Assembly (NCBI RefSeq): GCF_921293095.1
Contig: NC_060246.1
Coordinates: 139,314,198-139,378,197, forward strand
Source: Ischnura elegans
Lineage: Eukaryota > Arthropoda > Insecta > Odonata > Coenagrionidae
DNA length: 64,000 bases
Direction of reading: 5' to 3'
A program made the position numbers and the translations under genes. The notes beneath the pieces are model-generated. The model did not search any database. It had not been told where the DNA came from and was given only the letters and a program-made list of their open reading frames with translations. Positions within the stretch are counted from its first letter, which is position 1; each line of letters opens with the position of its first letter. Below, piece by piece: positions 1 through 64,000 of the stretch.

Positions 1-3000
1 TAAATTTATTACGGCATGACGGCAAGTATTATGATGAAAATATGATGATTACTTTTGCCTAATTGGTCCTAAAGCTAACAAGCAGTACCATGAGTTCATA
101 TACTCAAAATAAGAAATCTAGTTACACGCCGATTAAAAATTTATAGCACTCTAAATGTAAGACTCGAACCTTCATTCATTCATTTTAAATTACCTATGTG
201 TGTCTTAATAAACCTAATTGATGTTACCAATGAACTAATGAAGAAAATTTAGCGTTAACCAAAATATCATCGTATGCAGCTCGCGTCTTTGATGCGATCA
301 CTCTCAGCCGTTATGACATTGCAATCTTCGTGTGTTTAGCGAAAGGAAAGTCATTGGATACAAAATAAATAAAAGGTTTTTAAATGGCAGTTTATGGGTC
401 AATCCGGTTCCGGACGGCTGTCGGGGTAGTCACAGCGCCTTTTAGGGAGGGAACGGTGAATATTTTGAGAAGTCCAGTCAAGGGGTCAGTTGACTTGAGT
501 ATCAGGAGGAAAGGTCACGTGAGAATTTCTCGCTCGATAAACACGTTGCTGAAACGAGAATGGGCCCATTAGGCTGCCAGCTAGGATGGAGTGTCTCGAG
601 GTCTGTGTGCTTTTGAAAATGAAAGAGATTGGATGCCAATGTGCGATATCCAGCAATAAAATAAATCATAAAATCAGGCATCTCACATATAACTGTCAAT
701 AATTTTGTATAGAAGGAAGTAGATCAGCGGAGACCAGCATCAGAGCAAATTTTATTGTTTTATGGACTCTTTATTCCTGCAATTTTGTGAATCACTTGGA
801 ATTTTCATTATAATTTTGTTCATAATATATGAAGAACCTAGGTCAGGCAAGATTCTGTATTCCTGTAGCAGGAAGTTTTAGACCATCCCCACCCGTTTGC
901 TTTTTCAATGTTTTCTTCCTATGAAAATTTCTTCCTCAGTCATTGATATATGCAACTGTAAAAAATGTTATCTTTAAAAATAAAAGATTAGAACATTTTG
1001 CATGCAAAGGTTGAAAAACCAATTCCCGAAAATTTCAATTATTTTAATTGTATTTCAGAAGATGCGAAATTAATTTTGTGTCGTCCATTTGATGGATTTC
1101 AAAGCAGTATTTTTAGTATTTTCTTGAGGGAAATTTCTCTATTATTCCATTGACATTCATCGGTCATACGATGACGATTTTTAGGCATTAGAATCGGGCT
1201 AATTTCCACATAGACCCATACGCATAGACTCCTTGAATCGACTGCGTCAATTGGGTTCTTAATGAAGCTGGGCCTGGCAGAACCCATACGATGACTGTAA
1301 GTTAGCCTGAGTCACAATTTACAGAGAGAGAACACATGTGTCTTTTTTCATTCTTAATTAATTCAACCTTTATAATTCGAACAACTACATATGGTGTATC
1401 TTTGTGATGATTGGGGGAACTATCTCTTGACTTTTCACTGTCTACTAGTAAATTTATGATAGCTTACAAGCCAAATGGCATTTCGACGCCTGAATGTCAA
1501 CTTCAGTACTGCTGTCAATAACTGCTACCAACTGGCGTTTAACCTAATGTAGCGCTCAGCCGCGAAACGGATAGTTAAGTCAAAATAAATTGTTTTGCAA
1601 GCAATACACCATCTTCACATATTTAAGTGAACAATATTTTCTGATAGAGACAAAAAGGCCTCCTACCTTATGAAGTAAAATTTTGAGAAAAGTATGAAAA
1701 CCTTCTCATTATTTGACGCAAATTTACGTATCGGGTTGCGCTGTGGATGAGATTTAGATTTCATTATTTCAATTTTAAAAATCACTTCACTTGTCCTGTT
1801 CTCCGATGGCAGTCATTCAACTGCTTACGAGTTTTATCAGTAAATATCATTCTGTAAAATGAGTGGTAACCCTTATGGAAAAGTAACATATTTCATCGAA
1901 CTAACGAGACTTGGATTAAAATATGATTCGAGCAACGGAAATCATCGGAGAAAGCGTCAATTTCCGTTAAAAACGAGCGCAAAAAAGTATCCATCCGATT
2001 GATTTTATGCTAGAATGAAATCACAAAAATTGAATCACGGTCATTATAAGATGCTGAGATTAGCTGTGCCGCAACTTGTTTACGATGAATACGCTTCACT
2101 ACTGAAGGAAGTGCTTTCACCGGCTGTGGTATTAACCGTGACAAATTTAGCTAACTCGCAGATAGCTCACACTAAACGTATATGAAAATTAGTGTTCCAA
2201 GCGATTGGAGATGGGAATTTTCATCCCACACCTCCCAAAAATAAACGGTAACGGTGTACATATTGATTGAGTAGCTCTTGTATTAATATTCAAGCGATTA
2301 ATTTTTTTGGCCAATAATACCCTTCAACGTTCATTATTGACTTCTTTACAAGTTTTCCATAATCGATTGTACTACGTGTAATAGCGGTTGTATCATTTTA
2401 AGCATTTTAATAATAGACAAGATTTAAAGGAAAAGATATATTTCATATACGCTATGGAAAAAGATATGCACAAGATGGAAATATGTGGGAAAAGTAAACT
2501 TCGTTGGATAGTCCTCGTTCGTTTTTTTTCAGATTTGCTATTTTTCGCGAGAAATTTTCCAAATGTTCTTGACAGAAGGTGTGAAATCAGGAGGAAATCC
2601 GTTGTAGCTCCACTAGCAAATGATGATGCGAGATTATTCCATCCCAAATCTTCCGAATGTATTTGAACGCGGGGAATTCGTCAAGCACCCATTTCCTTTG
2701 TCCGCGAGACTCCTTTTCCCTTAATCGTTCCCAAAATGTAGTCCCCTCTGAGAAAGCAGGGTGAAAAAGCCAATGAATTTTAGATCTGGAATCTAAAGTG
2801 AATCCCAATGATGTCAGAAGATATCGATTCCACTGCCGATTAACGTTGTATTTACATACTTACATATTTTTCTTCCATCCCTCAATGGATGAGATATGTT
2901 AATAGGACTAGGCGACATACACGCCGTATTTACATGTTTTTTTTACTGGTCTAGTCGCTGAAGAGGGCTGGTAGCGAATGGTCCTTCACAATGCCCAGCC

Positions 3001-5261
3001 CATCTTATTTCACGTACATGTCTTCCTCTCTTTTCGCCTGCATATCCCCGTCCCAAAGATTAGTCCAGCGTTTTAATCTCCAATTCTTCAGGACTTGCCG
3101 ACGGCCTTCGATGCAAAACGCTCAAGTTTCCTTGTGAAGAAAATTTCATCTCACGTCTCGAACGAAGAGAAGGGGAGGTTCTTCATGCTGCTAGAGAAGT
3201 TACATAGTATGTCAAACCTACCCAGGCGTTTAACATACATGCCGCGATTGCGCTTCAGTGGCGGAGGTATTGTGAATATGCCGGTCGTTTAAGTAGGCGG
3301 TCCAGTGATGGTATAGGTTAACTCATTTAAACGAAGGATACCCAATGGAATTTTAGATTTAAATAGGAATATACGAATAAAAAAATACATGCATAGTGCA
3401 TAAAAAATACATACTGCATGCCGCTGTCATTCCATCGTTCATGATTCGTTAAACGAATTCAGACTGCGTTCGCAGCAGGGTATATTTCCGTTCGCGTTTT
3501 CATTTTGGATTCGACGTGACGCGACGTTTCTGAGAACCTGAACGTTGCGGAAACTTACATAAGGCTATGTTCCTCGTTTTTTCATCATTTTCGTGGGCGG
3601 GGGGACGGACTCCCTTAGTATCCATATTATATTCACTGCTAGTGGTGGGAGTGTAGCAATCTTATCCTGTTCTCGTGACCTTGAAGTCGTGGTACGAGTT
3701 ACAGACTGAAAAAAGTAACTGTTCCATATCTGGAAAACCTGTAGACGATCGGATGGTGATAAATGCTGCACCTTGCTCACCTGATCGTGGGGGAGTGCTG
3801 GAAGTGGGTGTCTCTCTTTGCCATCTCGACCCCCGTATCATACGCCTTTCGTCACGTGAATACCGTTCTTGATCTCTTTTCCTCTCGAAGATCCTTGCCA
3901 TTAAATTCCCATCGCTCTAGGATTCGCCGATGCCATCATTGGGATCCTGTCCGTCCCCTTCTCTTTCCGCAGTAGGGGCCGTTTCTTCCGCGGACCATCG
4001 AAGCCCACGTGTCCGCCGGGAGGGTGAAAGCGCGTGGGCGACTGGCCCATTTATTTCTGCGAGCAGCGGCGGTGGATGGGGAAAAACATTGACCCCCGGC
4101 TGATAACTCCATCACTCCGTTCGATGGCCTCCGAACGGCAATAAGGAGAGTCGTGCAACCACCCACTCCCCAACTTGCGAGCTTCCTTGTATAGCTCAGG
4201 AATGGAGAAAACGACGCAAGACAGAAGAGGAATGGATGCGGAAAAAATGCACATCGGTTTACTGAACACTTCCGTCTATTCAGATTTTTCGTCTCTTCTT
4301 TCGTCTATTTAGTAACTCTCCAAAAATTTTTTCGATGAAGGTGTGGAATATTTTCCCTCCAAATATATTTCCCTAGAAGATGTGTAATTAGCAACAAATA
4401 CTAGGGTTGCGCTGGTGCCAGTGGCGGATACGAGATTAAATTGATTTGAAAAAGATATGGATTTTCTATATGTATATTCATACCTCGATCTGTCGGTTGC
4501 CGACTCCTATATACATATCTCATGCGGAAGGGGAGAAAAAAAGGAGCTAACTTGAAAAATGAGTAAAGAAACTAATCTGTCAGTTACGTTGAAAATGCTA
4601 TTACCTATACTATTATTTATCATCGCTACTCCCACTTTGCTTTATACTTATCCTATTTCCTCATCCTTCGTACTGGATTACTAACAGATTGTATTTTATT
4701 TGGATTCTAGCTTCTTTTTATTTTGAAAATGACCTTAGTCTTACATGTCAGCGTTAATAATTTTCAAACATAGTTTGGATAAGATCTCTGTACAAACGAT
4801 ATACACCTACGTTTAAAAATCTTATATATTTTGCTTTTGGGGAGTTAACCAGCTTTTTCCCAAAATAAATATAAAATTAATAAAATGGCATAATGGAAAA
4901 TCTACTTCGTAATTTTAAGAGTCGTAATGATTCAAAACCTGAGAAGACATACTCTAACTGATTCATGTCATACACCATTACATACTAAACTATTTATCCT
5001 GATGGATGTGCAGAAGGGGTGCGGAAAGAAAATAAAATTACAGCCAGAACGGTTCAGGGGATTAGTAAGAGTTTTTCATACATTAAGGCCATGCATTTAC
5101 TCTAAGAATTGCCCACTTTTGAGTGTATTCCCTTGAAAGCTAAAAGGAATGAGACTTGAGAAAAAGACTTCAGGGTTACGCTCAATTACATTCAGAGAAT
5201 CTGTATTAATGCTAGGATGTTCACATAGAAGTGGAATAATTCGGTCCCAATCAAAGTGCAT
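1..5261. other. AT-rich stretch with no supportable gene
   Basis: Open frames here are all under about 95 codons, overlap one another on both strands and contain no motif I recognise. A somewhat GC-richer block at about 3880-4200 has frames on both strands but none looks like a protein. At 4424 there is a lone copy of the end sequence cagtggcggat seen in the small hAT-like elements elsewhere in the window, with no matching second end nearby. I see no RNA gene or convincing splice-bounded exon. Confidence 0.6.
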
Positions 5262-5452
5262 GTACAGTCGGATTCAAAAGTATTGCAACAAATGGAGCGG
5301 CGCCACTTTCCCCCAGTTTTGAAATCGAGTTTCGGTATTTTCTATTGCACCAGTGGGAGGGAAATTTGAACAATACGTGGCTCCGTAGCCGAGTGGGTCT
5401 ATACTGTGCGCTGTAACTTCATGAAAATCTTGCGAGGGATCAAGTCCGAAGT
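5262..5452 (+). repeat. Short copy of composite tRNA-like repeat
   Basis: The left part begins tacagtcggattcaaaag and runs to the gtgggagggaaatttgaa segment near 5370. It is followed at once by a tRNA-like module with an A box (tagccgagtggg, 5386-5397) and a B box (ggatcaagtcc, 5437-5447). Both parts recur in the same order, on the opposite strand and separated by about 0.5 kb of extra sequence, at 37720-38440. The copy here therefore looks like an internally deleted member of the same family. A and B boxes are the internal RNA polymerase III promoter of tRNA-derived SINEs. That the module sits at the 3' rather than the 5' end is unusual for a SINE. The family is not one I can name. Confidence 0.7.
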
Positions 5453-5469
5453 AATCAATTTTTTCTCTA

Positions 5470-5550
5470 TCTCTCTCTCATATCTCTCTGAATTTGTCGT
5501 TTCTGTCGGACCCGGAAATGTAGTGGCATTCTAATATCATGTTCTTCATC
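5470..5550 (-). mobile_element. LINE 3'-tail fragment
   Basis: Read on the minus strand this matches the last part of the LINE copies at 21985-23520 and 24340-24870. The shared block covers the stretch coding around the residues SRSDR-NKLREI, seen here as a run containing tttccgggtccgacagaaac. Only about 80 bases survive, directly beside the tRNA-like repeat at 5262-5452. It is a dead fragment with no coding capacity. Confidence 0.6.
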
Positions 5551-5559
5551 CAACATCTA

Positions 5560-5720
5560 TTGAGTGTAAGGCAAGGGTATACCCTTCCTTGGCACTCCTT
5601 CCCCTGCCATCTGACTGCCCTTCCTCTACACTCAATCAACGGTAAGGCAAGTTTAGGACTATCCTTCGTCCATCCTTCCTTGGAACCTCTTCTCTGTAAA
5701 AGAACATAAGCAGCCTTTGA
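5560..5720. repeat. Pyrimidine-rich block with accctt motifs
   Basis: This stretch is rich in accctt/aagggt motifs and includes the perfect 14-bp palindrome aagggtataccctt at 5573-5586. A similar motif-rich block lies at about 6118-6262, so the two probably belong to the same repeat family and flank the tRNA-like module at 5895-5970. I cannot assign a family. Confidence 0.35.
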
Positions 5721-5894
5721 TAGCAAAGCTAGACGGGATGCAGAACAAATATTTAAAAGTCCTCTAAGGAAAAGTAGTTGCTATAATTGTGTGAAAAGGA
5801 CCTAATGTTTCTATGTGGCTGTCAAGGAGACATGGCGAGAGTGATGTTCGGGATTTGAATGCCGATGTTATTTTCTGAAACAAATAAATATATA

Positions 5895-5970
5895 GTAGGT
5901 AAGGTTACCTTGGTAGCCGTGGGTCTCACGGTGTGTGGGTCCCGGATTCAAGTCCACATGAAGGGTATTT
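5895..5970 (+). repeat. tRNA-like module (SINE head)
   Basis: An A-box-like sequence (tggtagccgtggg, from 5911) is followed about 30 bases later by a B-box-like sequence (cggattcaagtcc, 5943-5955). Order and spacing match an internal polymerase III promoter. The flanks do not fold into a full acceptor stem, so this is a SINE-type derivative, not a working tRNA gene. It lies between the two accctt-rich blocks. Confidence 0.5.
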
Positions 5971-6261
5971 TTTTCTGTCTTCTAATTTTAGAAATCACTG
6001 TTACAACTCATCCCCATTCGTTTAATTTAGTTGCGATTGTAATAGCTTAGTTGCGATAATTATGTTGCGATTTTTTTATTTTCATATTATTTTATGGATA
6101 TTTTGTTTTCATATTAGTCCTACCCTTTCTTTACCCTTCATTGAGAATGGCCCAACCCTTCATCTGCCTTTACCCTACACTCCAGGAAGGATAGGGCCTA
6201 CCCGCCAATGTTCTAAAATACGCTCCGTCTATCCTTACTTAAGGGTATAGGAAGGGTAGTT

Positions 6262-7390
6262 TTAAGAATCAGAAATAAAAAGATAGCTGAGAGAGATTTA
6301 TATGTAGTGAGCCAGATATAATTGCAACAATAAAAAGCAATTTTTTAAGATGGATATCATCATCATCATCTGGAGTTTTGCCTGTTGGTAGGTCCCTTGC
6401 GTCAAAGCTGTCTCCATTATTTCCTGTTTCTGGCCATTTCTTTTTAATCGCTATATTTTCCCATCTTTAAATTGTCAACTAACAGCCGGTATGTTAAACG
6501 GCATGTTAACTGTAGACCAATTGATAAGACAAATGATTGACCAAGACTGCGTTTGAGAGACAAAGTGCCAAAGGATGTAAAGAGATATGGACTGGAAATA
6601 TAAATGACAGAAGAGTGAATGCGGTTCGTTTGCGAGGCCAAAAACCATCATGGGTTCACATGGCCACACGAGTAAGTAAGTTAGGTGGGAATCCATAGGC
6701 TCCTCAGGCCAGCATGGGAGGGAGAGATGGAACAAGAAAGAAAAATAACAATTACATAAATACTTGTCAAAAGTAAGAAAAGCTTACTTTTTTGTTTTGC
6801 CTATTTACTGCATCTTACACTCCCAACAGATATGAGGCTAGAAATTTTCTCCTGGGGAGCTTAGCAATTCCTACACTAGAAAATCGTACATATCATTAAA
6901 CCAGCTACACATATTTTTCATTGGAATCTTACTGAAAGTTAAATTCGAAGTTTTTTTTGCAGACATTAGATATGGAATATAACTAATGAGGCGATGGCAA
7001 AACTACACATAGGCCTAAGGTCTACCGATTGTGACAAACGGCAATGACTGAGTTTATGCCTAATAGCAAGTAGGCCAAAGTATCGGAATTCTATAGAGAG
7101 TTTAATTTCACTCATTTAATTTTCTTTATTTCGCTTGTTCTAAATTAATGACTTTCAATACTGTACAGTTATTGACTTTAAATAAAATATTGAATATTGT
7201 ATGGATTTTGTTGTTTTATTGTGTACTATACTTTAAAATGTGCACATGAAAGAATTATTATACTGTGCTTAGCACCTAAATATTAAAGAAAATAACTATA
7301 CTGTAAATAAAAAAGTCAATTTCTTCGAAAATATTTTGTCTTAGAGCTGTTTGCATTAAGCAGATGTTTGGGTTGCATGTGTCTGTATTA
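6262..7390. other. No gene seen
   Basis: AT-rich sequence with a short atc repeat near 6355-6372. Frames on both strands at 6444-6735 overlap and carry no known motif. I see nothing else to annotate. Confidence 0.5.
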
Positions 7391-7415
7391 GCTGGACTCC
7401 AATGTATTTGGAAAA

Positions 7416-7972
7416 ATGGAGTATTCGAGGATGGATTGCCCTGGGCTAGTGGTCTCCTCAACATATGTATCAACGGCAGTTGCCATAAAGAAAAAAATTT
7501 TGGTGGAGAGTGAAACCTCCAATGCTCTTCCCTCGCCTGACATTCAGTTGCAAGAGTTAAGGCTACTCCATCTTCATCGCAAACTTCTCCAAAAAAATCA
7601 CCTCATGTTAGAGAGCTCATGTTCATTTCCTATGAGGTCCTTCAGTCAGACCCAATATTACAATTCTACCAGAGAATTCTGTAAGTGGATGGAAAAGATA
7701 AGTTATGACAAAAAAGGTATTTCTCATTCAGTCATTTTCTCATAGCTTCTAAGTGAAAAAATGTAAAATGTACCACCTATTTTTCATGAGTTAGTGATGA
7801 TGTTAAGTTCTAGTTCATTAATTCATTTAGATAAAGAGGTAGATTTCACTGTTCATTTTCATCCTTTCCAGTAAAAAGAGCAATTCTTGATGAACCTTCC
7901 CAGCATATTACAGTTGAGGACCTCAAATCCGGAATCCAGAAATCCAGAACATTTGAATATTCCTCTGCGTAG
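7416..7972 (+). CDS. Candidate two-exon coding fragment, product unknown
   Basis: An ATG-started frame runs from 7416 to 7716 (100 codons plus one base) and meets a donor-like site, aaaaag|gtattt. A 155-bp candidate intron (7717-7871) ends in a pyrimidine-rich acceptor (tttcatcctttccag). Joining there keeps the frame and adds 33 codons, ending at TAG 7970-7972. The frame is lysine/leucine-rich in its middle and has no signal peptide or transmembrane segment I can see. I recognise no family. A TAG in the same frame ends at 7391, and a weak AG at that point could instead begin an upstream-spliced exon, so the true start is open. The second exon ends where the minus-strand gypsy remnant begins. 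It could be a real small gene, the end of a larger one, or chance. Confidence 0.35.
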
Positions 7973-7984
7973 TGTTTTGACTTG

Positions 7985-8600
7985 CCACTCCAAGTGGCTT
8001 CACTTTATGACCATAAAATGATTCTAATATTAATGACGTGGGTTTCAATACCACCTTCATCAAATTATCACTTTTACAATGTGTCAGTATTCTGTATTCT
8101 GTAAGGCAGAACATTCAATTGAGCTCCGGTATCTAGTTTAAATTTGACGTTAACACCATTAACATTAATAATCTCAGACCAGACGTTAGAATCATCTGTA
8201 TACTCAAACTGCTCACAACACTTTCAATTACAAAATCATTAAGATCGTGTTCAACACTTACGTCTTGGGCAGATAAGTCAACTGATTTTACTTTAGCATT
8301 ATTATACAATTTTCTAACTTTAAATGCATTTGCAAAATGATTTTGCTTTCCACAATTATTGAAAATTTTACCAAATGCTAGACATTCTCCTTTTTTATGC
8401 TTATAATTGCACGTTTTACACAAATTCACTTCTGCCTTAGGTAGGTACTTATCAGTATGCCTCACTGAATCCTTCGATGCTTTAGCTCTCGTTCTTTTCC
8501 TGCTGACTGCGTCCACGGGTTTGGTTCCTTGCAGGGTCTCAGCCTGATGATTCCCCATCTCAGCTGCCTTGCAGATCTCTTTTATGCACCCTGAAAATTC
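7985..8600 (-). mobile_element. Ty3/gypsy-type gag/protease remnant
   Basis: The minus-strand frame 8558-8133 (141 codons) carries a first zinc-binding cluster with C47, C50, H54 and C59. A second knuckle keeps C69 and H74, but two expected cysteines have become phenylalanine (F66, F79). A shifted frame just downstream encodes the aspartic protease motif LDTGAQLNVLP around 8105-8136. A second frame change near 8110 leads into a segment ending KVKPLGVAS at about 7990. Zinc knuckles followed by an LDTGA protease are typical of Ty3/gypsy-like pol polyproteins. Reverse transcriptase, integrase and LTRs are not visible. At least two frame breaks and the lost cysteines mean it is dead. Confidence 0.75.
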
Positions 8601-11350
8601 GAAGTTGGTACATGAGTTTTAAGCTAGTAATCCGTCACAAAAAAGACCGATTGAGCTCGAGGTATGCGTCCTCTTAAAAACTAACACTAAATATCAGCTC
8701 TGATGTTGGGCACTACGTGATAGTTATTGTATGAGCACAATTTTTTCGCATGATAAATCGAAGCGGTTAACTAGGGCTGGCAACTGATAAGCAACGGAGC
8801 TGTGGCAAGGCGACGTCAGTGAAAATGAGTTCTAAGAGGTGTGTAAGGAGTTGTAGAAGACCGTAGCTGCTTTGCAAGAGTTAGGCAATGAAAACAAACC
8901 TGTCTAGAGACAAAATAAAAACCAAAGCTTAAAATATAGGAGTTATTCGAAGATAAGATCCTAGCTTAGGCTGAGAAGTTCATTCCTTGTCCTGGTTGGT
9001 TTGCGCAGGCCGAAGCAAGGACAAGAGGCGGGAGCTTAAAGGTTAGGAGGTAGAATGGTATGTATTGTTATATGGGCACTTTACTCGAGCAGAGAGGTTC
9101 ATATCCAGTTGAGTCTACAGGCCTTGACTCGCCCCAAAAAGAGGTAATGCGAAGTTGGGCCTAACCGGTCATATCAACGCGTGGAAAATAGACTGATTTT
9201 GAGTGGTAAATAGGTCTAACGCCTCAACAGATGAAAGTTAATAGGAAATAAGTTACATTTATGCAAACCGAAGGTTTTTATTGAAGAAAATTGGCCACAC
9301 CATTCCCTGCAGTTAATTTCATGCCCTAGAGAAATATTTCCGCCCCTCAGCATTTACGGAAATGGCAATTAATATACCATGAATTTTTCTCGGACTTCCG
9401 ACATACTGTTAGTGAGACGCGTCCATCGAAACGTTGGCAGAAATTGGGGAGCCTACCCGAACGGAAACCCAGAGAGAAAACGCCATCGCTGCAGCTCAAC
9501 GGGAAAGCAGCAGCAGAATAAAATACTTCTCAGGCACTATAAATTTCATCGTTTAGCCCAACTTGTTGAAATCGTTGCGGTCTCGAAAATATTCACGCAA
9601 ATGGCAGAAAATAATCATCAAGATGGACAGAGAATTTTGAATGATTTTTGGAATGTTATGTGAATTGGCATAGAAAATAGAATAATTCGACACTTGAATA
9701 AACACTTGAACAGGCATCGCATTGGTGTTAGCCATGTGTGAGAGAGTTACTATATTATCTTTACCGTTATTCAAATCAAGGCCGCAGTCGTAACGTAGTG
9801 GGGATAGAACCACCCACGTAATTTCTGGGAAAATTGAAAATATTGCAATTGCTTTTAGATGGCTTACCAATGAAAATTTTCGTTTGAACAGATGAATGAA
9901 CAATGTTTAACAATAATTCATGAAAACCACAAAGGCACTCGTACACATATATCAGGCTTCATAGGTAATATCACTGACAAGTATTGTACAACAAGGCGGT
10001 ATGGAAGTTTATGAACCCCCTAAACAACGATGTACAACGACTGCTCATGCCATACACATAAAATGTCCGGGTAGGAGGGGTTCATTATGAGGGATTTCGC
10101 ATATGATCATTCTCTCTAGAATTTCGATAGGAAGAGGAATTGAAATCGCCCTGACTCCCCCACCGCTACCACGCCAATGACCTCAAGCTATTACCATTAT
10201 TACATTGAAAAAACATTACGAAAATAAATGCTCGCAAATGCGGATGAGTTGATCTTTACCATTAAGTTCTTAATGTACTATGTGGAACTACCGAAACCGT
10301 AAATATATGGAAAGTTATAAGCAACACATAAACAGCAATCCGATTGAATATTAACGTACAACTCAACCACCCACTTAAAAGTGCAGCAAATTATTTCATT
10401 TAAATAATAATAATTTTAATGCTTTCAACAGTGTCATGGAGATCGGTTAGCGACCGATTTTTGCGTCCTTTAATTACACTGCTATTTTGACGAAAAAATC
10501 ACATCTCAAATAGCGAGATTTTACAAATGCCTATTACTTGTTTTCGATTCTTCCCACCCTCCAGATACAACCAGTAAAATAATTACGAACATTATCGTAA
10601 AAAGCCCGCATGACTTTTTCAAAGTAAGTTTATCCTATGAATTGTTCTGCCGCCAGTAAAACATTTTCGTACTCACGTAAATGGCCATCCGAAGAGTTTT
10701 TATGTTTCTTTCGTAGTCTCCTTCGCACTGTCTTCTTTCCGTAACTGCTGAGGAAGTGGGTGATCTTGACGAAGAGGGTTGGCTGGTTTATCAGCTGTCT
10801 AATCAAGAAATAAGTTGCTTGAAATTACACCAAGGTTCGTGACGATTAGACTAGAGGGGGGTTAGACTTGATAGGAGGCGGGGTAGGGCAGTTACTGAGG
10901 CCGTCGAATTAAGGCAGGCTTGACATCAAATAGCCATGCCTACTGCCCAATTTTACGTCGCGGAGCAGACTGTTACGAGAGGCAATGGAATAATGCAATA
11001 CTTTCGTGAAATGATGATAATCTTGCGGATGACGTCTTTGAATGACCTTTGAAGCAGATTTTCCCCCTCCCACAGGATTTTTCTAGAAGGTCTATGCGCG
11101 AAAAAGGTTGGAAAAATTGCATCGTGACCCTCGCGTAAGGATACTGTTTTCCGCTAAAGTTATTCCGCGAAGACTTAAAATTAAATTCGTTCTTCCGCGT
11201 AACGAATCAATTTTCTAATCGCACCTAAACGTATTATTAAATTAATAAGCAACATCAAATATTAAAATAAATAGATTTAAATATTTTAAAAGTTATTCAT
11301 GTTATGCTGTCGCTTGCTTTTTACTGTTTTTTTTAATTTATCGGAACTAT
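8601..11350. other. No gene seen
   Basis: Mixed-composition sequence without recognisable coding or repeat structure. Frames at 9379-9663 (+) and 9553-9903 (-) overlap each other and look like chance. A caaagtaagt donor-like site near 10623 has no convincing partner. Confidence 0.5.
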
Positions 11351-11420
11351 TTATTGTGGTGGCTAGTTGTCACGTGACACTCGAAGAGGCCCACAATGCT
11401 TCTCCTGAAAATCTTTCATC

Positions 11421-11451
11421 AGTCTGGCGGCAACTTGCATTGAGTTAAGAG
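11421..11451 (+). other. Candidate first (5' UTR) exon end with strong donor
   Basis: The sequence aagag|gtgagtac places a near-consensus splice donor at 11452. About 30 bases upstream, tcagtc around 11421 fits the arthropod initiator consensus TCAGT, so a very short first exon is possible. The real start could also lie further upstream. The next good acceptor on this strand is at 12888, which would give an intron of about 1.4 kb. Neither ends nor expression can be confirmed from sequence. The pairing with the exon at 12889-12989 is inference. Confidence 0.3.
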
Positions 11452-12344
11452 GTGAGTACGGGAGTGTTCCCAAAAAGTTAACAGCTTCCATATTCTACAT
11501 TCCTCTCCGGTGTTGATGGTGTGTGATTTCGACTTTAGGCATGTGAAATAATTGTTGTAGCGAGTGACTATGGAACCCGTAAAGTAAATTAATTTTACGG
11601 AAAATGGTGTTCAACGAAGTGCTGAGAACCAGTGACCGCGTATAGTCTTCAAGCTTATCAAGAGTAATCCTCATATTCTATTCGATGTTTGAGGCTACGT
11701 AATGTAATCGTTATCGATATGATGGTCGTGAATATATTTTTCGGAGGGAAGTTTCCATCGTTCGTTTACATGAACTGTTCTCGTTTTTTCATGTTTTGGG
11801 ACTTGCAAAATACTTGCAACGTATGAAATATCCATTTTTGTGTGTGGTGAATTTCTCTTGCCTCTCAAATTTTAAATTCACTATTTCTCGGCAAGCGTGA
11901 ACCAAGGTCGTAAGACGTGCTCCAGAAATTTTTTGACCGGGGTTTCAATGTAGGCTTTTGAATCGGCGATTCTCGGGACCGTACATTGCTCTAAACCGTC
12001 ATAATCAGTTGGTACTGACATTGTCTTTTCAAGTTTTCACCGGTGTGTTATATTGGTTGCGTCAAAAATTGTTAATCAAAGTATTCGTATATTCCATAAC
12101 TATGTAGTGATGTGAATCAGAATCTGTAACATCATATCTTTTGCCAATCTTCGTTGGTATATTCCACCTTGCAGCCACTTATTCCACGGATTGGTCTAGG
12201 AAATAAGTACATTGATACATAATATGAAACGCTTCTTTGAAACTAAGGTTGGGCCATATTTCTGAGGAAGTTGGAAATAAGAATTAGAAATTAGACGACA
12301 AGAAGTTATAAATTCTTTCCCTGTATGATTTGTACCACCTGAAC

Positions 12345-12700
12345 GGTTAAATTTACCGGAGCTGTAATGACGTCATCAACTCGTGAAATGTGGGCGTTAC
12401 CTTCGCGTGTTTTTCATTTTAAACTGAGAATGGCTGAGTTATGAAGATTATTTTCCTCGTAACTTAATAATCTTCGGACCTTCCTCGTAACTAGTACAAT
12501 GTCCCCACTTCCATCTACCGAATATGTATAATGAATTGTGGTTTCGGGTCTGAAAAATCTACCCTACTGTGGCATTTTGCCTCCTAAGCACTGTAGCGTG
12601 GGTGACTACTGGTGACTACTAGTAGCGCTTGGTTCACTATTAGGCGCGAAATTTTAAAAAATTCTCAGTCGGTAGGGATCGAATTCCAATACACTTCTTT
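12345..12700 (+). repeat. Diverged direct repeat, copy 1
   Basis: Roughly 350 bp here match 13920-14265 in the same orientation. Shared landmarks in the same order are tgtaatg-catca, tgtgggcg-taccttc, gagaatggctga, ttttcctcgtaa, aatgaattg-ggtttc and cttggttcac. Identity looks like about three quarters by eye, with small indels. No coding motif or terminal repeat is obvious. The copies are about 1.57 kb apart and lie on either side of the candidate exon at 12889-12989. It may be a repeat family or an old local duplication. Confidence 0.65.
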
Positions 12701-12888
12701 AATTTCGTTTATTTCTACTTGAGAAATGTATCAAAATGGCTCACTCAGATATTCTCGCATATTTTAATTCTTTCTAGTGATAATATTTATATTATGACTT
12801 GAGGTTTACAAAGGATAGTAATCGTTTGAATCGAGCACTAATTGTAAGTCGAGGCGAAATTTAATTTGTTATTTTTCTTTCTTTTCAG

Positions 12889-12989
12889 CAATGCAAATCC
12901 GTTGTCGCTGTCGATTGCGTGAAGTGAAATCAGATTTTGCGGGAAATCCTTACAAGGTCACATGGGAGAGGTGTGCTGATTAAGATATG
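12889..12989 (+). other. Candidate 5' exon ending in a start codon
   Basis: A strong acceptor (atttttctttcttttcag, AG at 12887-12888) and a very strong donor (gtaagtcag, GT at 12990-12991) bound a 101-nt segment. Its last three bases are ATG (12987-12989), preceded two codons upstream in frame by TAA. This is the layout of a 5' UTR exon whose final codon is the initiator, with the protein continuing in a downstream exon. I could not identify that next exon; it may lie beyond a long, repeat-filled intron or outside the window. The donor at 11452 is a plausible partner upstream. Product unknown. Confidence 0.5.
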
Positions 12990-13626
12990 GTAAGTCAGTC
13001 AAATTTTCGTTCATTTTAATTTTATATATCCTTGTTGGTTCATTCGCTTCCTTTAGCATTTGCTTCACTTATATTTTGTTTTTACTTGACATTGTCTCAA
13101 TACACTCGCAAAGTAGAACTATTTAATGACGTAGTGACCATTCATTTGGTGATTCACGGGCATTGTAAACTTTTTCTCGACGTAGATTTCTCTGTCTGCT
13201 TTGTTCCTCCGTGAGGGAGGCTCCTAGGAAAAAATATCCAAAATATACTCAAAAATTTTATGCAATGAGGTGGCATTAGGCAGGGTCATGTATCTTGAGA
13301 ACATTCAAGAAACCTTTTCAGAATTTTGTTTCAATCATCAATGAATGAAACGCATGTTTCAGCTTCACAGTGATAAGTTAACAGTCGTCATGTTAATCCA
13401 TTGCGAGGATTTACAGTTTTGTTCAGCTTCATTAAGATAAATAGGTTTACCTACAACCATGAATAATCATCATAAAAGCTTAATTTGAATGACTTGCGCA
13501 CTACGATTTGCCCAGCTTACTTGTAACAAGCGAAGTTCATTGCCGCTTGGTTTATTAATTTGTTCCGACGATAACACTTTTATTACTAGAATGAAAACAG
13601 TAGAAATATAGTAAGATGCGGATGAG

Positions 13627-13792
13627 CAGTGGCGGATCCAGAGTAGGGAAAATGGGGGAGGGTAAGTGGGGGTTAGCCGACCAGCAGTAGTGGGGGTCTG
13701 AAAAAAATTACTATTCTATCTAAAGTGAATTGGACACCCAAGGGGGGGGGGGGGGCTATGGTCCCCTTAGCCCCCCCATAGATTCGCCACTG
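13627..13792. mobile_element. Small hAT-like non-autonomous element (MITE)
   Basis: The ends are inverted: cagtggcggatcca at the left and tagattcgccactg at the right. The interior is non-coding and G-rich near the right, with a run of 14 or so G (13742-13755) and a C-run. The same ends and G/C-rich interior occur at 36629-36822, where an 8-bp target duplication points to hAT transposition. No clear target duplication is visible for this copy. Confidence 0.6.
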
Positions 13793-13919
13793 TGCGTACA
13801 GTTAAAAAATAACTGCTTACAAAATAAATACAACAATTATTAGCCCAGGAAAGTTAGGCTATTATTATAAGAGATCAACTAGACGGTTCTCTAGTTAGAA
13901 ACGCTTTCCCTCTCTGATC

Positions 13920-14265
13920 GGTTCTGATTTATCAGAGATGTAATGGCATCACCAACTCATGATATGTGGGCGGTACCTTCTCGTATCTTTTAATTTTAAA
14001 CAGAGAATGGCTGAATGAAGAAGATCAGTTTTCCTCGTAAGTAATCTTCCCACTTCATCAACCGAATTCTAATAATGAATTGCGGTTTCTTGTCTGAGTA
14101 ATCGACCCTATTGTGAAATGTTGCCTTCTAAGGGCTGCAGCGAAATACTTAGCGGCGTGGGTCTCTAGTGCTTGGTTCACTGTTGGGTTCACACTTGGTT
14201 CACTCTCCTCTCTAAATTTTTCAATTTGTCAATCGGTAGGCATTAATTTCAAATAACTGTCTTAA
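13920..14265 (+). repeat. Diverged direct repeat, copy 2
   Basis: Second copy of the repeat described at 12345-12700, same orientation. It carries small internal changes, including a short local duplication around cttggttcac near 14171-14204 (the motif appears as cttggttcactgttgg and again as cttggttcactctcc). Confidence 0.65.
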
Positions 14266-15107
14266 GAGCCGTTTATTTTTACGTGCCCAAAGCATGATTT
14301 TAGCTCACTTCGACTGACTTGCGCACTACGACCCGGCCTGTTCTTGTATTTCTCATCATGGCTAGAACTTCCTTCCTTGTTATCATACACATGAGTAGGG
14401 TTCCTTTCCCCCAAAGTAGGCGTGAAAATGCTTAAGACCTCTCATCTCTGCTGCCTAAGGAAATAGGAGGCAATCTATAAGGATATCTGTAAGAAAAAGA
14501 AATGCTTGATACTGACATAAATTCATTGATCTAGGACACGTCACAAAATACCAAGTACACTTCTTCCACATTTATGCAAGGATGCACAATAGTTTCCACT
14601 AACTACCACATGTTCCACATGTTTCAATCAATTACAGGTCAACATTGACTAATGATAATGACTCGTCATTTTCATTTGTTACAGAATATGATTTTGTTTA
14701 ATTTTTGATTTCTTTTCTCTCTAATGTCTGAAATTATAAATATGCCGAACCAACCGCAACTCAAATTTCGTTCTTTCAATAAATGCTCGCATATCTTTAG
14801 TTTTGAAGGACATATCAAATGAATGTCGTTTCAAAATCTTGAAGGGGATTTTCCATGACTTAAGGGATGTAATATGGAATGTGAGCTGAGGGTTGGTGGT
14901 GTGATGACAGGGGAGACCTTAGAGGTCTGGATTTGATCCCGTGAAACTAATTAGGAGTTTTCCTGTGAAAACATTTGCGGTGGTAGATCGGTTACTATGC
15001 GATTTTTTTTATTGACCTACCACATAGGGTCTAGACTAGGAGCAGACTTTTATGCACAATATATTAGGCGCAGCTTCCCCCTTTTACTTTTTCTCAGAAC
15101 CTACTCT
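14266..15107. other. No gene seen; weak tRNA-like trace
   Basis: At 14885-14950 the order gggttggtggtgtgat ... ggatttgatccc loosely resembles A and B boxes, but the spacing is short and the match poor. Nothing else in this stretch is supportable. Confidence 0.3.
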
Positions 15108-15350
15108 TCTACATCTGTATACTACGCAGCAAGCCGCGTCAATAAGCGCGTGGCAGGGGGTGTTAGGACACCAGCCGTTAACGAATAAAAAGGAAAGGCT
15201 GTAACGAATTTCTACCGATAATTTATTAAATTCTTAATCGTGCGGGAGGAAAACTAATTTAATTATTCATCCATTCGATAAAATATCTCTTGTTATCGTT
15301 TCTGAGGGACCTGGAAATAGTGTTGTTCTAATATGATTTTCTCCGAGTCT
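15108..15350 (-). mobile_element. LINE 3'-terminal fragment
   Basis: Read on the minus strand, this matches the 3' end of the LINE at 21985-23520. Shared parts are the tcccaggtcc-type block near 15305, the aatttattaaa block, the run ending in ccccctgccacgcgc and the tgtagatgta-like terminal sequence (here tacagatgtaga). It is non-coding apart from a few broken codons. No target duplication was recognised. Confidence 0.6.
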
Positions 15351-16285
15351 TCCTCTTCTTGTCGTGCCTGTTTTCCAAAGCGGAAAAAATGTCAAGCGAA
15401 TTATGCCTACTATCTGTGGCCTGTCGCAACTAGACATTTACTTTTGAAGCCCATTGTACAATAGCGAGTCGATTATTCAGTCATCTTTTTCTCCTACGGT
15501 TTTATTCATACCAGTCGCCATATTAATGCAAGCTTATGAAACCCAAATTTAATGAAACGTGTTTATCGTTTTAAGTTTCCCGTTGATTTTAACCATTGGC
15601 TTTGACTTGCAATGGTGAAATGCCTACCTTTTATTTTTATCATCAGTCCTCCATAATAGTTACATGTATTCCTCCTTAAACAATTTAAAAAGTTAAATAC
15701 CATACATACATAAATAATTTGGAGCTATAGTTGACCTCAGAGTCTATTGTCTGTTGGAGGGATCACCTTCAGAAATACAATCGTAATTCTGAGCATATTG
15801 CTGCGAAACAAGAAATGCCTTCCAGATGAACTTTTAATACATTAGAAACACACAATAAATATGAACTAAAAAATGGAATCAACAATAAAAAAGGAATATG
15901 GTTTGAAAATACTTCTATTAGATATCCCCTATAAAATTTTTTTAGTATACAGCCAGGTTCACTTGCTTAAGGATGGTATATATGTGGTTACTCTCGTAGT
16001 CGTATACATATTGTTACTCTCTTTAGTTGTTCTTCGCGAACTAGTGCAAATTTTTGGTCCCAAGAAAGCTGCCTTTAAAAAAATAACATTTGGTTTGGGC
16101 AATACACATGAAGTATTTGTTCGTAGATAGTATTATTGGGGCTTGTCCGAGACTTTTGGACTACCTCCATCCACCACGAAGGTAGACAACCTTAGAATCT
16201 AATAGATTTATCAGTGTCTCAGGGGTAGTAAGTGCCTGCAGTTTAACAATTATAGGAAAATAGAGTGAAAGGCCATCTGCTCCGG
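15351..16285. other. No gene seen
   Basis: An 85-codon plus-strand frame (15873-16130) rich in hydrophobic residues lies just beyond the end of the minus-strand LINE. It matches nothing I know and is probably chance. The rest is AT-rich without structure. Confidence 0.4.
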
Positions 16286-16289
16286 CTGG

Positions 16290-19090
16290 AGGGGCAAGTG
16301 TAATTGCTCTTAGACCTGTATGTGGACGCTTGAGCGAATTTTTAAATGCACTAGCCTAGCTGAACATACCATAATTTACCCTCGAATATACGACAGCATA
16401 ATAAATATTTTAAATTACAGTTAAAGAACACTTATTACGAATCAAGTAGTGTTTCATTCTACAATTTTTCAAACTATTTGCAATATTATTTGTATAATGC
16501 TTCCATTTTAGATGCTCATAAATTGCTAAACCATGGTATTCGTATTCCTCAACTCGAAACAGTGTGAAACTGTCAGCATGTCATTTAGTACGCTTGGAAG
16601 AACGTTACACAACATTACTCAATGGGGAAGCTGCTGTATCAATTTAAACATAATTTGTGCTTTATCGCTTAATTTTAGTTTGTTCGATGCAAACCATTGG
16701 TTGATATCGTTTATTTCACATTTTATGCATTGCTGTACAACAATCCAGTTCACACTTTTGTAAGACAGGACTAGGTTATCCGCAAAGGCGGTTAGTTTAC
16801 CACTGAAATTTAGATTACACTGATGATTGATTTATAATAAAAATCATATTGGACCTAACGCTGATCCTTGAACCTCTCCAGAACAAATATTTTCGGAACT
16901 TCTATGGTTGTTGTAGTACCTTAGAAACTTTAAGCGCGCAGTCAGGAAAATTTCGAAATGACTTTATAGAAATGCTACGAATTTCTGCAAGATGTTGTTT
17001 ATCCAAAAACATCTTGTATTTTATTGTATCCAAAGCTTTTTTATAAATATGCATACAGCAGTGGTTTATTTATTACTTATAATGGACTGGAATCTCGGGG
17101 GTGATAAAGTTTTTCAAGCGTCCTGTGTACTTTTACCTATCCTAATGCAAGGTTCGTTCTATAAGTCCTTAGAATTTCCGAAAAATTGCTCTCTTAGTAT
17201 CCAAAATTAATGTTATTCAGAAATTAGCTCTTGTGACTTGTCAGCAGTTGAAGTTGACTTGTCAGCAGTATCCATCCCATAGTTTCTTTGTTGTTACCAA
17301 TTGTAGAGAACAACTTCTGCTAACAAAAAAATATAGAGCTGAAAGGAGACTAAAATCAAACATATATAATAATTTGTCCAATACAATTTATTTTTATACC
17401 TTTTTCTAAAGACATATTGAACGACCCTCGTACTATATTGACTGTCACAAAACTACTTCCTTTTCCGGAAAATTTACCAGTATCCTTTTTACAAGTTTTT
17501 CAAGTACGTTAGAATAAGTTTAGAGCAAAGAAATCGGACGGTAATTGTGAATACCACGTAGTTCGACTATGTTGTGAACGGGTACAATAATTTCTTGCTT
17601 TAAGGATGCAAGGAACCTTACATTTGGCAAGCTTTGATTGAAGAAATGGCAGAGTACATCTGCATTGTCTTATATGATAATTTTATCATACCAGCATTTA
17701 GTTGATCCGGACGGGCAGCTTTTTTAAAGATTGACTATTGGCAATTTTTAATACATCAGGCGTCGTGACTGGTTCCAAAAAGGAGTTTAGGCTTAGATGA
17801 TTTTTACTATTTGATGAATTATCAATCATTGAATTATTTTTTACAAATGGATACAATTTAGGAGACTCAAATGTGCTTATGAACTCCTTCTTGAAGTCAA
17901 TATCAATAATAACTGGGTCATTTAAGATCCGATTTCCTTGTATTAGTTCATGCATCCGAAGTTTGTTTCGCTCTCGTTAATTCCTTGAAGATGCTCCACT
18001 GTGTCTTTTTATTTCGATTAACTTTGTCCAATTGTTTCATGTAATAGGAGTTAGCCGCATTACGGACTCATATACACAGTTTATTTCTTATCTTTAGGTA
18101 CTCTTTTCTCAAGCCGCTATTGTACGGGTGATGACGTAGATTTTGAAAAAGATTTTTTTTACGCGCAACTTTGCTCATCGAGGAGTCAGTCATCCAGGGC
18201 TTTAATTTTACGGCACGTTCATTCCTGACCATACTTAAGAGTCATTTACACATGTTAACAGTATGTTTGAAAATGTAGTAAAAGTTTAGGAAATTTCATG
18301 TTCTTCATACAATACTTCCCGAGAGTACAGTCGAACATTTTCATTTAATGATTTACGGCAGCAATACTATAGCGAAGTGACATTAGATGGTGTACTTTCT
18401 TTTTCTTCGCGAGCAGAAAGATTGGATATTAGGTTGGACTCGAGAGTAATGCGTTATACCTAAATGCATAACCTTGGCTTGGAGGTCTACATTAAATGTG
18501 TTAAACCACCGAGTGATTACCTGATCTGAACAGGTAGCTCATCGTATGGTAATTCTGGTTGCTTCAGTCATTAAGGTAGTCAAGCCACATGAACTCATGA
18601 GATTTGTAAACTGCTTGGAATCGCAGCTGGGCGTTAGTAACTGAACATTCATATCACCGACCATTACTAATTTTTTAGATATGCCCCTTGATTAGGGTTC
18701 AAAATCTAAAACAAATTGATCAATAGAAATTTTTTGTCCCTGTAGACGACAAAGAGATCAAATATACAAAACTTGCATGAAACATTGATCAACAAGCAAT
18801 CAGTAGGGCTTATATGACAAGGCCTCAGTACGGTTGTTATGCCATGTCTTATAAAAGCTAACACACCTCTTGCTCTTTTAGAAGTATTACAACTTCCATA
18901 AGAATAGTACCTACCCACTCACTGTATATTCATTAATTTAATCAGATTGTATTCCTATTTCATTCAAAGCTATAATATCGGGTAATTGTGACATGCTATT
19001 TAAATGTGAAAGTAGTAAATTAAAGGTACGTCTAACACTTCGGATATTTTGATGGACGATCAATAGGGAATTCATTCCATTAAAGGCATT
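16290..19090 (-). mobile_element. Degraded non-LTR retrotransposon (EN + RT)
   Basis: Read on the minus strand, the domain order is that of a LINE second reading frame. The endonuclease start (HQNIRSVRR, near 19060) and endonuclease body (GVLAFIRHGITT ... CHISPTDCLLINV, 18918-18706) come first. Then come the linker before the reverse transcriptase (FLEPVTTPDVLKIANSQSLK, near 17770), YRPIS (about 17529-17543), KALDTIKYKMF (about 17035), QGSALGPI (about 16850-16871), FADN in place of the catalytic FADD (about 16775), WFASNKLKLS and a C-terminal LKWKHYTNNIANSLK near 16460. Many stops and shifts show it is dead. A small mariner-type element (17147-17432) is inserted between YRPIS and KALDTI. The motifs fit the jockey/CR1 side of the LINE tree; the exact clade is uncertain. 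Confidence 0.85.
17147..17432. mobile_element. Non-autonomous mariner-like element nested in LINE
   Basis: The left end, aaggttcgttctataagtcc, is an imperfect inverted match to the right end, which reads cgagggtcgttcaatatgtc on the minus strand. The core ggt-cgttc-ata-gtc-tta is shared. Ends of this type are common in mariner elements. The interior is about 240 bp, has no transposase motifs, and carries a short direct repeat (gacttgtcagcagt, twice near 17236-17270). It interrupts the reverse transcriptase of the surrounding LINE, so it arrived later. Confidence 0.55.
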
Positions 19091-19494
19091 TACAGTAATA
19101 TTTATATCCATAAAATTGACTTATAGTCTAGGTATACCTTCTATATCATTGAATTATGAATCACAAAAGCAATGATCAAAGATGTTTTACGTCATCCATA
19201 ATGCTAACTACAATTGCTGGCTCCTTTTCTACTTTTCTCAAATAAATTTTACCTCCACGAATCCAAATATGCTTACAGTGCTTATCATTCTGCGCCACCC
19301 CACCTTTCTACCAGCACAAAGGGTCTCATTAATGTAAACAAGTATTATTGTTTTCAATAATATGCAGACACCCACCAGTCCCATTTTATTGATGGGGACG
19401 TGTCGGTGACCACTTACAGGGTTGGCACTCAATGCGAGCTGCTTCCTTTGCTTCACGTCGCCGACGAGGTCGGACGCGGATGCAGCCCGGCTAG

Positions 19495-19545
19495 CGAAAT
19501 GGGAGTCGAACTCCCGGGGCAAAAACCCTAGCGGTTACAATGCAC
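19495..19545 (-). repeat. tRNA-like B-box module
   Basis: On the minus strand, gggagttcgactccc (19501-19515) is an excellent B-box and T-arm-like sequence. A weaker A-box-like stretch (gtaaccgctaggg) lies just upstream of it. A full cloverleaf is not formed. It is most likely the relic of a tRNA-derived SINE. Confidence 0.35.
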
Positions 19546-19599
19546 TGAGGAAACTCTCGCACACGTTGGGCCGTCTAAGTTTTTTCTTTCGGGCTCAGC

Positions 19600-20985
19600 G
19601 GCAAGTACAAACTATGATGTGACTCACTTGAGGGGGTGTATATCGGCCACACTGGGAGGAACTACTTTACTCGTGTGTCCGAACGCAATATGTGCTTGGA
19701 GAACCGTTACCCAACTGTTCAAAACGCCCAATGGCACAAAAACATACATCAAATTTTCGATATTAAAATTATTCGGTTCCAAGAAAAAGGGCTTTTTTTA
19801 GGTGCGGCCGAAAAGTGGGAAATGGTGAAAAAGAAAAGGAAGAAATTTGACTTACTGAACGGAAATGAGTTTTTTAGTCACTCCCCCATCTTATATGTAC
19901 TCCCCTGACTGCTACCTAACCCCACTTCCTTCCCCAAAACCTTTTTTACCTCGTGACATGACGCAAGTCCGGAGTTTAGGTTGCCTGTATGATGAACTCT
20001 TCTTGACTTACCGTCTGTGCGTCCTCCTACAACCCCTCCACCTACTTCCTTCTGATACTTCCCCCTCACTATTTTTCAGTAACGGATATGGAAAAAACTC
20101 AAGGGGGAGCGCAAAAGATATTTTGAGCCTCCTGTACTTTACTCGTAATGAAGAATAATCAAGTCACATGCAAAGTTTAAGATAGTTTTATTCTAAATGA
20201 TTATACGCATATATACAAGACAATGCTATCTTATGATATAAAAAAGTTACAATTTAGGTTCTGAAATATTAGGCGATGCGGGCGGTCCCGCAAGGGGGAG
20301 GGGCATATGTATTCGCCACTGCTACTTTTGAAGATATATATTTCTGTCCGGATTAGTAATTTGTTTGTACCCGATTATGACTATACAGGAATCGAAACAC
20401 GTGCTGTGTGGAGTGGAATGAAATTAGTGGGCAGTACGATATCTTTGCATCAATTCGATATTTTGTTACGCGATATCTCCCCGGAAAAAGGTTGACTTCG
20501 CGGCATGGTATGTCCTCTTTTCATTTTCATACGTGACTCACCGTTTCTGACTTACGAAGTTGTGGCTCTATAGCTTGCATGTGCGGTCTATATATTACAT
20601 GTGCGGTTGTTGCGGTGAAGTGTGGGAGGGTTTAAAATCGAATTAATTTTTCTCTTTTACATTTTATAAAATAATAGAGTATACAAGAGTCAATACTACA
20701 TTTATAAAAATAATGCCTCTATCTACCTTAAAACATTTCTTTCTAAACAGATTAAATCACTGAGGTAAAATAAGTCGGGGAGGTGGCAGTGGTTTTATCT
20801 TAATTTCCTTGCGGCTAATCACTGTCAAATATCCATTGAGTAAAATCCCAACTTATAGTATCGGCAATACTCGATAACTAACCAGCTACTTTCGTAGTTG
20901 AAATCATTTTATAGACCTAGTGTATGAAAATTATTTTAACTCACTAAAATGGGACACGTGGATGTCTATGATATTATTGAAAACG
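19600..20985. other. No gene seen
   Basis: Apart from the short element end at 20273-20321, this stretch holds overlapping short frames on both strands and AT-rich sequence without recognisable content. Confidence 0.5.
20273..20321 (-). mobile_element. One end of a small hAT-like element
   Basis: A G-rich stretch followed by attcgccactg repeats the right end of the elements at 13627-13792 and 36629-36822. The partner end was not found nearby, so this is a truncated copy. Confidence 0.4.
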
Positions 20986-21017
20986 GTTGTACATCACTAG
21001 GAGGTAGGATTACAAGG

Positions 21018-21416
21018 TCAAGAGTCGAATAGAAAAAAAAATTTTACTTGGCACTTAGCTAACAGCTTATCATTGACGTGCTGATTCAGAATTCGGAGTT
21101 GAATTCCTCCTGTTTCCCAACTAGATTTCGTCTTAACCGGGTAGTAGTGGACAATTAGGCTACTATTTATTTCTGCATCTAATGCAGCACAAACTTTATT
21201 CACTACTGCTTCCATATTTTCATCACATTGGCTGGGGATGCCATGAAATTTCGTCTTAATACCTAACATGCGTTTCGCAAGGCCATCAGAACGGTTTAGT
21301 GCGTCAGAAAGTTGCGTCTTCAGCACCACATTTTCACTTTGCAATTTGGATATTTGATCTAAAAATTTCTCTAATATTTTACCCTGCGATTCAATTAACT
21401 TTAACCTGTCTCCCAA
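21018..21416 (-). pseudogene. LINE ORF1-type protein remnant
   Basis: A 132-codon minus-strand frame begins with a leucine-heptad region (residues about 1-45, including LEKFLDQISKLQSENVVLK) of coiled-coil type. The following globular part contains MLGIKTKFHGIPSQCDEN and then ALDAEINSSLIVHYYPVKTK. This arrangement, a coiled coil followed by an RNA-binding-like fold with a phrase of the kind I-x-G-I/L-P-x-x-x-x-E, is typical of non-LTR retrotransposon ORF1 proteins. The full-length family product is longer, so this is a fragment. It lies downstream of the LINE at 21985-23520, so it does not belong to that copy. Confidence 0.6.
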
Positions 21417-21984
21417 TTTATCTTATGAATAGTGTTCCCTAGTTTTTTTGATCCGTTATATTTAGTTATTTTATAACCTCTATGAACAAATAAAATATTT
21501 CCTGAAGGGATTTACCTTCCGATTTACTTCTGTCCATACGGCATGTCTTTCGTAAATTTTGGCAGTACACACATTTCCAGGATTGTCCTCTTGATTCAAT
21601 CCCTTCGATGTCAGCGACTCCTGCAGAGAAAATCCATGGAAGGTTTTACGGCAGGTATCGCTATTGATGGAAGTTGTATTCCGTGTGGATGTGTTACACT
21701 TTGCTTACGAACTAATGCCAGAAAGATGTTGTAGGCATGGCGGATATCACTCCTGTAAGCTCGATTTAGCACACTTTTCTTTACACAAATAAGGCTTCCA
21801 CTCAATAAAGGCAACTATTTTCACACATTTAGCCGGAAACTATATGGCTCGCAACCGGCGATGCATTCCACAACGTTGGACGTTGAGTCAACCACACGGA
21901 GTGAGAACACATCCATACCCGACGGGAGCGGAACACGAACTGAATGTAGTCAATCTTAGCACCGGACCTCGTTGCCCTTTAGTT

Positions 21985-23060
21985 TACATCTACATACTAC
22001 CCCGCAAGCCGCCTAAAAAGGCGTGCGGCAGGGGGTATTAGGACAAAAGCCGTTTACATATGAAAGAAAATGCTCTAACGAAATAACGGATAGCATTTTT
22101 TAAAAGTCCTTTATGGTTCGGGGGAAAAACGAATTCACACATCTATCCGTTCGCCAAAATATCTCTCTTAATTTATTGCTTCTGTCGGACCTGGAAATAT
22201 AGAGGGGCTCTAATATTATGTTCTCAATGTCACTCTTAAAGATATCTATTCTCAATTGTTTAAACAATCTTAGCCTATCGCGCAGCCACCGAGTCTCCGG
22301 TGGCTACTTCGCTGGGTAACGCTGTCTGTACGCCCGTAGGAGTTCTATTACGAATCGCGCAGCTTTTATTTGTACTTTGTTCAGCTCGCGGATTATGTCT
22401 TTCTGCACCGCATCCCATATGCTTGCTGCATATTCAAGGTGTGGACAGGAAGAGCGTGAAATAGCACCTCTCTTTCAGTTTCTCATCCGAAAATCCACCC
22501 ACTAAACGCTTGACGATTCCCAGCTTCTTCAGGGCTCTTACAAAAATATTTCTTAAGGCCTGTTTACATGGTACATTAACACGTACGGGTCTAAATGTAT
22601 GAACGTGAGAATAAACGCCAAAACGCATCGTGTAACCAACCAACTTATGCGAATGCATGCACAGAAAATAGAACCTGTTCTAATTTGGTTCTTGCATTCA
22701 TACGTGTTCCGTTCCGATCCACAAAAATCATTCATGGAAACAGACATTAACTCGCACGTGTTAATGTATCGTGTAAACAGGCCATTATATGCGTTCCCCG
22801 AGATAGGGTCGAGGTTATGTTAACTCCCAGATACCTTACTTCATCTGTAACCATAATGTTAAAAACATCCACAGAAAACACATGGAGATAGTAGGGCGGC
22901 CCGAGCAAAAAAATCACTGTCAGATTGCATTTGATCAGATTAAGTTCGAGTCCCCACTCTTGGCTCCACACATGGACGTTTTTTAAGTTCGTAGATGGAA
23001 TTTGAAAGCCTGAGTGATCACTAATACGGCGGGATGGATGGCAACGTCGCGACGTTGCCA
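21985..23060 (-). mobile_element. LINE fragment: RT C-terminal half and 3' end
   Basis: Minus-strand reading gives VHVWSQEWGLELNLIKCNL (near 22960), then EVRYLGVNITSTLS, and after the nested element the segment ALKKLGIVKRLVGGFSDEKL, a broken HLEYAA-like block near 22430 and SRSDRSNKLREIFW (near 22170). It ends in a 3' terminus with repeated tagatg near 21985. Order and motifs are those of the reverse-transcriptase thumb and C-terminal region of a jockey/CR1-like LINE. Stops and shifts are present. It is interrupted by the inverted-repeat element at 22557-22783. Confidence 0.8.
22557..22783. mobile_element. Terminal-inverted-repeat element (MITE) inside LINE
   Basis: The left end, ggcctgtttacatggtacat, and the right end, whose reverse complement begins ggcctgtttacacgatacat, form an inverted repeat. 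It continues into attaacacgt(a/g)cg for about 31 bp with few mismatches. The 227-bp interior is non-coding. The LINE frame is recognisable on both sides, so the element inserted into it. No exact target duplication was picked out by eye. Confidence 0.75.
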
Positions 23061-23062
23061 TC
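23037..23062. repeat. Perfect 26-bp palindrome at LINE junction
   Basis: The sequence reads gatggcaacgtcg followed by its exact reverse complement. It sits exactly where two overlapping LINE fragments meet: the ~190-bp RT segment at 22842-23040 is repeated, diverged, at 23073-23275. Confidence 0.8.
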
Positions 23063-23520
23063 TTCACTTCCTCTGTAGCCTTTATGTTAATACTGGTTAA
23101 TACCATCCACAGAATTAGCATGGTTATGGTTGGACGAACTCTGCAAAAATTGCACCGACATGAATTTGCTCAAATTAAGTTCAAGTCCCCACTCTTGGCT
23201 TCACAAATGAAGGTTGTTTAAATTCGATTATAGAATTTCATTGTCAGAGTGGCCACTAATTTCGCGATAGATGACGGCGTCGTTAGCAAATAAGCGTATT
23301 TTACTGTTAATGCTAGGGCAAAGGTCATTTATGTATATGCCTAATGAACAAAAGGGGGCCCGATACGCTTCCTTGTGGGGCACCTTATGTCACTTCAACT
23401 ACATCAGAGCTAATTCCGTATTGAACTACTTGTTACTTACGATTACTCAGAAAGTCGCGTATCCAGTTTACCACTGTTTCATCTAATCCGCATGTCTGTA
23501 AATATGAGACTGGCTTCCAG
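23063..23520 (-). mobile_element. Second LINE fragment: RT core
   Basis: On the minus strand this carries the core reverse-transcriptase phrases WIRDFLSNR (about 23450), GAPQGSVSGPLLFI (about 23351-23392) and FANDAVIYREISG (about 23250-23290), where FAND replaces the catalytic FADD. It overlaps in content with the downstream fragment (about 190 bp of the same region appear in both), so the two are separate copies or a rearranged copy. It is not functional. Confidence 0.75.
23413..23504. repeat. 92-bp exact duplication, copy 1
   Basis: The LINE RT segment from attccgtattgaac to catgtctgtaaata is repeated without any difference I can see at 24035-24126, in the same orientation. Because the host LINE is old and degraded, exact identity suggests a recent local duplication or assembly duplication. 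Confidence 0.85.
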
Positions 23521-24034
23521 TGGCTCCCAACTCAATTCCCCTACCAGTTAATATTAACACCTTTATATATACTGCCAAATAAGGACTAGTTTAGGGTACA
23601 TTTCTTTGTTTCTTTTGACTTATATGTATTTTGAATTTCCACTCAACTGATCTATACTCGTTCAATGATGAAAGTACTGCTCTGACCTTTTAAATTTCTT
23701 TCAATGGATTCATCATCATCGGTTAGCGATCCTGATAATATTTTATCACAGCTCTCTCTTTTCACACTCTCTTTTCTCACAACAGTCAATCTTTTAATAG
23801 GTACCAAAAAGAAACACGCTTCAAATATTATTTTGCACGTTTTACCAAAAAACAACGGAGCACATTTCTTTATATATTTTGTGCGTTTTGGCTTTGCTCA
23901 GCCCGCAACTACTCGTAATTATAACAGTACCTTTTATGCTAAGATAAAATATTGACGTTGCTTTAACTATCGATTGCCTGAGATTAAAATATATACAAGT
24001 ACGTATATTTGAATTCACGATTGACTTAAATAGT

Positions 24035-24126
24035 ATTCCGTATTGAACTACTTGTTACTTACGATTACTCAGAAAGTCGCGTATCCAGTTTACCACTGTT
24101 TCATCTAATCCGCATGTCTGTAAATA
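24035..24126. repeat. 92-bp exact duplication, copy 2
   Basis: Second copy of 23413-23504. The bases on either side differ from those around copy 1, and no further LINE sequence continues from it, so only this 92-bp piece was copied. Confidence 0.85.
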
Positions 24127-24339
24127 GTATATGAGTTAATAGGGAAATTGCATACTTTTTATAGACAGAATGCTGACATACTACAGTAAATACTTAGTAC
24201 CGCAATATACTTTTTTCCGCTTAAAATTCAGTTTATACACTAGAAAATGAATCCCAAAAGTCTCCCGAGTTTCGCGGGATAAAAAATACCGCCCCCACTA
24301 ATCTTACGCCGTGACGTCATAATTCAGTAGGAGTTCATT

Positions 24340-24870
24340 CAGAAAGAGAGGTGCTATTTCGCGCTCGCCAGGCCACACCTTGAATATGCAGCGAGCGTAT
24401 GGGATCCGGTGCAGAAAGATTTGATTCGTGAAATTAATAAAATACAAAGGAAAGCTGCACGATTCGTAATAAAACCGCTTCGGGCGTACAGAAAGTGTTA
24501 CACAGATGTTAAATGAATTAGGTTGGGAATCGCTGTAGATTCGGAGGCTGCGCGTTAGACTTGGAATGCTTAGGCAATTGACAATGGAAATCTTTCGAAG
24601 CGAAAACGGAGAACATCATATCAGAGCCCCGCCACATTTCCAGGTCTTACAGAAACAATAAATTGAGAGAGATATTTTGCCAAACGGATAGGTATGGGAA
24701 TTAGTTTTTCCCCCGTCGACAATAAAGGACTCAACTAAATGCTGGGCGTAATTTTGTTACAGCATATCCTTTTTATTTGTCAACGGCAGGTGACCTAGCA
24801 CTCCCTGCCATACGCCTATTGAGGTGGCTTGCTGGTTAGTCTGTAGATGTAGATTTAGGTGATTAAAACA
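24340..24870 (+). mobile_element. LINE C-terminal and 3'-end fragment
   Basis: The plus-strand reading gives HLEYAASVWDPVQKDLIREI and NKIQRKAARFVIK (about 24375-24475), the end of a LINE reverse transcriptase. A frame-broken C-terminus follows, and the same 3' terminus as the copy at 21985 (ending gtagatgtagat near 24850). The 5' end is truncated, as usual for LINEs. Confidence 0.8.
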
Positions 24871-24879
24871 ATTTTTAAA

Positions 24880-25745
24880 TAATTTAAATTATGTTGTGGA
24901 TTAGTTCTGTAAAAGGTTAACGCACCGTCTAAATGACGCCCTGATGACAAGTGACGATTAATTAATGATAAATTTCGTTAGTGTATAAATTTTTACAAAT
25001 GCGCTCATAAATATATTGTGTGCTTTCGAGTTAAGAATTTCGAGTTAAGAGTTTCGAGTTAGAATTTTTCCCCTCTTGTCGAGAGTCAGAAATATTGAAA
25101 CTTATACTTTGCGGTGTCCGAAGTAGATGATATTAGTTCTAAAGAATTTCACGATACAGAGGATAATAATGGTTGCCGAAGAGAAGAAATTTGAGTAAAA
25201 GAACGTCATATGTTATGCACTGAGAGCAGTAATAGGAAAACTACTTAGTAGTAGTGATCCTGTGTGATTAAAATTAGCTTTTCAATCATTATTTGTCCGT
25301 AGAAAACTGAAATATCAGTTAGTGCTGGTTTTTATGGAAAAAATTGAAAGGGGCTCCTTAGTTTAAAGCTGATACAGTAATATAAATCTCTATCATTCGA
25401 ATAACTTCATTGGGATTCGGGAAGTACTAACCATTGCCCAGGAAAATTACTGGAATATTTGTTGGAAAATTGCCACATGACAAAATTGATTCGAGTTCTT
25501 TGTATGCCGCCAATGAATAAATTCAGATTAATTTTATAATGTCCGTGAGCGATAAATCATGCGAAGAAAGGAAGTTAGGACCCAAGGAACGCAGTAAATT
25601 ACATTTTCGACGATAGTTTCATTTGGAATCACGGACCAAACTCCTCTTACATTAATATCATGTTTCATAAACATTTATGGAAGGTAGCTTACGTGCTTGT
25701 GATAAGCCAACCCTGCCAAACACTTTTTCAGTTTGCTGGCTGGAT
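24880..25745. other. No gene seen
   Basis: AT-rich, with a short local repeat of the phrase tttcgagttaaga near 25025-25060. No coding motif or splice-bounded candidate. Confidence 0.5.
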
Positions 25746-25751
25746 AAGTGT

Positions 25752-25985
25752 TTCTTTTTTTATTTTTATTTTATTTTTTATTTTATTTTATTCTCAAACC
25801 ACCGGATACAGCTCTTATTGGCCATTTTACACCGGGGTGTTCAACAAATGTAACAAGTAAACGTACACAAACGACCACGCCCTGGACCGGGGAAAACCTA
25901 CCCAGGCGGGACTCGAACCCGCGACCTCTTGTTATTAGTATATTGGTTATTAGTATACCGGGACTAGCCATGGCGGTAAATTTGC
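25752..25985 (-). mobile_element. tRNA-Ile-derived SINE, apparently full length
   Basis: On the minus strand the head carries an A box (tggctagtcccgg, about 25963-25975), an anticodon-loop-like ctaataa (AAU, the isoleucine anticodon) and a near-perfect B box and T arm (cgggttcgagtcccg, near 25908-25922). The stretch around the anticodon loop is duplicated: atactaataac occurs twice. A tRNA-unrelated body of about 100 bp follows. The element ends in an A-rich (aaaat)n tail, seen on the plus strand as tttttatttt repeats at 25752-25793. No target duplication was recognised. The tRNA part is too altered to be a working gene. Confidence 0.8.
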
Positions 25986-26007
25986 GAGGGTCACCCACAA
26001 TGCAAAA

Positions 26008-26105
26008 ATTGTGCTAAAATCCACTGAGGAAAAAAAATCATTCGGGGGATCAGGATTCGAATCCTGGCGAATGATTTTTTTCATCGTGGATTTTTCGCAC
26101 AATGC
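26008..26105. repeat. Fold-back repeat centred on a B-box-like palindrome
   Basis: Arms 26008-26044 and 26068-26105 are inverted copies with a few mismatches (attgtgc ... aatcattcg against its complement). The centre is the perfect 16-bp palindrome caggattcgaatcctg (26051-26066), which also matches a polymerase III B box (ggattcgaatcc) on both strands. It looks like two tRNA-like repeat ends joined head to head or a small fold-back element. Confidence 0.7.
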
Positions 26106-26109
26106 TGGC

Positions 26110-27060
26110 TGGATATTATGCTGAGTTAGCATTTGACATCGGGATACATGTCTCACTCTCGTTGGCACTAATTTAACTAAACATTCAAAGGGCATCGGAA
26201 AAATTTTCACATGAAGCATAAATAAACAAAGAAGCTGATTAAGTGTAGAAATAGTCTCGCGTACAGAAAGCTAGTACGTGATTCGATTCAGTGAATGAGG
26301 CTAATCATTTATGACATGAGTTATAGGATAAGTCCGTGCTTTTATTATTTTTTAATCATATCCTTCACCACTGAAGTTGAAACGTTTGAAAAATTATAAT
26401 ATATTTATTCAATATTTAGCATTTCATACTTTTAATTTCATAATTTTCTTCGCAGATGGAGTTTTCACGCTTATCTTTTACGTGTCCGTACTCGACACTA
26501 AAGCCTTTATACAGGTGAAAAATAAGAGAACCGAGTATTATTATCATATTATTCTCAAAGTTCCTCTCAATATAAATTTATAGACCCTCCACTTTCCCCT
26601 TGACTTGTAGGCACAACAGAGCCATATTTTCCGGACGTTGATGTCAAATAATGCTACGTTGGCTTACTATTCCACCTTATTTCCTGAAAGGATTTTATTT
26701 TCTTATTTTTTTCAACATCCAAGCAAAATATACCACTTTCGTCTGTCAACTATATATTTACTTTGTATCATGCAAGCCAATTCTTACGAATATTACATCT
26801 TTGGGGGTATCAATTAACCCTTTTGACACAGTGGTGTTGTTTCCTTACCATGACTGAGCCCCAAGGGTCTCTTCCGTCCCCTCTGTACGGACCATTTTTG
26901 CAGGACATTGGTTAAGAAGGGTCTCACGGATAATCACACTCTCTCAGTGCCAACCTTATTCGACTTTTCCTGGCGGGGACTCCGCATTATCTAGGACTCA
27001 AAAGTATAGTTGGTCTTCCTCCTTTCCGGGTTGATAGCCCTTGCAGCGGAATTGGTTCCG
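26110..27060. other. No gene seen
   Basis: AT-rich stretch with short frames on both strands that match nothing. No repeat family recognised. Confidence 0.5.
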
Positions 27061-27079
27061 GGTCAACTCATGGTTATTT

Positions 27080-27160
27080 TTTGTGAAGTAGCTACATAGA
27101 TAATTGTTGTTTGCCCGTATGTTGCAGATTTCGAATTCAAATCCTCGGTTTTTTTCTGTG
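27080..27160 (+). repeat. Weak tRNA-like module
   Basis: gtagctacatag (27088-27099) resembles an A box, and ttcgaattcaaatcc (27130-27144) a B box at about the right spacing, followed by a T-run. It is probably a decayed SINE. No cloverleaf forms. Confidence 0.3.
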
Positions 27161-27404
27161 CATTGTCAACTTTCGAACGGCGCTATACCGTCCTAATTAA
27201 CGAATTTAATGCATCAACAATTTCTATATTGATTTTTATATCGAAATCGAGATATAAGTTAATATTTATGGTAAAATTTCATTTAAAATTTTTAAACGAT
27301 CCTTAAAAGGCAAATAATTCACTTATTATTTTATATTTTTTTGAGAAAGGAACAAATGCTTATTTCAAAAACTGACTGAATGATCACTATACCTCACCAC
27401 AAAA

Positions 27405-27735
27405 AGGGGTAGTAGAAGACGAGGTGTCCGGGTACCTGCTCCCGGATTTCGAGGGTACGGCCTATGTCCCCGCTTTGTTGGGTCCCGATAGGACTTCGCG
27501 TAGCTGCGACCGGCATAAAAGGGCAACGAAACGGATATTCGTTCGCCTGCGTAGGAAAATATGAGACGAAAATTTGCTGCTTTCGTCTTCCGTGTCGTAA
27601 ACCGTCCGAGCGAATATTTACATTGTTAGTAGCGAAAGGGTTAGTTAGATGGTTAGGGTGTTTAGGAGGGGCGAGGGGGTCAAGCCGATTCTCACCCAAT
27701 CTCACGTGGGGGACCAGGTGGTCTTTGCAAGTGTC
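27405..27735. other. GC-richer block of unknown nature
   Basis: This block is clearly richer in G, C and CpG than its AT-rich surroundings. It is open for about 100 codons on both strands (27464-27760 plus, 27394-27705 minus), as high-GC sequence tends to be. I recognise no protein family on either strand. It could be a repeat, a 5' exon or a short CpG island. Confidence 0.3.
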
Positions 27736-27779
27736 ACGTAATTTTTTTCATAAAAAATGATAAAACATTGTTTTTTATA

Positions 27780-29330
27780 AATCTAACGAATGAAGGTTAG
27801 ATTAACGTTTTTACACTGAAAATACGCATTCAATTTGTTCGCGATAATAACGCATGGTTATGGGCCATGGTTTTAAGGTATTGATTTTTCATTTTATCAC
27901 TAAGATAATCCGTGAAATATAGAAATAAGGTTCACTTGACTGCCTCATTTTTCTCCAGTATCAATTCCAACGATTTATGTGAAGAGAGAAGGAAATTTTT
28001 ATATAAATATTGACTCTGATCATTGATTAAAAATGAGCTTCCGTACTCATTTATCCAAAATAAACGTATCCAAAATAAACTAGATAGTTAAATCGTGATC
28101 TCGGTGGAACAAAGCAACTTTGAATTCCGATTTGTACAAATCCAATATAGATAAAGAATCTTGCTCAACTTGTAATATACTAACATCGTGCGGTCAATAA
28201 CCTCAATTTTTTGAGTTATATATTTAACTTTTGCTGTCTGCCTATTTTTAGAAACAAAATAGTTAATACGATGTAATATTTCCCAAATTGTTTGTTTGCT
28301 ATGTATTTTTTGGTACTGCTTATTCTATGAATTCTCTAGTGCTGCTATTAGAATAATTAAAGATATATATTTCTAAGTCATTTTACATATTTATACAAGT
28401 CTTTCACTGCTAAAATCAAGTGGATAAAAGAATTCCACATTAAAGTACAATAATTTAATCTGTTAAGGAGAGATTTTAATATACCTACCCTATTCAATAT
28501 CACTGTAGCAAGCTCCCTAAAAAATAGCCTGTTGTTTAAAAGTCATTGAACAAATATGTGAATTTCTAGAGAATTTTTGGGTGTCCTTCTTTCTAAATAA
28601 ACAGCCTTTGTTTTAGCATCCATTTCCTCGATTTTTAAAGACAGACGGGTATAATAGTTTGAGTCATTCCACCTCAATTCCAAAAAAAGCTTGTCCCGTA
28701 GGGTCTCAGATTTTGATGAATTCATGGTTGATATTTTATAGTTGACGCTGTAGGTCATACTACTATGATAAAGATTACCAGTCTCCGAGTACACGTCCAT
28801 AGAATGCTATTAAAAGTAATCGGAAAGCCGCACGGGAGAAAAAGTAAACGTTTAAATATTTTCAAAAATATCATTCAGGAGGTGATTTAAACTTAATTTA
28901 TGTAATTCTAAGGTAATGAATGAGCCTACATTCTAAATAATAAATGCTTGGGCCAATTCTGAGATGGTTTTTTGAGAAAAGTTGATTAACAATGTTTTAA
29001 ACATTTCAATATAACAATAATAGGGAAGTGCACTTTATAAATATTTAACTCAGAGTGACTTCCGAAAGGACTTAGCTGTGAAAAAAGCAATAAACAATAG
29101 CTATACGACAATTTGATATTTAAATTGTGGGGTTTATATGATTTAAGGCAATGTTTTTGGGAAAAAATCGATAACGTATTAAAACCGCATTAAAAAAAGA
29201 TCTCATGGTATTTAGTTTGAGGTTGATGTAGACCCATACAGATATCAAAATCTGAGACTCTTAGGGACAAACGCTTGTTGAATTTAGGTGGAGTGACCCG
29301 TATTTAATAATCTAACCCCCGAATTTAATT
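27780..29330. other. AT-rich stretch, no gene seen
   Basis: Very AT-rich. An 85-codon minus-strand frame at 28543-28800 matches nothing. It leads directly into the exon-like array that starts at 29353. Confidence 0.5.
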
Positions 29331-30379
29331 AAATTTTTTGGTCTCTCCTTAGGTGCAAACCATCCCCAGACGTGATGGGAAGAATGAAGGGTGGAGCAGG
29401 AAGAATGAAGAAAAGAAGAAGACGATGGCCTCTCGGGATCCAATGCTAATTCCTTTTATGTTATTCGGAGAGATTTGACTCGAATTTTAATCCACATTTT
29501 TGATTTTTCAATTTCAGAATGAATATTGAAGAATTAGAATACCATTCATCGACTAACGTTGAAGGCTGGGAAGAGTGCAGTTTTCCTCAGACGCTGGTCA
29601 TTGCCGTATCAGCTTTTCATCAGGTTATTTTGAACATGAAATGGTAAATTAGGGCCGACCTGAGCCCCACACCTGGAGTTATGAGAGACTCCTGGTGGAA
29701 AGTGAATTCACACTATTATAAAAGCACAACCCCTAGGTAACAACAGTACACGAAAGGTAACGGCTCGAAGGAGCAAGTTCAAAAAGGTTTCGAAACACCG
29801 CTGAAACTAAGGTACCAGAAAGTGCACTTTAAAGTTATTTACTACGAATGAGACCGGTCCTGGTAGACAAAGAATGCATTCTTAGGCAGGAAATAAATGT
29901 GGGTATTTTTGTGTGTGTAGTTTTTTAAGGTATTGGGGTGGGTTTTGTACTAACACAATTTATTGTAGGAGTGAAGAATGAAGAAACAAGACGTAGCTGA
30001 GGCCCCGAAGATTGAAGACATCGCTGGGGGCCTCGAAGAATGAAGAGTGAAGATAATGTATGTGTGTTTGGGGAATGAGTGGGCATTGAAAATCCCTCGC
30101 CTGAACTGAGTGTTTTTTTGTACTTAATTGTAACATGTCTGTAACCCTTTCCCTTCCAGCCATGAAGACTGAAGACATCAAATTGAGCTCGAAGAACGGC
30201 AAGAATCCGATTGCGTGTGTTTTTTAATCTATCGTGCGATTTCGTGTGATAATTTTCTGCGTGTGATTATTTATATTTTCGTGTGCTGCGAGTATTTTTC
30301 CGTTGCGTTGCGTTAGGGCTTGCATGTTAGCGTTATTTATTTATTTGTTTGTGCATGCACTAATCTTACCTCTTCACAG

Positions 30380-31618
30380 ATCCAAGCCATCGCTGGACTT
30401 CAAGGAAGGAAGAGTGAAGACTGCACGAAGAAGAGAAGATTGAAGACGCAAGTATTCACAGAAGAAAGAAGAGGAGCATCGTAAGAAGACGTGTGCGATA
30501 TTTGCGGCTTAGTTTTGGGCCCTTCTGGCCAATGAATAAAAATTTGCGTAAGACTAGGCGTTTTTCCGTGCGTTAGTTTTAGTTTTTTTTTGTGCCGTGG
30601 TTTTGCATTACGGAATCCATTGCGTCATGCAGGAATGTGACTGTGGCTAGGTAGGAAATTTATGATTTCCTATCGATGCCATTGTCACGTTCTTGTGTGC
30701 TGCTTTGGAGTGGTGCAAATCCTCGGAAGGGTTATTTATTTGTGTATGCACTAACCCGCTCTCTCCCTAGGTCCGCAAGCCATCGCTGGATGTGAAAGGA
30801 AGAATGAAGATTCATCGGAAGAAGAGAAGACAGAAGAGGGTGGCATCGCGGGACCAGAAGAAGACGACATCTTAGCTTTGGGCCCTTCTGGCCAGTGAAC
30901 ATAAATTTCCGTAAGGCTAGGCGTTTTTTTTGCGCGCGTTAGTTGTAGTTTTTTTGCGCCGTGGTTTTGCATTACGGATTCCATCGCATCATGCGGGAAT
31001 GTGGCTGTGGCTAGGTAGGAAATTTATGATTTCCTATCAATGCCATTGCCACGTTCTCGTGTGCTGCTTTGGAGTGGTGCAAATCCTCGGAAGGGTTATT
31101 TATTTGTGTATGCACTAACCCGCTCTCTCCCTAGGTCCGCAAGCCATCGCTGGATGTGAAAGGAAGAATGAAGATTCATCGGAAGAAGAGAAGACAGAAG
31201 AGGGTGGCATCGCGGGACCAGAAGAAGACGACATCTTAGTTTTGAGCCCTTCTGACCAGTAAAAATAAATTTTCGTAAGGCTAGGCGTTTTTTTTGCGCG
31301 CGTTAGTTGTAGTTTTTTGTGCCGTGGTTTTGCATTACGGATTCCATCGCGTCATGCAGGAATGTGGCTGTGGCTAGGTAAGAAATGTGTGGTTTCCTAT
31401 CGATGCCATTGTCACGTTCTTGTGTGCTGCTTTGGAGTGGTGCAAATCCTCGGAAGGGTTATTTATTTGTGTATGCACTAACCCGCTCTCTCCTTAGGCG
31501 CGATTCATCGCTGGACATGATGATAAGGAGAAAGAAGACACTTGGAAGAAGATTGGATGGTGCACATTATCGAGCCGGCTTCTTGCGGCTCTACATGAGT
31601 TGCAGCAGATAAGGAGCG
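30380..31618 (+). repeat. Tandem exon-plus-intron repeat, about 364-bp unit
   Basis: Units begin at 30380, 30771, 31135 and 31498; spacing is 391, 364 and 363 bp. Units 2 and 3 are nearly identical, unit 1 is more diverged and the last is truncated. Each holds an acceptor (ctctctccctag type), a purine-rich segment containing catcgctgga, a tttgggcccttctg block, a donor-like gtaag, a ttttgcattacgg block and a small hairpin (taggaaat, 5-base loop, atttccta; 30651-30671 and 31016-31036). The repeat boundary respects the splice-like signals, as if an exon and its intron were copied together. Separate units have stops in two frames. Confidence 0.85.
31498..31618 (+). other. Candidate exon, last unit of tandem array
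   Basis: Acceptor ctctctccttag at 31486-31497 and donor-like gagcg|gtatga at 31619. One frame is open throughout (40 codons, including IAGHDDKEKEDTWKK), but joining to the next predicted exon at 32478 meets a stop after nine codons. It could be the end of a coding region or untranslated RNA. Confidence 0.35.
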
Positions 31619-32477
31619 GTATGATCTCTTAATATTCATTCAAATTTGGTTCATTTTTCCAATACAAATTTTTAAATTAAGGAGTCGCTTGAGAATGTTC
31701 AATTTTGCATTCCTTAACGGAACTCAATTGTGCTCATGCTTATACTGAACTTCTAATTTGCCCATAATGCAATCAAAATAAACAAATAAACTTAATATCC
31801 TCCTCAATTTAGTCATTGACTACTTAGCTTGAAAATTGTACTTGGTACTTAGTAACTGGAAGTGATATTTCATTGACCTATTAACTTCGAATTGAATTGA
31901 AAACTTATGAAATATATTGCAATGGGCAAAATATTTTTTTGTGCCAACATTTTTCTGGATGACTCACAATCACCTATTAACGTATTTTATTTACAAGGGT
32001 TTTCAAGTCAAAATATCACCTTCCTTGACAGTTTCCGAAAATATTTTCGCATTATAAAGCAGTGCGAATAACCTTTATTTGTAATTAGTTTCTAATTATT
32101 TGTTTATTCATCACAAATTTTATTTTGATTTTTCATTCTGAATCAGAATTATTTAACTATTTTTATCCTGTGAAAGGTTACCCACTTCAAAATCAATCCT
32201 TAATTTTTCCTATTTAAACAAATATATAGTTCCATTTAATTGGAATTAATTTTTTATTTTAATAAGTATTATTAGTTAATTGAATATTATTTTAATTTCC
32301 CCTGCAATACGGGAAATGTTATTTTCACTCGAAGTTTTTTTAATCTAATTAAAAGGTGAGCATATCCACTCTGACGTCAATGCGCCATAAGAAAATTTAT
32401 TGATTGATTCGGTCATGAGGCCGGTTTTCTAGGACATTGATTTGTCTCTTCATGAGTGTTCGTTTTTTCCATTGCAG

Positions 32478-32576
32478 AGTTCGTTGGAACGTCTTGTGTG
32501 AGTTGACTACTCGAGGCCTCGATGAAAGCACGTGCAAAAAGATCGAAAGAATGCAGCTCGTTGACGCAGGCAGACG
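32478..32576 (+). other. Candidate internal exon with strong splice sites
   Basis: A clean acceptor (cgttttttccattgcag, AG at 32476-32477) and a strong donor (cagacg|gtaagat, GT at 32577) bound 99 bases. One frame is open (phrase LDESTCKKIERMQLVDAG), the other two have stops. The open frame does not match the phase left by the predicted upstream exon. This is the best-bounded exon in the array region; product unknown. Confidence 0.5.
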
Positions 32577-34373
32577 GTAAGATTTCATTCATTCCTCTTC
32601 CAAGTTTTGAGTTCAGTTCAGAACCATTATTTAGTGATCACATAGGTACACTATAATTTTTATATTCAGGAACCTCGATGATAAAAGTAATGAATGTGTG
32701 ATAAAATAAATAAATATTTTCACTTTTGCAACGCGAAAATATTTAATTAAACCGCACCAAAAATTAAGATCTCGTGCTTTTTTTGCAACTCTCACAATAC
32801 TTAAATCCCGCGCTGAATATCAAGGCATTGATTGGTTGACGACGACGATAGCGTTTGCTTTCATATATTTCGGTTTGTTACTTCATTTCCATTAAATTTA
32901 ATAATTCAAATGAATGACAGTTATGGGGATTTTCGTGAATCTATCATAAGTATTTACTTTTCTCTTTAATTTTCTCATTGTAATGTGGAGGTCGAGGTTT
33001 CCATATTAGCCTTGCTTTTGATAACCCAGCAACCGTCATGCGCGCTCAAGTACTTACTTCCTCGGAGACCCTACCTGAGGGAAACATGAGATTCCGGTGA
33101 TATTTTCTACCTTTCTGAAATTTTCCGTGAATTTAATGAGTATAAGTGACATATTTCAAAAAAAGTCGCAACAATAATGTCACAATGATTGATACTCTTT
33201 TGTGTTTAATTTTGGGTACTTAATTTCTGGTGACACGTTTTTCCTAGCTATTAAATATTTATTAATCCAATGGTGTCGGAAAAATCAGTATATATTTTTC
33301 ATTTTTTCGGTTGTTTTTTTTCTGAAGTGATACTTTGACCCCTGGCTCTTTGCATGATCTTGAGAATTAACTTATATTATTTCTTTCGTATCAGAAGACT
33401 TAATTATAAAATTACATCCTACAAGAAATTATTAAAATACATCCTCCTGGATAGGTGTGGTGTCCTTAATATGGATGCAATATTTGTAACTTCTGATTTC
33501 GTCTTTTTAAATAATTTCAACGTATTGATTTTTATAATTTCATTATTGTTTTCCAATTCACATGATAGTACATATATTAAATGCAGAATGGTATATATTT
33601 GCTATCAATGTTTAGTAATACCCATGAAGTCCAAGTAAGTCGTAAAAAAGGTATATATATATAACAGACTCAGCTCACCGTAATGATTTCCGGGAAATTT
33701 TTTAATATTGCCCGATCATATCTTTAAAATGTTTAAAGAATAATGAAAATACATTGAAATATCGCCGATGAGATAAGCGCCAAATAATTTGGAGTTACCC
33801 GCTCTTGCATTTTTTTTATTTTAAAAATTTCTTGACCATTACAAAGTTAATATTTTCTCAACGTCTTCCTCGAAATGATATTTCTGAGCTGAAAGTTAAC
33901 TTTTTAGGTCTCCCCTTCGTTGGATTTTGAGAATTTTTTGTTATATTACCACAGGTCATGCTTGTGGACAACGACAGCGATTGCTTTTGGAGACAACTGT
34001 GGAGGTCCATGAAATGGACATCTGAAGGTTACTGCGCCGACAACTAGAGACTTGAGGATTTATCGTGAGGAAAGGAAGAATGAAGATAGGAAGAAAGAAG
34101 ACACCACGCCTGAAGATAGTTGTTTTTTTTTTGCATTTTTTGTTGCAATTATTGTACAGGGTGTTTGTATATTTTTTATTTATCCATGTATTTTTTCCAG
34201 CTATAGTTAGGATTTGCGGCAGGAGAGTAGGGAACTTATATTGCGTCCTACCGTCGAGTAGAAATAACTCAGATTAGGCAGGTCTTCGTATATCGTGGCC
34301 ACGATTCCGTACTTAGGCGTTTAGTTAATTCAGGCGTATAAAGAAGTATTTAGGTAGGCAGGGCTGTATGAAT

Positions 34374-34490
34374 GGATGAATGTGATTTTATGAATGAGTG
34401 AATGGAATGTGATTTTATGAATGAGAGGGTGGAATGTGATTTGATGAATGAGTGAATGGAATGTGGTTTATGAATGAATGAATGATATTA
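34374..34490 (+). repeat. Short minisatellite, about 30-35-bp unit
   Basis: About four imperfect copies of a unit built from gaatgtgattttatgaatga and gtgaatg occur in a row. They lie directly after the first copy of the box above. The third copy of that box (near 35860-35890) carries a single related unit, so this may have expanded from its end. Confidence 0.75.
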
Positions 34491-34627
34491 GTAGTAGTAG
34501 TGCTTGATTTTTATGAATTGCTAATTCTTTTTTGTGTAGTTTTTTTATTCTTATTAATTTTGGTCGTAGTGTAGTGCATGCCCCCCTCAAATCCAAACTG
34601 TTCCCTCATCGTGGGGAGGGTGTGTAA

Positions 34628-34780
34628 CAGGGATAAGTCATTAATTTACGCCAAATGCTTACAATATTGCACCCTTATTGGGAATGTGATGGAATATTTT
34701 TTTTCAAAGTTTATGGTTTTTCCGCATGAGTTGCAAATTGTTAATGTTATTTGATAACATGCAAATATGACTTATCCCTG
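34628..34780. repeat. 14-bp perfect inverted repeat, 125 bp apart
   Basis: cagggataagtcat (34628-34641) is the exact reverse complement of atgacttatccctg (34767-34780). In RNA this would make a long-range stem closing a 125-base loop. Confidence 0.7.
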
Positions 34781-36425
34781 GCTAAAACAGTTGGTGCATT
34801 TGTGATTTGTATATAAATACGTGAAATCATTGAATATAATATATTATATGTTGCTGTGTTCTTTATTCCAGTGCTAAGTACTATTTGCATTACTGTTTTT
34901 GTGGGTTTTCGATAATATTTTACAGAGCCTTCTTTTATTTTTGTAACTATTGCTTGTGTTTTTGCCAGCTATAGGCTGATCTATATCCTGACTTGGGGCA
35001 GGAGAGTAGGGATTTAATATTGCATCTGACAGTTGTTAAGAAATGACTCAGAATAGGCAGGTCTTCGTATTTGCGACCATGAAAATATAATTAAGTAACA
35101 CCTTGACCAGAATAAATTGTACCCATTGCTAAGGTCGATTTGTATTATCGTTGTTGATATTTTTTCTCGATTTTTAATGATATTATTTTAATAACAGTTT
35201 AAATTATTTATTTAATAATTTTAAATGCTATAAAATGGTGTGCATGTAATTTCTCCCTACTACTTTGTACTGGTAAAGACAATAAAACTATTTTCTATAT
35301 ACCTTTGACTATGTTACAAAGGAGATGTTGTAAAAATAAAACATTTTAATATCTTTGTGATTGGTGACATAAAATAAAACATTTTACATGTAATTTTTGT
35401 GAAAATTAAAGTGCTGGTACAAATCCAGTAAAATGGAATGTCGTTAAGGTATTGACAATATTTTACATTCGTCAGTTGACAATTAACCTAAATAAAGTGA
35501 ACATTTTCAGAAAGCATCCATCAAGGTGCAATTTCATTGGGCATATATTAGGTATATAACTATATTTTAATTCATTCAATTGTAAGCAAATAGGCGATTT
35601 GTTAGCATTGTTAATCCATTTTTTGTAATGATAATAGGACATTGTTGCACAAAAAAGATTAAGAAAATGTATTTTTTCGGCTACAGTTTAGATTTGGAAC
35701 AGGAGAATAAGGGTTATATATGAATTATATAATGCTGTCGATTATAAATAACTCAGACTAGGCAGGCCTTTGGTCATCGTGACAATGAGTCCATATTATG
35801 GCGTGATATTAATTCAGGCGTGCATGTTGAGGTATTTAGTTAGGTAGGGCTTTAACAATGGATGAATGTAATTTTGTGAATAAGTGTAATTGTACTGGTA
35901 ATGCTTGATCAGTATGAATTGATTTTAATAATGTATGTTTTAATTTTTTATAACCATTGGGAGCATAAACATCCCCAATATTTCTCCCCTGGAGGACTAC
36001 CTGCAACGCATCTACTGAGAAGACCACAAGCCCTCCAGCACTCCAATTTTCAAATTATGTTGTTACATTTCATTATGTATTCCAGTAATCAATTAATTGT
36101 TATAATGCTGAGAGATTATTTCATCGCTAAGTAGCTGAAAAGTTTGTAACGAGTGCATCGTTGTCTGAAACCTCCAAAGCGACGACAAAAGAGAATCAGT
36201 GCAGGCAAGCCACATAACACCCAAACTCTTCATACCTTTCTGGCAATGTGGCTGGCTGAGAACTCAGCAGCGATCTGCCAGATCAGTTCAACCATGAAAA
36301 TTAGAGCCTAATTTTCATAGCTAATTTTCATTGTTTTTTTTAAATATATGAAACTGTTAGACAGTAAGATGGAGGGGAAGGGGCTTTGAGATATCGGCCT
36401 CGAATATTTATACATATAAGATGAA

Positions 36426-36570
36426 AATATTCCAGGTTGGGCACACACAGTACAACACAATTTAATAAAAATTTGTCCTAAATCTGAAGAAGGTGGTAGG
36501 TGCCCCTGAAAATGTATTTATTTTCATCTTTAAGTGTGTATTTTACTGTGTGCGCCCAACCTGGGACATT
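36426..36570. repeat. Fold-back element with about 33-bp arms
   Basis: Arms 36426-36458 and 36538-36570 are inverted copies (ccaggttgggc-cacacagta) with a few mismatches. A 14-bp direct repeat (atttatacatataa) lies outside both arms near 36405 and 36609 and might be a target duplication, though unusually long and not adjacent. Non-coding. Confidence 0.55.
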
Positions 36571-36628
36571 TTTGTGTTATACACCTCATAGAAGAATTAC
36601 CTGAAGCATTTATACATATAATGGTAAG

Positions 36629-36822
36629 CAGGGGCGGATCTAGGAATTTCTTTCAGGGGGGGGCACAAGCGCGACCGTTCCAGGATTTTGTTCTAGGGGG
36701 GACAAGGATACTTCGTAATACAAAGCGAACGCATTGATAATGGGACCGTATTAAAAATATTGCATTTTTTTAATGGTCTGGGGGTGCACGAGCCCCCGTG
36801 CCCCCCTCTAGATCCACCATTG
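36629..36822. mobile_element. Small hAT-like element with 8-bp target duplication
   Basis: Ends caggggcggatctagg and, reversed, caatggtggatctagagg form terminal inverted repeats. Exact 8-bp direct repeats atggtaag flank it at 36621-36628 and 36823-36830. An 8-bp duplication is the hallmark of hAT-superfamily transposition. The 194-bp interior is non-coding with G-runs near the left and C-runs near the right end, as in the relative at 13627-13792. Confidence 0.8.
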
Positions 36823-36989
36823 ATGGTAAGTTATTAGTTATATTTATATATTGTCACTTCTTGGTAGGGTAAGGTAGCTACCCCAAAAAACCGGATGCAG
36901 TAAGATCCAGTATTATATGTATAATATATTTTAGTGCAACAAGAGCAATCTCACATGGTCACTGAGTGTAATACATCGCCGGCGAGAGG

Positions 36990-37230
36990 GGCGAGACAAT
37001 TCCCGCAGCCGCTCCTGTGCGAACTCCCGTCCCCCATCCAGCGACGGGCTATGCTGCTATCACGCGAGGTTTGCGGAGAAGGCTGATCACTGTGAGTCCC
37101 CATGTAACTTCGCGGAAAACATGTAGGGCAGTTGGTATACGCGGCAAGCGCCCTGCAGTCAGCCGCCTTTTCATCACTGACGCCACCTCTGAACTGCAGC
37201 ATCTCATCGACACTGGATGGGACTTGTAGA
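36990..37230 (+). mobile_element. Ty3/gypsy protease fragment
   Basis: A plus-strand frame (37017-37229, 70 codons) ends with SRLFITDATSELQHLIDTG followed by WDL and a stop. RLF-x-TD-x-T-x-x-L-x-x-L-I/V-DTG is the start of the aspartic protease of insect Ty3/gypsy elements; the catalytic Asp is in DTG near 37210. The rest of the protease and all downstream domains are gone. The block is much more GC-rich than its flanks. It is unrelated in detail to the gypsy remnant at 7985-8600. Confidence 0.65.
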
Positions 37231-37719
37231 ATCCTGGAGGGAAAACTTCGCTGTCGCTTATATCCTTCATAAGTCAACTCTCTGTTCCTATGACCATGCC
37301 TACGTCCTGAAATTTACACCCGATTTTAGCACTCTTGTTTATAACGCTATGAAAATTAATTGCGACAAAGTTAATGTCATATTTTTAAGATTACCTTTCG
37401 GTCGGTTCTTTTCTTCGCTGTTTATAAGATGAGTGTATCACTATGAAAGTGCTAATCAATTTAGATATAGTAGCTTTCCCTGGAGTAAGGGTTTTGGATA
37501 TTTGTCATTTCCCTGCATTACTGCTCCTAAATTTAATTCAGGTGATGTGAGGATTTACGCATGTGTGGATCACCTTGGAGTCTAAATTTATAAAATTTTA
37601 CTCCTTAAAAAAATTCAGTATTGAATTTTTCTTAGTCTCCACCATTATTATGTTGATAAAATAAATAACATTCATTTCATATATTATGTTTAAAAAATGA
37701 AAAAAAAAGATTTATTTAT

Positions 37720-38440
37720 TCGGACTTGATCCCTCGCAGGATTCTCATGAAGTTACAGCGCACCGTATGGACCCACTCGGCTACGATTACAAATGCCTAT
37801 GGAGCTACGTATTGGTAAGAGGTAAACGGTGAGTCCAAATATGAATCCAAAGATAGGAAATGATATCTGCGGAAAGCAAAAAGATAATTTTCTTCATTAA
37901 AAATTTTACAACGACAGGAGCGTTTAATTAAGTTAATATGCGTTAAAGTGGATTTAAAAAATTGTTACTGCCATAACATGCAACAAAAAAATTGTTGCAG
38001 AGTGGTTCGATTACTTCGGATTACTACCGCAGTAAGTCTTCTCCTTAACCTATAGTCCATCTCACTCGTTGACTCCGACGGGGATACATTACGAGCTTTG
38101 TCAGGAAAGGGAATGAACCAGTCTTCTGGTGTCACTAAATCAAACTGAATTTTAACACTTTCATACTTCGACGAATTGGCCAACTTAAAGAAGTAAAGTG
38201 TCGCTCTGGACGTAGATTTATTATGTAGCATGAGCTGCACAATTTATGTGGTATTAAACGCTGCACATATCCCGCATGCATTTCCCTTTACTGATGTTGT
38301 TATAAAAATATTGCGGGAGGTGGGAATGTTTTTCAAATTTCCCTCCCACTGGTGCAATAGAAAATACCGAAACTCGATTTCAAAACTGCGGCGAAAGTGG
38401 CGCCGCTCCATTTGTTGCAATACTTTTGAATCCGACTGTA
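37720..38440 (-). mobile_element. 0.7-kb composite element with 3' tRNA-like module
   Basis: On the minus strand it begins tacagtcggattcaaaag at 38440. About 100 bp here match 5262-5370, and a unique middle of about 500 bp follows. It ends with a tRNA-like module: A box tagccgagtggg (37772-37783) and B box ggatcaagtcc (37722-37732). The middle contains a 91-codon minus-strand frame (37965-38240) with the phrase PEDWFIPFPDKARNVSPSES; I recognise no family. The shorter copy at 5262-5452 lacks the middle. The tRNA-like module at the far end is odd for a SINE. An element that picked up a SINE, or a SINE that picked up host sequence, would both fit. Confidence 0.65.
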
Positions 38441-38444
38441 CATA

Positions 38445-41400
38445 ATATCTGCTGACTACCTCATAGCATTACTTTGTGGGTGGTTTTGCTATCTTTCTAA
38501 ATCAAAGGGAGAATGTCATCGAGTAAGGCACTCGTTTTGCCGTGGAATTCGATAAAAAGAGCTCGGTACCTTTTTATATTCTTCATGTACACTTGAAAGG
38601 CTTTTTATAAGGGGTCTATTTCCATTAGAATAGGTTTGTGTTTAATCGGAGTATAACTTTTGTGAGAGAAATTTTATTTTTGTAAAAGAAGTCTAGATGA
38701 AGTTCAGTAGCGAATGCAAATTTCTTGGTGATTGAAGAAACCTGCATTAAAATAAGCCCCCGATGATAACTCTTTTACTGATCGTCTTGAGTGAAAATAT
38801 TACCATCAAGTGCTAAGGTTTACTGTTGTTGTTGTTTATTGTTGGTGTTAACGTTGAGTATTGTTTTGCATTTTATGACGAATCTAGAAGTATTTACCTA
38901 AGGAGTATTTACCCTCGAAAGCTGGTCAAAATTAAATATCTAGTCGTAATTGATTCAAACTAGGTAAATTAATTATTTTTGTGCGGTGAGTCCAAATATG
39001 ACGTTACCCAATAAATATATATCAAATGAAAATTAAAATGTCGCCCAACTTATTAAATATTTCCATAATTCTTTGGATATTTTTTTTGTAATTTTGGATG
39101 ACGCCATATTTACGAGTTTCTCTGCATTTAATGAGTTTACACTTCGTTCGGATACGCACTTATAACTTTAAAACTCTAACTCATACCATGAAACTCAAAA
39201 TTTCATAATAAAGTTTAAGCTGTTTGTGCCATTCCTGTGATTAATATCTCAAACCTTTATCTTAGGATTTTGAATTTTAACGTCTGTCTTTAACAAGTGA
39301 AATACCACATATCGCGACAATGGAGAAAATGCGTTGATTAAAACAAGTTAAGGAAAAAATATGATTTCCGAAAAGTTAACTTTTTTTCACCTCTGTGCAA
39401 GGTTTGGACTGAGTTCAGGATATCTTGGAAGTAATTTGTTTAGTTAAATTACTGTAAGAAAGAATTGGCATCCTATTTACCTAGAAATACCATTTAAAAT
39501 GTATAAAAGGCAATTTTTTAAATTTCACATTTTTAAGGTGATGCATTTTTACAAAACAAAAGAAAATATATCAAAACCACTTAAAGTCATGTTGTTCTAC
39601 AATCAGATATTTTTAGCCGTTATTGTTTCGTTATAAATTTATCCCAGGAAATCCGGGTTTTAACTCTGAGAATTGAAGGATTACATGCATCCTAGGTATA
39701 TGAGGTTTCTTTTGTTATTTATGTGCACCAATTGCTGGTGCTATTTTTTTCTCAGGTGACATGTTCAGCCGTTAAAAATACCATCTTCGGTATAGCTGCA
39801 TTATAATGAAAAAGTGTGCATTAAAATACAATTGGTTAAAAAAATAATTTAGTATATTTGTAAATGCAAACTGAATGAATTTTTTTGAACTCCATTTGTC
39901 GTTGGGAAAGAATCAGGAGTCCTTTGTATGAATTGTATTATTGAGTATGAATGACATAAGTTTTTCACTCAAAAAAGATATAAACACCAACATTCTCTTT
40001 ATATACTTCATAACTGAATATTTTCAGCAGTGCAATGAAACTTTTCATTACTTGGTAGTTTCAATTGAAATTATAATATGCCGCTGAGCTTTAAAATCAC
40101 TGCAAGTGTTCAATCCGTCAAGTTAAAATCATATCAAAGGTACATGCAATTACATCAAAGCATCCTGCATCCAAGTTTTCTTGAAACTTTTTGCCAATTC
40201 ACGGATGTGCTTTCTATCACCTTTATTCACCAGAATAGTGCCAGCCAATGTAAAGCCCTTCCAAAGAGGGCGTGAAAGCAGGTCTGACAAAATTTGCTGT
40301 TTCGTGGCTCACTCCAAACAAAAAACGAATATCTTGACTTTCGCCGAGATTTTTAAGCCCCGTTCAGAATTTTGGATGTCTATCGTTTGATACGGTGAAC
40401 AACTCGACTAGCATCGATAATATCAGAATAATTAGTTTTCCTCGGCATTAAGGAAAACAAATATATTGGCAGAGATTCAGGGATGTTTTATTTGGCGGAT
40501 TTTAAGCATAAATCCTTTTCATTTTCGGTGCATCTACCTGAAGTGCCACTGATATTCAAAATTAGACAGGGTAATAATTTTAAGGCTACGTTTCATTTTT
40601 CAGTTGCATTACCAGAAAAACGGAAAAAACCTGGTATATCATTACCGAAGTGAAATTATGAGGAATATTAATCATCCGATTAAGTTTTTTAAAGCTTAAA
40701 TTCACAAAGTATCATCGTTTATCTTTAAGGCTGCAAAAAGTTGTCTCAATTAACGGGAGGATAATGAGATACATGAAGTTTTTCTTAACGTAATGTCTTC
40801 GCAAGGTCGTGCTAGCGATGTCTTATCCTCTTCGTAAATGGGCAGCAAATTACGTCAAATATTCATAAAAATAACTACTTATTTTTGTTAAAGACTGTTC
40901 AAACTGCTGTTATTAATTAATATGGTTTCAATAATATGTTTACTCTGGAAACATCTCAATATAGTATACTCTTTTGTTGAACGAAGTATGTATTGAAAAA
41001 GTTACCTAAAGTATTTTCTATTTTTTCTGCGTAATTTTATGTGCTCTCCGTTGAGTATCTGTCTAGAATTAAATAATGCCAAACCATTGCAGCGATATAT
41101 TCCCGATGCGTTTTTGCCGTAATTTTTTAGATAAATAATTTCTATGCCTAGGGATACCAGTACCAAGTGCTTCCCTTAGCTTTAACTAACTTTATTAAGT
41201 ATTTATTTAATGGTAAACGTGAGGTTTATTACAAAATTAATGTAGGGAGGGAATGATTCTCCAATACTCCACCAATAAGCATATTCGTAATAGTAAGTTT
41301 GTTTTAAACTATGTTGGCTCATTAATAAAAATGAAATGGAGTCGAAGGTGAATGGTGTAAATTTTTCGGTTAAGAGTCTTATGTAATTTTGGAAGTCGAA

Positions 41401-42140
41401 GCGATGAATAGATAGGTGTCTCAGTAGCAATTAAGTGTATGAAGTGATTGATGGGAAAGTAATCCAGGGCAACTGACGTCTAATAAAAGGGGAGTATCAA
41501 GTCGAGTGGACGTATAGGTGGCTTAGGTACAGAAATGTTAAAGGTTTTTTATTGTATTGTCCCTATGGGATAGTATGCCTAAAGTACAGAGTTTTCAAAA
41601 GCTTTGATGGTGAACAACGGTTTTATGACTACTCAATGCATTCTTATTTCCGATATATTTACGAAATCATACTTGTTTTTCAAAAAATGCCTTTAAATGA
41701 CTTAAATGTACCAATATGTTACCTTTAAAGTTACTTAGGAAGATAAGTATTCAGCTTCAGTTTAGCCGCGTAAATATCCGCGCCCTATTTAATTCTCCCA
41801 GCAAAAATCATGCCGACTTGATTGTCGACTTAAAAATATAAAAAAAATCCTAATTTAATATAAACTACCGCTTTCATAGTGAAAAACATAATGATGTCCT
41901 CCTGATAATGGCAAGACAAAGGCAACGGTGCTATGCAAGTTTCTCTGACCGCTCATTTCCTCGGAAAAGTTAATTCATAAGTAAAAATAACTCAAGGAAA
42001 AATAATATTCCATAGCTGGAATTTCGGTATTTCTTCAGTATCTACTACTGTCATTCATTTCAACTTTATATGACTATTAGCTTTGGATTTCGAAAGACAC
42101 AATATCCATGACCGCGCGAAAAGTGCCGAACACGGATACT
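38445..42140. other. Long AT-rich stretch, no gene seen
   Basis: Mostly A+T with short chance frames. A tgttgttgttg-type run lies near 38822-38840. Small frames at 40078-40390 (+) and 41203-41430 (-) match nothing. No repeat family was recognised by eye. Confidence 0.5.
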
Positions 42141-42149
42141 TTTTCTCTT

Positions 42150-42165
42150 CTCGGTATATAAATAC
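42150..42165 (+). promoter_or_regulatory. TATA-box-like sequence
   Basis: ggtatataaatac is a close match to a TATA box. It lies about 280 bp before the GC-rich island at 42430-43130. No initiator stands out at the expected distance, so this may be chance in AT-rich DNA. Confidence 0.25.
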
Positions 42166-42429
42166 ACTGGCAAAATGAATACAACGTTTTTAACACCAAA
42201 ATCAACGCAGAATGAAATAAGCTTCATTTTGAAGCCAACAACTTGAAATCGGACGAACCGTTACTTCTCTTCAAAGCCTCGAAATCGGGTGTAGAACTTT
42301 TGAAATGGACAGTAATAATATTCGCTTAAACGGTGGAAGCATTTTTTTTTTTTTGCGTTTCATTCAAATTAATTTAGTGTTAATTGACCAAAAGCATATT
42401 TCCGTAAACTATTTTTTTCGCTAAAAGCG

Positions 42430-43430
42430 ACTTGCGGAGCTGTTCACAAATATACAGTGGAAAGAAAGAAATATTTCTCCCACCACTCCGTGCGACTTTC
42501 CGCTCTTTGGGTGCCACGAGGCCATGTCGGCGATCGCTCCAACGCCCGTCAGCTAGGCGCAAAGGCGAAGTGCGAGGTCTCGCACTCGGCGTCAACCGAT
42601 CAAAGCCCTCCACGTCACCAACGAACTGTGCAAGTACCAGCAAGAATTCGTCCTTCGAAATTGTAGCAGGAGTGGGGGGATTAAAGCAAAAAAAAAAATA
42701 ATAAAGACTTTCGATTGCGAGTGTAGCCGAGAGTATCCCGGTCATTTCCTTCGCCTGGATTTACTTGGTCCAATTTCGGGAGGGGAAGGGGTTTCGGAGT
42801 GGGAGGAAAGGACCGGCGGGCGGATTTTCACTTCCCTTGCACTCCCCATTCCCCTCCGACGCTTTCTTCGCCACGGGCAGATCCCTCTGGTGAGTGCGGC
42901 CAGAAGTGGAAAGTGCTCTCTACCTCCCTCACTCCTCCTCGCGATCGACGTCGAAAGAGTTTCGAAAGATGTAGGGAGGGCATTGGCCAGGTTGGGGGAA
43001 GAGGGAAAAGGGGAGGGTTATAGGGTGAAGGGAGGATTAAGGGAGGCGAGGGGTGTTTGCGGAAAGATATGCGGAGGGGGAGAGACCGGGGAAAATGGGA
43101 GAGAAACTGCCCTTTTATTCGCAACCCAATCGAGATCGCTTTTACTGATCCAACGCAGTGGATCGGAGCGTTCCCGTGTTGGTTTTTTATTTACCCCCTC
43201 CTACCCCCTTCACCAGTGGGCACTCCTCCCTCCGATCGAAACTGGTGGTATGGATTCGCATCACTTGTAAATGCGCTCTCAGTCAGCGAGAGTTGGATCT
43301 CTTCCTCCGTTTCCTTAATCTCTCTCTCTCTCCCTCCCTCTCTCTCCGAACGGACGAGAGCTGAGAATCAACTGAAAAACAAACAAACTAATAAAATGGT
43401 CAAGGGATGCGGAGTACATTTCTATTAACT
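42430..43430 (+). promoter_or_regulatory. GC-rich island with CT repeat and donor-like site
   Basis: Against AT-rich flanks this block is GC- and CpG-rich, with overlapping open frames on both strands that are compositional. A strong donor-like site, ccctctg|gtgagtgc, falls at 42890. A tctctctctctc tract lies at 43319-43350. Together with the TATA-like site upstream, it could be a promoter and untranslated first exon on the plus strand. It has no recognisable protein. Confidence 0.35.
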
Positions 43431-43972
43431 CGTCCCTTCCAGCATGGGGAGGGGGTTGGGATGCGACGAGGTCTTTTGAGGAAGAGAATGGAGCAGAGAA
43501 AGAGAGAAATAAGGAAAGGTTTGTCCGTATTCAAAACACAGATTCCCTCGCGCGAACCGGTTTTAAAAGGGCGGTCATCCTAATGAGACAGGACAGGCTC
43601 GAGTTTTGTGGGCTCGTTAAGGGGAAAATATAGGTGAAAATATTCTTGCGAGGACCATTTATTAATAACCATCGGTATTAAATTGAAATTGACTCGAGTC
43701 TTCTCTACTCAATTGCATTCAGAAAAGCGAAGCTTTGAAAGGCAAATCGAAGTTGCCGAAAAGGAGATTCCTCGAAAGAATATTCTTTTTCTTAAAAATA
43801 TTAATTTTATTATGGCTCATGATGGCTGTTGGCTTGGCGTATGAGTAATTTCGGTCCCAGCTATATATTGGTGCTGGCTTCGTTAACGTTATTTGTTGCG
43901 CATTTTATTCTCGTTCTCGTCGGGGAGCAAGTAAACATATTGCTTTCAGGTGGAATCAACTACATTCTATTC
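43431..43972. other. No gene seen
   Basis: GA-rich start (gagaaagagagaaa near 43493) grading into AT-rich sequence. Nothing coding is recognisable. Confidence 0.45.
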
Positions 43973-44226
43973 GATGCACAAAGGTTAAGAAAACACTTAG
44001 CTGTTTCACAAAATAAAATATATTGCGACCGGTTTCGATACAGCGTATCATCATCTGGCAATTACAAGTATCAGTACACAGAATTTATACCCTTGAAGGC
44101 CTTATACCCTATAAATTCTGTGTACTGATACTTGTAATTGCCAGATGATGATACGCTGTATCGAAACCGGTCGCAATATATTTTATTTTGTGAAACAGCT
44201 AAGTGTTTTCTTAACCTTTGTGCATC
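43973..44226. repeat. Perfect palindrome, 117-bp arms, 20-bp spacer
   Basis: Arms 43973-44089 and 44110-44226 appear to be exact reverse complements; the spacer (44090-44109) contains aaggcctt. Each arm includes cgaaaccggtcgcaatatat (read outward), a phrase of a kind that recurs in arthropod dispersed repeats. A 12-bp direct repeat tacattctattc lies just left (43961-43972) and again at about 44269-44280, 43 bp beyond the right arm. Frames read across it on both strands are mirror artefacts. Perfect arms mean either a very recent fold-back insertion or duplication, gene-conversion maintenance, or an assembly/template-switch artefact. Confidence 0.9.
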
Positions 44227-44229
44227 ATG

Positions 44230-45040
44230 AAGGAGTTTCACCATGTTACGCCAACCACCATCGCATTTACATTCTATTCTTTGTGCCTACCTTTGCAGAA
44301 GACTCATCTCTGTTAATTGACTTGATTTAACGAAGTAAAAGGTTCGAGTGATAATTAGATATGTGTGATTCGTGTGCAAACCTACATGACATTCGTAGAT
44401 TGATTGTCCAAAGCAAGATGAAAAACTATGCATGAGAAACACTCTTGACCGCTAACTTAAAATCAAGTTTAGGTGCTAATTTATCATCAACACTCAACTC
44501 TGATGACAGATTTGTAAGCATCAAAGTTTATGCGTATTGAATTACATGAAAAATAAATTGTTTACTTTTCTTCGCCGTTCGCAATTCGCCCACTGATATT
44601 TCATGATGCAGGTGAAATATTTTCAAAACATGCCCTATAGTAGTGCCGTAAAACATCGAAAAAGCCCCAGCGTATTCTCTTATTATGTTTACTGTGTACT
44701 TTTTAACCCTTGCGATTCTAATATATTAATAATATTAGTAATTAGTAATATTCTAGATTTGCGAAATGGGGATGCGCACTGGTACTGAATCGATTCTTGA
44801 ACCTTTTTCCATTCCCCGAGGCACTTATTGACTGAATTCAACTACTCAAAATTAGGCGCTTTTTATGGTTAGATAAATTTCTTTTCATTCCTGCAAGGTG
44901 TGTTTATTTTCCAAATTCTTGAGATCTTAAACCGTATCGATTACTTTTGAAATTGATTCCATCTATTTTATTCTCTGTGCGTAATTTTTTTCATAAAATG
45001 TTTTGGGCGATTTAATAGCGATTCTACGAAAAGCATGCTT
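44230..45040. other. No gene seen
   Basis: AT-rich, short chance frames only. Confidence 0.5.
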
Positions 45041-45046
45041 TCAAGA

Positions 45047-45360
45047 ACGAGGGCCGTTTTTTTTCAACCTCCGATGGGTCATGGTCATGATCAGAAGAAG
45101 AAGTGATTGACTAAAAATTATTTCATTGCTAAATGTTGACACTTGTGGTGTCCTTTCCGCATAATCGCCCCTGCGATTGAGGAATTGGTCGACCCTCTAG
45201 ACAAGCTTTGCGAGCGTAAAGATGGAATTCCCCCGGCTATATCGGCATTGCACGGCGGGTAATCGAAAAATGTCCCATTGAAATTACTCAAGGAGCAGTT
45301 GGGCTGTATCAGCGCGGAGATAACGGGCGTTGTCATGGATCAGAACACTTCAAGTCAGCA
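45047..45360 (-). mobile_element. Truncated mariner element, copy 1 (internal deletion)
   Basis: Begins acgagggccgtttttttt and continues tcaacctccgatgggtcat. It matches the neighbouring copy at 45394 closely but lacks the stretch between caagctt and cgtaaagatgg, about 120 bp. The minus-strand protein trace is therefore only the end and the part around the second catalytic Asp. Confidence 0.7.
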
Positions 45361-45393
45361 TGTATCTTCTTTTGTTTTGCAAGCTTTGCAAGT

Positions 45394-45840
45394 ACGAGGG
45401 CCATTTTTTCAACCTCCGATGGGTCATGACCAGAAGACGAAGTTATTGATTAAAAATTATTTCATTGCTAAATGTTGAGCACACTTGTGGTGTCCTTTCT
45501 ACATAATCGCCCCGGCGATTGAGGAATTGGTCGAGCCTCTGGGCAAGCTTTACTATACCTTCTTCATGGAATGTTGCCGCCAATGACTTCCAATGAATTA
45601 TGCCTTTGTCCTGAAGCTCATCGCCCGTTTGAAAACGCTTGCCATCTTGCCACATCTTCATTTCGGCGTAAAGATGGAAGTCCCCGGGCAATATATCGGC
45701 ATTGCACGGCGGTTGATCCAAAAACATCCCATTGAAATTGCTCAAGGAGCAGGTGGGCTGCATCAGCGCTGAGATGACGGCCGTTGTCATGGATCAGAAC
45801 ACTTCAAGTCAGCGTGCCTCTCCTTTTGTTTTGAATGGGA
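45394..45840 (-). mobile_element. Truncated mariner transposase, copy 2
   Basis: The minus strand encodes the C-terminal part of a mariner-family transposase: IHDNGRHLS with the second catalytic Asp, then, after a frame change, DFHLYAEMK with the third Asp, GKRFQTGDELQD and SLAATFHEEGIVKLAQRLD near the end with GDYVE. Mariner enzymes carry D..D(34)D with HDN-A-RPH and SD-(Y/F)HLF phrases, matching these. Residues before HDN and the first Asp are missing, and at least one frameshift is present. The TIR-like acgagggcca end is at 45394. It is not functional. Confidence 0.85.
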
Positions 45841-45859
45841 ATGGACGTAATTTTTCACA

Positions 45860-47130
45860 CTGTTTCACACTCTAGCCACATTGCATTAAAGAAAAATTCT
45901 CTTTTATCGTCAAGACATCTCTCTCTTTAAGGTCAAGACATGTCAATGCTGAAGCCATTCGGCGAGATTTCTGGCTGTCTCTCCGCAGTGCACACTTGGT
46001 GGGAGAATGAATTGAGGTTGTGTAGTTAATGAGATTGCTACTAACCTTAAACTAACAACTTACGGTCAGAAATGACTTAAGCTTGTGGTGCGGAGGACGT
46101 GCAGTAGCCTTATCCGTCCAGTACCCGCCTGTCGTTGGTATGATGTTTTTGCTGAGCTATCGGATGTTGAAAAAAATCTCCCTCGTAGTATGGGAAAATA
46201 AATTAGTGTAAGAAGAGCAAGGAGAGGGAGAGAGAAAATCGCGGGAATGCAGTTCGATACATCAAAAAAGAATTTTATCAAGATTAAATGGAGCGGGAGC
46301 TTATGAACGATTTGAAAAGAAAAATGGATGGAACCAAATCGAAAATGAAAGTATGGAGGAGGTATCAGTAATAATTATTGAATCGGGCCAAAGAGGTAGT
46401 TTATGAGGGAATACTTTTCTGTGGAGACTTCTATTTCGTTGAACTGAATTTTCCTAAAAGATAAACACCGTAGCACATTCCCATGTTCGTTTTTAAATAT
46501 TTACGCAATTCTTTTAGGCATGAATGTTGATTTTTTTGTATTTAATAAACAAACGAAATTTTTTAAGACAGCCAATCACAATAACAAAGTTAAATAAGCA
46601 TTTGCTGTTCTTTTTCATCGTGGTATATACTATGTACGCAATAAAATTTATCTTGTAACTAAGTATATGAAGTCTTAGATAAAAAATTTAAATACATTAA
46701 AATGTATACCTCTGGGATCTGGTTGAAAAGGAGCTCATGGCATGGAATATCATCATACTTAGATATGATACGTAAGCGACAAAACCCGCGCCATTTTCAT
46801 TTTATTGTTAATCTGAACGTTACGAGCAAAAATAACCAAGTGAGATAATGCTGATTCATTTTTTTTTTTACTACTAATGAACTAAGGTGAGAGTTATAAA
46901 TGCAGTTTATCTAAAAGGATACCTTTGGAATGATCGTCGAATCATAGAATTGTATCGCTACATTTGCTTATGAAATTATCACATCTTGACAAGAAGACAT
47001 GGATTGACTCAAACGAAAAGTTTGCAGCGAAAATTTTAGAAGTTGAGTGAGATGGAATAAGTGTGCCAAACATGAGGCAAGATGACGTAAAGGTGACAGA
47101 AATTGTACTTCAATCTCTGAATCTCTGTTC
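45860..47130. other. No gene seen
   Basis: AT-rich sequence; short frames match nothing. The first part (45880-46010) has a short repeat of the phrase caagaca near 45920-45945. Confidence 0.45.
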
Positions 47131-47144
47131 TTTGAATGTCGTGT

Positions 47145-47227
47145 AGCTCAATTGGACGTGGATTATATTTAACGCCATCAGCTTTCGCCTGAGGAGCTAA
47201 AGATTCAAAAAAAAAAAAAAAAAAAAA
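47145..47227 (+). mobile_element. Possible short retroposon with poly(A) tail
   Basis: gtgtagctcaattgga (from 47142) looks like a tRNA A box. About 70 bp later the sequence ends in a pure A-run of about 22 (47206-47226). No B box is seen. The pure A-run fits reverse-transcribed RNA inserted by a LINE. Confidence 0.4.
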
Positions 47228-48660
47228 CGGATCTTCCAGGGTGGGGTTGAGAGGGAGATGGGAGTGTGGTGGAAGGGAAGGTACGGTGGGAGGGGGCGGT
47301 GCGGCGTGCGCTTTAGGGACCACGCCCAAAAATGGTGGCGAAAATGGTATTTATGGCGTTTGAGCGTTTTAAAAGTGCGTATTGTTGCTTAACTCGGTGG
47401 CCCAATAAGGGGTGATGCAACATCGTGAATTGGAAGACGCAGTTAGAACCAATCAGTCACTCTTGGCATTCAAAATATAAAAAAACATATGGGGAGTACA
47501 AGGAATTAAAATGGAAAACTGCCACGTTAGGCACTTAAACTGACCGACCATTTAGAGGATAATAAAAAACGGTGGAGCTGAATTCATTTATGAATGACAT
47601 TTCAGCCGTCGGAAGAATCAAGAAACTCTATGATCGACCGTGGATTTACAAAATATTTATTTACCTTGGGAGTAACCGCTGTGATTTTATTAATTTTCTC
47701 TCTTTCTCGGATAGTGAATATTTTTTTTGTTTATAAACATTACAGGTACTCACATCATTCCTGCTGTTGTCTAAATTTCTCATTTTCTGTAGGAAGTCTT
47801 TTTTATCAATGCATAGCTAAAACAATTTCCGCCAAATTTTCTATGAAAAGCTCTGTTTAAATAATTTTGTGGCTATGTAACATGAGCTTATTGAAAAGAC
47901 GAGTATGTTATTTTTAATGCTACTGATTTGGAATATTGAAGAAAAATATAGCATTGAGCAGGAGAGGTATGGGAGAGACAGAAGAAATGTGAATATCTGT
48001 GGGGGAGCATGGTCCAAAAAATATTGGGGATGAAAATTGTGAGATTAAGAGATTTTAGATTTTGAAAGACACGGGGACATAGAGGCGTGATGAGGAGGAA
48101 TTACATAGGCACTAAAACGGCCTTTGGACAAGTATAGTTTAGAGATAGCTGAGAACTGTATAATAATAAATCTTAAGGTATTCATGTTACTAGACGTCCA
48201 TAGATTGATATGAACTTTTAAAGAACTCAATATTTTTGGTAAAGTGATGTATGTTTCCATTACTATTGTCCTCGCCGATGCAATATAAATATTATTAATT
48301 TATTATTCCATAGTGATACATTTTCGTATTTGGCACCTAACGATAACGAGATACGAGGTCACCTAGCGGATGAATACCGTAGATATTCCTGCGAAATTAG
48401 CCCTGATCTCTGAGTGCGCTTCCTATCAACAAAAAGTTAAGTAAAATATAACTTCCTAAATGAAGTCACATAGAAATCTTGCGATATAAACACATGAAGA
48501 AGAAATGAGAAAGGGTTTTTCTCATGCGTTTGCCTGGTAGAGACAGTTGTTTATATAATAAACCAGCCTTGTTTGAAGACAATGAGCAGTAATAAATGTG
48601 AACATGTGATAGCATTTAACTCTAGTTCTATCCGGTCTCTTTTATCAAAGTACAGAGTAG
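47228..48660. other. No gene seen
   Basis: A GC-rich beginning (47228-47340) gives way to AT-rich sequence. An 88-codon hydrophobic plus-strand frame (47594-47860) matches nothing I know and is likely chance. Confidence 0.45.
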
Positions 48661-48669
48661 AGAATAGAT

Positions 48670-49025
48670 AATTATGTAACGAAATTTTAACCCTGGATAG
48701 CTGATACCAGTAGGAACCAAAATTACCAATGATGTTCAGGTCGAAAACACACCATTTTTTTTAACCACTTAAAACTTTGACCCAAGCGCCAATCTCAGTC
48801 TCGATTGGCCGCTCCTGTTGAAAATTCAAAGGCAAATGCAAGCTAAGCATTTTAAGTTATGATTTATCCATACCATCCGGCAACAGGACAAACTCGCAAC
48901 CAATCGGAGCGCTTGGCTGAATGTTTCCGTAGTTTCAAAATGGTTCGTTTTCGGCCCAAACTTCATCAGTAACTTTGATTCCTTCTGGCATCAGCTATTT
49001 AGGTTGAAAATTCCTTAACATAATT
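48670..49025. mobile_element. Inverted-repeat element (MITE-like), about 140-bp arms
   Basis: The left half (48670-48820) and the reverse complement of the right half (48881-49025) align along almost their whole length. Shared blocks are aattatgt, aattttaacc, atagctgat-ccag, gtcgaaaac-ca-ccatttt, ccaagcg, gattgg and cctgttg. Identity by eye is about 70-75 per cent. The arms surround a 60-bp spacer. Non-coding. The arms have clearly diverged, so the element is old. Confidence 0.75.
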
Positions 49026-49109
49026 TTTCCCCACACTGTTTATTCCCCTGAACACGTGCCTACGGCGAAGGATGCGAGAGGACGGGTTCAGACTTGAGTG
49101 AAGCCGTTT

Positions 49110-49150
49110 AGAGAGATGAGAGAGAGAGAGGGAGAGAGGAGGAGGAACTT
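49110..49150. repeat. GA-rich simple repeat
   Basis: gagagatgagagagagagag and following purine-rich sequence. Confidence 0.8.
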
Positions 49151-49451
49151 GGCGTAAACTCTTCATCGAAGTAGGCCTTGGTGGTCAAAATAATCTTTGC
49201 AGCTTTCTCTTTACCTCACTCACACTGGTCCTTTTAAATTCTTCCTACAGATTCTGTACAAAGATCTGGTGCTGGGTCGCGCGATGGCTTGAATTGAATA
49301 TTTCATCCATACAAGGATCCTCTCTGAATTATCAAAACTGAATTTCAGTTTTGTGGCTTTTCAAATTATGTTAGCATAAAAAAACACATCTAAGTAATTA
49401 CAAATTTAAGATATGATTTATTCGTGCCGAAAGCTGAAGATTCCTGAGTAT

Positions 49452-49704
49452 TGCACTATTGAAATCCATTTTCGGGTGCACGTCTGCGTGATTAGTATGA
49501 AAAAGAGAAAAATTAAATTGAATCGTTTTTATTTTATTTGCTTTTTTAAACTCTTGACAGCAATGTACCAGTATTCCAACGGTACGAGAGAAAAATATTT
49601 ACACCTTCAGTCTCCTGACGATATTCCCAGGAGGAGGAACGAAACGTCGAGTTTAAAAATTTAGCACGCACACGTACACCCAAAAATGGGAATGTAATAG
49701 TGCA
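49452..49704. mobile_element. Fold-back element with about 40-bp arms
   Basis: The left arm 49452-49490 (tgcactatt ... cgtgtctgcgtg-like) is an imperfect inverted copy of the right arm 49665-49704. The centre holds cctgacgatattcccaggag and cgaaacgtcg, phrases typical of dispersed arthropod repeats. An 11-bp direct repeat, attcctgagta, lies outside at 49440-49450 and 49735-49745. Non-coding; an 83-codon frame through it is coincidental. Confidence 0.6.
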
Positions 49705-49749
49705 TCTAGTCGCTGCAGAAACCTTAAAACCAAAATTCCTGAGTAGTGC

Positions 49750-52000
49750 TTGTCGGTCTGATTAAATGTAAAAATAATAGAAATAACATTTCAAGGTAAT
49801 AGAATATACAGGATGAACTAAAGTGATAATAAACTGACTTAGTGTCTTCTGGGTCTGGTAAAATTCATGTTCCCTATATGGCTTCTACTAAATCAAAAGA
49901 AAAAAAATCAATAAATGGGGATGAATAATATAGCGTAGTGTAAACGTAATCACGGACATAATTGGCGCCAGAGGTAATGAAAAGTTGGATTAATGTTTCA
50001 TGAAGGTTATACCTTCGAAAAAGAGCCTTTTTAAATAATAATTAGCTGTGAAAAAATCTTTTACCGATGATAATTGGAAATGAGATTGATACAGTTTACA
50101 CTTTGGGCCCCTCTCGTGTTCTTAATGGCTAACAAATCTTGGCCACGCTGATCGTTGTCATCAAAGTTATGTTACGTGACCTATTTTCAGGGATTCGAAA
50201 AAGTCAGTGTGTATAACTGTCAGTTGAAATTATTCTCTTCTCTCAACTGGTATCTTTTTCACATTTATCGTAATGAAATAACTTCTCTCAAAGAATGGGT
50301 TAAAATTTGATTTGCAATGGGATATAATGGGATACGTCAAGTTCAGATACCCATACCAAATGAGGAATTTTGAAAAATACTCTCCTTTTAATTCAATCAA
50401 TTTACTGTAACTAACTTTTTTTCGAGTTTTGATATGTATTCTTGAATTAGTTTGTACACTCATTTTCTGCTGAATTATTTTGCTGTAGTTTAGTCTCTGC
50501 TAAATGGATATGCATATAAAATTTTCTCGTCTATTCAATCATTAAATGCGCAGATAAATTGGTTTATGTTATAATTTAGGAATTAGAAAGCAATGATCTT
50601 TCGTAACATTCTACACAAAGTGATTTTCTTGCTATAACGTTCTCTTAATGATGTTGTTAAGCTTAAGTTACATATTTACAGAGTCAAATTACAACTATAT
50701 AGTTGCAGGTGTAATGGAATAATTTACCCCTCCCTAAATCGTAATGTTTTGCAAAAAGCTTTTAAAAAAGTACGGTAAATAGTCTGTAGTTGATGTCGGC
50801 TTTTTTTACAACGAAACATATAGGATGAAAATAACTAAGTTGGATTAAATTTCGTATGAATACATCGAAGATTATGAATGCATTATGTAAATAAAAAAAT
50901 AACGCACATGATTATAGGGGAAGCTTCCAGTAAATACCATGCATGTTTTTACATCCCTCACTTCAATGCAGTTTGCAACGACGACTTACAGTGATTGATT
51001 TGGACGATGATACAGCATCTTGTTGTACCGAGGGGTAGGCTAACTTAAAATATCGAAATGCTGCAGTTTGGTCTGAGAAGAGGAATTTTTTTTCCCAAAA
51101 TTTTCCCTTTTCGGGTCTAATAAGCCAGTTGAAAATCATTGCAAGGCTAATTTTCCGTCTGTTAGAATACAATGTGCAAACTATAATGGACCTCTGGGTC
51201 CCCATTAATGGACCCTCGCGACATCACATTAGTAATTTACATAAATAAAACCAAAAAGATGCATCCCCATAGAACTAGGATAGAAAATTTTAAATTATGC
51301 AATAATTAAAGAAAGTATAAGGCTCATCGTTATGATATTAATTTTTCACCATTCCTAGGAACGGAAAGAACGATATTTTAATGCTCAGAATCATGCTGAA
51401 AATTCACGTGTTTCATCTTCTTCCAAGTACATAGTTACAATGACACGCACCTTTGTTTAATTTGGCATCCAAATTGCTTTAATTGACTGTCCAAAGTGAT
51501 GCTTATTATAATATACTCATTTATAACGGTTTCCAATGCATTCTAATTCCAAAGCAATGCTAAGGGGGGATAAAAGTAATTCTACCCCTGACTTTAATTT
51601 TACTACTAAATTACCGTGCTAAATTTCCATTATTGCGTTTTCCAAGAGACTTTGATCAGGACGACTGCAGACGTTATCAGTGAAGAATTATCCGGGATGA
51701 AAATAAAATGAACAGCAGTAAGCATTTTTATGGTCCGTAAAAGTATAAGCCAGAATATTTTTTGAATGTAGTACAATAAAATGGAAAATATCTTTAAGCA
51801 TTTGGTGAACATTACGTTCGACGCAAAAAAATACGTGCAGATTAATTCTTAAACGCATACTTTGTTTGAGGAAGTCCAGATGGAATAATGAAATAAGTAT
51901 CCATGATTGTTATTCATGAAATAAGGGATAAATGCCAATAATGCCAAGAGTTTCTTGAAAAGAATCTTTGCCAGACGCCTCGAGTGCAATTCACCGTTGT
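49750..52000. other. AT-rich stretch, no gene seen
   Basis: Short chance frames on both strands; no repeat family, RNA gene or splice-bounded segment recognised. Confidence 0.5.
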
Positions 52001-52099
52001 AACAACCACGGGACGCCAGCCAAGTCCCACCTAGTGGTGACGGGCGTCCCTCACAAAAAAACCGCTCGAGCGTTGGAAGAGGATAAACTATAGCACTTC

Positions 52100-53199
52100 A
52101 GGACCGCGGAGATGAACAAGGAAGAGTTCTCGAAGGGCAAAACTGATCGGGGAGTTAAAAGACTCCCGCGTGAAGGGAGCTACCGGCGGTGGAGCGACAT
52201 TAGGGGCGTGGCGGTCTCCTTCATAGGGGAAGGCAGCGAAGAGAAAGTGGGAGGGGGAGTAAAAAGAACTTACAAAGTAATCGTTCGCCGGAGAAGCAGG
52301 TTGGGAGAGGAGACCACCTTGTGGACGGATTTTTTTTATTTCCCTTTCGCATTGGCCTCGTCGTGCGGGATTGATGCGAGTAACTAGTCCACTTTGGCAA
52401 GCGGAACGCCGGGCGGAGGGGAATGGGAGGGTGGGCTGGTGGGGGAGGAGAAGGAGGAGGTATTGGGATCCGCCGGTGGGAGGGGGGAGAGAAATGATGC
52501 GGCGGACTAAAACTCTCTCGCAGCGACGGGCCCACAGCGCTCTCCATTTCTTACCTCCCCCGCCCCCTCCTCCCCTCCATCCCCCGTCTCCTCTCACTCT
52601 CTTTCTCTCTCTCTCATGTTGGCTCTCTCTCTCTCTCTCTCTCTCGCCCCCACCCACTGACGCGCCAAGCATTCTCTCACTACGTGTCGGCCGTCGCGGG
52701 CACCAGAGTTCTAAGGAGTCCACGGGCCAGAGTGCATCGTTCCCGGGAAAGTGGACGGCGAGAGAGTGGACGCCGGAGTTGTCGCGGTTTTCGGCGGCCC
52801 GACACAAGAGTTGGAGGATACCCGAGCCAAGTCCGAGGCTCGTTGAGTGATATTTGTGCGCCGACGATCGAGGAGTTCCATCGGTCCCGTCGGAGTCGGC
52901 GCGGTCCCTCGTGCGATTATCGGCGCGCCGAGAGTTGAAGTCTCCGGTGCGGGAGTTGAAGTCTCCGGCCCGCTGGGAAGCGTGCGATAGGAGTGCGGGT
53001 GGTTGTCGTCGCCGAAGAATTTGCCGCAGAGGACAGCGGTGGACGGGAACCGCCGCTCAAGAGCCCCCGGCGGATCGTGGCGTGCGAGTGGGAGACTTGG
53101 ATGCGTCGGTCGCGGTGCGATGCGTAGACTGCGGCTCGCGTCGAAGGTGCTCGAGGTTTCCGACTGACGAAGCGGCGAAGGCGGAGCCGGACCGGGGAG
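52100..53199 (+). promoter_or_regulatory. CpG island, promoter and probable 5' UTR exon
   Basis: This is the most GC- and CpG-rich kilobase of the window. A CT/GA tract at 52600-52650, of the type bound by GAGA factors in insects, precedes about 520 bp of very CpG-rich sequence. That ends in a strong splice donor, gggag|gtaagcag (GT at 53200-53201). The last part contains only short ATG-started frames with early stops (for example near 53099 and 53119), which fits an untranslated leader. A short repeat, gagttgaagtctccgg, occurs twice at about 52932-52970. The gene would run rightward, with coding exons beyond a long intron. Open frames on both strands are compositional. Confidence 0.55.
52600..52650. 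repeat. CT simple repeat (GAGA-type)
   Basis: ctctctctctctctctctctc-type tracts just upstream of the presumed first exon. Confidence 0.85.
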
Positions 53200-53201
53200 G
53201 T

Positions 53202-54590
53202 AAGCAGTGTGGAGGGGTGAGCAGACGCTCTCGACGGCACGCCACCCAAGCAGAGATAATTATTTGTTTACTCTCACATTTACTGAAGTTGACATTCTCA
53301 GTGAAGCGTATTGTGTGATTTACGTTTATGCTTGAGATCTGAGGTTGCAGTTCCTTCGTTTCATATTAGCTCTAAACAATCCGTTTTCACAGGATTTGAT
53401 GTAATTTTGCACCAATTAAGATAACAATGAGCTAATTACTTGGCAACATAACCTATTCGATACCTAATAATGACTCCAAGTAGCAGTATAGTAAAAGCCG
53501 CAGGCCTAAATGTCATTATTAAATTTAGAATTGCCGTAAATATTCACTTTTAGCCCTAAACTGGTCGCTAATCCTTGAGGTTTTGACAAGAGACGCCGTA
53601 TACCTGCAGCTCTTTGCCGGAAATTTTAAAATTGCTCCCTTGGAACGGAGAAAGTCTCTTTCAAGTTGAATAAGCTCCACGTCATTTGGAAAAAAATGTC
53701 TCGGTCCGTAGGCTCCGTTCCAGTGTCTCACTGCCACATATTCAACGCGATCTCCCCTTCCCCGCCCTCCTTCCCCCGCAGCCCCTCTTTTGTGAAATTG
53801 AAAAGAGTAACAACCGTACAAAACCTATTAGGATAACTAGCAAATGGATTATTTAATCATTTTTCCGGGCACCATTGAGCTATTTGTTTGTTCTGAACTT
53901 TGATATCTATTTTGTACGTTGCCATTAATCGATGAAAATCAGTTCTATGGTGTGAGTTTTGCATTTCAAATGAGCTAAATAGGTAGTTGAGGTCCTATAT
54001 TACTTAAGCAGGTATTATTTACGACTATTAATCGCTTTCGAGTTGATTTAGTGGTGTGGTGTTTTCTTGGATCGTATAAAAATACAATTAACAGATCTAT
54101 CAGATCTGTCAGAGGAGATGACTTTCAAGGTTCTCACGTACGTGGAGGACTTGAGACAAAATTGCGTTAAAGATAAAAAAAATATAAGTAGCACTACTCG
54201 AATGGTACACTTTCATTTTCTCAAATTGAAAAATCTTTCGCCCTTGACTCAATTAATTCTGTTTTCCCTTTTCTAAGCGTCTGAGAGCGTTATAAGCTAA
54301 TAATACACTTTACAGCACCCTCAACTTTAAAAAGCCTCTTGTACTATCTTTTAGCTCTGTGCTTAAAATATTGAAATCAAAGTTGAGGAGCTGAAATGGT
54401 CAGAGTTTGTCCATCTTATTAGCGGACTAGATTTAATTATGGGTCCCCAAGAGCAAATACGTGTTTTCGACGGTCCATTAAAGTGGTTTTCTTCCCAAAG
54501 TAGTGAGGAATCAAGCCCCGTCCACAGTACCGTGAGTTCAAGAGTCAAATTTGGCTACTGCTCTCATTCCAAACAAACGGCGAGTGGCCC
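53202..54590. other. Presumed intron sequence, no gene seen
   Basis: AT-rich beyond the donor at 53200. A minus-strand 98-codon frame (53525-53821) and a plus frame (54067-54276) match nothing. Confidence 0.4.
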
Positions 54591-54599
54591 TCCAAACGG

Positions 54600-54860
54600 T
54601 TGGCTATCTCGGGCGCCGCCCATGCCCGCGTGGACAAAATTTTGTAGGCCATGGAGTGGGAGGGGGTGGAGGTTTGGATGGTGAAAATAGCGGATCCTGG
54701 AGAGGCTGGAAGTAGGTGGGAGCAGGCTGGGTATGGGGAGTATTTTGGACGAAGAGGTCAGGCGAGTCCGGTGGAGAGCAAGAGAGAGAGGGAAGCTGGC
54801 GGCGAATAGGGAGAGGGGGGACTTCTTGGGGAGAGAGAGAGAAAGGAGAATTTAAAGGGC
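54600..54860. repeat. GC- and GA-rich block
   Basis: Purine-rich on the plus strand with gagagagagagaaag near 54829-54845. A 137-codon minus-strand proline-rich frame through it is compositional. It leads into the tRNA-like repeat at 54880. Confidence 0.5.
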
Positions 54861-54879
54861 GAATAGGGAACGGGTTAGC

Positions 54880-55020
54880 ATGGTAGCCTAGCGGGTTGAG
54901 CTCCAGGTTACCAACCAAAGAGTACTGGGTTGAAATCCCAGGTGAAGCCTGTGAATCTCCTAAAATAAAACTCCATCGTGGATGCTGAGGGGAAAGAAAT
55001 GGCCACCTTACACGCAATGG
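54880..55020 (+). mobile_element. tRNA-derived SINE head and body
   Basis: tggtagcctagcggg (from 54880) is a good A box, and tgggttgaaatccca (from 54926) a good B box with paired flanks. The following body has ccatcgtggatgc, related to the ccatccacgat phrase near 59480. The cloverleaf is too altered for a working tRNA. The 3' end is unclear; related tRNA-like sequence on the other strand at 55330-55420 suggests a composite region. Confidence 0.6.
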
Positions 55021-55329
55021 GCGATTTTCAGATGCCCGTGAGTTAGTCTGGGGTGAGCTCCAGCCTTGATGATCGATAACGACCCTCCGGTACGGGTTGA
55101 TTGAGTAGGGAATAGGATTTGGTCGGCTTGGTCATGGTATTTAGAGGAGGCGAGCGCCAATTAAGGTCGTTTGTGCCTTAGGGAAATCAGGGGAAGAATA
55201 GATAGAAACTCGATGTCAGCATTAGTCCACTCATGACTAAGGTACTCGAGTCAATCCGATGGACAGAGTACTGTCTTCAAAGTTCACTGCACTCAGCGCT
55301 TGAGCAGGGATCTAACTACCTCAAAAAAA

Positions 55330-55425
55330 ATCTTCCCCTTGGTCGGGATTTGAAATCGGACCTATGCTAAGGAAGCTAACATTCTATGCCAGCGTATCGA
55401 CTAGATACCCAATGAGTTTCGGTTG
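55330..55425 (-). repeat. tRNA-like module
   Basis: On the minus strand tatctagtcgatacgctgg is followed by tccgatttcaaatcccgac, an A box and a B box at slightly long spacing. It is probably another SINE head, opposite in direction to the one at 54880. Confidence 0.4.
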
Positions 55426-55429
55426 GGAA

Positions 55430-56275
55430 GCTTAGGCAGAAGGATATCGCCTTGCTATCGTATTATTTGGTCGGAGAAACCCGGAGGTTGTAGGGCGTGC
55501 GGAGGTGGTAGATCATGCCAATGACTGGACAGTGCTGGGCTGTCAAGCGGTTGAGAATGATAGGATGGGGCGCCGGGGAAGGGGAAATGGATCGCTAAGC
55601 GAGAGATCTGATCCCCGGTAGCAGTATGACGAGCATTCACCCGCGTGTCGGTCATGGGAGTTTAAATACTAGAGAATGGAGGAGAATGGATTGCGTGTGG
55701 TGAATAGGTATTCGCGTTCGGAATACTTTTTGATGCTTGAGGTAGCCGATTAGAAGCTTGGAATAGGCATTACCATGTGATTCTTGTGCCGATTATTATA
55801 GAGAAATGGGGTTTACTTCGAAACTATTGTCCGATAAGAAAGCTAATTCCTTTGATGCATTGAATAGTCCCGGTCGTTACACTGGTCATAACTCATGTCA
55901 GTAGCGATTATAAATTTTGCATAATCGAAATGAGGCTAAGAGTAAAAAAAAAACACAAAATCGAACCACATAAGCTAGCAAATATTTAAAAAGTATGTAC
56001 TTTCATTTTAAACATCTATTTTATTCCGTATCTCTTTCATCTGTGCTGCTATTTTATATTCATGATTCCGAAAGGACAATTTGGAACGACCGGAACTAAG
56101 GTCATGTTTATATGAATTATACCTATATTTTGAGCGCTGTATATATGAGTGATTTATTACATCAATTACGGTTACACCTTTTCCAGAATAACCAAGGTAT
56201 TAATTAATCAATTTAAATGGATAAGCTACATGGCTAAAATGGCATTTAATTGAAAAATTTATGAGATGCTCAATG
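55430..56275. other. No gene seen
   Basis: Mixed sequence, GC-richer at first then AT-rich. Nothing recognisable. Confidence 0.45.
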
Positions 56276-56282
56276 AATGATT

Positions 56283-56355
56283 GGTGTCCTAACACCGCCC
56301 GCCACACACCTTGGGGCGTCTTGCGGCGTAGTCTCTAAATGTAGGTGAATGTGGA
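56283..56355 (+). mobile_element. LINE 3'-terminal fragment
   Basis: ggtgtcctaacaccgcccgc with gcgtcttgcggcgtag and a final aatgtaggtgaatgtgg repeats the last 70 bp of the LINE copies at 15108 and 21985, in the plus orientation. Non-coding. Confidence 0.5.
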
Positions 56356-56359
56356 TCTC

Positions 56360-59300
56360 ATTTCAACACATTTTTATTTGCCATGGGCGTGAGCTGGTCG
56401 CTTTCAAATATTTGTGTTGAATCAATTTCATGAAAGAAGACTCCTACCAACTTTACTCAATTGCAAACAAATTGGCATAACTAATCATTTATGATAAAAA
56501 CGAAGAAAATATTGGGTAATTTTTCTATTTAATTTTGTTTTAATTTGCAAAAGAGGATTAATTTTCATTTAGCGCCACCCAATGTAGACGACAGCCAATG
56601 CAATCAATTCTGTCTTTACTCATTACGTATTTGAGCGGCTCCGTTTGAAAAAAAATTGCTAAGTCGGTTTATGATTCGTAGAGAATAAGTATGAGATCTA
56701 AACGTGAAGGTGCAGAAATGCGAAAATGTTATCGATTAACCAAAGTCAAAGAGAAGAGAAGATTCCCCCTGCCCCGAATATGCCAAGTGGAGGTGAAAAT
56801 TATGGCCGGTCCTTAGGATGCTTCTTTCTTTTTTACCCGCACTGCCGAGCATCCAGCCCCGTTCAGTTCTTAGAACGGGTTTTTGCCTGGCAACATCATT
56901 GCCCACGAGGAAGAGCCACTAGCTGGCAAGTAAATTTGTAACGGTTACAGTATATTTTAATGTCAGATGACTATCGAATATGATTAATCATTTCCTTTTA
57001 ACAAGCTACATGAATAAATGAACAAATATTTTTATCTGTCGTATCAAAATAAATGCAACTGTAAGAGGTTATTGTATCGATTTGGCAAAAAACAACTATT
57101 TCATTATCATGGTGTTTATTTTTATTCCCATGAAACAAAAAGGCATCATTTAAGAGGCTGGACTCATTGTCAGTTCTTTCATACATGTGAAGCGTAAACT
57201 GAGTTGATTGATTTCAATCTCCCTTGATTCCCTCCTCAATATCCTTATTGATTCATCTTTGCCATGCATATTAGAATATACGCTATAATTATTTATACGA
57301 ATGCATTTTTATGTCCTTGAATATCGATAATTTCAGTATTAAAGAATGTTTTGTTCCTCATATTAGTCTATGATCAATTTTAACAGTTTACCGAAGATTT
57401 AGCTCTAAAGGCGAGTTTTTTAGCTTTCAGCTTCTATATTTTGCGTTTTCATTTTTATCTTAGAAAAGAAGGATTAGATTATTAAACACAGAAATTATAT
57501 TACTGGGTAAGATTTTGGACGCAATTAACCACTTTACCCGCAGGCGAAAAGCGAACAGCCAATGCAATTAATCCTGTCAGAAATGTTAAGGAATATTTCA
57601 ACTAATAAAAAAAAATGAACTTCTCTAAACTTTGCATGTATAATGACTAGGAAAATCAATGAAATGTTTTTGTTGATTGCATTATTCACTACAAACTTTC
57701 TATTAACAAATCTTTATGCCACCATAAAGGCAGGCTTTTAATAAATTTTTCAGGCAGGTTAAATGAATATATAATGTTCGATAATGGTTCTATTTTGGGA
57801 TCTTTCGTTTCAATTTTTCATCGTAAATGATATGCCTATTTGATGCTAATGTTGCAATGACATTGCAGCGTTCACCTGCAAATATGCTATACACATTATT
57901 CAATTATCTCCATTCCAGTTGAATGTAATGTTGAGGCTGTCTTGAAATATGGGAAGGCGGGGGGGCATATAACTTATTTATAGCCTTTCTTTAAGTGATT
58001 GATCAACAATAGAGAACAGCCTTAAGGTTTATAAACTTACAGATAGTTTTACGCCAGAAAACACTTATTGATGAAAAATGATCTACTTCGGAATGAGCGC
58101 CGCAAGTTTTTATTCACTATAATTAGTTATTTTATCAATATAAGTACCTATTCACATGTATAATAAAAAGCTCCTGTAATCAAAATTTAAAAAAATATCA
58201 TATGCAGCTAAATATATTTGCAATTGAGAAGAAACAATGATAGCAATCTTCTGAGTTTCGAACCCCACCATATCTCGTCGCAGTCAAAGATTTATCTTCA
58301 TCTAGCCACTTTCAATATACTAACCAAAAGAAATACTTACATCCATAATTTTTTTATTCACTTTGTTCTTTCTAAAATTACCGTCAATTTTATCCTCACT
58401 GCGAGGCAATTTGAGAAAGCTTGCTGATATGTGGCAAAAATTTGCCGATTGGCCGTTTATACACATTCTGCTTACGGTAGCAATCGATTTTTTAGCAAAT
58501 TTTATCACATCGTACTTACCTTTTACTTGATAATCCATCGAAGCTTTCGCGAATAGATGAATTTCAAGGCGTATAGATGGCATATTAAGATCAGATAGGA
58601 AGGAGATTTTAAGTGTCCGCTTGGTCTTTATGAGATTTTCTCGGTTCTGAAAAAGTGATTCCCATTGAGACCTACGATTACATTTCAGCGTAGATAAATA
58701 AGTGAATGGAAACCCTCAATACGAACGGGAGTGAAGGGTTTTTGGAAAGAGAATTGGTAAAGCATGAAAACATGTCCCATAAAATGTCTTTTTATTTTCC
58801 ATGACTTTTATGATTATGGAATAAAATGATGGGCGTGAGATTTAACTAATCGTAACGATTCTTCCACTGACACTCAACTTGTATGTCTTGTACTTTCAGT
58901 TAGCCTTATAAAGATTTAAGGGCTAAATTTAGGGCTAATGCTATCCACTTTCCTTTAGAAGTACAGGCTTATAAAATCGTATTTGTAGAATATTGGAAGC
59001 CGTGAAATGTTATTTTTCCTCACAAATATATCTTTAAAGCATTTTAACCTAAGTAAATTGCTCAATTAACACTAAATGAGAAAAAAATTACGCAAATCGC
59101 GATAAATTACAAATGGGTCAAGGAAATAAGAATGAAAAATAACTTACTGGCAATGCTTCTGGATTTCAGCGAGAAATTACTCTTCCGTTTACTCGTTTTT
59201 ACCTGTCCTTTAAATAATTAAAATAATTTCCCGGTCAATTAGAGAGCTATCAAATAATATAACTTCCACTTTTATCCTATTGGTTCTTATAGTTCAAATT
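56360..59300. other. AT-rich stretch, no gene seen
   Basis: Only short chance frames. A GC-richer patch at 56750-56940 has one 71-codon frame without recognisable motif. Confidence 0.5.
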
Positions 59301-59309
59301 TCTGCGCTC

Positions 59310-59395
59310 GGGTAATGGAATTTCGACCCTGGACCCACCTACCGACAACCCAACGCTCAATCCCCTGGGTCACCACGCTCCCCAAGTTCTCTCAC
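59310..59395 (-). repeat. tRNA-derived SINE head
   Basis: On the minus strand gtggtgacccagg (59364-59376) is an A box and agggtcgaaattcc (59317-59330) a B box at near-normal spacing. GC-rich sequence upstream on the same strand (59400-59560) includes a short inverted pair, gcatcgtgga and tccacgat. Confidence 0.5.
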
Positions 59396-59639
59396 TTACT
59401 TCGTAGCTCAATCCTAAGGTTTGTGTGCATCGTGGAGGGTACTGCTCGCCTCGGACTAAGCCTCAGTCGTGCGAGTAACACACATCCACGATAGGGGGCG
59501 ATTGCCTTTCCATGGGCCACCTCACAATCCGAGGTTTTTTTGGGGGGGTGTCCACCCACCAGGCCAACATGCTCCCCATATAACCTCTCCGTCTATCAAC
59601 CAAGCTCCCAACATCATACTTACTAATTTATAACAGGCT

Positions 59640-60065
59640 ATTTGCTTCCGGGAAACACTCGGCTCCACGTCCTGGATTTTTCTCCGCGTGCTCGCGAAGC
59701 ACCTGGACCTCGGGGGGTGGGATGGAGTTCCCGACATCTCCCGCGGCGTCGGCGGCGGCGAGTGTGACAGCAGAGGGCGATGAAGGGTGAGGAGCGGGAA
59801 TGAGCGGAGAGATAAGGGATGGAAATGGCTGGTCGAACAGAGAGGCTGGCGGTGGGTGGTGGGCGTGGGAGCGAGGGCAAAGTGGGGCGAACAGGGATCA
59901 TCTCCCCGGCGACATTCCACATTCCCGCGCCCTCCTGAAATCTCCTCTTCCGCCCACTCCGTCCCCGGCTCACCCGTCCATACTCCCGTCCGTGAATTGG
60001 ACAAAAAACTCACCATTCGAACGAAGACCTCTCTCTCTCTCTTTGCGTGGGGGGATGGGTTGACG
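59640..60065. promoter_or_regulatory. GC-rich, CpG-rich block with short CT repeat
   Basis: Strong GC and CpG enrichment with a ctctctctctctct tract near 60028-60041. Both strands have long open frames here (up to 197 codons on the minus strand, 59522-60115), rich in Pro, Ser and Arg; this is what GC-rich DNA gives by chance, and I see no family. It could be a small CpG island. No strong donor was identified at either edge. Confidence 0.3.
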
Positions 60066-60315
60066 AGGTGTCCAAATAGAATGGGGAGAGGAGGAGGTTT
60101 GAAGCCTTGGGGCAAGATGAAAGAGTCAAAATCCTGAGCGAACGATTTTGATGGAACGGAATAAAAAGAAGATCGCCGGCGAGTCTTTTGAGATTCGGCG
60201 AGTCTTTGTGAAGAGATTTCTCGATAAAATAAACCTGGGCTCCGCTATTCCACTGATTGGATTCCCGTGCGACGTGCTTCCGTAGCTTGGTCGTCCTCGT
60301 TCACCTGTATTCAAT

Positions 60316-60690
60316 ATGTGGAATGATGCGATCAAATTTTATTTTGATGGGAGTAAAAAGATCTTCAGTTTTCTCATAACGACTCTCATAAGACGAAGTG
60401 AAAGGGTAAATAAATGGGATTTTTCTAAAAATGGTGGTGCGTTTATATACAAGTTAAGACATGTGTGTACTAGAAACGGAAAATATTTTGCAGTAGAAAC
60501 GTGCCACTACTGCATTACAATAGTGAATATCATTGTAATAATGGTAGTGCATCGTCAAATTCACCACAAATCACTTGAAAATGGTAATGAAACAAGGATG
60601 GCAATATCTGTCAATAGTATGAATGAATTAGAGACAGGAACAAAAACTAAGATAGCATTCATATTTTCCATGGAAAAAATACATCATTGA
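60316..60690 (+). CDS. 124-codon ATG-started frame, unknown, doubtful
   Basis: The longest ATG-started frame in the AT-rich right end. It is basic, with one hydrophobic stretch (CITIVNIIVIMVV, about residues 86-98) that could span a membrane, and no signal peptide. No family is recognised, there is no known neighbour, and no exon boundaries. Chance is a fair explanation. Confidence 0.15.
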   Translation: MWNDAIKFYFDGSKKIFSFLITTLIRRSERVNKWDFSKNGGAFIYKLRHVCTRNGKYFAVETCHYCITIVNIIVIMVVHRQIHHKSLENGNETRMAISVNSMNELETGTKTKIAFIFSMEKIHH

Positions 60691-60699
60691 CCTATCTAT

Positions 60700-63600
60700 T
60701 TTTTGATGATAAGTTTTCCTATTTCCGAACGAATACAGAGGAGATATCATATTTAATTCTAAAGCCTTCATGATTTGTCGCTATTTGAAATAGACCAACG
60801 CCCGTGGTTTGGACTTTAAAGGTTTAGTAATTATTTGCTAGGCTCAATAACGAGTTGATGAACTGTGACATCAAAAGAGAATAAGTTTAGCCACGATACA
60901 TTTTCTCATTGGTGACTATTGTATTTCCCAAAATATGTACAATTAAGTGGTAGACCAGAAGTTCTCGTACCGTTCCAATGAGGTCAGTACACAAAGGGAC
61001 AATTTGAACACGCTGAATACCTGTTTGACCGGCAAGAGTTTGCTGCAGAAACAAGTATTATTATGTGAATGGTCATAATTAAGTGTAAAAAATTTGCTTT
61101 TGACATAATAATAATAATAGTAATGATATTACCAGATAATAGTAAGGCATTACCTCCGTTTTCCCCTGGACGATTGGTTGATGGGAGTAATTAACCTAAA
61201 TAAGTTTTTGATTAATGTTGATACACCGTATAGCATTTTAAATGCCTTCCAATTGGAGGGTTGGATATTTATATTCATCCAAAAATGGAGAATTAATAAT
61301 GGAATATGCGCGACTATTTTGCAGAGGAATTTCCGAATATACTTCCTTGGAAAATTGGCACTCATTAATCGCTCTCGAAACGGGAATGCATGGCCGATTT
61401 ATCATCCTTAATTTGATTTTACGCTTCTGCATTCGAGTGCGCGACGGTGTAACTTGTCATTAGTGCTTAATTTTGTATGTATGGCCTTATTGTTGTAAGT
61501 ATGGCCTGAAATGAAAGTTACTGGGTACAAGAAACGAGGCCAACGTGAGCGTATTAAAAACGAAAAAGATATTGCAGTGGTAACAGAAAGAACCCAAAAT
61601 TGAAAAGGGTTTAACTCACTCGTATGTTCTAATATTCGTTCTAATAACTCGTTCATTCAAATACCAGGCGGCACGTTGTTGATTAATGTCAAATTGAATT
61701 CAAGCTTGAAGAACTCCGAAAAAGGATAAATGACAATGTGAGAAAAATAATGGAGATAGAAATTGATAAGACTCACTGTGTACACTTTTTCATTAAATTA
61801 TTTACTATTCAAAAGGTGTTTCAATTATCTTTTGACGATTATTAAATCGAGTTATGAAATGAAATTCCTATGAAGTAGACATCCAATCCATCCTCTCATG
61901 CTTTAACAAATACCCGCCCAGCATTCAAGTTACGATGCAGCCGTGTCGATTTCGTAACGCTAGGACTGCCAGGGAGGGTGATTTTGTTTATAGTGGCCCT
62001 AATGTGAGGGGTTGCCTCTGTAGAAAGTTTTGAAAGATATCTATTTTTGTATTTCGTGATGAACACCTGACTCAAAAGAAGCAATCGATTGTCACACCTA
62101 GCCCTATGATGTGGGGACTACCGATTTGCCTGACACTTTATGAAGCAATATATCTTCTGGGCCTTCGTATTCCTAACGCAGCGGAAATAGGATTTTTATT
62201 TACCCACATATCGTGGATGTAGTAATTCTTACTCACCCCAAGAAAACGCTTCACCGGTATCAAATTGCTGACGGCTACTAGTGAGTTTGACGACCTGGGT
62301 CAAAATTTGCGGACGCACGCATTCTTCAGACAGCTGCTAACTACCTCGCTAAGCAATTCCATATATCACGGAGAGCACGATAAAATCGTCTATGTTTATC
62401 GTTTAGCGTGTTCCAAAATTTCCATCGAATCCTTGGAAAGCGATAGCAAAGTTATAGATAAATGCACCCATGTAGGTCATTAGCATAGGCACTTATGCCT
62501 CCTGAGAAAGGAGAGGTGAAAAAATATAATGCATAATAAGAATAATAAGAAGGGAAATAATGGCGATAAAATCAATTTAAAAAAGTGATACATCACAGTA
62601 TTTAGCCAAAGAAGGCAATTCTAACGAACTTTAGGCATGTTGGAATCAACTATCATTACGTAATACATCATATTCAGGATTTTATTAATTAAATGAAGGC
62701 ATTTCTTGCGTAAAGAAATCTGAAAAGTTTTCCTTAGCTAGTGAGGATAATAAATGATATTAATTGCGCTTGAAATTCTATGACTGGCAAGAGTGACAGT
62801 TTAGTTTTGGATAAAAACTCTTTAATTTTCTTTGGAGGTAGCCGTAAATTGATTTGAAGAAAAATATAAGTTATTTCATTTTCTAGCTATTCATTATAAT
62901 ACAAAATAAATAGCCAGAAAAAGCTTTAATTAAAGGATTGACGTTAGTTAAGACGAGGTCAAGCGAGAGGTGGTGAAGTTTAGTGTAGCATTTCACTGCG
63001 GTGGATTTTGCAGTCGTGAATATGAAGGCAGAAAACAGAATGTCAGTGAAAAATGCTTACTATTCACTACATTCTGAGTCCGATTCCCGATCACGAAGGA
63101 AATTTGCGTCATGAATGTTTCGAAAAATTCAGGAGTGGGTGGTTGTAATCGATTTTACTAGATAGCTTTGTGATGAGTTATGTTCATAATGGAGAATGAG
63201 GTCGGTTAATTTTAGTGGTCCTCCAAAAGTTTCAAGTAGTTAAGAAAAATTAATCGACTCACAATCAGTAATGGTGAGAGTCCATAGACCTAAACATTCA
63301 CCTGTATACGAATTACAATTATTCAAATGTAGGGTCTATTCTATGATTGTTTCGCGAAAATTCGAAAATTATTAAATATTTTCTGCATTTAACGTTTTGC
63401 CATCTATGAAGGAAATAAGTATGGAAATAAAATATCAAATGTAAAGTTCCTTTAAAGTTAAGTTTATGGTTATTTATATAGATACATGATAATTATTCAG
63501 TCTTTATCAAATAAATATTTTATCGAAAAGTGATATTAAGTAATGTCATGCGTTTCTGTCGGTTTCCGCAGCGGTATCTGCTAAAAAAAGAAAGCATTCC

Positions 63601-64000
63601 TTAAAATATCTATTTCACCATCTCTTGCTTCGTAATAATGACGTTTATCGATGACTTTCAAGCCTGTAAGGCTTCTCCTGAAACTGGAAGGTTGTTTGAG
63701 TATCAAATTTTAAAATTTTCAACGCTGTAGAAACACGCTTTGCGTCCTCATAATCAGCGGCTCTCTCTACTGCTCCTCTGTTTTAAGGATGCAAATATTT
63801 CGAATTCATCTAATAATGATGTCGTAGGAATTAAGTAAATTCATTTAAAGGCGATTACACACCTTCAGGAATAAGTTTAAATATTTATTATCTGCTTCCA
63901 ATTTTCAGGCATTCCACGAAATTATTGAAACCTTAGTGAGTTGCGAATTCACTATTTCCAGGAAATGATAAACGTGAATGTAGGCCATTGCTTTGGACGT
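60700..64000. other. AT-rich stretch, no gene seen
   Basis: Overlapping short frames on both strands at 61150-61463 mirror each other and are not credible genes. No repeat family or RNA gene recognised to the end of the window. Confidence 0.5.

Follow-up and report, generated by a model that had tools for sequence, protein, structure and literature searches.

A stretch of 64,000 nt of the Ischnura elegans genome (the window, to which all positions refer) contains ten exon-like segments in one orientation, and an earlier note had proposed that they form a non-coding RNA gene grown by exon duplication, a structure that no mobile-element family explains. This raises the question of whether the segments belong to the host or to a mobile element. 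With a probability of roughly 0.8, the exon-like stretch is the internal cargo of a giant DNA transposon with terminal inverted repeats (TIRs) that extends from 5265 to 38438 (Table 1).

Exon-like segments on the plus strand

AG directly precedes the starts of all ten segments, and donor-like GTs follow segments 3 and 5–9; at the 3′ sides of segments 1, 2 and 10, no clear donor was found. The dinucleotides are correct at the predicted junctions 30058/30160, 30911/31135, 31619/32478 and 32577/33955. Between 29353 and 34120, GAAGA occurs 51 times on the plus strand versus four times on the minus strand, with an expectation of about 8 (mean 7.8, maximum 16 in 300 first-order Markov simulations of this interval). 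Fifty of the 51 instances lie inside the ten segments (segment 10 counted up to 34120). The motif is thus present in nine of the ten segments, the exception being the segment at 32478, which has no GAAGA. In the same interval, GAATGAAGA was found six times versus 0.06 expected in the simulations, and the shared phrase CATCGCTGG five times (30019, 30388, 30781, 31145, and 31506) versus 0.003 expected.

The tandem array (Table 1) consists of a unit that includes an exon-like as well as an intron-like part, with 93% matches, and the number of units varies from copy to copy. The extent proposed originally, 29353–35345, was upheld up to 34120; the remainder contains no exon-like segments, and a different repeat is present instead. 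Scans of the window with Rfam models (gathering thresholds) yielded 0 matches, and a tRNA scan yielded nothing.

Table 1. Positions of the element, its exon-like segments, and nested features within the window
Feature	Position	Strand	Remarks
5′ TA flank	5263..5264	.	
Whole element, 33,174 nt	5265..38438	+	shared homology limits, inverted ends, TA flanks; strand set by the exon-like segments, which are on +
5′ TIR, starts CAGTCGGATTCAAAAGTATTGCAAC	5265..5373	+	97% inverted match to 38329–38443
Sub-terminal repeat	5384..5464	+	inverted counterpart 37705–37785, 90%
Probable decayed non-LTR retroelement, nested	16619..21422	-	ORF pieces 16622–16831, 17701–17976, 18709–18918, 21018–21422
Stretch arranged unlike most other copies	22555..25763	.	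common to one C6 copy
Reverse transcriptase fragment	22747..23169	-	RVT_1, E = 0.0022, 18.2 bits, under curated cut-off of 29.6
Exon-like segment 1	29353..29440	+	end arbitrary
Exon-like segment 2	29518..29640	+	end arbitrary
Exon-like segment 3	29969..30057	+	donor GT 30058 intact in 16/20 other copies
Exon-like segment 4	30160..30214	+	GTGTGT follows; GT conservation judged from alignment rows only
Exon-like segment 5	30380..30547	+	donor-like GT 30548 intact in 20/20; second, 30481, in 18/20
Tandem array, 363–364-nt exon-plus-intron unit	30508..31498	+	
Exon-like segment 6	30771..30910	+	donor-like GT 30911 intact in 20/20
Exon-like segment 7	31135..31274	+	donor-like GT 31275 intact in 16/17
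Exon-like segment 8	31498..31618	+	donor-like GT 31619 intact in 20/20
Exon-like segment 9	32478..32576	+	donor-like GT 32577 intact in 20/20; no GAAGA
Exon-like segment 10	33955..34120	+	end arbitrary; acceptor AG intact in 19/20
Second internal repeat, three diverged copies	34186..35886	+	34186–34400, 34990–35070, 35667–35886
3′ TIR	38329..38438	-	inverted match to 5′ end
3′ TA flank	38439..38440	.	

The core is a dispersed repeat within a TIR-bounded element

The earlier note had itself named a match to a dispersed repeat family as the finding that would speak against its reading, and such a match was observed. Among the best 40 of 464 candidates, which were scored, the core was found in at least 39 other places of the genome, with 91–96% identity over most of the 1,948-nt query. 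A 34-nt tag from segment 5 had 290 matches with up to three mismatches (control, 0) and a 3′ tag had 150 (control, 0). These values indicate that the core is present in well over a hundred places of the damselfly genome. The copy number is partly due to block duplication: the core forms same-strand clusters with a spacing of 50–100 kb, which would result from local tandem duplication of blocks of this size. The core copies listed are all at least 88% alike, and no diverged source locus for the cargo was present among the best 40 candidates.

The homology has sharp limits on both sides. At the 5′ end, 23 of the 56 other matches listed begin at 5249–5266 and none begins upstream of 5249; at the 3′ end, 28 of the 84 other matches listed (27 places) end at 38438–38451 and none extends beyond 38451. 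Within the window, the TIRs are 97% identical over 115 nt. An end tag, allowing up to two mismatches, was found 242 times in forward and 247 times in reverse orientation (control, 0), and the exact tag delimits the window element on both sides and, in addition, eight other long pairs of 19–40 kb. A listed core lies inside the exact long pairs C2:118476354-118509087, C4:103215878-103253564, C5:31822572-31860976, and C6:11867941-11901286. Pairing both ends by hand on one strand revealed 14 other elements of 28.9–45.5 kb. CAGTCGG is preceded by GTA at 35 of 36 fetched ends as well as at both ends in the window, and one of the 36 lacks TA. As G precedes TA at the same 35 ends, the duplication could be GTAC rather than TA. 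An empty site was sought with joined flanks, and the matches were one-sided only. Directly observed for this element are sharp limits common to its copies, inverted termini flanked on either side by TA, many dispersed copies of its interior, and a variable number of exon-like units.

The same TIR family includes short elements of 0.4–7.4 kb (L030, L031, and L048–L055), with ends that are 87–96% alike to those of the window element. Unlike the latter, they have inverted arms of up to 1.3 kb (e.g. L030 and L031) and no match to the exon-like core.

Conservation among copies and the question of splicing

Within the cargo reading, the stretch could be decayed and untranscribed, its splice-like borders being relics of a long-ago Pack-type gene capture with no present role. 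We consider this a serious contender with somewhat less than even odds. The mean pairwise differences of the exons (0.026–0.087) overlap with those of the gaps (0.029–0.070; some borders are off by 1–2 nt), and a constraint on the exon bodies was therefore dropped; a block of low diversity, 29600–31600, spans exons and gaps alike. The diversity of the pyrimidine tracts is not significantly lower (P = 0.15), and the varying unit number is also compatible with decay. Donor 30058 is lost in four of 20 copies, and the set of six donors shows no significant excess of conservation over its neighbours, with 5 of 117 cells broken versus 11.9 expected (P = 0.31; for the three best donors alone, which were picked afterwards, P = 0.07). 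The acceptors point in the opposite direction: only one of 197 AG cells is broken versus 16.8 expected from nearby AGs (P = 0.004), the cells being non-independent and the acceptors of segments 6–8 belonging to one repeated unit. A separate copy, L056, which is 91% like the window, has retained six of six acceptors.

Taken as cargo of the transposon, the segments make a spliced element-borne RNA plausible, albeit unproven. Most likely the cargo gave, or would still give, rise to an element transcript that has multiple exons and is mostly non-coding. GAAGAA-type sequences are exonic splicing enhancers, and those in the segments would act in this way.

It is improbable that a host gene or gene family for a non-coding RNA arose by exon duplication and was multiplied together with its surroundings, the element-like ends being incidental. 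The strong architecture of purine-rich segments led by acceptors, the conservation of the acceptor AGs beyond that of their neighbours, and the same-strand clusters at 50–100 kb spacing would fit such a gene. However, the homology of other copies stops at the inverted repeats and TA instead of at gene borders, the same ends bound short elements that lack the core, and conservation of the exon bodies does not clearly exceed that of the gaps. A unique host RNA gene was rejected as the primary reading because the unit recurs at dispersed sites and is bounded by TIRs. Of the original proposal, a non-coding RNA with duplicated exons thus survives as a possibility for the cargo or an own gene of the element, not for a unique host gene, and the statement that no mobile-element family explains the structure does not hold.

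The alternative that the segments encode a fast-evolving acidic/basic repeat protein is very improbable. As stated before our analysis, the joined segments have no continuous frame: consecutive segments joined at these borders yield at most 85 stop-free codons (segments 5 and 6), and any ordered subset of segments 3–10 yields at most 99. Both open runs are compatible with a protein, as is the openness of segments 4, 9, and 8 in one frame in 21, 20, and 18 of 21 copies, respectively; yet stops interrupt segment 3 in almost every frame and copy, and short open frames are expected anyway at about 5% divergence.

A Polinton/Maverick or another large self-replicating element, as the size above 15 kb and the inverted termini might suggest, is scarcely credible, given the TA flank instead of a 6-nt duplication and no polymerase or integrase match by Pfam in the 11 of 72 element frames tested. 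Membership in piggyBac/Teratorn was rejected, i.e. the flanks are GTA and not TTAA, and among the frames tested piggyBac-type matches occur only in L048 and L055; Helitrons were ruled out by the clear TIRs.

A candidate source of transposase

Pfam did not detect a transposase in the window copy in 11 of 72 frames (at least 70 codons) tested, and none of the 150 of 1224 DDE_3 candidates that were scored lay in the window. A Tc1-type exon was found near a core at another locus, L057 (DDE_3, E = 1e-11; Sleeping Beauty chain, E = 1.6e-13), with a frame change after the last conserved motif. Compared with the window, this exon matched at chance level only (E = 5.4), at a place outside the element.

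For an estimate of linkage, the first 100 exact tag matches, from C1 to C8:99.96 Mb, served as cores (those with mismatches left out), the comparison was confined to C1–C8, and fragments of a single transposase locus counted as one. Fourteen of 27 close copies of the transposase (at least 76% identity) lie upstream of a listed core at a distance of up to 35 kb, compared with none of 44 distant copies (a part of these, weaker ones being left out) and 0.3% of random points; no listed core is in range of the other 13. Nine of the 14 have the same strand as the core and five the opposite one, and eight of the nine are located 25.1–28.9 kb upstream. The close copies upstream of cores therefore suggest that longer relatives may carry their own transposase, and such relatives probably contain a Tc1-type gene about 25–29 kb upstream of the cargo, judged from coordinates only.

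The window copy is classified only as a putative non-autonomous element with Tc1/mariner-type ends. Copies of its kind would be derivatives that lost the transposase gene of longer relatives, and it would depend on transposase supplied in trans. A Tc1/mariner-type enzyme would bind the CAGTCGG ends, excise the unit, and insert it at TA, preferably G-TA-C. A more far-reaching version, which we regard as unlikely, is a self-mobilising giant Tc1/mariner-type element of 40–50 kb with its own intron-containing transposase and a downstream spliced non-coding RNA on the same strand, the acceptors being under selection among copies and the tandem exon number evolving; the RNA would serve the element, e.g. 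as 3′ exons of the transposase transcript or as its regulator.

In the short members, Pfam gave no match to a Tc1-type transposase in six frames (one each in L030 and L053, two each in L048 and L055); the remaining frames were judged from open-frame lists (none for L031 and L049). Among the frames tested, those with piggyBac-type matches (6.1e-10 in L048; 0.0028, below the cut-off, in L055) are read as probable nested insertions, with no TTAA border at the junctions viewed.

Comparison with known transposons

Tc1/mariner elements are textbook small transposons, usually 1–5 kb in size, and longer elements are held to transpose less. Like these (e.g. Tc1 and Sleeping Beauty), the damselfly family has TA flanks and, from coordinates only, a linked Tc1-type DDE_3 transposase subfamily, and the TIRs of the window element start with CAGT, as in the Tc1/mariner consensus. 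In contrast, its members reach 29–46 kb, the frames tested in the window copy contained no recognisable transposase, and the window element carries retroelement remnants and a multi-segment cargo. Pack-type TIR elements (Pack-MULEs) carry gene-like cargo between TIRs and no transposase; the window element is much larger, and its cargo has no source gene among the best 40 candidates.

Giant DNA transposons of Ectocarpus, i.e. KDZ, EnSpm, and Sola-1, are described as generally >10 kb and sometimes >30 kb. They resemble the damselfly element in nested insertions fixed among copies and in transposase-less families thought to be moved in trans, and they differ in superfamily, in their brown-alga host, and in that many have transcribed genes (PMC12477816). 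Teratorn is likewise described as a giant composite element whose basis is a cut-and-paste transposon, with piggyBac-type ends and viral cargo (PMC10175614), whereas no viral gene was found here in the frames tested. The words mariner and Tc1 are absent from the main text of a review of giant eukaryotic transposons (PMC6431247), and titles and abstract openings in the literature revealed neither a giant Tc1/mariner family nor an account of this element. If units of 29–46 kb with Tc1/mariner-type ends populate a single insect genome at many sites, the length limit would shift, and the family would add an animal case to the giant DNA transposons. If the cargo is spliced, it would offer a tractable transposon-borne multi-exon RNA with an exon number that varies between copies.

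Nested pieces

The nested piece at 16619 is presumably a non-LTR retroelement, and no Pfam model reached the cut-off for its ORF pieces. At the position of the unusually arranged stretch that begins at 22555, the copy on C9 contains about 6.6 kb, for which the window offers no more than short and weak matches.

Duplicated exon-like segments

Ten purine-rich segments, each led by an acceptor-like tract, had been described on the + strand of window 29353-35345. All ten lie within 29353-34120, and the final 1.2 kb of the interval consists of another type of repeat. In window 29353-34120, GAAGA is found 51 times on the + strand and four times on the - strand (expectation 7.8), and the ten segments hold 50 of the 51 + strand instances; CATCGCTGG is present five times, compared with 0.003 expected. 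Window 30508-31498 is a tandem repeat of a 363-364-base unit, each comprising an exon-like and an intron-like part, and six segments end at donor-like sites. In agreement with the note, joining the segments yields no continuous frame: the longest open frame is 85 codons for consecutive segments and 99 codons for any subset of segments 3-10.

A large element with inverted ends

The earlier note proposed a non-coding RNA gene grown by exon duplication and stated that no mobile-element family explains it. The latter statement is contradicted by a search of the Ischnura elegans assembly (1,722,721,009 bases, 110 contigs), in which the first 1,948 bases have matches of 91-96% at at least 39 other places, mostly at full length (best 40 of 464 candidates scored). 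The window lies at C1:139314198-139378197 of this assembly, on chromosome 1, and C19 is the X chromosome. Genome-wide, 290 hits match a 34-base tag from the fifth acceptor with up to 3 mismatches (control 0), and 150 match a second tag located 5.7 kb beyond it (control 0); these values represent parts of elements, not complete elements. The stretch is a dispersed repeat, which the note had given as a result that would refute its proposal.

Homology between copies reaches far outside the segments. Window 5260-5373 is the inverted counterpart of 38329-38443 (97%), and both ends read GTA, outside the border, followed by CAGTCGGATTCAAAAGTATTGCAACAAATGG. With window 3500-8600 as the query, 23 of the 56 other matches listed start at 5249-5266, and none starts 5′ of 5249. 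With window 36000-44000, 28 of the 84 other matches listed, at 27 places, stop at 38438-38451, and none extends past 38451. Four copies are shorter on the 5′ side (see table). Pairing both ends by hand yielded 14 other elements of 28.9-45.5 kb, and the end tag occurs 242 times on one strand and 247 times on the other. GTA precedes 35 of 36 fetched ends, the sole exception being one end of C2:118476354-118509087. The outer flanks examined vary from copy to copy, except for L048, a short element with two identical inverted flanks. Because the homology limits are shared, the ends are inverted and flanked by GTA, and the outer flanks differ, we infer that the entity that moved is a single unit bounded by terminal inverted repeats (TIRs), and not a gene. 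The segments are a real structure and, judged from these comparisons, cargo carried by a giant element whose ends are of the Tc1/mariner type and which is predicted to be non-autonomous in the window.

Coordinates of selected features
Feature	Location	Remark
Paired element	C2:42256023-42299848	ends paired by hand
Paired element	C4:34874749-34914482	ends paired by hand
Copies shorter on the 5′ side	C1:158.47, 158.75, 159.03 Mb; C5:133.61 Mb	start at window 5544
Chromosome-end core copies	C1:2.18, C3:138.76, C4:134.38, C6:125.51, C8:116.49, C19:119.59 Mb	scores versus window 2671-2681 bits, 92-93%
Near-perfect palindrome, 254 bases	window 43973-44226	96% versus own reverse complement
Partial tandem duplications	window 45033-45833	86-89%

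The frames of the window element are short. Pfam analysis covered 20 proteins, of which 11 derive from the 72 listed frames of the element, one from another part of the window, and eight belong to relatives. It revealed weak matches to reverse transcriptase, one to a coiled coil that falls short of the cut-off, and piggyBac-type matches in L048 and L055, another short element. The C9 copy contains about 6.6 kb near window 22555, to which the window has only short weak matches. Copies have retroelement remnants in common, suggesting that the unit kept multiplying once retroelements had landed inside it.

The end tag is likewise found at the borders of short elements (0.4 to 7.4 kb). Several of these have inverted arms of up to 1.3 kb, and the ends of the short elements are 87-96% like those of the window element. 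The exon-like core has no match in any of the ten short elements read, and a Pfam analysis of six of their frames gave no match to a Tc1-type transposase. The piggyBac-type match has a value of 6.1e-10 in L048 and of 0.0028, below the cut-off, in L055. L048 is a 6.3 kb element; in its fetched sequence, positions 1-593 and 5892-6484, each made up of a flank of about 97 bases plus the arm next to it, are exact inverted copies (593 bases), an odd palindrome or an assembly feature.

A candidate transposase

A genome-wide search for DDE_3 (150 of 1224 candidates scored) detected matches inside core clusters. One exon from such a cluster, at locus L057, matches DDE_3 at 1e-11 and Sleeping Beauty at 1.6e-13; it is preceded by an acceptor-like tract, its frame shifts past the last conserved motif, and it has no counterpart in the window. 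The positions of 27 copies of its subfamily (at least 76% identity, C1-C8) were compared with an incomplete list of 100 cores. Fourteen of the 27 lie up to 35 kb upstream of a listed core. This holds for none of the 44 more divergent copies and for 0.3% of random points; with four shifts, the counts are 0, 0, 1 and 0 of 27. Nine of the 14 are on the strand of the core, eight of them 25.1-28.9 kb upstream (C1, C4, C5), and five are on the opposite strand. For the remaining 13, the list gives no core in range, though several of them are in the same clusters. The clusters arose by block duplication, so the pairs are not independent events; nonetheless, they are found on four chromosomes. The coordinates, which constitute the link between transposase and core, suggest that longer relatives of the window element may be self-mobile.

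Distribution of the copies

Among the first 100 exact core tags on C1-C8, 69 are 5-20 Mb from a chromosome end (expected 22) and three are more than 40 Mb away (expected 42), values that are inflated by clusters. In the C1 cluster at 11.51-11.84 Mb, likeness to L056, a separate core copy, is 94-99% for five copies, while it is 95% for the copy at C1:15.81 Mb and 88-92% for copies on other chromosomes. Given this closer likeness, the cluster expanded via local duplication. Six core copies about 0.3-4.1 Mb from chromosome ends have near-equal scores (see table), as if one copy had been spread by block exchange among chromosome ends.

Conservation of splice sites

Conservation was estimated across 21 copies with a mean pairwise difference of about 5%, and the values include the relatedness of the copies. 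Of 197 cells scored for the acceptor AGs of the ten segments, one is broken, versus a mean of 16.8 for AGs drawn from within 400 bases (P 0.004), and all six acceptors covered in L056 (91% like the window) are intact. Other results speak against splicing. The six donors as a set are not significantly conserved (5 of 117 broken versus 11.9 expected, P 0.31), and donor 30058 is broken in 4 of 20 copies. The diversity of the pyrimidine tracts is not significantly low (P 0.15), and exon bodies vary as much as the gaps, with no excess conservation. This is modest evidence that the cargo was spliced during the spread of the family; we do not take the acceptor conservation as evidence of present function. 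Window 29600-31600 has a lower diversity between copies (about 0.038 versus 0.057-0.064 for its neighbours, averaged by hand), and this block spans exon-like and intron-like parts equally.

Other features of the window

The ORF at 45443-45793 (-) presumably resembles the C-terminus of a mariner transposase; it has no Pfam match. In window 52001-54000, the G+C content reaches 0.527 and both strands carry long frames that overlap; this region may represent either the CpG-rich start of a gene or another type of repeat.
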